A DNA stretch of 34,160 bases, from assembly GCF_009935845.1 (NCBI RefSeq), contig NZ_QWEK01000039.1, positions 1 to 34,160 on the forward strand, read 5' to 3'. Below are positions 1-34,160 of the stretch, in pieces. The stretch's first letter is position 1. Every line of letters starts with the position of its first letter. Both the position numbers and the translations under genes were made by a program. The DNA is from Pseudoflavonifractor sp. 524-17. Its GTDB lineage: Bacteria > Bacillota > Clostridia > Oscillospirales > Oscillospiraceae. The notes beneath the pieces are model-generated. The model made no database searches. It was given only the letters and a program-made list of their open reading frames with translations, and was not told the origin of the DNA.

Positions 1-53
1 CCTTCCTTGCGATATTCTATTGCTCGTTCTCTGTATTTTATTGGATAACTCAT
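1..53 (-). CDS. IS630-family transposase, N-terminal fragment (cut by window edge)
   Basis: Only the first 17 codons are present, reading MSYPIKYRERAIEYRKE. This resembles the opening helix of the helix-turn-helix domain of IS630-type transposases, which begin with M-[SA]-Y-x-x-[KD]-[YF]-R and are followed by helices that bind the terminal repeats. The gene points out of the window. It lies about 40 bp inside the probable element border that interrupts the histidine kinase. The family call rests on a short stretch, so another HTH transposase family is possible. Confidence 0.5.
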   Translation of the reverse strand, partial: MSYPIKYRERAIEYRKE

Positions 54-92
54 ATCTCCATTATACTACTTCGATTTGTGCTTTTTCAAGTA
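1..92 (-). mobile_element. End of an IS630-like insertion sequence (runs off the window)
   Basis: The kinase reading frame at 61-162 stops looking like a kinase near position 90, next to a TA dinucleotide at 91-92. A transposase-like start codon follows at 53 on the minus strand. IS630/Tc1-type elements insert at TA, so I place the left end of the element here. The far end lies outside the window, so neither the inverted repeat nor the TA duplication can be confirmed. Confidence 0.5.
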
Positions 93-162
93 CTATCACT
101 ATAATCAACATCAGGCCCAAAGTATAGAGAAATGTTTTAGGGAAAATCTTTAATTTTTTCAT
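61..162 (-). pseudogene. Sensor histidine kinase, N-terminal stub interrupted by an insertion
   Basis: The ATG overlaps the response regulator stop (ATGA), the usual coupling in OmpR-type two-component operons. The first 24 residues, [20 protein letters not shown] and on, are a basic N-terminus followed by a first transmembrane helix, as in membrane histidine kinases. After about codon 24 the frame runs into the IS-like sequence and stops at 61-63. The dimerisation, H-box and ATPase domains are all missing from the window. The kinase is therefore dead unless the rest lies beyond the element and is somehow expressed. Confidence 0.6.
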
Positions 163-824
163 TGGCTGTCCTCAAGTTTATATCCGATCCCTTTGACCGT
201 TTTAATACAGTCCAGGTGTAACTTCTTTCGCAGGTTCTTGATGTAGGTATCAACCAGCCGGTCAAGCACATAGGAGTTATCGCCTCATACACCATCCAGA
301 ATTTGTGTTCGGGATAGCACCAGCCCTTGATGCTCAACCAGCAATTTCAGCAGATCAAGTTCTTTTGCGGTGACTTCCAATTCTCCGCTGGCATCATGGG
401 CGGAATAGCCGGAGAAATTGACAGTCAGATCGCCGTATGTCCATACGTCTACCTTTTCAGCCGGATTGCTCCGGCGCAACAGAGCGGTGATCCGCTTTCC
501 CAGGATGACCATAGAAAACGGCTTTGTCATGTAGTCATCGGCCTGCCCGTCAAAGCTGGCGGCTTGGGTTTGTTCGTCCTCCATAGCCGTGAGCATGAGT
601 ACCGGAACTTGGCTCGTTTTGCGGATGGAATTTAGGACGGCCAGCCCTGTGATGGTGGGCAACATAATATCCAGCACAACAAGATCAATTTTATTTTCAG
701 AAAACAGGGTTATTGCTTCGTCACCATCAAAAGCGGAGATTGTGTGGTGTCCAGCGTCTTGCAGATATTCACAGACGGCCTCGTTGGTATCAATATCATC
801 CTCAACGATTAGTAAAGTTGCCAT
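159..824 (-). pseudogene. OmpR/PhoB-family response regulator with an in-frame UGA
   Basis: The start at 824 follows a strong Shine-Dalgarno (GAAGGAGGTGCGCC). The receiver domain covers about residues 1-120, with the acidic pair (VEDD), the phospho-acceptor Asp in LVVLDIMLP and the Lys in MTKPFS. A winged-helix DNA-binding domain follows. At 285-287 a TGA replaces the conserved Trp after QILDGV. The same frame then continues for 41 codons ([20 protein letters not shown] and on) to a proper stop at 159, next to the kinase start. This looks like a TGG-to-TGA nonsense mutation that removes the recognition helix and wing. A truncated receiver could still be made. The partner kinase is also broken. 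Confidence 0.85.
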
Positions 825-927
825 TGGCGCACCTCCTTCGGCATAGTGTAACATGGCAATGTGGAGAGAGTATGGAATTTTCTATCTTTTTCAAATTATC
901 GGCATCAAAATATTGGCGGTTAAGCCA

Positions 928-960
928 GCAGCGGCCCAGGCATTATCCCCAGGCCGCTGC
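928..960. terminator. GC-rich hairpin between two broken genes
   Basis: GCAGCGGCC (928-936) pairs perfectly with GGCCGCTGC (952-960) across a 15-nt loop. On the plus strand it is followed by CGATTTTTATT, so it resembles an intrinsic terminator. It lies between the response regulator and the decayed gene at 967-1260, both on the minus strand, and probably insulates them. Confidence 0.5.
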
Positions 961-966
961 CGATTT

Positions 967-1260
967 TTATTGCAGCTTCTCCAAAAACATCTGCCGCTGT
1001 GCAGTGATCCGCTCCTGTTCAGCCTTGGTGATTTCCCCACTGGCGGTGATCGCTTTGTGTTCCAGATACCCGGTGAAGCAGTCCAGAAGCACATCCCGCA
1101 TGATCTCCGGTGTAGCGCACAGTTCCTCGCCTGCCCAGGTGTTGGCTCTGGAATCCCATTCCAGCACTGTGTAGCCGTGAGAGGTCATGACTATTTCATA
1201 TCGGATGTCCTCGGTAAGCTAGTCCTTGAAAACCTCCATCACTTTCTCAAAGGTCAGCAC
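967..1260 (-). pseudogene. Mobile-element-associated hypothetical protein with an in-frame UAG
   Basis: Reading from a GTG at 1260, the frame gives VLTFEKVMEVFKD, a TAG at 1219-1221, then LTEDIRYEIVMTSHGYTVLE and 63 further codons to the stop at 967. The sequence before and after the TAG reads as one small soluble protein of about 96 residues. I recall similar proteins from clostridial conjugative or mobilisable elements but cannot name a function. The missing residue is probably Tyr (TAC or TAT to TAG). An internal ATG at 1188 could give a 73-residue product. It lies 13 nt after the TnpV-like gene and reads the same way, so the two were probably cotranscribed. Confidence 0.55.
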
Positions 1261-1273
1261 CAGCCCCGCCCCC

Positions 1274-1558
1274 TCAAGCATAAACCAGATCGGCCAGGAT
1301 GATCTCGTCAGCTCGTGCCCAGCAGTAATTGACCAGACCTACCCACGCCATCTGGTCACGGGCTTTCAATTCCTCGGTCACGCCAGCGGCTTTCATCAAC
1401 TGCGGCAGGAGCGTGTCCACGCGTTGCTCCGCCATCCGCTCGATGCCCTTCAGATGATCGGCCAGCTTGCCGCTGTTCACCAGCACCATCCACAGTCCGG
1501 GCTTATACTCCCGGAGGTAGTCGCGCCGAAGAGGGCGGTATCCGTAAGACAGTCGCAA
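1274..1558 (-). pseudogene. tnpV: TnpV-like transposon protein, N-terminally truncated
   Basis: The 94-codon frame has the layout of TnpV proteins of Tn4451/Tn4453-type mobilisable transposons: a YLREYKPGLW stretch, a helical middle, then VTEELKARDQMAWVGLVNYC and a C-terminal segment ending LVYA. The function of TnpV in those elements is not established. Family members are usually about 115-125 residues. This copy has no ATG, and the frame opens with TTG just after an in-frame TGA (1565-1567), so its N-terminus appears lost. A large serine recombinase remnant of the kind that mobilises such elements lies at 5248-6123, which suggests both are debris of one Tn4451-like element. Confidence 0.65.
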
Positions 1559-1598
1559 GAAAAATCAATAAATGGCAGACTGTCAGACAGAATTGGGA

Positions 1599-1647
1599 AA
1601 AGCAGATGCACCAGCTTCTATATGCGGGCATCTGCTTTGCTTTTTAT
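1599..1647. terminator. Intrinsic-terminator-like hairpin
   Basis: AAAGCAGATGC (1599-1609) pairs perfectly with GCATCTGCTTT (1628-1638), followed by GCTTTTTATT on the plus strand. No gene is seen upstream on that strand. On the minus strand a shorter T-run follows the stem, so it may serve either direction. Confidence 0.5.
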
Positions 1648-1710
1648 TCCTTAGCGTATTTGACAAGGGCATAATAACACGACACTTAAAGAATGGAGCC
1701 AACCTACACG

Positions 1711-1750
1711 AAACCGCCACTATTGGGGAAACTCAAAGCGGCGGTTTTTT
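1711..1750 (+). terminator. Intrinsic-terminator-like hairpin with T-run
   Basis: AAACCGCC (1711-1718) pairs with GGCGGTTT (1740-1747), and the T-run continues after the stem. It lies in the gene-free stretch 1559-2487. Together with the hairpin at 1599 it marks the edge between the transposon debris and the palindrome-bounded element. Confidence 0.5.
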
Positions 1751-1858
1751 CTGTGATATGGCCGGGGCCCACTGGGGGCCACCCTGTTTTGGTTATCAAA
1801 GCGGCCCCCAGCAGACCCCGGCCATTCCACCCGAAAAGACAAATTATCTCCATAGCAA

Positions 1859-1881
1859 CTTTGAGACAAAATGTCCCAAAG
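1859..1881 (+). repeat. Palindrome copy A
   Basis: Copy A of the repeated near-palindrome with core TTTGRGACA-AAA-TGTCCCAAAGC. The left arm has one change (GAG for GGG). It is in direct orientation with copy D (5190) and inverted relative to copies B (2277) and C (4361). Confidence 0.8.
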
Positions 1882-1912
1882 CTATCGTTGTCCCCGCGCA
1901 TTTTTGCATAGT

Positions 1913-2072
1913 GGCTCTGGTGGTATATCCCCCGTCGCCGCCTACTATTGAGCACAGGCGGGAGTGGGCAGTCAAGGATGCGTAGCACCGCCGCTTGCGG
2001 CGGCTTGCCCTTGACGGTCTGCCCCGGCTGTGCTATCCCTCCGGCGCGGCGGGGGATATATCCTCCAGAGCC
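1913..2072. other. 160-nt nested hairpin (candidate structured RNA or cruciform)
   Basis: Four nested stems share one axis. The outer stem pairs 1913-1938 with 2046-2072, about 25 pairs with one mismatch and one bulge. AGCACAG (1951-1957) pairs with CTGTGCT (2028-2034). GGGCAG and GTCAAGG (1966-1977) pair with CCTTGAC and CTGCCC (2009-2024). The apex is CCGCCGC-TT-GCGGCGG (1988-2003). Such agreement between two arms is not expected in protein-coding or unconstrained DNA. Which strand is transcribed, if either, cannot be told from the sequence. Confidence 0.75.
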
Positions 2073-2073
2073 G

Positions 2074-2101
2074 CCCCCTTTCCCATGAATGGGAAAGGGG
2101 G
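2074..2101. other. Perfect 13 bp hairpin
   Basis: CCCCCTTTCCCAT (2074-2086) pairs without mismatch with ATGGGAAAGGGGG (2089-2101) across a 2-nt gap. It directly follows the nested hairpin inside the palindrome-bounded element and has no T-run suited to a terminator. Confidence 0.65.
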
Positions 2102-2276
2102 GGATAGGGGTGAACGCGCTGTAAAAATCGCTTATTTTCCACGGCTGGACTGTTAGCATTTAGGCGTTTGAAAGCCGCTTGTATTAAGGGTTTCCGGGCG
2201 TGTTTGGCAAGGGGGTGGTATGTTTATATGTTCTGCGCCCTATTCGTTCCACAAATGCTAACATTGAGGGTTCCTG

Positions 2277-2299
2277 CTTTGGGACATTTTATCTCAAAG
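2277..2299 (-). repeat. Palindrome copy B
   Basis: Copy B, inverted relative to copy A and carrying almost the same arm change. It forms the right end of the 441 bp element and lies about 190 bp upstream of the sigma factor start. Confidence 0.75.
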
Positions 2300-2487
2300 A
2301 TAGAGGTTACCTCATATTCAGTCGTAAAGAAAAATGGGAACAAGTGCATGATATATTGATAGTAAGCGAAATAGGTGTAAAATAAATCAAGGCAGATGTT
2401 CTCAAAAAGCTCCAGAAAAATTTCAGTGTTTTTTCATTTTTTAACGTACTATATATGACCGGTCAATCAACACAGGAGGTGAAGTTT

Positions 2488-3054
2488 TTGAATGATGAAA
2501 AAATAATAACAGCCATCAAAAATCGAAACGAAGCAGCGATTACCGAGACAATCACAAAGTATTCTAAGCTGTTATGGTCGGTGGCAGAGGCAGTTTTGAG
2601 CCATATCGGGTCAGTTCAAGATGTGGAGGAATGTGTTGCTGATACATTCATCTACGTATGGGAACATCCGGAAAGATTCGATCACCAGCGGGGAAAACTG
2701 AAAACCTGGCTGTCTATCGTTGCCCGCACACAGGCTGTGAACCGATATCGGGAAATTACAAAGCGCAATACACTCCCTCTGGAAGATACAGACTTTATCG
2801 ACCAGCTCAGTGTTGTGGATGCCGTTCTGGAGGCGGAGACACGCAAAGCCTTGCTCGCGGCAGTCAACGCTCTTGGTGAACCGGATCGTGAAATTTTGAT
2901 TCGCCGGTATTGCTACAATCAAAAGCCCAAAGAAATCGCGCTGGCGCTGGATATGAGTGTGAAACAAATCGACAACCGGCTGTACCAAACAAAACGGAGA
3001 TTGCGTGAGATGCTTACGCGCTCAGAAGGAGGACAATATGAGTTCTTTCAGTAA
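2488..3054 (+). CDS. ECF-type RNA polymerase sigma factor
   Basis: This protein directs RNA polymerase core to a small set of promoters. Sigma region 2 spans roughly residues 10-85: EDVEECVADTF-like helices, VWEHPERFD, then the KLKTWLSIVARTQAVNRYRE motif typical of ECF factors. Sigma region 4 (about 125-180) shows LGEPDREILIRRYCYNQKPK and an HTH ending in KRRLREML. I chose TTG at 2488 because AGGAGGT lies 7 nt upstream. An ATG at 2455 is in frame but has no ribosome-binding site and would add 11 residues. The last 17 bases overlap the start of the next gene, a membrane protein that is its likely regulator. The pair lies between palindrome copies B and C. Its target regulon is unknown. Confidence 0.85.
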   Translation: MNDEKIITAIKNRNEAAITETITKYSKLLWSVAEAVLSHIGSVQDVEECVADTFIYVWEHPERFDHQRGKLKTWLSIVARTQAVNRYREITKRNTLPLEDTDFIDQLSVVDAVLEAETRKALLAAVNALGEPDREILIRRYCYNQKPKEIALALDMSVKQIDNRLYQTKRRLREMLTRSEGGQYEFFQ

Positions 3055-4282
3055 AACAAATTTGCAGAACATAAAAGATATTTTCGAGGAAAAAACCGGC
3101 GCTGAATTGGTATCCCGCCGCCGTCCTATCGGAGTCTCTGTGCTTATGGCGGCTGTGATGGTGTGTTGCCTCACAACGACTGCCTTTGCGGTCAGCCTGT
3201 TTTCTTCTTTGGACGGAGATGATTTGAGCCTTTCCGCCACCTATGAGGGGAATGGCCTCGTATCCATTCAAGTAGAAAACCGATCAAATAAAAATCTGAG
3301 TTTCCAGCCGCAGTTGAGACTGATGCAATGGTCTACCGCCGAAGAAATCGTTCCAACCTCTGGCGAGACTGTATTCAGCGGCACTGAGTTCGGAGCGCAT
3401 ACCAGCGGCGTGATGACGGTGGATCTCTCCCAAGCGTACAACATGGATGTGCTGGAACAGCCGCTCACCGATGACCATTATTATTTCGTGCTGACGAACA
3501 ACAATTTTGTGTTTGGACAGGACTGGATGTGTTCTGTTTCTTTTGCGGAGCCAATCAAAACGGTGGTAGAGACGCCGCTCCCCATTCCTGCTGCCGAGGC
3601 CGACAGAGAACTGGCTGCACAAATTATGGAGGAACTGCGGCCTTATTTTGAAACCTATCCTGCCAATATCGACGAGCGGAGAGAGGCCGCGGGCAGTTAC
3701 CTTCAGAAATGCCAAGAACTGTTGACCACACTGGATCGGGATGTAGTCCCCGCAGTAGAGGCTCCCCTGGCGATTGACGGGCTAAACCCGGAGGTTATCT
3801 TTGATGGGACTGCTCCTCTGGAGACACAACACTGGCTGACCGGTCTGCACTGGCGCAGCCTTGATGGCTATGGCATCCCGGTTGGCTCTACCGAAGGCGA
3901 AAGAGCCTTGGTTTTGAGCGCGTATGTTCCCCAGCACAAAGGAGAGGTTGATGGCGGCGTAGATATCCCCCTGCTTTACTTCCTTACCTACAATGTGAAG
4001 GACATTCAAAGTCCAGAGGATATTGCCTTTATCCACGGACAGCTCATGACTTTTGGTGAACTGGAGCAGTACAAAGTATATGAAGATGAGCAGTATGTCT
4101 GCTACGAGGTGACTGACCTGTTTTACACAAATCTCCGCCAGCATACGGAGAGCATGGTCAGCCAGCGGAGCGACATCTACTTTGATGAACAGATTTGGAG
4201 GCGCGTGGAGAATATCTATAACTACTACAAGGACAGGGATGTCTTGAACAGCCGTTTTTACTACAATCTTCCCACTGAATAA
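3038..4282 (+). CDS. Single-pass membrane protein, probable anti-sigma factor
   Basis: The ATG at 3038 follows AGAAGGAGGACAAT inside the 3' end of the sigma gene, so the two are translationally coupled. Of 414 residues, about 33 basic N-terminal ones should lie in the cytoplasm. One transmembrane helix follows (about 34-54, PIGVSVLMAAVMVCCLTTTA), then a large extracytoplasmic part. Residues around 65-170 look like a beta-rich domain, and the C-terminal half carries many aromatic and acidic residues. No zinc-binding anti-sigma (H-x3-C-x2-C) motif is visible. The cotranscribed single-pass topology is the usual arrangement for anti-sigma factors, so the role comes from context. I do not recognise the outer domain, which might sense a surface or envelope signal. 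Confidence 0.7.
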   Translation: MSSFSKTNLQNIKDIFEEKTGAELVSRRRPIGVSVLMAAVMVCCLTTTAFAVSLFSSLDGDDLSLSATYEGNGLVSIQVENRSNKNLSFQPQLRLMQWSTAEEIVPTSGETVFSGTEFGAHTSGVMTVDLSQAYNMDVLEQPLTDDHYYFVLTNNNFVFGQDWMCSVSFAEPIKTVVETPLPIPAAEADRELAAQIMEELRPYFETYPANIDERREAAGSYLQKCQELLTTLDRDVVPAVEAPLAIDGLNPEVIFDGTAPLETQHWLTGLHWRSLDGYGIPVGSTEGERALVLSAYVPQHKGEVDGGVDIPLLYFLTYNVKDIQSPEDIAFIHGQLMTFGELEQYKVYEDEQYVCYEVTDLFYTNLRQHTESMVSQRSDIYFDEQIWRRVENIYNYYKDRDVLNSRFYYNLPTE

Positions 4283-4351
4283 TGATGGAATAGACATCCA
4301 GTTCCCTCCGTTATTTTCAGTAGCCGCTATCGTTAATAAGTACGAATAAAT

Positions 4352-4392
4352 TTCCCTCAGCTTTGGGACATTTTGTCCCAAAGCTGAGGGAA
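4352..4392 (-). repeat. Palindrome copy C, extended to a perfect 41 bp inverted repeat
   Basis: The shared core at 4361-4383 is extended by TTCCCTCAG on the left and its complement on the right. The result is two 19-nt arms with no mismatch around a 3-nt centre. It lies 69 bp after the anti-sigma-like gene and ends exactly where the -35 box of the vanZ promoter begins. It could be a terminator stem without a U-run, an operator or an element end. Confidence 0.85.
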
Positions 4393-4421
4393 TAGACAGC
4401 GATATAAAAGTATGCTATACT
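4393..4421 (+). promoter_or_regulatory. Sigma-A-type promoter for vanZ-like gene
   Basis: TAGACA (4393-4398), a 17-nt spacer and TATACT (4416-4421). The -35 box touches the right end of palindrome C, so a protein bound there would probably affect this promoter. Confidence 0.6.
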
Positions 4422-4466
4422 TGATTTCCAAGCAAATAGATAAATCAGAAGTTTGTGGAGGGACAT

Positions 4467-5156
4467 ATGTTTCTTGTAATATATAATTCATTTAGAATGG
4501 AAATGAACTCCGGCACAATTTTAGGTTACTTTTTGCAAGCTGTACCGATTACGATTGTTGTTGGGATTTTGTATGCAGTTTGCAGATTAGTATTCTTAAA
4601 GCAAAGGAACGGCAATATTGCATGGATGTCAGAAACGATGCGGTTGCTGTTTGTGTGTTATCTGACCGGACTGTGCAGCCTTGTTATCCTGCCAATAGGT
4701 TTTTGGCTGGACATTTTTGATGGTATTTTTTTCGGCTGGTGGGAAGAAATGGTGCCGCTTTTTAAGCTCGGTGAGATTAACTTGATACCTACTATCGTGA
4801 AGTGTCTAAGTGGTGAATACTCTCTCGGCAGTTGGGTAAAAGAGATGATTATCGGCAATGTTTTGATGTTTATACCATTTGGTTTTTTCCTCCCATTTGT
4901 CACCGAAAAGCTGAACAGCAAGAATATTTTTGCAATGGCCGCAGCAGTCCCGATTATCGTAGAACTGTTCCAGCTTATTCTCGGCAGAAGTTTCGATATT
5001 GATGACTTGATTTGTAACTTTCTGGGAATTATAATTGGCTTCTTTATTGCTGTCGGGATAAAAGCAATCAGAAGAACCACTTCAAAACAAGTCACCCCTC
5101 TTTTCTGTCCGCTTTTCTGGTGGTATATGAGAGGGCAACACTGGGGCCGGAAATAG
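4467..5156 (+). CDS. VanZ-family membrane protein
   Basis: The protein has 229 residues and about five to six transmembrane helices. The VanZ-type core includes LPIGFWLDIF, the loop KLGEINLIPT, GNVLMFIPFGFFLPF, a later VELFQLILGRSFDIDDLICN and LGIIIGFF. In this family the N-x-L-x-F-x-P-x-G and D-I-D-D motifs are the hallmark. VanZ gives low-level teicoplanin resistance in enterococci by an unknown mechanism, and most relatives are uncharacterised. ATG at 4467 is preferred (GGAGGGACAT); a GTG at 4455 is in frame. The last 16 or so residues (CPLFWWYMRGQHWGRK) are encoded by DNA resembling part of the 441 bp element and may not be native. The gene lies between inverted palindrome copies C and D. 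Confidence 0.85.
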   Translation: MFLVIYNSFRMEMNSGTILGYFLQAVPITIVVGILYAVCRLVFLKQRNGNIAWMSETMRLLFVCYLTGLCSLVILPIGFWLDIFDGIFFGWWEEMVPLFKLGEINLIPTIVKCLSGEYSLGSWVKEMIIGNVLMFIPFGFFLPFVTEKLNSKNIFAMAAAVPIIVELFQLILGRSFDIDDLICNFLGIIIGFFIAVGIKAIRRTTSKQVTPLFCPLFWWYMRGQHWGRK

Positions 5157-5189
5157 TCGGGACGTATTTCCTACATAGTCCAAATGAAG

Positions 5190-5210
5190 TTTGGGACAAA
5201 ATGTCCCAAA
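5190..5210 (+). repeat. Palindrome copy D
   Basis: Perfect inverted repeat of TTTGGGACA and TGTCCCAAA around AAA. It is 33 bp after the vanZ stop and just before the serine recombinase remnant, in inverted orientation to copy C. Confidence 0.85.
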
Positions 5211-5213
5211 GCC

Positions 5214-5246
5214 GGGGCGGTATTTTTCACAGTGCCGCCCCCTTTT
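5214..5246 (+). terminator. Probable terminator after vanZ
   Basis: GGGGCGG (5214-5220) pairs with CCGCCCC (5235-5241), followed by CTTTTC. It is directly downstream of palindrome D. Confidence 0.5.
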
Positions 5247-5247
5247 C

Positions 5248-6123
5248 ATGCCTAGCGGCATCCCTCCCGCTATCAAAAAATTTTCCGAATTGATGTATGA
5301 AATGTATGCGGAACCCGAAACCTCCTACGGCGATATTACCCGGTATTTCACCGAGAATGAAATTCAAGTGTACGGGAAAACGCTGAAACGGGGATTTGTG
5401 GCGCAGCTCCTGCGGAACCCGGTTTACGTCCAGGCCGACATGGATATTTACGAACACTTCAAGGCACAGGGCGCGAAAATCGAAAGCCCCCCGGAATTGT
5501 TCACGGGCGATTATAGCTGTTACTTATACCAGGGCCGGGAGGGGGAGGAGAATATTCTTGTTATCGCTCCCCACAAGGGCCGTATCCCCTCGGCGCTCTG
5601 GCTGAACGTCCAGCACAAGCTATCCCAAAATACCACGTTCCAGAATGGCCGGAAATGTCACAATACATGGCTGGCGGGGAAAATCAAGTGTGGGTGCTGC
5701 GGATATGCATTAGTAGGTCTGAACGCCGCAAACGGGGTGACGTACATGAGATGCAGATAGCGCGTGGAAAACAAAAGCTGTCCGGGGCCCGGAACGCTGA
5801 CACGGCAGGAACTGGAAAAACCGGTGTATGATGAAATGGTAAAGAAGATGCGGGAATTTCAGACGCTGAGGAGCGGCAAGGCGGAGGGGTACAATCCAAA
5901 ACTCACCGCCGCCCGCGCCAAACTCGCCAAAATCGAAAGCGAGATTGAAAAGCTGATTGACACACTGACCGGGGCAAACCCTCTCTTGTTGCAATATGCA
6001 AATAGCCGGATTGAAGAATTGGACACAGAACGGCAAAAGCAGTTAAAGCTGGTGGCCGACCTCACCGCTAATTCTGTTTCAACCTCTCAGCTTGATAGCA
6101 TATCGGGCTATCTGGAAAATCTA
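5248..6123 (+). pseudogene. Large serine recombinase remnant (recombinase and zinc-ribbon domains only)
   Basis: This is the middle and C-terminal part of a large serine recombinase of the TnpX kind, which excises and inserts mobilisable elements. A recombinase domain (SYGDITRYF, RGFVAQLLRNPVYVQADMD) is followed by the zinc ribbon (IKCGCCGYALVGLNAANG, then RCR and NKSCPGPGTL) and a long coiled coil (AKLAKIESEIEKLIDTLTGA). The whole N-terminal catalytic domain with its active-site serine is missing. A TAG at 5758-5760 interrupts the zinc ribbon, most simply CAG to TAG. Similarity ends at SISGYLEN, where the antitoxin promoter region begins, so the tail is also lost. The protein cannot be active. 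Confidence 0.85.
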
Positions 6124-6217
6124 AAAATTTTTACTTCGCATTATACCATTGTCAAAGACGTTTTACTATGTTTGATAACGGTCACTACTTTATCCTTTTG
6201 GGAAACCTCGTCAAATA

Positions 6218-6247
6218 TTGACATTTCAGCGGTCGGTGTAGTACAAT
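6218..6247 (+). promoter_or_regulatory. Promoter of the antitoxin-toxin pair
   Basis: TTGACA (6218-6223), an 18-nt spacer and TACAAT (6242-6247), about 20 bp upstream of the antitoxin start. Autoregulation by the antitoxin is usual for the family, but no operator was identified. Confidence 0.7.
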
Positions 6248-6269
6248 AGCATTACAAGGGGGTGGCCTT

Positions 6270-6491
6270 ATGTCCATGGACGCTACATTGCAGGTTCGTA
6301 TGGATGGTCAAATCAAAAATAACGTCGAAGAACTTTACCGTAATCTTGGCACATCTTTTGCTGAAGCTGTCCGCATTTTCGCACAGCAGAGTCTTTTGGC
6401 GGGTGGGATGCCCTTCCGTTCCACCCTCAAATCTTGGGAGGAACTTACTGAAACAGATGAACGGTTGAAGGTAAAATTCCGTCATGAATAA
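6270..6491 (+). CDS. RelB/DinJ-family antitoxin
   Basis: A 73-residue protein with the ribbon-helix-helix start of RelB/DinJ antitoxins (ATLQVRMDGQIKNNVEELYR, then LGTSFAEAVRIFAQQSLLAGGMPF), followed by a short acidic C-terminal part that would wrap the toxin. The start has a good Shine-Dalgarno (AAGGGGGTGG). It normally binds its own operator as a dimer and neutralises a RelE/YafQ-type ribosome-dependent nuclease. The toxin ATG overlaps the antitoxin end by 8 nt. The antitoxin frame is intact while the toxin is frameshifted, the expected direction of decay because the reverse would be lethal. Confidence 0.85.
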   Translation: MSMDATLQVRMDGQIKNNVEELYRNLGTSFAEAVRIFAQQSLLAGGMPFRSTLKSWEELTETDERLKVKFRHE

Positions 6492-6815
6492 AAAGTATCA
6501 GATTATTTATACTGGATCTGCTATCCGGGATATGGAAGAAAAGGTGGACTATATTTCCCTCAGCTTTCACGATCCTGGTTTGGCAGAAAATAGTACTTGA
6601 AGCTTAGGACGGAATTCTTGGAAGATTTAACTCAATTTCCCTACAAATACCCCCTTTATCATGTCCAGAAGTGGAGCGCTAAGGGGATTAGGCAATTCAC
6701 GTTCCGCAATGATATAACTCTCTATTCTGTCAATGAAAAGGAACAAATAGTTTATATTTGGGCGGTATGTGCTAAGGGACGAGATTTGACGGCCCATTTG
6801 GAGGAATACACATAA
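6484..6815 (+). pseudogene. RelE/ParE-superfamily toxin with a frameshift
   Basis: The first frame reads MNKKYQIIYTGSAIRDMEEK and on to DPGLAENST, then stops at 6598-6600. The continuation is in the -1 frame from about 6592: YLKLRTEFLEDLTQFPYKYP, then a C-terminal part with RQFTFRNDITLYSV and VYIWAVCAKGRDLTAHL. Joined, they make a normal RelE-type toxin of about 110 residues. Loss of one base near AATAG-TAC explains the break. No X-XXY-YYZ slippery heptamer lies in phase, so programmed frameshifting is unlikely. The 38-residue product lacks the catalytic C-terminal strands. Confidence 0.8.
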
Positions 6816-6821
6816 AAATGC

Positions 6822-6844
6822 GGCGGCAGGAAACTCCTGCTGCC
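6822..6844. terminator. Hairpin after the toxin-antitoxin locus
   Basis: GGCGGCAGGA (6822-6831) pairs with TCCTGCTGCC (6835-6844) with one G-T pair and a 3-nt loop. There is no T-run on the plus strand; on the minus strand it is followed by GCATTTTTATG. The rest of 6845-7000 shows nothing recognisable. Confidence 0.45.
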
Positions 6845-7006
6845 GTTGCCATCAGTTATAAATCAATTCGTGGCAGGTCATTTCTTCTGCCCTGTTCTTA
6901 ACATTGTTCATCCATCTGACCCATTCCATACGTTGCCTTTCCCTTGGGAGGCAGGTCTTTTTTTGTAGTACACACGTGAGAAAATATGAGAAAATAGGGC
7001 TGCCTA

Positions 7007-7035
7007 TTTTCAATTTGAAAGAAAAGCGGTATAAT
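7007..7035 (+). promoter_or_regulatory. Promoter of hemW
   Basis: TTTTCA (7007-7012), 17 nt, then a perfect TATAAT (7030-7035), 44 bp upstream of the start codon. Confidence 0.6.
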
Positions 7036-7079
7036 GGCACTGACAGACCCAGCGTACAAGACAGCGAGGTGGTCCAGCT

Positions 7080-8324
7080 ATGCCGGAAAAAATCGGAATC
7101 TACATCCACATTCCCTTCTGCCGCAGCAAGTGCGACTACTGTGACTTTTATTCCCTGGCGGGGCGGGAGGACCGGATGGACCGCTACCTGAAAGCCCTTC
7201 TGGTCCATATCCGGGAGACCGCCTCTCTGGCCCAGGGCTATCAGGCGGACACCATCTACCTGGGGGGCGGCACCCCCAGCTATTTTGGGGAAAAGCGCCT
7301 GCGGAATGTGCTCGCCGAGGTGGAAAAGCGCTTTGACGTGGCCCAGAACGCGGAAATCACCGTGGAGTGCAATCCGGACAGCGTGGACAAAAAGATGCTG
7401 GCAAAGCTGCGCCGGGCGGGGGTAAACCGCCTGTCTTTGGGGGTGCAGTCCGCCAATGACCAGGAGCTGGCCGCCATTCACCGGCCCCACACCTTCGCCC
7501 AGGCGGCGGAAGCAGTGGCCTGGGCCAGACAGGCAAAGCTGAAAAACCTCAGCCTGGACTTGATCTACGGCCTGCCTGGGCAGGACCTGGCCAGCTGGCA
7601 GGAGACCGTCGAGCGGGCGGTCGCCCTCCAGCCGGAGCACCTGTCCTGCTACGGCCTGAAGCTGGAGGAGGGCACCCCTCTCTGGGGCCGGGCCGCCCGG
7701 GGGGAGGGCCTGCCTGACGGCGATCAGCAGGCCGATATGTACCTGTGGATGGTGCAGCGGCTGGCCCAGGCGGGGTACAAGCAATACGAGATCTCCAACT
7801 TCGCCCGGCCCGGCTTCCAGTCCCGGCATAACCTGAAATACTGGATCGGCCGGCCCTATATCGGACTGGGGCCGGGGGCCCACTCCGACTTCGGCGGACG
7901 GCGCTACTCCTTCGTGCGGGATCTGGACGCCTACGTCAGCGGTGTGCTGGAGGGGGGCGGCTGCATTGTGGACAGCTCCGACCTCATCCCGCAGCGGGAG
8001 CGGGGGGGCGAATATCTGATGCTCCGCCTGCGCACCACCCGGGGCATTGAGGAGTGGGAGTACCGCCGGGAGTTTTTTATGAACTTCGACCCCATCGAGC
8101 AGAAGCTGGAGGAGTTTGAGCGCCACGGCTGGGCCGCCCGGCAGGACCGGCGGTGGTACTTTACGCCCAAGGGCTTTCTGGTATCCAACCAGCTGATCGG
8201 CAGCCTTCTGGAGGCGCAGGAGGACGCCGCCCTGGACGTGCTCCTGCCCAAGCTCCGCCAGGAGCGGGAATCCGCCCCTCAGCCTCCGGAAAAGCCGCCG
8301 CGAAAGCCAAGAAAGGGGAAATAA
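7080..8324 (+). CDS. hemW: HemW-like radical SAM protein (heme chaperone family)
   Basis: The 414-residue protein starts with the radical-SAM iron-sulfur motif C-x3-C-x2-C (Cys14, Cys18, Cys21) inside GIYIHIPFCRSKCDYCDFYS, the signature of HemN/HemW proteins. Further family marks are YLGGGTPS, ECNPDS, RLSLGVQS and the GLPGQ loop. The C-terminal HemW domain follows (GLGPGAHSDFGGRRY). HemW is annotated as coproporphyrinogen-III-oxidase-like but lacks that activity and is thought to bind and deliver heme. The tail past residue 390 is a short Pro/Lys-rich extension. The gene has its own promoter and ends about 30 bp before the promoter of the SLH protein gene. Confidence 0.9.
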   Translation: MPEKIGIYIHIPFCRSKCDYCDFYSLAGREDRMDRYLKALLVHIRETASLAQGYQADTIYLGGGTPSYFGEKRLRNVLAEVEKRFDVAQNAEITVECNPDSVDKKMLAKLRRAGVNRLSLGVQSANDQELAAIHRPHTFAQAAEAVAWARQAKLKNLSLDLIYGLPGQDLASWQETVERAVALQPEHLSCYGLKLEEGTPLWGRAARGEGLPDGDQQADMYLWMVQRLAQAGYKQYEISNFARPGFQSRHNLKYWIGRPYIGLGPGAHSDFGGRRYSFVRDLDAYVSGVLEGGGCIVDSSDLIPQRERGGEYLMLRLRTTRGIEEWEYRREFFMNFDPIEQKLEEFERHGWAARQDRRWYFTPKGFLVSNQLIGSLLEAQEDAALDVLLPKLRQERESAPQPPEKPPRKPRKGK

Positions 8325-8351
8325 TGGCAGCCTGATTTTCCCCCGCCGCTG

Positions 8352-8380
8352 TTTACAAAATCTGCGCGGTGTGTTATGAT
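8352..8380 (+). promoter_or_regulatory. Promoter of the SLH glycosidase gene
   Basis: TTTACA (8352-8357), 17 nt, TATGAT (8375-8380). Transcription should start near 8387, leaving a leader of about 75 nt. Confidence 0.6.
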
Positions 8381-8403
8381 ACCAGTATTCTTTTACGTCC
8401 TGC

Positions 8404-8442
8404 GCGCCCGGCCGCAACAGACCCAGGCCGGGCGCTGTTTTT
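8404..8442 (+). terminator. Intrinsic terminator inside the leader of the SLH gene (possible attenuator)
   Basis: GCGCCCGGCC (8404-8413) pairs perfectly with GGCCGGGCGC (8426-8435), followed by TGTTTTTG. It is downstream of the predicted promoter at 8352-8380 and upstream of the ribosome-binding site (AAAGGAGG, about 8450). It could therefore end most transcripts before the gene. It may equally be the hemW terminator, overrun by the promoter placement. Confidence 0.65.
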
Positions 8443-8460
8443 GATCCAAAGGAGGTAGCA

Positions 8461-11400
8461 ATGAAACATATCCGGCTCAAACGGGCGGCCGCCGCCGGCC
8501 TGGCCCTGCTGATGGCCGCCGGCCCGGCGGCCATGGCCTCGGAGGCGCTGGGGCATGATATCCATGGGGGGAAGGTGGGCCTTGCCCCCGGCGCTGCCGT
8601 CAGCCGCCAGATTTTCTGGAGCGATACATATTCCGACCTGCGCACCGAGCGCTATCTCACCTACACCCCCAGTGAGGACATCGTCCCTACAGTGGCCTAC
8701 GGAGACAGCGTCCTCAAGCGCCAGACCCTGTCCGCCATGGCCAAGACCCTGGAGGGGCAGGGCAAGCGGGTGGTAGGCGGCATCAACGGTGACTACTACG
8801 CCATGGCCACCGGATCCCCGGTGGGCCTGGTGCTCACCGACGGGGTGGTCCGCTCCGCCGCCGGACCCGCCAGCGCGTGGTATTACGGGGTCGGCTTCCG
8901 CTCCGACGGCACCGCCTTCATCGGCAAGCCCGCCCTGGCGCTCAAGGCCTCGTTTCACGACAGCACCTATCCCCTGGGGGGCGGCATCAATAAGATACGC
9001 ACCGAGCTGGGAGGATATACCCTGCTTACCCAGGACTTTGCCGCCAGCACCCAGAACACCAGCCCCGGGGTGGATGTGATCCTCACCCCCGTGGTGGATC
9101 AGGTGGGGCAGGAGGTGGTGGACGCCGGGGGTTCCGTGCTGGTGCAGAGCAGCCAGCTCACCATCGGGGGCCGCGTCACCTGCACGGTAGACCAGGTGCT
9201 GGAGTCTGAGGGATCCATCCCCATCCCCGCCGGCAAGCTGGTGCTCACCATCAACGGCAAGGGGGACGCCGCCCTGATTGAGGCCCTCAAGGCCCTTCAG
9301 CCGGGGGAGACGGTGAGCTTTGACATCTCCAGCCCCGACGCCCGCTGGCTGGGCGCGGTGAACGGCATCGGCGCCCCCAGCCGCCTGCTCAACGGCGGCA
9401 CCATTGACTACAACAGCTTCCAGGGGGACTCCAACGCCTCCGGCAACCGGGCCCGTACCGCCATCGGCCTGAAGGAGGACGGCACGGTTATCTTCTATAC
9501 CATTGACGCCGGCGCCTCCGGGTACAGCGTGGGCTGCACACTGGCCCAGGTGGCCATGCGCCTGCGGGAGCTGGGCTGTGTGGAGGCTGTGGCCCTGGAC
9601 GGGGGCGGCTCCACCACTTTGGGGGCAACCTATCCCGGCGACAGCGCCATGGAGATCCTGAACCGCCCCTCTGAAGGGGCCCAGCGGGCCAACAGCACCG
9701 CTATCTTTCTTACCACCACCCTGCCCGCCACCAACACGCTGGGCAGCTATTACGTCACACCCACCGACGCCATGCTCCTGTCTGGGGCCAGCATCCAGCT
9801 CAGCGCCGAGGCGCTGGACACCTCCTTCTACCCAATGGCCGGTACGGAGATGGTCTCCTACTACATCCAGAACGGGGACGGCACCGTCACCGCGGACGGA
9901 CTGTTTACCGCGGGCGGGGAGAACAGCGTCACTTTGGTCACCGCCAGCGACGGCATTGTGGAGGGCAGCGCCTCCATGACGGTGGTGAAAACCCCAGACG
10001 CCATCACCCTGAGCAACGAGAAGACCGGCGCGCCGGTGACCAGCCTCAACCTTATCCCCGGAGAGCAAGTGGATTTGAAGGCCGCCGCCGTCTACCGCAA
10101 GCTCCCACTGCTGTCTCAGGACAGCTGCTATGCCTGGAGCTGTCCCGAGGCCCTGGGGGTCATTGACCAGGAGGGGGTCTTCACCGCCGGCAGCAACGCC
10201 ACCAGCGGCATCATTACGGTCAGCGCCGGCGGAAAGTCGGTCTCCCTGCCGGTGAGCATCGCCGGGCATGTCTTCACCGTGGAGGACTGCGAGGCAGACG
10301 CCTCCGCCTTTACGGATACCGAAACCGCCTCCGCCGGGATTGAGACCAGCCTGGCCCATGTCCACAACGGCGTCCAGAGCCTGAAGCTGACCTATGACAG
10401 CTCCGGCGGAACCGCCGATCTGACGGCGGATCTCACCATCCGGGAGGAGGAGCAGTATCTGGGTGTGTGGGTGTATGGGGATGGATCCGGCAATACCCTG
10501 ACCGCCGCCATCGCCGCCCAGGACGGCCAGGAGATCCCCGTCGTTCTCACCGGCCTGGACTTTACCGGCTGGAAGCATGTGTCCGTTACCCTGCCGGAGG
10601 GGGCGGCCAAGCTCACCCGCCTGTCCGTGGTCTACGGCGGCGGCGAGAGTGCCCGGGGCGTCCTCTGGCTGGATCAGTTTACCACATCCAACGAGCCGGA
10701 GCGGGACAGCGAGGCCCCTGAGGTCTCCGTCAAGGTCAGCGGCCGGCAGGTTACCGCCAGCGCCAGCGATAATATGGACCGCAGCATTCCCGGGGATCAC
10801 GTCACCCTGACCTATGACGGCGCCGTGGTGGAGAAGAGCTGGGACACCGCCGCCAACACTCTCACCGCCACCCTGCCGGAGCCGGACGGCATGGCCCACC
10901 GGGTCACCGTCACCGTCACCGACAACAGCGGCAACCTGGCCCGGGCGTCGGCGGACATCGCCCCCGACCCGGGGCGGCAGAATGTCTTTGCGGACATGGC
11001 CGGCCACTGGGCCGCCACCTACGCCACCTATCTCTACCGCCGGGGAGTCACCAGCGGCACCGGGGAGATTTTGCTCTACAGTCCCGACCGGAACATCACC
11101 CGGGGGGAATTCTTTGCCATGACCGCCCGGTGGATGGACCTGGATCTGAGCCAGTTTGCCGATGTGGTTCTCCCCTTCGCCGATGTGGACGCCATCCCCC
11201 CCTGGGCCATGGATGAGATTAAGGCGATGTACAGTCTGGGCATCCTCAGCGGCACCGACAACGGAGACGGCCTGAAGGTCAACGCCGCCGCCAACATCAG
11301 CCGGGCCGAGGTCATGGCCATCCTGGACCGGACCCAGGCCCGGGGCTACGCGGCAGAGCCCCTCGCCTATGCTGACGCCGGCGATGTGCCGGCGTGGGCG

Positions 11401-11520
11401 CTGCACGCCATGCGCTCTCTGGTGAGCCAGGGGATTGTCTCCGGCTATCAGAACCGCATCAACCCCATGCAGCCCATCACCCGGGCGGAGGTGGCGGTGC
11501 TGCTCTACTCCATGCTGTAA
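8461..11520 (+). CDS. SLH-anchored phosphodiester glycosidase (NAGPA-domain) surface protein
   Basis: A 1019-residue secreted protein with a signal peptide (MKHIRLKRAAAAGLALLMAA, cleavage near AMAS). A phosphodiester glycosidase domain runs from about residue 60 to 420. It is recognised by GGINGDYYAMATGSPVGLVL (near 107), RTAIGLKEDG and LDGGGSTT (380-386), as in the human uncovering enzyme NAGPA and exopolysaccharide-associated relatives. Ig-like or carbohydrate-binding-like beta domains fill about 430-830. Three SLH modules end the protein (about 841-1019; NVFADMAGHWAA, FADVDAIPPWAMDEI, YADAGDVPAWALHAM) and should tether it to cell-wall polymer. Start ATG 8461 has AAAGGAGGTAGCA before it. 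The substrate is unknown, probably a surface or host phosphodiester-linked sugar. Confidence 0.88.
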   Translation: MKHIRLKRAAAAGLALLMAAGPAAMASEALGHDIHGGKVGLAPGAAVSRQIFWSDTYSDLRTERYLTYTPSEDIVPTVAYGDSVLKRQTLSAMAKTLEGQGKRVVGGINGDYYAMATGSPVGLVLTDGVVRSAAGPASAWYYGVGFRSDGTAFIGKPALALKASFHDSTYPLGGGINKIRTELGGYTLLTQDFAASTQNTSPGVDVILTPVVDQVGQEVVDAGGSVLVQSSQLTIGGRVTCTVDQVLESEGSIPIPAGKLVLTINGKGDAALIEALKALQPGETVSFDISSPDARWLGAVNGIGAPSRLLNGGTIDYNSFQGDSNASGNRARTAIGLKEDGTVIFYTIDAGASGYSVGCTLAQVAMRLRELGCVEAVALDGGGSTTLGATYPGDSAMEILNRPSEGAQRANSTAIFLTTTLPATNTLGSYYVTPTDAMLLSGASIQLSAEALDTSFYPMAGTEMVSYYIQNGDGTVTADGLFTAGGENSVTLVTASDGIVEGSASMTVVKTPDAITLSNEKTGAPVTSLNLIPGEQVDLKAAAVYRKLPLLSQDSCYAWSCPEALGVIDQEGVFTAGSNATSGIITVSAGGKSVSLPVSIAGHVFTVEDCEADASAFTDTETASAGIETSLAHVHNGVQSLKLTYDSSGGTADLTADLTIREEEQYLGVWVYGDGSGNTLTAAIAAQDGQEIPVVLTGLDFTGWKHVSVTLPEGAAKLTRLSVVYGGGESARGVLWLDQFTTSNEPERDSEAPEVSVKVSGRQVTASASDNMDRSIPGDHVTLTYDGAVVEKSWDTAANTLTATLPEPDGMAHRVTVTVTDNSGNLARASADIAPDPGRQNVFADMAGHWAATYATYLYRRGVTSGTGEILLYSPDRNITRGEFFAMTARWMDLDLSQFADVVLPFADVDAIPPWAMDEIKAMYSLGILSGTDNGDGLKVNAAANISRAEVMAILDRTQARGYAAEPLAYADAGDVPAWALHAMRSLVSQGIVSGYQNRINPMQPITRAEVAVLLYSML

Positions 11521-11533
11521 TCACAGGCCCGCA

Positions 11534-11553
11534 GGCTGCCTTTTCCGGCAGCC
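11534..11553 (+). terminator. Short hairpin after the SLH glycosidase gene
   Basis: GGCTGCC (11534-11540) pairs with GGCAGCC (11547-11553) around TTTTCC. It is 13 bp after the stop codon and has no downstream T-run. It may stabilise the 3' end together with the next hairpin. Confidence 0.4.
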
Positions 11554-11580
11554 GGGCTGCGAGGCTTTTCCGACACGCTC

Positions 11581-11613
11581 AGCCTGAAAAGAATCCATGA
11601 TTCTTTTCAGGCT
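11581..11613 (+). terminator. Intrinsic terminator after the SLH glycosidase gene
   Basis: AGCCTGAAAAGAATC and GATTCTTTTCAGGCT form a perfect 15 bp stem with a 3-nt loop, followed by GTTTGATTAT. It has the size and position of a real terminator, although the T-run is broken. Confidence 0.7.
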
Positions 11614-11682
11614 GTTTGATTATACCGCTGAATTTACCGGGATTTCCTCCATTTCCCGCGGGGTTTTTGTGGGGAACATACC

Positions 11683-11712
11683 TTGCGTTCCAGGAGAGAA
11701 ATTGCGTATAAT
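11683..11712 (+). promoter_or_regulatory. Promoter of the HAD phosphatase gene
   Basis: TTGCGT (11683-11688), 18 nt, perfect TATAAT (11707-11712), 44 bp upstream of the start codon. Confidence 0.65.
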
Positions 11713-11755
11713 CAGACCTGTGAAAAAATGAGTCAAGCGTTAAAGGAGTATGGAC

Positions 11756-12559
11756 ATGTATCGAATGATTGCGCTGGATATTGATGGGACCCTGGTGGGG
11801 AAGGACGGCCGGGTGAGCGCCGCCAACCGGGCCGCCATCGCCCAGGCCAAAGCCGCGGGGCTGCGGGTGGTGCTGTGTACCGGCCGGTCCTGGCAGGAGT
11901 CGGAGGAGGTGGCCGCGGAGATTGGCTGCGACCCGATGATAGTCTGTCAGGGGGGCGCGGCCCTGGCCGATCTGGAGCAGCGGCGCAATACCCGCCTGTG
12001 GGAGATCCCCCAAAACGCCGCCCTGGCCCTGCTGGCGCTGCTGGAGGACCAGCCCCTGGGCTTCGTCTACTTTTCCGGCAGCGAACTGCTGGTCAATCCC
12101 GGGTCTCTTGCAATCTTTCAAGCCTATCCCAGCGAGGGCTTTCACCGCGCCAAGCGGGTGGTGGAGCACCCCCTGCGGTATTTTCAGGAGGGTAATTTGC
12201 CCCTGAATAAAATTTTTGCCTGCGGCGACCCGGCCTGCTTCCCGCCCCTTCTGGAGGGGGTGCGGGCCCGTCCGGAGGTAACCCTTACCTCCTCCGCCTG
12301 GAATAACTTTGAAATTCTCCCCGCCGGTATCGACAAGGGGACCGGTCTGGCCGCCCTGGCGGCTGGCCTGGGCATCGGAATGGAGGAGATAATCGCCATC
12401 GGCGACAGCCCCAACGACATGGCAATGCTGTCCGCGGTGGGGATGCCGGTGGCCATGGGCAACGCCCCCGGCGAGGTGAAGGCCCTGGCCCGGTACGTCA
12501 CCGCTGCAAATGAGGCGGACGGCGTGGCCCAGGCGATCCGCCATGTGCTGGGGCTGTGA
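11756..12559 (+). CDS. Cof-type HAD-superfamily phosphatase
   Basis: Cytoplasmic phosphohydrolase of the Cof/YidA group (HAD subclass IIB), 267 residues. HAD motif I is DIDGTL with nucleophile Asp8 and acid/base Asp10. Motif II is CTGRS, motif III the Lys in GIDKGTGL, and motif IV GDSPNDMAML with the Mg-binding Asp pair. The cap domain lies between motifs II and III. Such enzymes dephosphorylate sugar phosphates, FMN or pyridoxal phosphate, and the substrate cannot be read from sequence. I prefer ATG at 11756, because AAAGGAG is 7 nt upstream; the ATG at 11750 would be only 1 nt from it. It has its own promoter and lies between two SLH protein genes. Confidence 0.88.
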   Translation: MYRMIALDIDGTLVGKDGRVSAANRAAIAQAKAAGLRVVLCTGRSWQESEEVAAEIGCDPMIVCQGGAALADLEQRRNTRLWEIPQNAALALLALLEDQPLGFVYFSGSELLVNPGSLAIFQAYPSEGFHRAKRVVEHPLRYFQEGNLPLNKIFACGDPACFPPLLEGVRARPEVTLTSSAWNNFEILPAGIDKGTGLAALAAGLGIGMEEIIAIGDSPNDMAMLSAVGMPVAMGNAPGEVKALARYVTAANEADGVAQAIRHVLGL

Positions 12560-12626
12560 GCGGCTTGCGGCAGGCGGCAGGACGCCGGAAATAATGGGCG
12601 CGGGACGGAAAATCCGCCGGCCCCCG

Positions 12627-12655
12627 TTGCTTTTTCCAGGCGAAGCCGGTATAAT
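12627..12655 (+). promoter_or_regulatory. Promoter of the second SLH protein gene
   Basis: TTGCTT (12627-12632), 17 nt, TATAAT (12650-12655), about 75 bp before the start codon. Confidence 0.65.
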
Positions 12656-12729
12656 TTGGAGTATATGACTGACGCCCCGCATCCCAGCGGCCGCAGGGGC
12701 GGCGGAACAGCGCAATTCGGAGGTGTATC

Positions 12730-15051
12730 ATGAGAGAAAAACGAGTGTTATCTATGGCGCTGTCATTGGCGCTGGCGGCGGGCATGCTGTCCGTCCCTGC
12801 CTCGGCGGCCCGGTTTACCGATATGCAGAACCACTGGGCCCAGGCCGATGTGGAGTATCTGAGCACCCAGGGCCTTGTGAGCGGATATAACGACGGCACC
12901 TTCAAGCCGGACGCCGCCATGAGTACCATTGAGGCGCTGCTCTTCTGCGCCCGCATTCCCGTTCTGGACTCCAATACCAAGCGGCTTATCGTCACCGACT
13001 GGACCGACGAGCTGCGCATGGTGCTGCCCGCGTCCATGATGTCCTGGGCGGCCAGCGATTTGTCCGTCTGTCTGGCCACCGGCATCATCTCCATGGACGA
13101 GCTGCGCTCCCTGACCAACCGGGACGGCCTGATGTCCGCCATCCCCCGGGAGGATGTGGCCAAGTACCTGGCCCGGGCCATGCAGCTGGCCCCCATGGCG
13201 GAACATCTGACCACCTATACGCTGGACTTTGCCGATACCAGCGCCATTTCCCAGGAGATACAGCCCTATGTCTATGTGCTGAGCAACTACGGCATTGTGA
13301 AGGGGGACGAGTTCAACAATTTTCAGCCCAAGAGCAGCCTGAACCGGGCCTCCATGACCTCTCTGCTGCGCCGGGGGCTGGAGTTCATGACCGCGCGGGG
13401 CATCTCAGTGGAGCTGCCGCAGTATACCACCAACAAGTGGGTAGGGGGCGTCATCCGCACGGTGCAGGCCAACAGTAAGGGCAATACGGTTCTCAGCCTG
13501 GCCAGCCCTCTGGGCACGATCCGCACCGTCACCCTCCCATCCAATGTGAAAATTTATCAGGACAACATGCTCACTACCGATTCGGCCCTGAAAAACGGGA
13601 TCTATGTCCGGGTGAACCAGAATAACAACGGTACTGCCTCCAGTGTGCGCATCGGCGGCGCCCTCACCACCGTCAGCGGCCCTGTGGTGAGCATTCAGAA
13701 GGACAGCCTTACCATTCGGGAGGACGGGGTGGCCCGTACTCTCCCGGCTGACCGCTTCATTGAAATTCAAAACGGCAGTCAGGTGGGCGGGCTGGAGCTG
13801 CTGGACGCCTCCGCCGGCTACACCTCCGCGGAGTGCTTTGTGGACGCCATGGGCCATCTGGCGGCCATCCGCTTTTCCGGCGGCACCCAGGCGGAGGAGG
13901 GGATTCTCTCCGACGTGAAGTTCAACGCCGGCGGCGGCGCCCAGATTCAGCTCACCGGGGAGAACGGCACCCGCACCCAGTATGCCATCCCTGCTGGAGC
14001 CGTTGTGCTGGTCAACGGCTCCTCCGGGGCGCTGAGCTCCAGCCAGATCGGGGACTTTGTCACCCTGCGGGTGTCCACTGAGGACCGCACCCAGGTGTCC
14101 GAGGTGCAGATAGACACCTTGACCGAGTACATCCAAGGCTCCATCCGCACCATCAGCACGAAAAATTACGGCAAACTCACCGTGGAACAGGCACTGAAGG
14201 GGAAAACCACCTCACATTCCCTCCTCAGTGGCACCGAGGTGACCTACGAGGGCAACCTGGTGGACGTGAGCGATCTCCACAAGGGCGACTTTGTCACCAT
14301 CCGTCTGGATGACGACGGCAACGCCCTCTACGTGGCCGCCTCCCCCGGATCCGTCACGGTGGAGGGCACCATCCAGGCCATTTTGTACGGCAGTCCCACC
14401 ACCATTCAGCTGGCCCAGCGGGACGGTACTGTGGTGAACTATGACGTGGATCTCAACGCCCCGCCCCTGGTGTACCGGAATAAGGTGCGCACCACCGTTG
14501 ACAAGCTGCGCAGCGGCGACGAGGCGGTCTTTACCATCCGGTACAACGCCGTCACCCGCATCGACGCCACCCCCAAGAGCGCCAACGCCTCCGGCACCAT
14601 CCAGAAGGTGAGCCTGGACAACAGCGGCACTACCATTGAGGTCCTGCTGGACGACAACACCGCCGCCGCCTATCTGGTGGATGAGACCGTCTCCGTCACC
14701 CAGAACGGCAAGGCGGTATCTATTGACTCCCTCAAGCCCGGATTCAAGATCGACATGGTGCTGGAGGGCAGCCAGATCCTCTCCATTGAGGTCTCCCGCG
14801 GCACCGCCCAGGCCAATCAGCTCACCGGTACGATCCTGTATGTAAACCGGAGCGAGTGGGAGCTGCTGGTCCAGCGGGATGACAACACCTCCACCGCCCT
14901 GACCGTGTACGTGGGGGACGCCGTCATCCGCTCCACCGCCTCCACCAACACCACACTGTCCCTTAGCGACCTGGAGACCGGCGACGGCGTGATGTGCTTC
15001 GGCGCCTATGACGGCCTGGTCTTCCGGGCTACTCTGGTGCTTCTGCTGTAA
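12730..15051 (+). CDS. Secreted SLH-domain surface protein with repeated beta modules
   Basis: A 773-residue protein with signal peptide MREKRVLSMALSLALAAGML, cleaved near ASAA. SLH modules follow at once (RFTDMQNHWAQADVEYLSTQ, about 27-75). A more divergent one lies at about 100-160 and a further one at about 167-215 (FADTSAISQEIQPYVYVLSN, NRASMTSLL). Residues 225-773 are a series of degenerate beta-strand repeats, each with a G-x-[IV]-x-x-[IV] start and a DFVTLR, DEAVFTI or DGVMCF turn, probably a rod-like surface domain. No catalytic motif is visible. The start has GGAGGTGTATC. With N-terminal SLH modules it is wall-anchored at the opposite end from the glycosidase at 8461-11520. It probably has a structural or adhesive role. 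Confidence 0.8.
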   Translation: MREKRVLSMALSLALAAGMLSVPASAARFTDMQNHWAQADVEYLSTQGLVSGYNDGTFKPDAAMSTIEALLFCARIPVLDSNTKRLIVTDWTDELRMVLPASMMSWAASDLSVCLATGIISMDELRSLTNRDGLMSAIPREDVAKYLARAMQLAPMAEHLTTYTLDFADTSAISQEIQPYVYVLSNYGIVKGDEFNNFQPKSSLNRASMTSLLRRGLEFMTARGISVELPQYTTNKWVGGVIRTVQANSKGNTVLSLASPLGTIRTVTLPSNVKIYQDNMLTTDSALKNGIYVRVNQNNNGTASSVRIGGALTTVSGPVVSIQKDSLTIREDGVARTLPADRFIEIQNGSQVGGLELLDASAGYTSAECFVDAMGHLAAIRFSGGTQAEEGILSDVKFNAGGGAQIQLTGENGTRTQYAIPAGAVVLVNGSSGALSSSQIGDFVTLRVSTEDRTQVSEVQIDTLTEYIQGSIRTISTKNYGKLTVEQALKGKTTSHSLLSGTEVTYEGNLVDVSDLHKGDFVTIRLDDDGNALYVAASPGSVTVEGTIQAILYGSPTTIQLAQRDGTVVNYDVDLNAPPLVYRNKVRTTVDKLRSGDEAVFTIRYNAVTRIDATPKSANASGTIQKVSLDNSGTTIEVLLDDNTAAAYLVDETVSVTQNGKAVSIDSLKPGFKIDMVLEGSQILSIEVSRGTAQANQLTGTILYVNRSEWELLVQRDDNTSTALTVYVGDAVIRSTASTNTTLSLSDLETGDGVMCFGAYDGLVFRATLVLLL

Positions 15052-15212
15052 GAACCTGTATTCATAACCGAAACTGCCGCCTGGGCGAGGGATTTCCCGA
15101 CCAGACAAGGCAAATTTTCGCAGGAATACTGGATGTATTTCAAGAAAATTCAACGCAGTATGGCCGGAAAGACCCGCCCAGCCGGTCGTTTGAGGTTGTG
15201 AATACAGGATCT
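15051..15212. repeat. 162 bp inverted-repeat (MITE-like) element
   Basis: The ends (15051-15069 and 15194-15212) are inverted repeats with core CCTGTATTCAYAACC. The interior is also imperfectly self-complementary: AAACTGCCGCCTGGGCGAGG resembles the complement of the right half, and TTTTC pairs with GAAAA around the middle. It starts within the stop codon of the SLH gene and ends about 68 bp before proS. No reading frame fits it. A matching right half is at 30962-30997, so it belongs to a dispersed family. Confidence 0.65.
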
Positions 15213-15279
15213 AAGGCGGCGGGCTGCTTGTTTCCCCCATCTCAGCGCTTTTGAATAACTGGTAAAGGATTGAAAGCAT

Positions 15280-16716
15280 ATGGCACAGGACAAAAAGGTG
15301 GAACAGATCACCGACATGGAGGTAGACTTCGCCAAATGGTTTACCGACGTGTGCAAAAAGGCGGAGCTCATCGACTACTCCTCCATCAAGGGCATGTTTA
15401 TCTACCGTCCCTATGGCTACGCCATCTGGGAGAACATCCAGCATATTCTGGACGGCGAGTTTAAGAAGACCGGCCACGAGAATGTCTATCTCCCCATGCT
15501 CATCCCTGAGAGCCTGCTCCAGAAGGAGAAGGACCACGTGGAGGGCTTTGCGCCCGAGTGCGCCTGGGTGACCACCGGGGGCAGCGACAAGCTGGAGGAG
15601 CGCTACTGTATCCGCCCCACCAGCGAGACCCTGTTCTGCGAGCACTACGCCAACATCATCCACTCCCACCGGGACCTGCCCAAGCTGTACAATCAGTGGT
15701 GCTCCGTGCTGCGGTGGGAGAAGACCTCCCGCCCCTTCCTGCGCCACCGGGAGTTCCTGTGGCAGGAGGGCCACACCATGCACGCCACCGCCGGGGAGGC
15801 CAAGGCGGAGACCGAGCGGATGTTCAACATCTACGCCGATTTTTATAAGGACGTGCTGGCCATCCCCGTGGTGAAGGGCCGCAAGACCGACAAGGAGAAG
15901 TTCTCCGGCGCCGAGGCCACCTACACCGTGGAGTGCATGATGCACGACCGCAAGGCCCTCCAGGGCGGCACCAGCCACTACTTCGGCGATGGCTTCGCCA
16001 AGGCCTTTGATATCACCTTTACCGGCAAGGACAACCAGCCCCACCACCCCTTCCAGACCTCCTGGGGGGTGTCCACCCGGATGATCGCCGGCATCATCAT
16101 GGTCCATGGCGACAACAATGGACTGGTTCTTCCCCCCCGGGTGGCTCCCATCCAGGTAGTTGTGATCCCTGTGGCCCAGCACAAGAGCGGCGTTATCGAG
16201 GCCAACCAGGCGGTAGTGGAGCGGCTGCAAAAGGCCGGCCTGCGGGTGAAAATGGATAGCTCCGACCAGTCGCCGGGGTGGAAGTTCGCCGAGTATGAGA
16301 TGAAGGGCGTCCCCCTCCGGCTGGAGCTGGGCCCCAAGGACATGGAGAAGAACCAGTGCGTCCTGGTCCGCCGGGATTCCGGGGAGAAGCAGTTCGTCTC
16401 CTTGGACAGCATTGAGGAAACGGTGAAGCAGATGCTGGACCAGATCCATGACGGGCTGTACGCCAAGGCCCTGAAAAATCTGGAGGAGAACACCTACGCC
16501 TGTTCCTCCCTGGAGGAGGTCAAGGAGAAGATGGCCGCCCAGGGGGGATTCGCCAAGACCATGTGGTGCGGCGACTTGGCCTGCGAGCTGAAAATGAAGG
16601 AAGAGGCCGGGGTCTCCTCCCGGTGCATCCCCCTGGAGCAGGAGCACCTGGGCGACACCTGCGCCTGCTGCGGCAAGCCCGCCAAGCATATGGTCTACTG
16701 GGGCGTGGCATACTGA
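15280..16716 (+). CDS. proS: Prolyl-tRNA synthetase, archaeal/eukaryotic type
   Basis: Class II aminoacyl-tRNA synthetase that charges tRNA-Pro in the cytoplasm. At 478 residues it is the short archaeal-style (ProS type 3) form, without the editing insertion of the long bacterial enzyme. Motifs are RPTSE (substrate loop), motif 2 in [20 protein letters not shown] and motif 3 in [20 protein letters not shown]. The anticodon-binding domain begins near [11 protein letters not shown]. The C-terminal zinc-binding domain has Cys residues in CGDLAC, SSRC and CACCGK, and the protein ends in aromatic VYWGVAY, as in that class. The start is preceded by AAAGGATTGAAAGCAT. No T-box leader is visible in the 228 bp upstream, which the 162 bp element mostly fills. 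Confidence 0.95.
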
Positions 16717-16738
16717 CTTCTGTCTGTTCTGGCACAAC

Positions 16739-16771
16739 CGGCCCCCGGCGGAACCATTCCGCCGGGGGCCG
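16739..16771. terminator. Perfect 15 bp GC hairpin between proS and the pseudouridine synthase gene
   Basis: CGGCCCCCGGCGGAA pairs perfectly with TTCCGCCGGGGGCCG around CCA. No T-run follows, and the next Shine-Dalgarno (AAAGGAGG) starts 9 nt later. It may be a weak or factor-assisted terminator, or an mRNA-stabilising stem within an operon. Confidence 0.55.
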
Positions 16772-16792
16772 AGACTGTGAAAGGAGGGAAAT

Positions 16793-17707
16793 ATGGAATT
16801 GGCAGCGGGATCGGGCGCGGGCCCCCGCCGCCTCACACTGACGGTGGGGGCGCAGCAGGCGGGACAGCGGGTGGACACGCTGCTGCGGCGGACGCTGCGC
16901 CTGTCAGGGACCAGCGTAAAGCGGGCCAAGACGGCGGGAGGCATCCTGCTGGATGGACAGCCGGTTACCGTGCGGGCCCAGGCACAGGCGGGGCAGATTC
17001 TGTCTGTGCGGGTGGGGGACACGCAGTGGGATGATTCCGTCCTGCCTGCCCCCGGCGCAGTGGATATTGTCTACGAGGACGGGGACATTCTTATTCTCAA
17101 CAAGGCCCCCGGCGTGGCGGTCCACCCTGGCCCGGGACATTTTGACGATACTTTAGGTAATTTTATAATAAATTATTACAAAATGACAAGCCAAGTTGCA
17201 AAATTCCGCCCGGTAAACCGGCTGGACCGGGGGACCTCCGGGCTGATGTGCGTGGCCAAGCACGCCCACGCCCAGGAGATTTTAAAGGGGCAGCTCCACA
17301 CGCCGGCCTTTGCGCGGATTTATTTGGCGGTGTGCGGCGGGTGCCCTGTGCCGGAGGCGGGGGTGGTGGACGCCCCCATTGGCCGGAGTGCGGACTCCAT
17401 CCTGCGGCGGGAGGTACAGCCCGAGGGCGCGCCCGCCCGGACCCGGTATCAGGTACTGAAAAAGGGGGTGCGCAGCCTGGTAAAGCTGGCCCTAGACACA
17501 GGGCGCACCCACCAGATCCGGGTCCACATGGCCCACTTGGGCTGTCCTCTTACCGGGGACTTCCTCTACGGACAGGAGGATAAAAGCCTCATCTCCCGCC
17601 CGGCGCTCCACTCGGCGGAGCTGGCTTTGGTCCACCCAGTCACCCAAAAATTCCTCCGCTGGACAACCCCTCTGCCGGAGGATATGGCGGCGCTGCTCAA
17701 AACATAG
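16793..17707 (+). CDS. RluA-family pseudouridine synthase (RluD-like)
   Basis: Isomerises uridine to pseudouridine in rRNA or tRNA, 304 residues. An N-terminal S4-like RNA-binding domain (about 20-80: GQRVDTLLRRTLRLSGTSVK) precedes the catalytic domain. The catalytic Asp lies in VNRLDRGTSGL. Other family motifs are LNKAPGVAVHPGPGH, the GRTHQIRVHMAHLGCPLTGD block and RPALHSAEL. Positions about 17145-17215, encoding DDTLGNFIINYYKMTSQVAK, are strikingly AT-rich with rare codons for this genome although they lie mid-domain. The exact target uridine cannot be assigned. The gene converges with the minus-strand gene at 17697, overlapping by 11 bp. Confidence 0.88.
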   Translation: MELAAGSGAGPRRLTLTVGAQQAGQRVDTLLRRTLRLSGTSVKRAKTAGGILLDGQPVTVRAQAQAGQILSVRVGDTQWDDSVLPAPGAVDIVYEDGDILILNKAPGVAVHPGPGHFDDTLGNFIINYYKMTSQVAKFRPVNRLDRGTSGLMCVAKHAHAQEILKGQLHTPAFARIYLAVCGGCPVPEAGVVDAPIGRSADSILRREVQPEGAPARTRYQVLKKGVRSLVKLALDTGRTHQIRVHMAHLGCPLTGDFLYGQEDKSLISRPALHSAELALVHPVTQKFLRWTTPLPEDMAALLKT

Positions 17708-18227
17708 AGATGGAGCCGTCCTCCCCCACCAGAAGAAACCGGATGCCTACTTTTTGGATCTGCGCCAGAGCGGACCAGCGCTGGGCCAGCTCCAGGCTCT
17801 TTTTCGTGCGGGGAACCGCCACGGCGGGGAGGATGGTTTCATCCATAGGACAGCCGGTCATCAGCTGGCCAATGGCCTCCCGCATGAGGGAGTACTCATG
17901 AGACGGAGGGCCCGGCCGGCTCTTCTTGCTCTCCACGTATAAAGTCCGGCCATCTGGCAGAGCAATCCGGACATCGCCGGCTCCCGGCAGGGAGTCTACC
18001 AGGAGGGCGGGGGCAAATTGCCCGCTGCGGTAGCCCCCCTGCCAGCGGTGAAGGTCACCGTCTGCCTTGGTACAGCCCTGCTCCGATAAAAATCCACGGA
18101 TATCAAAGTGAACCGTGTTCCCGGTTTTGATGTGCGCGCCGTCAATGGAGACGCGGACCTCCCGCCGGGTCAGGCGGCGGCGCAGATAGTACAGGGCGAG
18201 GCGCAGGCTTACCTCCGGTTCCGTCAT
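17697..18227 (-). CDS. Hypothetical protein with a possible PD-(D/E)XK-like motif
   Basis: 176 residues from ATG 18227, which has CAGGAGGTGCGCGC before it; longer forms upstream lack support. No signal or membrane segment. The N-terminal 30 residues are basic (LRLALYYLRRRLTRREVRVS). The centre has a conserved-looking core: GAGDVRIALPDGRTLYVESK, with Asp in GDVRI and then E-x-K in VESKK, which matches the spacing of a PD-(D/E)XK nuclease active site. A Gln/Glu-containing helix follows (HEYSLMREAIGQLMTG). This is suggestive only; I do not recognise a named family. The coding strand opposes both neighbours, and its start is divergent from the TSCPD gene. Confidence 0.65.
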   Translation of the reverse strand: MTEPEVSLRLALYYLRRRLTRREVRVSIDGAHIKTGNTVHFDIRGFLSEQGCTKADGDLHRWQGGYRSGQFAPALLVDSLPGAGDVRIALPDGRTLYVESKKSRPGPPSHEYSLMREAIGQLMTGCPMDETILPAVAVPRTKKSLELAQRWSALAQIQKVGIRFLLVGEDGSISMF

Positions 18228-18323
18228 GCGCGCACCTCCTGTCTGGTTGGCGGCAATGATAAGATTGTGGCCATGATACCACGCGGGGCGGCAGTCCGTA
18301 AGGCCGGCAGCGGGGAAAAACCG

Positions 18324-18352
18324 TTGCGGATTTTCCGCCGGTGTGGTAGAAT
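18324..18352 (+). promoter_or_regulatory. Promoter of the TSCPD gene
   Basis: TTGCGG (18324-18329), 17 nt, TAGAAT (18347-18352), about 40 bp before the start codon. Confidence 0.55.
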
Positions 18353-18393
18353 AACCGCCGTCCATAGGTTTTTCTGTTGAACGAAGGAGAGAA

Positions 18394-18660
18394 ATGAACG
18401 TGACCATTGAATTCAACCCCCAGGGGGTATGCTCCCGGCATATGAAAATTGACGTGGAGGACGGGGTAATCCGCGCCGTTGAGATACAGGGCGGGTGTCC
18501 CGGCAATCTTCAGGCCATCTCCCGGCTGGTGGTAGGGATGCGGGCGGAGGACGTGGTGGAGCGGCTGGAGGGCATCCGCTGCGGCGGCAAGCCCACCTCC
18601 TGCCCCGATCAGCTCACCCGGGCTCTGCGGCAGGCCCTCCCTCTGGAGAAAGCGCAGTAA
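18394..18660 (+). CDS. TSCPD-domain protein (TIGR03905-like)
   Basis: An 88-residue protein almost wholly made of a TSCPD domain: VTIEFNPQGVCSRHMKIDVE, GGCPGNLQAISRLVVGM, and the name-giving TSCPD in GKPTSCPDQLTRAL near residues 68-72. The domain occurs at the C-terminus of some class II ribonucleotide reductases and as small stand-alone proteins such as this. The Cys residues (CSR, GGCPG, RCGG, TSCPD) suggest metal binding. No function is established for the stand-alone form. Start ATG has GAAGGAGAGAA upstream. It has its own promoter and ends in a strong bidirectional terminator. Confidence 0.85.
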   Translation: MNVTIEFNPQGVCSRHMKIDVEDGVIRAVEIQGGCPGNLQAISRLVVGMRAEDVVERLEGIRCGGKPTSCPDQLTRALRQALPLEKAQ

Positions 18661-18669
18661 ATCAGACAA

Positions 18670-18702
18670 GCAGGCGCGGCGAATTCCATTCGCCGCGCCT
18701 GC
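18670..18702. terminator. Bidirectional terminator between convergent genes
   Basis: GCAGGCGCGGCGAAT (18670-18684) pairs perfectly with ATTCGCCGCGCCTGC (18688-18702), loop TCC. It lies 10 bp after the TSCPD stop and 5 bp from the stop of the convergent membrane protein gene. Confidence 0.65.
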
Positions 18703-18706
18703 TGTA

Positions 18707-19105
18707 TTATTGGGAGACCGAGATAACCCGCGCCGGGCTGACGAGAAGGGAGGGGAGGAGGAGCAGGGCGCTGAACCAGTGGAACCCCAGGGCCAGCGAG
18801 GTGATGGGAGGATAGGGAACAAACAGCCAGACAGCCAGGGAAACGATAAAAGCGATCAGCCGGGGGATGACCGTTTTCTTTGCGGTAATCAACAAAAGAA
18901 GACTGACCATAATGCCGGCGGCGGCGCCCAGCAGAAGAAACGCCCCATAGACAGAAGCCCCGCTCTGACTGGTGAGATGAACTATGGACAGAACCCAAAG
19001 CTTCAGACGGGTAATCAGAGCGGGGTAGTCGACAAGAATCAGGACTGCAATGATAAGGGAGTACAGCAGCAGGTTGTACCAATGAATGTGTATTTTCTTT
19101 TTCAT
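18707..19105 (-). CDS. Small four-helix membrane protein of unknown function
   Basis: 132 residues from ATG 19105 (GGTGG 5 nt upstream); an upstream extension is in frame but crosses non-coding-like AT-rich DNA. Four hydrophobic segments are visible: NLLLYSLIIAVLILVDY (about 11-27), GAFLLLGAAAGIMVSLLLL (about 54-72), LIAFIVSLAVWLFVPY (about 82-97) and a last one about 103-122. The short loops are basic on the N-terminal side (MKKKIHIHW), putting the N-terminus inside. No family is recognised. DNA here is more AT-rich than the flanking core genes, and the next gene upstream on this strand is a broken secreted protein, so this may be an acquired pair. Confidence 0.65.
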   Translation of the reverse strand: MKKKIHIHWYNLLLYSLIIAVLILVDYPALITRLKLWVLSIVHLTSQSGASVYGAFLLLGAAAGIMVSLLLLITAKKTVIPRLIAFIVSLAVWLFVPYPPITSLALGFHWFSALLLLPSLLVSPARVISVSQ

Positions 19106-19154
19106 AATACCACCAAATTTTAAAAATGTACTTGAGAAAAATTGTTGAAGTAAC

Positions 19155-19202
19155 AAAAGCACCATTTGGTGTATTACATAGGGTAAACCAAATGGTGCTT
19201 TT
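19155..19202. terminator. Strong terminator after the secreted-protein gene
   Basis: AAAAGCACCATTTGGT (19155-19170) pairs perfectly with ACCAAATGGTGCTTTT (19187-19202). A/T runs flank the stem on both sides, so it can act in either direction. It lies 7 bp after the stop of the minus-strand gene at 19210. Confidence 0.8.
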
Positions 19203-19209
19203 AGAGAAA

Positions 19210-19768
19210 CTATTGAGTATCTAAAGTGAAAGGAACAGAGATGAAATAATCATCCACAACGAAACCGGTATCAGTCCAAATCTGTAAGTCTTTCACGTCG
19301 ACAGATAGTTCCTGGTGAGATTTTGTGTAGGAGAAAGTGAGAGTTTCCGCAATGCTTTTTGGGGAGTTGGAATAAGATTTGTCCAGAGAACTCCATTTTG
19401 TAGTGTCGTTAGGACGGATTTTAAAAGCGACTCTGGATATGGAATAGTTATTATAGGTGGAGAGTTCAAGACGTACAAAGTATGGAGTGGCACTAGATGG
19501 GGCACGGTACAGATTGAAGGAGCCAGAACAGTGGTACTCAACGAAGACATCGTGATAACTGGAGAGCGGGATAGGTTCATCACCTGTTATTACGTCAACA
19601 AGATTATGATCCTTATCTAAAAGAATGGTAAACGGTGTCGAAGAGATCAGAACAGCTTCACTATCATCATACGATAGCAGGGGTTGCAGCGAATGCAGGA
19701 ATGGCTAGGAGAGCAAATGTAACCATTAAGAGCAGCGCAAGACGAAAATGAGTGGCTAATTTTTTCAT
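19210..19768 (-). pseudogene. Secreted protein of unknown family, split by a +1 shift in a C4 tract
   Basis: The start at 19768 has GAAGGAGGCATTACC and encodes a clear signal peptide (MKKLATHFRLALLLMVTFAL, cleavage near AFAA). The frame stops at 19667 after AATPAIV. Reading on with one base fewer in the C4 run (plus-strand G at 19680-19683) restores an open frame to 19210: LLSYDDSEAVLISSTPFTIL, then about 130 residues ending DYFISVPFTLDTQ. The continuation has normal codon use and no stop over 150 codons. The joined protein has about 185 residues, beta-rich, with alternating polar and hydrophobic strands, and could be extracellular. I recognise no family. The shift may be phase variation, decay or a sequencing error. 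Confidence 0.75.
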
Positions 19769-19802
19769 GGTAATGCCTCCTTCTATAAAGTTAGTTTTAG
19801 TT

Positions 19803-19814
19803 AAGCTATAGCTT
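19803..19814. promoter_or_regulatory. Candidate operator palindrome
   Basis: AAGCTATAGCTT is a perfect 12 bp palindrome, 6 bp downstream of the -10 box of the secreted-protein promoter. It is well placed to block transcription if bound. The nearby MarR regulator is one candidate binder. Confidence 0.45.
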
Positions 19815-19820
19815 GATAGT

Positions 19821-19849
19821 AGTATATCACGTAAAAAGAAAAAATGCAA
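19821..19849 (-). promoter_or_regulatory. Promoter of the secreted-protein gene
   Basis: On the minus strand: TTGCAT (19849-19844), 17 nt, TATACT (19826-19821), about 50 bp upstream of the start codon. Confidence 0.65.
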
Positions 19850-19886
19850 GCAAAAAAATAATAAGCGCTATAAAAGATTTGGACGT

Positions 19887-19958
19887 CCTTTGACAAAATG
19901 GAGGGGTTGACATAGAACCCGCTCCCCTTCCTCCTGGATCCCTCCAGCCAGTCAAAGG
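19887..19958. other. 72-nt nested inverted repeat (possible structured RNA)
   Basis: CCTTTGAC (19887-19894) pairs with GTCAAAGG (19951-19958). Inside, GGAGGG pairs with CCCTCC after equal 5-nt internal loops, and GGGTT pairs with AACCC near the apex. It lies in the 436 bp gap between the divergent secreted-protein and marR genes. Nothing else recognisable is in that gap apart from the promoters listed and TTGACA-like boxes near 19988. Confidence 0.4.
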
Positions 19959-20144
19959 AAAAGAAGAGGTTTAATTTCATTGGATTATTGACAATCTGTT
20001 CACAATTTTTTAAAATTGATATTGTAGAATGGGGGCGAATTAAAAGGGAGAGTGGGCGGTTTTACCTCATTCCTGAAAAAGGACGGAGGGCACATCCGGT
20101 AAAATTGACAAAATGTTGGCCCAAAATATAGAGAAAGCGGAGAA

Positions 20145-20173
20145 TTGACAAACGAACACAGAGAGGATATCCT
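20145..20173 (+). promoter_or_regulatory. Promoter of marR-type gene
   Basis: TTGACA (20145-20150), 17 nt, TATCCT (20168-20173), about 30 bp upstream of the start codon. Another TTGACA box with TAAAAT lies at 19988-20016. Confidence 0.55.
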
Positions 20174-20175
20174 CT
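20162..20175. promoter_or_regulatory. Candidate MarR operator over the -10 box
   Basis: AGAGGATATCCTCT is a perfect 14 bp palindrome that covers the -10 box of the promoter just upstream. MarR proteins bind such palindromes as dimers and commonly repress their own genes. Confidence 0.6.
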
Positions 20176-20204
20176 ATATAAAAACATAAAGGAGTGGGGA
20201 TCGA

Positions 20205-20651
20205 ATGGAAGAGATGCCGAGTGTCCTGATGTCCTATCTGCGGGTCACGCAACATATGTCCCAGCAATTTCGCACCCATTTTGGCCGGCTGAACCTGACT
20301 TTCCCACAGGCGCTGGTGCTGAATGTATTGGGGGAGGAGGGGCCCATCCCCATCAGCGCCCTGGCGGAGCGGACGGGAAGCGCCAACAGCACGGTATCCG
20401 GCATTGTGGACCGGCTGGAAAAGCTGGGCCTGGCCCGCCGGGAGCGGTCGGAAAACGACCGGCGGGTAATCTACGTCTCCGCCACGGAGAAGTACCAGGC
20501 GCTGCACGAAAAGGCGGCCACCGATGTCAGCGGCTATTTTAACTCGCTGCTGGACACAATGTCACCAGAGGACAAGAACATGGTGGCGGAGGCTCTGCGC
20601 AAGCTGGACGCCGTGCTGGCGGCGGCCTGCGAGGGGCCAGGCAGGACTTAG
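20205..20651 (+). CDS. MarR-family transcriptional regulator
   Basis: 148 residues with the MarR fold. Dimerisation helices flank a winged helix-turn-helix at about 48-98: ISALAERTGSANSTVSGIVD (recognition helix), then RLEKLGLARRERSENDRRVI with the basic wing tip. Such proteins are dimeric repressors released by small phenolic ligands, oxidants or antibiotics. The ligand cannot be told. The start follows AAAGGAGTGGGGATCGA. A perfect palindrome covers its own -10 box, which suggests autoregulation. The neighbours, a divergent secreted protein and a downstream membrane-anchored glycosidase-like protein, are possible targets. Confidence 0.88.
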   Translation: MEEMPSVLMSYLRVTQHMSQQFRTHFGRLNLTFPQALVLNVLGEEGPIPISALAERTGSANSTVSGIVDRLEKLGLARRERSENDRRVIYVSATEKYQALHEKAATDVSGYFNSLLDTMSPEDKNMVAEALRKLDAVLAAACEGPGRT

Positions 20652-20704
20652 AGCCGGTTTGTGTGTGAGAATGTAATGTGTAGAAACAGGTGGGATGCGG
20701 GGTT

Positions 20705-21793
20705 ATGAGCAAGCGGAATCACTATGGTTATGCCGGGTACAGCGGCCGCCCCCGGGGCCAGGGGGCCCTGAAGGTGATTATTGTCATTCTGGCGCTGATT
20801 CTGGCGGCGGCGCTGGCGCTCTTCTTCTTCCTGGAGGACCATTTGGTCTTCTCTGGGGACGGGGTGCGTCTGGAGCTGCCCTTCGGCAAAGAGGAGACAG
20901 AAGAGGTCCAGGAGAGCGAGCCTCCGCCGCCCTCGGAGCCGCTGGTGATTGTCACGCCGGAGCCCACCCCCACGCCGGAGCCGGAGAAGCCCCTTCAGGC
21001 GGTATGGGTGGATCGGGCCGATGTGCTCAACGGCGCCGCGGAGGAGAAGGCCGAAGCGGCGGGAGCCAACGCGGTAATCGTTGACATGAAGGACGACGAG
21101 GGCACCCTGGGCTATGTGTCCGACCTGGAGACAGCCAAGACGGTAAAGTCCTCCGCCTCTGAGCCGGAGCGCAACAACGCCATTCAGGCCCTGAACAACG
21201 GGCCGCTGTACACGGTGGCCCGGGTGTGCTGCTTCCGGGACAACACAGCCCCCCGGGGGGACCGCTCTCTGGCCATCAAGACCAACAGCGGCTACAACTG
21301 GCAGGACGGGGACAAGATCCGCTGGATCAGCCCCACCAGCCCGGAGGCGCGGCAGTATGTGACCGATGTGTGTGTGGAGCTGGCGGAGCTGGGGTTTGAC
21401 GAAATTTTGCTGGACTACAGCGCCTACCCCACCACAGGGAAGCTGAACTATATCAAAAAGGGGGCGGCTTACAACCGGGAGGAGTTCCAGGCTATTGTGG
21501 AGGACTTTTATGCCCAGGTGAAGGGGGCCCTGGCGGACTATCCGGAGGTCACCCTGTCCATCCTTACCGACGAGGGGGTTCTGGTCAACGGTGTGGACGA
21601 GACCAGCGGCCAAAGCCTGACGGGGCTGGCAGGCAGTGCCGGCCGGGTTTGGTGCCCCCTGGAAAACCTCAGCCCGGAGGAGGGGATCCAGGCCCTGGCC
21701 GCGGCAGGGCTGGAGGAACCGGAGCGGAACTTTGTGCCTGTGGTCTCTCAGGCCGGGGGCCCGGCGGAGAGCTGGGCCGTTATGGAGCGGTAG
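20705..21793 (+). CDS. Membrane-anchored putative glycoside hydrolase (DUF4015-like)
   Basis: 362 residues from ATG 20705; a GTG at 20690 is in frame but less likely. A short cytoplasmic basic N-terminus is followed by one transmembrane helix (about 20-41, VIIVILALILAAALALFFFL). A Glu/Pro-rich linker (EPPPPSEPLVIVTPEPTPTP) leads to an extracytoplasmic TIM-barrel-like domain (about 100-362). Motifs of this group include AGANAVIVDMKDDEGTLGY, YTVARVCCFRD and the FDEILLDYSAYPTTG stretch, which places an Asp at the end of a strand as in GH13-like enzymes. The substrate is unknown; a role in cell-wall or surface glycan turnover is inferred. It lies 53 bp after the marR-type gene and may share its transcript. 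Confidence 0.8.
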   Translation: MSKRNHYGYAGYSGRPRGQGALKVIIVILALILAAALALFFFLEDHLVFSGDGVRLELPFGKEETEEVQESEPPPPSEPLVIVTPEPTPTPEPEKPLQAVWVDRADVLNGAAEEKAEAAGANAVIVDMKDDEGTLGYVSDLETAKTVKSSASEPERNNAIQALNNGPLYTVARVCCFRDNTAPRGDRSLAIKTNSGYNWQDGDKIRWISPTSPEARQYVTDVCVELAELGFDEILLDYSAYPTTGKLNYIKKGAAYNREEFQAIVEDFYAQVKGALADYPEVTLSILTDEGVLVNGVDETSGQSLTGLAGSAGRVWCPLENLSPEEGIQALAAAGLEEPERNFVPVVSQAGGPAESWAVMER

Positions 21794-21806
21794 AGTAAAC
21801 AAAACA

Positions 21807-21840
21807 CCGGGCGGCGCAGGAGTTTTCCTGCGCCGCCCGG
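21807..21840 (+). terminator. GC-rich terminator hairpin
   Basis: CCGGGCGGCGCAGG pairs perfectly with CCTGCGCCGCCCGG around AGTTTT, 13 bp after the glycosidase-like stop. There is no T-run after it. The remaining 21841-22071 is AT-rich and shows no gene. Confidence 0.6.
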
Positions 21841-22071
21841 CGTACCGTCAGGGAGATCTGAGAAAGTCAAGAAGGAAGGTGAACCTAGCAGCATAAAAAG
21901 TACACAAAAAAGCTGGTCATTTTTTTGCGATTTTGGGGGCAACTGTAGAGAATTGAATGGAAATTAGAGAAAAAGGACAGGCAGGTCAAAAATTTAACAG
22001 GTTTTTGGGAAATGCAGGCGGTAAAGTTCCCAAAACCGCGGGACTCAAAAAGAATAGAGCAAAAAATAAAC

Positions 22072-22100
22072 TTGCAATTTATTCATTTTTCAAGTATGAT
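22072..22100 (+). promoter_or_regulatory. Promoter of the V-type ATPase operon
   Basis: TTGCAA (22072-22077), 17 nt, TATGAT (22095-22100), about 70 bp before the first gene. It is the only good promoter in the 377 bp AT-rich gap ahead of the operon. Confidence 0.6.
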
Positions 22101-22170
22101 TCCAATAGAATTGGGGAAGTGTCTATGGTTTATGCGATGTGAAGAGATTGGAGAGAAAGGCGGTGAAAAA

Positions 22171-22484
22171 ATGTCTTTGGAAGGAATCAAGCAAGTGACG
22201 CAGACAGAAGAGAGCTCCCAGCTGCGCAGGGCGGAGGCCCAGGCCCAGGCTAAGAAGACAGTGGCGGACGCCAGACAGGCCGGGGAGCAGGCTGTGGCTG
22301 CCGCCCGGACAAGCGCGGAGGCCCAGGTGCGGGAGTACATGAAAGCAGCGGAAGAGAAAGCGTCCAAGCACGCGGAAAAGGTTGTGGCGGAGACAAAGCA
22401 GGCCTGTGACGCCCTTCAGAAAGCGGCCCGGGGCCGCAAGAAGGACGCCGCCGCGTTAATTGTCAGAAGGGTAGTGAATGTCTG

Positions 22485-22485
<1 letters not shown>
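22171..22485 (+). CDS. ntpF: V-type ATP synthase subunit G/H (peripheral stalk)
   Basis: 104 residues, nearly all one Ala/Lys/Glu-rich coiled coil (QLRRAEAQAQAKKTVADARQ, then EKASKHAEKVVAETKQACDA). This is the pattern of the bacterial/archaeal V-ATPase stalk subunit called NtpF in Enterococcus hirae and AhaH in methanogens. It pairs with subunit E to form the stator that holds the A3B3 head against the membrane part. ATG 22171 was chosen because GGCGGTG lies just upstream; a longer frame reaches 22012 through non-coding-like DNA. Being first in the operon and fused by a TGATG overlap to subunit I supports the call. Confidence 0.85.
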
Positions 22486-24939
<2,454 letters not shown>

Positions 24940-24967
24940 TCATCCCACTGAGAAAAGGGGATTCGAC

Positions 24968-25564
24968 ATGAACGGAATCGAAAAAATCACCAGCCGCATC
25001 AACGCGGACGTACAGCGGGAGATTGACGAGATCAACGCCCAGGCGTCCGCCGAGGCGGCGGAGATCACCGCGCAGTACGCCCAGCGTGCCAAGCGGGAGT
25101 CCGAGGAGATCCTGGAGCGGGGCCGCAAGGCCGCGGCGGAGCGGGAAGAGCGCCTGGCCAGCGTGGCTGAGCTGGAGGCCCGCAAGCTGATCCTGGCCGC
25201 CAAGCAGCAGGTGCTGGAGGAGACCTTCTCCCAGGCGCTGGAGGATCTGCTCAGCCTGCCTGAAAAGGAGTACACAGACCTGCTGGCCAAGCTCATCGCC
25301 CAGGCCAGCCGGACGGGAAGCGAACAGATCATCTTCTCCCAGAAGGACCGGCCCCGCTTCGGCAAGGCCGCCGTCACCCGGGCCAACGAGGTGCTGGGGG
25401 ACAAGGGCCATCTGACCCTGTCCGCCGAGAGCCGGGCCATCCAGGGGGGCTTTATCCTCAGCGACGGAGAGGTGGAAGTGAACTGTACCTTTGATACCCT
25501 GGTCCGCCTTCAGCGCCGTGAGCTGGACGGACCGGTGGCCAAGGTGCTCTTTGAAGCTGTCTAG
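24968..25564 (+). CDS. ntpE: V-type ATP synthase subunit E
   Basis: Peripheral-stalk subunit of 198 residues. A long N-terminal helix (about 1-95: IEKITSRINADVQREIDEIN, then RKAAAEREERLASVAELEAR) forms a coiled coil with the G/H subunit. A globular C-terminal domain (about 100-198; IQGGFILSDGEVEVNCTFDT) caps the A3B3 head. AAAAGGGGATTCGAC precedes the ATG. It lies 28 bp after subunit K, in the order usual for ntp operons. Confidence 0.9.
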   Translation: MNGIEKITSRINADVQREIDEINAQASAEAAEITAQYAQRAKRESEEILERGRKAAAEREERLASVAELEARKLILAAKQQVLEETFSQALEDLLSLPEKEYTDLLAKLIAQASRTGSEQIIFSQKDRPRFGKAAVTRANEVLGDKGHLTLSAESRAIQGGFILSDGEVEVNCTFDTLVRLQRRELDGPVAKVLFEAV

Positions 25565-25597
25565 CGCCGCTCCGCAGACCGGAAAGGAGGAAGTGTC

Positions 25598-26599
25598 TTG
25601 CACAAAAAGCGGAAAGACACGGATTATCTCAGCATTTCCACCCGGGTGCGGGCCATGGAGAACCGCCTGCTGACCCGGGAGCGCATGGAGCGGATGATTG
25701 AGGCGCGCACCGACGAGGAGGCCGCGAAGGTCCTTACCGAGTGCGGCTACGGGGAACTGAACCAGGTGACGGCCAGCGGCCTGGACGAGATTCTGGCCCA
25801 GGCCCGGGACGGGGTTTATAAGGATATGAGCTCCGCGGTGCCTGAGCGCAGCCTCATCGACGTGTTCCAGATGAAATATGACTACCACAACGTAAAGGTC
25901 CTGCTGAAAGCGGAGGCCATGGGGGTGGAGGAGGACCGGCTGCTCAGCAGCGGGGGCCGCTACGCCCCGGCCAAGCTGGCGGAGGATCTCCGCCGGGGCG
26001 ACCTGCGGGACTGCAGCGAGACCTTCCGCGCCGCCGCCGCCCAGGCCAAAGAGGTCATGGCTGGCACGGGAGATCCCCAGCTGGCCGACTTCCTGCTGGA
26101 TCAGGCCTACTTTACCGAGATGACCGCCGCCGCCAAGGACAGCGGAAGCGAGTTTTTGCAGGGCTATGTGCGCCTGCTGGCCGATGCGGCCAACCTGCGC
26201 TCCGCCGTCCGGGCCGCCCGGATGGGGAAGGGATCCGACTTTTTGTCCCGGGCCCTGGTGCCCGGCGGAAACGTGGCCGAGCGGTCTATTCTGTCCGCCA
26301 AAGGCGGGGATCTCACCGCGCTGTTCCGCAGCGGGCGGCTGTCCGCCGCGGCGGAGCTGGGCGGGACGCTGGTCAACGCCGGGGGCGGCTCCTTTACCGC
26401 CTTTGAGCGCCTGTGCGACAACGCGGTGAACGACTATCTCAGCCAGGCCCGGCGGGTCCCCTTTGGGGAGCATCCGGTGATCGGCTACCTCTACGCCCGC
26501 GAGGCGGAGGTCACCGCCATCCGGACCATCCTGTCCGGCCGCATGGCCGGCCTGAACGCGGATACCATCCGGGAAAGGCTGCGTGATTCCTATGTATAA
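25598..26599 (+). CDS. ntpC: V-type ATP synthase subunit C (d-subunit)
   Basis: 333 residues, nearly all helical, and the family size fits the central-stalk base that couples subunits D and F to the K ring. It begins LHKKRKDTDYLSISTRVRAM and has the repeated three-lobe pattern of the family (for example VFQMKYDYHNVKVLLKAEAM). The start is a TTG at 25598, decided by AAAGGAGG 7 nt upstream. The next in-frame ATG, at residue 20, would cut the first conserved helix. Its stop overlaps the start of subunit F by 8 bp. Confidence 0.9.
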   Translation: MHKKRKDTDYLSISTRVRAMENRLLTRERMERMIEARTDEEAAKVLTECGYGELNQVTASGLDEILAQARDGVYKDMSSAVPERSLIDVFQMKYDYHNVKVLLKAEAMGVEEDRLLSSGGRYAPAKLAEDLRRGDLRDCSETFRAAAAQAKEVMAGTGDPQLADFLLDQAYFTEMTAAAKDSGSEFLQGYVRLLADAANLRSAVRAARMGKGSDFLSRALVPGGNVAERSILSAKGGDLTALFRSGRLSAAAELGGTLVNAGGGSFTAFERLCDNAVNDYLSQARRVPFGEHPVIGYLYAREAEVTAIRTILSGRMAGLNADTIRERLRDSYV

Positions 26600-26900
26600 G
26601 ATCGCTGTTTTGGGGGATAAGGACAGCGTCCTGGGCTTCAAGGCCCTGGGGCTGGACGTCTTCCCCTCCGACACTGTGGAGGAGGCCCGCAAAACCCTCC
26701 ACCGTCTGGCCAAGGAGGAGTATGCGGTGATCTATCTCACCGAGCAGTACGCCGCCAAGCTGGAGCACGAGGTGGCCCGGTATAAGGACGAGCTGACCCC
26801 CGCCGTGATCCTCATCCCGGGGAAAGAGGGTTCTCTGGGTATCGGCATGGCTAATGTGAAGCGGGCGGTGGAGCGGGCCGTAGGCGCGGACATCCTATAA
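26592..26900 (+). CDS. ntpG: V-type ATP synthase subunit F
   Basis: Central-stalk subunit of 102 residues with the typical start MYKIAVLGDKDSVLGFKALG. A Rossmann-like alpha/beta fold is followed by a C-terminal helix (IGMANVKRAVERAVGADIL) that contacts subunit D. ATG 26592 gives the family N-terminus; a GTG at 26583 is in frame. The gene overlaps the end of subunit C by 8 bp, so translation is probably coupled. The next 88 bp are AT-rich with repeated TTGTCA-like words and no clear promoter. Confidence 0.9.
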   Translation: MYKIAVLGDKDSVLGFKALGLDVFPSDTVEEARKTLHRLAKEEYAVIYLTEQYAAKLEHEVARYKDELTPAVILIPGKEGSLGIGMANVKRAVERAVGADIL

Positions 26901-26988
26901 AGCGTCCGGCAGCCAGACCCATTTCCCACAAGAGTAAAAATTGGCAGTTGTCAAATTGTCAGTTCCTTGAAAGAAGGTAGAAAGACCT

Positions 26989-28760
26989 ATGGGCAAAATT
27001 GTAAAGGTTTCCGGCCCGCTGGTGGTTGCCACCGGCCTGGAGGACGCGAACATGGCGGACGTGGTCCGCGTGGGCGAACAGCGTCTCATCGGCGAGATCC
27101 TGAACATGAACGGGGATTCCGCCTCCATCCAGGTCTATGAGGAGACCTCCGGCCTGGGCCCCGGCGCCGAGGTGGTTTCCACCGGCTCCCCCCTGTCCGT
27201 GGAGCTGGGCCCCGGCATCATTGAGAATATCTACGACGGCATCCAGCGCCCCCTGGAGGAGATTATGAAGAAGACCGGGGGCAACAACCTGCCCCGCGGC
27301 GTGGAGGTCCCCGCCGTGGACCACGACAAGAAGTGGGACTTCAAGGCCACGGCCAAGAAGGGCGACAAGGTCACCGGCGGCGACATTCTGGGCACCGTCC
27401 AGGAGACCAGCGTGGTGCTCCACAAGATCATGGTTCCCCCCAACCTCAGCGGCACCATCGAGTCCATCCAGTCCGGCTCCTTCACGGTGCTGGACACCGT
27501 GGCCGTTCTGGTGGACGCCAAGGGGGAGAAGCACAACCTGACCATGGTGCAGAAGTGGCCCGTGCGTGTGGGCCGCCCCTATAAGCACAAATATCCCCCC
27601 AAAACCCCCCTGCTCTCCGGCCAGCGGATCGTGGACGCCATGTTCCCCGTGGCCAAGGGCGGCACCGCCGCCATTCCCGGGCCCTTCGGCTCCGGCAAGA
27701 CCGTCATGCAGCACCAGATGGCCAAGTGGTCCGACGTGGATATCGTCATCTACATCGGCTGCGGCGAGCGCGGCAACGAGATGACCGACGTGCTGCGGGA
27801 ATTCCCCGAGCTGGTGGACCCCCGCACCGGGGAGTCTCTGATGAAGCGTACTGTGCTCATCGCCAACACCTCCGATATGCCGGTGGCCGCCCGTGAGGCG
27901 TCTATCTACACCGGAATCACCATCGCCGAGTACTTCCGGGACATGGGCTACCACGTAGCCGTCATCGCCGACTCCACCTCCCGCTGGGCCGAGGCCCTGC
28001 GCGAGATGTCCGGCCGTCTGGAAGAGATGCCCGGCGAAGAGGGCTACCCCGCTTACCTGTCCTCCCGTCTGGCCCAGTTCTATGAGCGGGCCGGCATGGT
28101 GGAGTGCCTGGGTTCCGACGAGGAGCGCCGTGGCTCCCTGACCGCCATCGGCGCGGTCTCTCCGCCTGGCGGCGACCTTTCCGAGCCCGTGTCCCAGGCC
28201 ACCATGCGCATCGTCAAGGTCTTCTGGGCCCTGGACGCCTCCCTGGCCTACCGCCGCCACTTCCCCGCCATCAACTGGCTCAACTCACACTCTCTGTACC
28301 TGGACACCCTGAAGCCCTGGTACGACGAGCACCTGGGTACCCAGTTCATGGTCAACCGCGACAAGTCCATGTCTATCCTCCAGGAGGAGGCCAGCCTGAA
28401 CGAGATCGTGCAGCTGGTGGGCAAGGACTCCCTGTCCCCCGGGGATCAGCTCACCCTGGAAACCGCCAAGATGCTGCGCGAGGACTTCTTGCAGCAGAAC
28501 GGCTTTATGGAGGTGGACTGGTACTCCAGCTACGAGCGTCAGGATAAGATGCTGGCCATGATCCTGGAGTATGACAAGCTCTGCCGCGCCGCCATCGAGA
28601 AGGGCGCCCAGACCGCCGACCTGTTCAATATTCCCTTCCGTGAGCGTATGGGCCGGGCCAAGAGCGTGCCCGATGACAAGTACGTCCAGGTCTATGCCGA
28701 AATGGAGCGCGAGATGGCGCAGCAGATTGACGCGGCCATCGCCAAAGGAGGTGCTGAGGC

Positions 28761-28764
<4 letters not shown>
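26989..28764 (+). CDS. ntpA: V-type ATP synthase subunit A (catalytic)
   Basis: Catalytic ATPase subunit, 591 residues. The N-terminal beta barrel ([20 protein letters not shown]) precedes the family-specific non-homologous insert (about 110-190). The P-loop is GPFGSGKT at 231-238, with Lys237 and Thr238. The catalytic Glu lies in [12 protein letters not shown], and the Walker B part is [20 protein letters not shown]. The C-terminal helical domain closes the protein. Three copies alternate with subunit B in the head. A ribosome-binding site (AAGAAGGTAG) precedes the ATG. The stop overlaps the next start (ATGA). Confidence 0.97.
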
Positions 28765-30146
<1,382 letters not shown>

Positions 30147-30159
30147 GGGGGTGGGGTAA

Positions 30160-30873
30160 ATGCCTGCGATCAACGTCAACCCCACCCGTCAGGAGCTCAC
30201 CCGGCTGAAGGGGCGCCTGCGCACCTCCATCCGGGGCCATAAGCTCCTGAAAGACAAGCGGGACGAGCTCATGAAGCAGTTCATGGACGTGGTGCGGGAA
30301 AACCGGGCCCTGCGCAAGAAGGTAGAGGACGGCCTGATGCAGGCCTACGGCTCCTTTACCGTGGCCTCCGCCCTCATGTCCGGCGAGATGCTGGAGCAGT
30401 CCCTGCTCTACCCCAAGCAGTCTGTGGAGCTGGATATGAGCTTCCAGAACGTAATGTCCGTCAACGTCCCCGTCTACCAGTTCAAGACCCGCAGCGAGGA
30501 CCCCGGCGAGGTGTACCCCTACGGCTTCGCCACCACCTCCGGCGAGCTGGACGACGCGGTGGACAACATGGCCAGCGTGTTTCAGGATATGCTGCGCCTG
30601 GCCCAGGTGGAAAAGACCTCCCAGCTGCTGGCGGAAGAGATTGAAAAGACCCGCCGCCGGGTGAACGCGCTGGAGTATGTAAAAATACCCCAGATGCAGG
30701 AGGCCATCAAGTATATCACCATGAAGCTGGACGAGAACGAGCGGTCCTCCACCATCCGCCTGATGAAAGTGAAGGATATGATCCTGAAACAGTCCATTGA
30801 GGAGCGGCGGGAGGCCAACGAGAAGGCAATCCAGGCCTTCGGCGGCCAGCCAGAGGCTCCGGCAGAGGTGTAA
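30160..30873 (+). CDS. ntpD: V-type ATP synthase subunit D (central shaft)
   Basis: Rotor axle subunit, 237 residues. N- and C-terminal helices form the antiparallel coiled coil that passes through the head (VNPTRQELTRLKGRLRTSIR, LKDKRDELMKQF; C-terminal RRRVNALEYVKIPQMQEAIK). The motif NALEY is common to D subunits. The start has AAGGGGGTGGGGTAA. It is the last gene of the operon and is closed by a strong terminator. Confidence 0.95.
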   Translation: MPAINVNPTRQELTRLKGRLRTSIRGHKLLKDKRDELMKQFMDVVRENRALRKKVEDGLMQAYGSFTVASALMSGEMLEQSLLYPKQSVELDMSFQNVMSVNVPVYQFKTRSEDPGEVYPYGFATTSGELDDAVDNMASVFQDMLRLAQVEKTSQLLAEEIEKTRRRVNALEYVKIPQMQEAIKYITMKLDENERSSTIRLMKVKDMILKQSIEERREANEKAIQAFGGQPEAPAEV

Positions 30874-30895
30874 TACCGCCTGTCAGCCAAAAATA

Positions 30896-30933
30896 AGGGC
30901 GCTTACCAATTCAAGGTAAGCGCCCTCTTGTTT
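30896..30933 (+). terminator. Terminator of the V-type ATPase operon
   Basis: AGGGCGCTTACC (30896-30907) pairs perfectly with GGTAAGCGCCCT (30915-30926) around a 7-nt loop, followed by CTTGTTTG, 22 bp after the last stop. Confidence 0.8.
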
Positions 30934-30961
30934 GCCGCGGCAGGCCGGCAGAAGACCTGGT

Positions 30962-30997
30962 AAGCCGGCGTTTCGCGGTTGTGAATACAGGTTCTAA
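30962..30997. repeat. Half copy of the 162 bp inverted-repeat element
   Basis: About 35 bp match the right end of the element at 15051-15212: AAGCCGG and then GGTTGTGAATACAGGTTCTA, with GATTCTA-type changes only. No left partner is present. It sits 10 bp from the xpt stop, much as the full copy sits at the stop of the SLH gene. Confidence 0.6.
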
Positions 30998-31006
30998 GAA
31001 GGAGGA

Positions 31007-31576
31007 CTATTGCAGCTGAATCTGTCCGTCCTCGATGCGCTCTACAGTAACAAGCGCCTCCACCCGCACACCCATGCGGCGCAGGACCTTGCCGCCCTCC
31101 CGCATGGCCTTTTCAATGGCGATGCCTACGCCGGCCACCTCGCCCCCAGACTTGGACACCAGCTCCAGCAAGGACAAAATAGACTGCCCGTTGGCCAGAA
31201 TGTCGTCAATAAGCAGCACCACGTCGTCCTCCTCCAGATACCGTTTGGATACCCGCAGGGTATACGACTTCTCCATAGAAAAGGAGTGCGTCTCCGCAGT
31301 ATAAACCTCCTGGTCGATGTAGCCAGTGTGAAATTTCTTGGCATAGATGACCGGCACTTTCAACGCACGGCCCACAAAGCAGGCGATGGCGATGCCGGAG
31401 CTCTCCACCGTCAGTACCTTGGTGATCCGCTCCCCCTTAAACCGGCGGGCCAGCTCCTGCCCCACCCGCTCAAGCAGTTCAATGTCCATACAGTGGTTGA
31501 GGAACATGTCCACATGGATGATGTCCCCCTCGTCAACCCGGGCCTCCTCCAAAATACGCTGTCTCAGTTCCTTCAT
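31007..31576 (-). CDS. xpt: Xanthine phosphoribosyltransferase
   Basis: Purine salvage enzyme that converts xanthine and PRPP to XMP in the cytoplasm, 189 residues, the usual Xpt length. It begins MKELRQRILEEARVDEGDII and has HVDMFLNHCMDIELL near the N-terminus. The PRPP-binding loop is VVLLIDDILANGQS, with the acidic pair at the end of the strand. The base-binding hood has KKFHTGYIDQ. It lies alone on the minus strand, convergent with the V-ATPase operon. The short leader (about 35 nt) leaves no room for the purine riboswitch that often controls xpt in Firmicutes. Confidence 0.94.
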   Translation of the reverse strand: MKELRQRILEEARVDEGDIIHVDMFLNHCMDIELLERVGQELARRFKGERITKVLTVESSGIAIACFVGRALKVPVIYAKKFHTGYIDQEVYTAETHSFSMEKSYTLRVSKRYLEEDDVVLLIDDILANGQSILSLLELVSKSGGEVAGVGIAIEKAMREGGKVLRRMGVRVEALVTVERIEDGQIQLQ

Positions 31577-31615
31577 GTCGCCCCTCGCTTAAATGTTCAA
31601 GATATAGTAGATTTT

Positions 31616-31644
31616 ATTATAACCTACTTTGCCCCACTGCGCAA
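31616..31644 (-). promoter_or_regulatory. Promoter of xpt
   Basis: On the minus strand: TTGCGC (31644-31639), 17 nt, TATAAT (31621-31616), about 40 bp before the start codon. Confidence 0.6.
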
Positions 31645-31646
31645 TA

Positions 31647-31675
31647 TTGACAAACAGCCGAAAATAAGGTATGCT
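31647..31675 (+). promoter_or_regulatory. Plus-strand promoter upstream of tRNA-Ser
   Basis: TTGACA (31647-31652), 17 nt, TATGCT (31670-31675). It is back to back with the xpt promoter and points to the tRNA gene 215 bp downstream. Confidence 0.6.
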
Positions 31676-31890
31676 AATTAGGTCTGTTGAATCTGACGCA
31701 GTTCAGCTTGGCATTGTGAAGTTTGTCTCGCCGATAGAATGCGCTCTGCACAGAAGAGAGGCCGCCATGCGGGATTTTGCAGGGCTGCAAATGATTTCTT
31801 GTGTCGGAAATGCGGTTGCCCGCAGGCCGGATGTGATTCTGTCCGTTGCCCTGGCTTGCTTGCGTTGGATGCAATTATATTAGACACGAT
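31676..31890 (+). other. Unassigned transcribed leader or small RNA ahead of tRNA-Ser
   Basis: The 215 nt between a good promoter and the tRNA hold no convincing gene. Local hairpins are visible (TTTGCA-GGGC-TGCAAA near 31773; GCGGG with CCCGC enclosing it, to about 31822). A 70-codon frame (31671-31883) has no ribosome-binding site and no family resemblance. It may be a long tRNA leader or an independent small RNA; I could not fit it to a known RNA class. Confidence 0.35.
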
Positions 31891-31979
31891 GCAGCGGTAT
31901 CGAAGTGGTCATAACGGGGCTGACTCGAAATCAGTTTGGGAGCAATCCCACGAGGGTTCGAATCCCTCCCGCTGCGCCA
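31891..31979 (+). tRNA. tRNA-Ser (anticodon CGA)
   Basis: 89 nt with encoded CCA. The acceptor GCAGCGG pairs with CCGCTGC. The anticodon stem CTGA/TCAG carries loop CTCGAAA with CGA at 31926-31928, reading UCG. A long variable arm (GGGAGCAATCCCAC) marks a class II tRNA, and the T arm GGGTTCGAATCCC is standard. tRNA-Ser genes are frequent integration sites, and an integrase remnant follows downstream. Confidence 0.95.
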
Positions 31980-31990
31980 AAAAGATCAGT

Positions 31991-32030
31991 CTACAAGCGG
32001 GTTTGCGCCGTTTGTAGGCTTTTCTTTTTT
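31991..32030 (+). terminator. Terminator after tRNA-Ser
   Basis: CTACAAGCGG (31991-32000) pairs with CCGTTTGTAG (32008-32017) with one G-T pair, followed by GCTTTTCTTTTTT, 11 bp past the tRNA. Confidence 0.8.
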
Positions 32031-32172
32031 GTCTGACCTTCCTCCATTTGACCGCCAGTTCTCTCCTAAAACGTCTATGAAAGCTGGGATTCAAACCTGC
32101 TATGCAGCGGCGTATTGGCTCCGCGGTCTGCAATACGCCTGCGGGGTCACTTGATTGCCTGCAACGCACCGC

Positions 32173-32318
32173 TCAGCCGCTTACCATAGCATCAGCAGAG
32201 GACAGCTTGGAATTGCAGTCCAAATGTGCGTAGACGTTGGCAGTAGTCGAGAAGTCGCTATGCCCCAGCCATTCCTGGATTTGCTTCATCGGAACGCCAT
32301 TCGCCAGCAGAAGAAAGT
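32173..32318 (-). pseudogene. Tyrosine recombinase (phage/ICE integrase), C-terminal fragment
   Basis: The last 48 codons of a tyrosine integrase, reading LLLANGVPMKQIQEWLGHSD, then FSTTANVYAHLDCNSKLSSA. This contains the LGH box with its catalytic His and the active-site Tyr in ANVYAHL, in the usual spacing. Everything upstream, including the catalytic Arg of box I and the core-binding domain, is missing. The similarity stops within about 10 bp of a repeated sequence (32328-32380). It is too short for the usual gene-length limits. Its location by a tRNA-Ser end fits an element that integrated there and later lost most of its integrase. Confidence 0.8.
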
Positions 32319-32327
32319 CGGATAAAA

Positions 32328-32380
32328 CATAACAGGCCCAGCGTACATAGCGGGCAAAGGAGTGATTCCTTTGCCCGCTA
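32328..32380 (+). repeat. Direct repeat 1 with terminator hairpin
   Basis: It begins CATAACAGGCCCAGCGTACA and ends in a perfect hairpin: TAGCGGGCAAAGGA (32348-32361) with TCCTTTGCCCGCTA (32367-32380), followed by TTTTAT. The second copy is at 34031-34087. The repeat starts at the point where the integrase fragment is cut. Confidence 0.75.
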
Positions 32381-32489
32381 TTTTATATGGCGCATAAATC
32401 AATAGTCACGCTTTAATTTGGAATCAAGAAAAAGTTTCAGGGTATGGACACACCCGAATTGCTTGCTGTTTGCGCTTTCACTGAAATAC

Positions 32490-32516
32490 TTAACTTCTAC
32501 TGTAAAATGCCGATGA
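32490..32516 (+). promoter_or_regulatory. Sigma-28/sigma-D-like promoter
   Basis: TTAA (32490-32493), 15 nt, GCCGATGA (32509-32516). The consensus for flagellar sigma factors is TAAA-N15-GCCGATAA, so each box differs by one base. It is about 70-90 bp upstream of the first of two unknown genes. Confidence 0.5.
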
Positions 32517-32603
32517 AATAAATAAAGTATATATTTGCCACAAGGGAACTGATAAACGCCATGTTTTCCGATATAAGCAAACAGGCAGATGGGAAGTTAT
32601 TCT

Positions 32604-33041
32604 ATGACAATCACGCAGATGGTACAAAATCAACATTACCAGCGGATTGGCGAGATTTCTCAAAGAATCCAGGGCCAGCCTCATGTCAATCCTTACGGTA
32701 CACCCGGCATGAGTTTGAGCGATGCGGGCGATTATCGGAAAATCGTTTCTGTTGACGAGGGCGTGGTGCAGCAGGTCGAGCAGATTGCTTTCGATCACAT
32801 GAAAAACGACTACGGGATCAGCGACGGCGAGGACATCAGCAAGGTCATCCGGGATTATACCATGTCCCTGGCCCCAGAAAAACGACTCAGTGCGTCATGG
32901 ATGCTGAATGAGATATTCCATAGCGAGGCCACTCGACTGGGAGAGTTTGTCCATCAGCAAGATACAAGTTGGGATTGGGGAAAGCCCTTTGATACCAGCA
33001 TCTTGGACGGCTACCGGCAGAGTGTGGATATGCAGATATAA
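32604..33041 (+). CDS. Hypothetical protein, first gene of a two-gene cassette
   Basis: 145 residues from ATG 32604 (GGGAAG 7 nt upstream). An ATG at 32589 would add MGSYS and is about equally possible, as neither has a strong ribosome-binding site. The protein is soluble, with no signal or membrane segment. A polar Gln-rich N-terminus (MTITQMVQNQHYQRIGEISQ) is followed by a helical acidic middle (VVQQVEQIAFDHMKNDYGIS) and a C-terminal part with HSEATRLGEFVHQQDTSWDW. I do not recognise the family. It is followed after 63 bp by a coiled-coil protein on the same strand. Both lie behind a sigma-28-like promoter and inside direct repeats. Confidence 0.65.
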   Translation: MTITQMVQNQHYQRIGEISQRIQGQPHVNPYGTPGMSLSDAGDYRKIVSVDEGVVQQVEQIAFDHMKNDYGISDGEDISKVIRDYTMSLAPEKRLSASWMLNEIFHSEATRLGEFVHQQDTSWDWGKPFDTSILDGYRQSVDMQI

Positions 33042-33104
33042 TACATTAAAAGATAAAATAGTTTTGATGTAAAGGTATAAAGAGAAAGGCTGGTATATGA
33101 TATT

Positions 33105-34019
33105 ATGAATGTGGCAAACTTCCCTAATTTTTATAACATCCAGCAAAAGCAGGCACAGCAAAGCGCTCCAATGGATCAGCTCGTTTCCATGCTGAACGAC
33201 AAAGCGGAGAGGCAGTCTCCGCTGGAGGCCGCGAAACAGGCCCTTCTTGATGCAAAGACCAAGTTGGATGGACATCGGAACGAGAAAATTGAAAACGCAT
33301 TGAGCGGCTACCGCGCCCTGCGCTCTCGGCAGACCTCCTATAAGGATGAACTGGACGTACAGCAAAAGCAGTTAGAGAATTTCCAAACCTTGAGCAGCCG
33401 CCGTGATGAACTTACAAATGAACTGTCCGCTGCCAGAGCTGATTATGAGGCTTACGCCGCAACTGAAACCACACTGGATATTACCCAACACAACAGGCTG
33501 TCCCTGCGCGTATCCTCGCTGGAGAATGAGCTTGCATCGGTAAACCATGATATCACTGCCCTTGTCGAGCAGGCAAACCGATACACGAACTCGCAGCGGC
33601 AATATACGGATTATTTGAAGAACACCAACCAAAGCGGGTATGCCGCATATGAGTATCAGAGTCAAACTGAATACACCGAGGAAAATTTTGTATCCCAAAC
33701 CACCAGTATGATTGACCGTATGGAAACAGGGGCTAAACAATGGCGTGATCGTGTATCCTCCTATTGCGAGGAATATGGCCTGACTCCTTATGATTTTGAA
33801 AGCTATTTGCAGGAGCGCAACAAGCTAACCGATGCCTATTTTGCCGCGCAGCAAAGAGTTTCGGAATTGTTGTATGCCGCTGGAGGAGCGACTGCGGGGG
33901 AAGCGGCCAAACAGAAAGAATCCACGCAGGTCAGCGGCACATTATTGAAGGACAGTTTTGATACGGTAGAGATAAGCGATAGTGCCCTCAAACAATTTCA
34001 GCAAAAGCCCTTTTTCTAA
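33105..34019 (+). CDS. Hypothetical coiled-coil protein, second gene of the cassette
   Basis: 304 residues, soluble, no signal peptide. Residues about 40-170 form a long coiled coil (RQTSYKDELDVQQKQLENFQ; LSLRVSSLENELASVNHDIT). A Tyr/Gln-rich middle follows (TNQSGYAAYEYQSQTEYTEE), then another helical region. The C-terminus reads KDSFDTVEISDSALKQFQQ; a D-x-V-E-[IL]-S tail of this sort is one I associate with proteins of clostridial flagellar regulons, such as FlgM. That is a weak clue, not a family assignment. No strong Shine-Dalgarno precedes the ATG. A repeat-borne terminator hairpin closes the cassette. Confidence 0.65.
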   Translation: MNVANFPNFYNIQQKQAQQSAPMDQLVSMLNDKAERQSPLEAAKQALLDAKTKLDGHRNEKIENALSGYRALRSRQTSYKDELDVQQKQLENFQTLSSRRDELTNELSAARADYEAYAATETTLDITQHNRLSLRVSSLENELASVNHDITALVEQANRYTNSQRQYTDYLKNTNQSGYAAYEYQSQTEYTEENFVSQTTSMIDRMETGAKQWRDRVSSYCEEYGLTPYDFESYLQERNKLTDAYFAAQQRVSELLYAAGGATAGEAAKQKESTQVSGTLLKDSFDTVEISDSALKQFQQKPFF

Positions 34020-34030
34020 TGTAAGTAACC

Positions 34031-34087
34031 CATAACAGGCCCAGTGTACATAGCGGACAAAGGATTTTGAAAATCCCTTGTCCGCTA
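34031..34087 (+). repeat. Direct repeat 2 with terminator hairpin
   Basis: Second copy of the 32328 repeat: CATAACAGGCCCAGTGTACA, then a hairpin between TAGCGGACAAAGGATTTT and AAAATCCCTTGTCCGCTA with one mismatch. The stem sequence differs from copy 1 but pairing is kept, which suggests selection for the structure. It lies 11 bp after the coiled-coil gene. The final 73 bp of the window hold nothing recognisable. Confidence 0.75.
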
Positions 34088-34160
34088 GAGTCTGTTTAAA
34101 ACCTGTCAAAGTAACCATCTAAGGATACATGCAAGGCAGACAACAGCCCGGAAATAGAGT

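Follow-up and report, generated by a model that had tools for sequence, protein, structure and literature searches.

Genes and repeats at the locus

The window, i.e., the whole stretch of 34,160 nt that was analyzed, carries near its beginning a segment of 441 bp (1859-2299) that an earlier note on this DNA described as one non-coding element with inverted-repeat ends and nested hairpins. The features themselves are present: the ends are inverted (arms 1859-1882 and 2276-2299; 24 nt, 96% complementary), the interior contains a nested hairpin (arms 1924-1938/2046-2060 plus inner stems) and a second, perfect hairpin of 13 bp (2074-2086/2089-2101), and protein-coding character is lacking, in that the two ORFs of more than 100 aa crossing the segment have no Pfam match. 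The unity of the segment did not hold up. Each end taken alone is a near-perfect palindrome, and the two ends form an inverted repeat with each other because both are copies of one palindrome, which occurs four times in the window (starting at 1859, 2277, 4361, and 5189); the palindrome pattern with up to three mismatches gives four matches in the window compared with none in 100 shuffles. A search for other copies of the segment, as the note had proposed, found four in its own genome. According to blastn among four contigs, the full-length repeat common to two other contigs is a unit of 649 bp at 1651-2299, with identities of 93% in contig C82 and 89% in contig C95; the copy in contig C111 is shortened and lacks the right end. 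Since the repeat spans 1651-2299, the left palindrome (1859-1881; CTTTGAGACAAAATGTCCCAAAG) is internal to it, and the right palindrome (2277-2299; CTTTGGGACATTTTATCTCAAAG), defined by the palindrome scan and blastn, forms its right edge. The left part of the repeat (1651-1858, + strand) lies within the repeated unit and outside the 441-bp segment; it holds a G+C-rich hairpin (1746-1780/1803-1837) located by inverted-repeat search and a terminator-like stem at ~1712-1749 that was recognized by eye and is absent from the list of the terminator/promoter-like scan. Between the two palindromes lie a structured element (1912-2116, + strand) containing the nested and 13-bp hairpins, defined by a 25-sequence alignment, covariation, and context, and a block designated block C (2117-2276, + strand), an oriT candidate defined by blastn, ICE contexts, and alignment. 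The segment is probably neither one element nor a MITE; ParB-type sites, a covarying establishment leader, and a mobilization-region block would together make up a mosaic on a recombinase-linked island.

The first gene downstream of the segment (2455-3054, + strand) encodes a sigma factor of ECF-like size with Sigma70_r2 and r4_2 domains, followed by an ORF without a Pfam or NCBIfam match (3005-4282, + strand). The third palindrome (4361-4383) lies between this ORF and a gene for a VanZ-like membrane protein (4455-5156, + strand; PF04892, E 1.7e-19), and the fourth (5189-5211) between the VanZ-like gene and the remnant of a large serine recombinase gene (5191-6249, + strand), which consists of two ORFs, is missing its N-terminal part, and has 93.9% identity over 835 bp to a longer gene on C82. 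Recombinase-linked islands are found at 9059-17723 of locus L014 (C82), 4331-12556 of locus L016 (C111), and 2455-6249 of the window, and the genes between their palindromes are varied and regulatory (sigma factors, BlaI/BlaR1-like, XRE-type, VanZ-like, and lipoprotein-like ORFs). The sole Rfam match at gathering score in the window is a tRNA gene at 31891-31976.

The palindrome and its distribution

In cellular genomes the palindrome conforms to a 25-bp motif, ACTTYGRGACA-WWW-TGTCYCRAAGT, with flanks almost without information, as derived from 329 unique contexts, of which 270 cell contexts with full flanks (including the four sites of the window) were condensed to an independent set of 147. 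In 268 cell sites the letters at half-site positions 3 and 19 seem to vary independently (C..G 79, C..A 73, T..G 65, T..A 50, and one other), a pattern that fits double-stranded half-sites and not a hairpin; a function of the palindrome as a hairpin was rejected on the ground that its arms vary independently. The half-site of the sopC sites of the F plasmid contains GGGAC.

The genome itself has 18 palindrome sites, all on four contigs, compared with one match to the reversed control pattern. At one mismatch or fewer the palindrome occurs in 9 of 200 genomes of the family, this genome counted, and in the richest of them the sites cluster within 10-20 kb. Scans of GTDB contigs and of IMG/VR returned at least 117 and 24 stretches with the palindrome, respectively, with Clostridia providing most of the GTDB matches listed; several of the counts still include duplicate contigs and close relatives (L110 is the contig of L080, and L128 that of L076). 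Single elements can be densely occupied (7 sites in 12.8 kb of L075; 8 sites with at most one mismatch in 20 kb of L076), and palindromes also occur singly, dispersed through Clostridial ICEs and in some cases inside genes. The carrier ICEs encode a CD1110-family VirB4 and a CD1108 protein, both above curated cut-offs, and have matches below the cut-offs to a SAG1250-like relaxase and a TraJ-like MobC. Other elements have palindromes of other classes at the same places (TGGACA, TGGCCA/TGGTCA, GGGCCA/GGGTCA). For example, L257 carries five copies of TTCTGGACA-WWW-TGTCCAGAG and has the same island plan and recombinase type as the locus described here, and L258 and L259 carry palindromes of the GGGCCA type. 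The listed matches of searches in the open-access PMC library include no description of this sequence or of a dispersed ParB code in Clostridial ICEs; the STAXI motif is treated in sections of PMC2864571.

A nearly identical palindrome is present in phages, where the motif is TTTGGGACA-NSN-TGTCCCAAA (32 phage contexts, reduced to 23). A PF02195 search of eight virus records, which are fragments, had its sole match in G202, which is ICE-like, and a PHROG scan of ten phage proteins returned packaging genes, an ATPase, a polynucleotide kinase, and a weak endonuclease VII-like gene. Phage palindromes of nearly the same sequence, together with the lack of any ParB_N match among the phage records tested, count against a single ParB story. 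Dispersed copies of the phage motif were observed at gene junctions of the IMG/VR phage contigs L207, L208, L210, L211, L215, L218, and L227.

ParB recognition helices and palindrome classes

The class of the palindrome varies with the ParB protein encoded at the locus. In an exploratory set of loci the ParB recognition helices differ with palindrome class, and among 88 loci outside that set a Tyr at one helix position goes with A-class (GGACA) sites in 20 of 24 cases, compared with 4 of 64 for other residues, and a Val at this position goes with C/T-class (GGCCA/GGTCA) sites in 4 of 5 cases, compared with 3 of 83, although related ParB loci are not independent and Fisher values overstate the support for the association. 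The test loci were found by ParB protein search, taking the best of each search. The first 60 loci, of which L273 lacks the helix and 11 were already in the exploratory set, gave 20/22 versus 4/37 for Tyr with the A class and 5/6 versus 1/53 for Val with the C/T class; no Tyr locus had the C/T class, no Val locus had the A class, and loci with other residues had the A class in 4/31 and the C/T class in 1/31. Removal of the 11 overlapping loci left 15/17 versus 2/31 for Tyr and 1/2 versus 1/46 for Val. The 40 further loci, taken in list order, gave 5/7 versus 2/33 for Tyr and 3/3 (one of them mixed) versus 2/37 for Val, with the A class in 1/30 and the C/T class in 2/30 of the loci with other residues. 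In a ParB tree of 26 rows the C/T classes occupy two branches that are separate from each other. Exceptions are Gly or Ala helices with A-class sites (L277, L281, L283, L285, and L330), Tyr ParBs without a site (L264, L278, L341, and L349), a Val ParB without a site (L307) and one in a mixed locus (L331), and C/T-type palindromes with other residues (L310, L350, and L361).

The association extends to short, distantly related ParBs, among which a GGGACA palindrome is present in the locus of 3 of 5 with Tyr (L289, L308, and L335) and an A-class palindrome in none of the 56 whose residue is neither Tyr nor Val. In HMMER alignments the Tyr/Val position aligns without gaps with the Arg of the Spo0J sequence 'GKSR', a stretch that is weak on its own; the structure 1vz0 (GKAR) also places Arg at the helix position, and the ParB profile matches the KorB structure 8qa8 (E 4.2e-9). 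According to sections of PMC7383237, R173 of Caulobacter ParB contacts parS, and as far as alignment can tell the Tyr/Val position of the ICE ParBs fits that residue. Given that the class of the site follows a single residue of the ParB recognition helix, the palindromes are most likely ParB/KorB-type sites. The left palindrome, upstream of the structured element at a conserved position, is a putative site of this kind on the strength of the helix/site-class association.

A ParA Walker-type motif (KGG[VTSA]GK[ST], a narrow motif) was found near parB in 0 of 12 ICE loci, with upstream flanks of 125-6054 bp, which leaves a partition role without its partner; on this observation, made in all 12 loci, a ParABS partition system was rejected. 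In the genome itself, an assembly of 3.7 Mb in 149 contigs that is 96% complete, a cognate ParB was not found: four of the seven ParB_N hits are unaligned over the helix, and the three that can be aligned have neither Tyr nor Val and no classed site in their loci. With four hits unaligned and the assembly incomplete, a cognate ParB may have been missed. No ParB was found on the island that carries the segment, either. Members of a distant ParB subfamily (L105, L149, L170, L174, and others) have the palindrome inside parB itself, where it encodes a TSGQLVPK-like linker from ParB_N to the helix-turn-helix.

The structured element and block C

The region 1895-2125 folds far better than shuffled sequence (z -9.5 as DNA, + strand; -8.9 as RNA, + strand; -7.6 as RNA, - strand), with 0 of 200 shuffles folding as well in each of the three tests. 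The covariance check suggested by the earlier note came out in favor of the stems: in the 25-sequence alignment 19 of 61 pairs have two-sided changes compared with 7.0 after shuffling (0 of 500 shuffles), and 96.0% of the cells can pair compared with 91.6% after shuffling and 37-51% in slid controls. The alignment contains 92 G-U cells and 19 A-C cells, a bias indicating that the + strand, i.e., the mRNA sense, is the constrained and structured strand. Rfam 15 has no match to the element at gathering score, all of those at E <= 10 being far below the gathering scores.

With the 649-bp repeat as query (E <= 0.001), 19 of 200 genomes of the family were matched, ten of which, besides the genome itself, match most of 1912-2116, the others having shorter matches or matches to other pieces. 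A covariance model (E <= 1e-5) matched 8 of 391 genomes of the class, comprising the genome itself, three strong, and four weak matches. In 16 of 29 copies of the element the end of parB lies 18-180 nt upstream on the same strand, and in these 16 copies DUF7768 or ArdA invariably lies downstream; overall, the start of DUF7768 is 12-133 nt downstream in 18 of the 29 and ArdA is downstream in 13. The arrangement can be seen in plasmid record OY725853.1 (locus coordinates: parB 4538-5959, element 6001-6212, DUF7768 6243-6584, ArdA 6584-7297). Eleven of the 29 copies have neither parB nor DUF7768/ArdA beside them, and the four of the genome itself are among these. All 29 copies have a palindrome of some class on their upstream side, within 185 nt counted from 160 nt before the element, compared with 53 of 1233 control intervals. 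Of the 29, nine belong to records to which the palindrome scan had led, and 20, including the four copies of the genome itself, were reached through the element or its surroundings. The region 1912-2116 is read as a separate, conserved, folded element that ICEs carry before anti-restriction genes and that would act as a leader. Of the three outcomes that the earlier note had named as refuting it, two, the lack of a second copy and the lack of covariation in the stems, did not come about, and its suggestion of a mobile structured RNA comes close for this interior.

In each of four loci (L111, L196, L187, and L181), block C is similar, by blastn and alignment, to the ICE DNA that precedes a MobC-type gene, and in L111, L196, and L187 a relaxase then follows within the listed range. 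From this resemblance block C is put forward as a candidate oriT.

Alternative explanations

The palindromes could be recombination sites of a cassette system, in which a recombinase, perhaps the linked large serine recombinase, both inserts and excises gene cassettes there and the 441-bp segment is one cassette. Such a system would account for an exact empty site, in that L230 consists of block A, one palindrome, and a BlaI gene where C82 has palindrome-441 bp-palindrome, and for the 14 of 564 simple indels (100-6000 bp) in which both edges of the insert and the empty junction have a palindrome, a combination seen in none of the 564 in any of 10 shifted controls; four distinct inserts underlie these 14, ten being cases of the same one. 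HSP ends also coincide with palindromes (683 of 7080, compared with 51-397 in shifted controls), but this clustering is confounded by the location of the sites at gene junctions, at which alignments stop in any case, and it carries little weight. The central bases, however, vary between sites (AAA, TTT, AAT, CTT, and others), the left and right sites of the segment have inverted centers, so that an overlap at the center should yield inversion, and the class of the site tracks ParB. Deletion or exchange between 23-bp direct repeats is, moreover, possible without a dedicated enzyme. We consider the cassette explanation unlikely. In our reading, the edges of gain and loss at palindromes come from exchange between short repeats that lie at gene junctions, a dedicated recombinase being the rival explanation. 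The earlier proposal of a DNA structure recognized by a recombinase, as applied to the ends, likewise loses ground to a ParB-family protein, to which the helix/site-class association points more strongly. The classification of the segment as a MITE-like element, also offered by the earlier note, in which the palindromes would be the terminal inverted repeats of a non-autonomous transposon, draws on the inverted ends and the several copies, and it is very improbable: the repeat runs 208 bp beyond the left end, the C111 copy lacks the right end, the palindromes occur alone across ICEs and inside genes as well, the interior is found in ICEs in another setting, and the empty site in L230 keeps a full palindrome. 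Apart from this one palindrome, inspection of the L230 site by eye showed no duplication. The MITE reading was rejected on the repeat crossing the left end and the palindrome retained at the empty site.

Operator sites of the kind termed stoperators offer a further comparison, under which the palindromes would be operators of some other ICE repressor and their association with ParB would be hitch-hiking. The position of the sites at many gene junctions and the presence in the ICEs of other DNA-binding proteins (XRE-type and MobC-type) would suit such a repressor; the recurrence of the association in the distant short-ParB group (Tyr 3/5 versus 0/56 for the A class) speaks against it, and we regard it as rather improbable. 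For the interior, the alternative is a function of the Frpo/ssi type, in which the single-stranded DNA of the incoming ICE strand would serve as a promoter or initiation site, an idea suggested by the position of the element before anti-restriction genes and by the very stable single-stranded DNA fold. Reasoning from the literature, a Frpo must fold in the template strand, whereas the excess of G-U (92) over A-C (19) places the constraint on the mRNA-sense strand, and promoter-like sites are not clearly above chance (3 compared with 1.1 +/- 1.2). A Frpo-type promoter was rejected for its wrong strand bias and the lack of a promoter above chance, and the Frpo/ssi explanation as a whole is quite improbable.

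Interpretation and comparison with known systems

The reading that we favor, and think probable, is that the segment is a mosaic of cis-acting DNA of Clostridial ICEs, with putative ParB/KorB-type sites at its ends and a leader structured on the sense strand inside. Its direct basis is the repeat structure, the covariation, the syntenic context, the site classes, and the helix/site association. An ICE-encoded protein of the ParB/KorB family would bind as a dimer to the palindrome, which is dispersed and specific to the element, with each subunit on one half-site; from there the protein would probably spread, organizing or silencing the ICE DNA. The leader, situated between parB and the establishment genes DUF7768/ardA and directly downstream of one site, would probably insulate and time those genes. 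In the genome studied here the segment precedes the sigma-factor gene on a recombinase-linked island, which would carry the sites and leader of a helper ICE. Since a search of the assembly yielded no cognate ParB, the island may be a satellite of such an ICE, perhaps one with copied sites by analogy with SGI1 as presented in parts of PMC10954446.

More tentatively, each Clostridial ICE might write a private palindrome code at many of its gene junctions, the reader being a ParA-less, ParB-like silencer of the clamp type, which would label the DNA as self and keep transfer genes off until establishment; the code would drift with one helix residue, and satellites would copy the code and the leader, possibly with an oriT, to be silenced, stabilized, and moved by the helper. 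This wider proposal is a possibility about which we are doubtful. If the interpretation is right, the sequence code would tell which ICE controls which satellite in gut Clostridia, the ICEs would provide a natural series of ParB/site pairs for the study of changing DNA-binding specificity, and an ICE family that many gut Clostridia carry would have a covarying leader for its early anti-restriction genes.

Several known systems share parts of this arrangement. Sections of PMC10954446 describe 14 dispersed inverted-repeat motifs on the IncC plasmid R55, taken as parS and in some cases examined by EMSA, and two such parS copies on the mobilizable island SGI1, so that inverted repeats dispersed on a conjugative element, with copies on an island, are common to both cases. 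The R55 motif, however, is 22 bp of other sequence in Gammaproteobacteria, with parA and demonstrated binding, whereas the sites described here are 25 bp and predicted, in Clostridial ICEs with no parA found nearby. The KorB/OB system of RK2, as covered in parts of PMC11790492, similarly combines a ParB-type protein and operators in long-range silencing of plasmid genes, and it is the KorB structure that the ICE ParB profile matches; OB is 16 bp in length, unlike the 25-bp palindrome of the ICEs. For ParB/Noc, the relevant sections of PMC7383237 likewise link a change at the R173 position of the recognition helix to a changed site, with Arg/Gln going with parS and NBS there, compared with Tyr/Val and a 25-bp site with a 3-bp center here. 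The nearest described counterpart of the leader is EGeRS1 of pLS20 plasmids, which according to parts of PMC8708921 is a conserved region of 400-600 bp with many inverted repeats, present in several copies upstream of anti-restriction establishment operons, in which no constitutive promoter was found and which prevents read-through in one orientation. Like EGeRS1, the structured element of the ICEs lies just upstream of anti-restriction establishment genes; the genes differ (ardC on Bacillus plasmids for EGeRS1 in the same source, DUF7768/ardA in Clostridial ICEs here), and the EGeRS-like position holds in 18 of the 29 copies for DUF7768 and in 13 for ArdA, with none of the four copies of the genome itself among them.

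Two other loci add observations on the placement of the palindromes. L209 (IMG/VR 2891278109) has the same palindrome spacing as contig C82. At 1277-2249 of L144 a gene of 253 aa without a Pfam match is inserted between two palindromes, and DNA flanking one of these palindromes recurs beside the other, the duplicate reading as the start of the relaxase gene.
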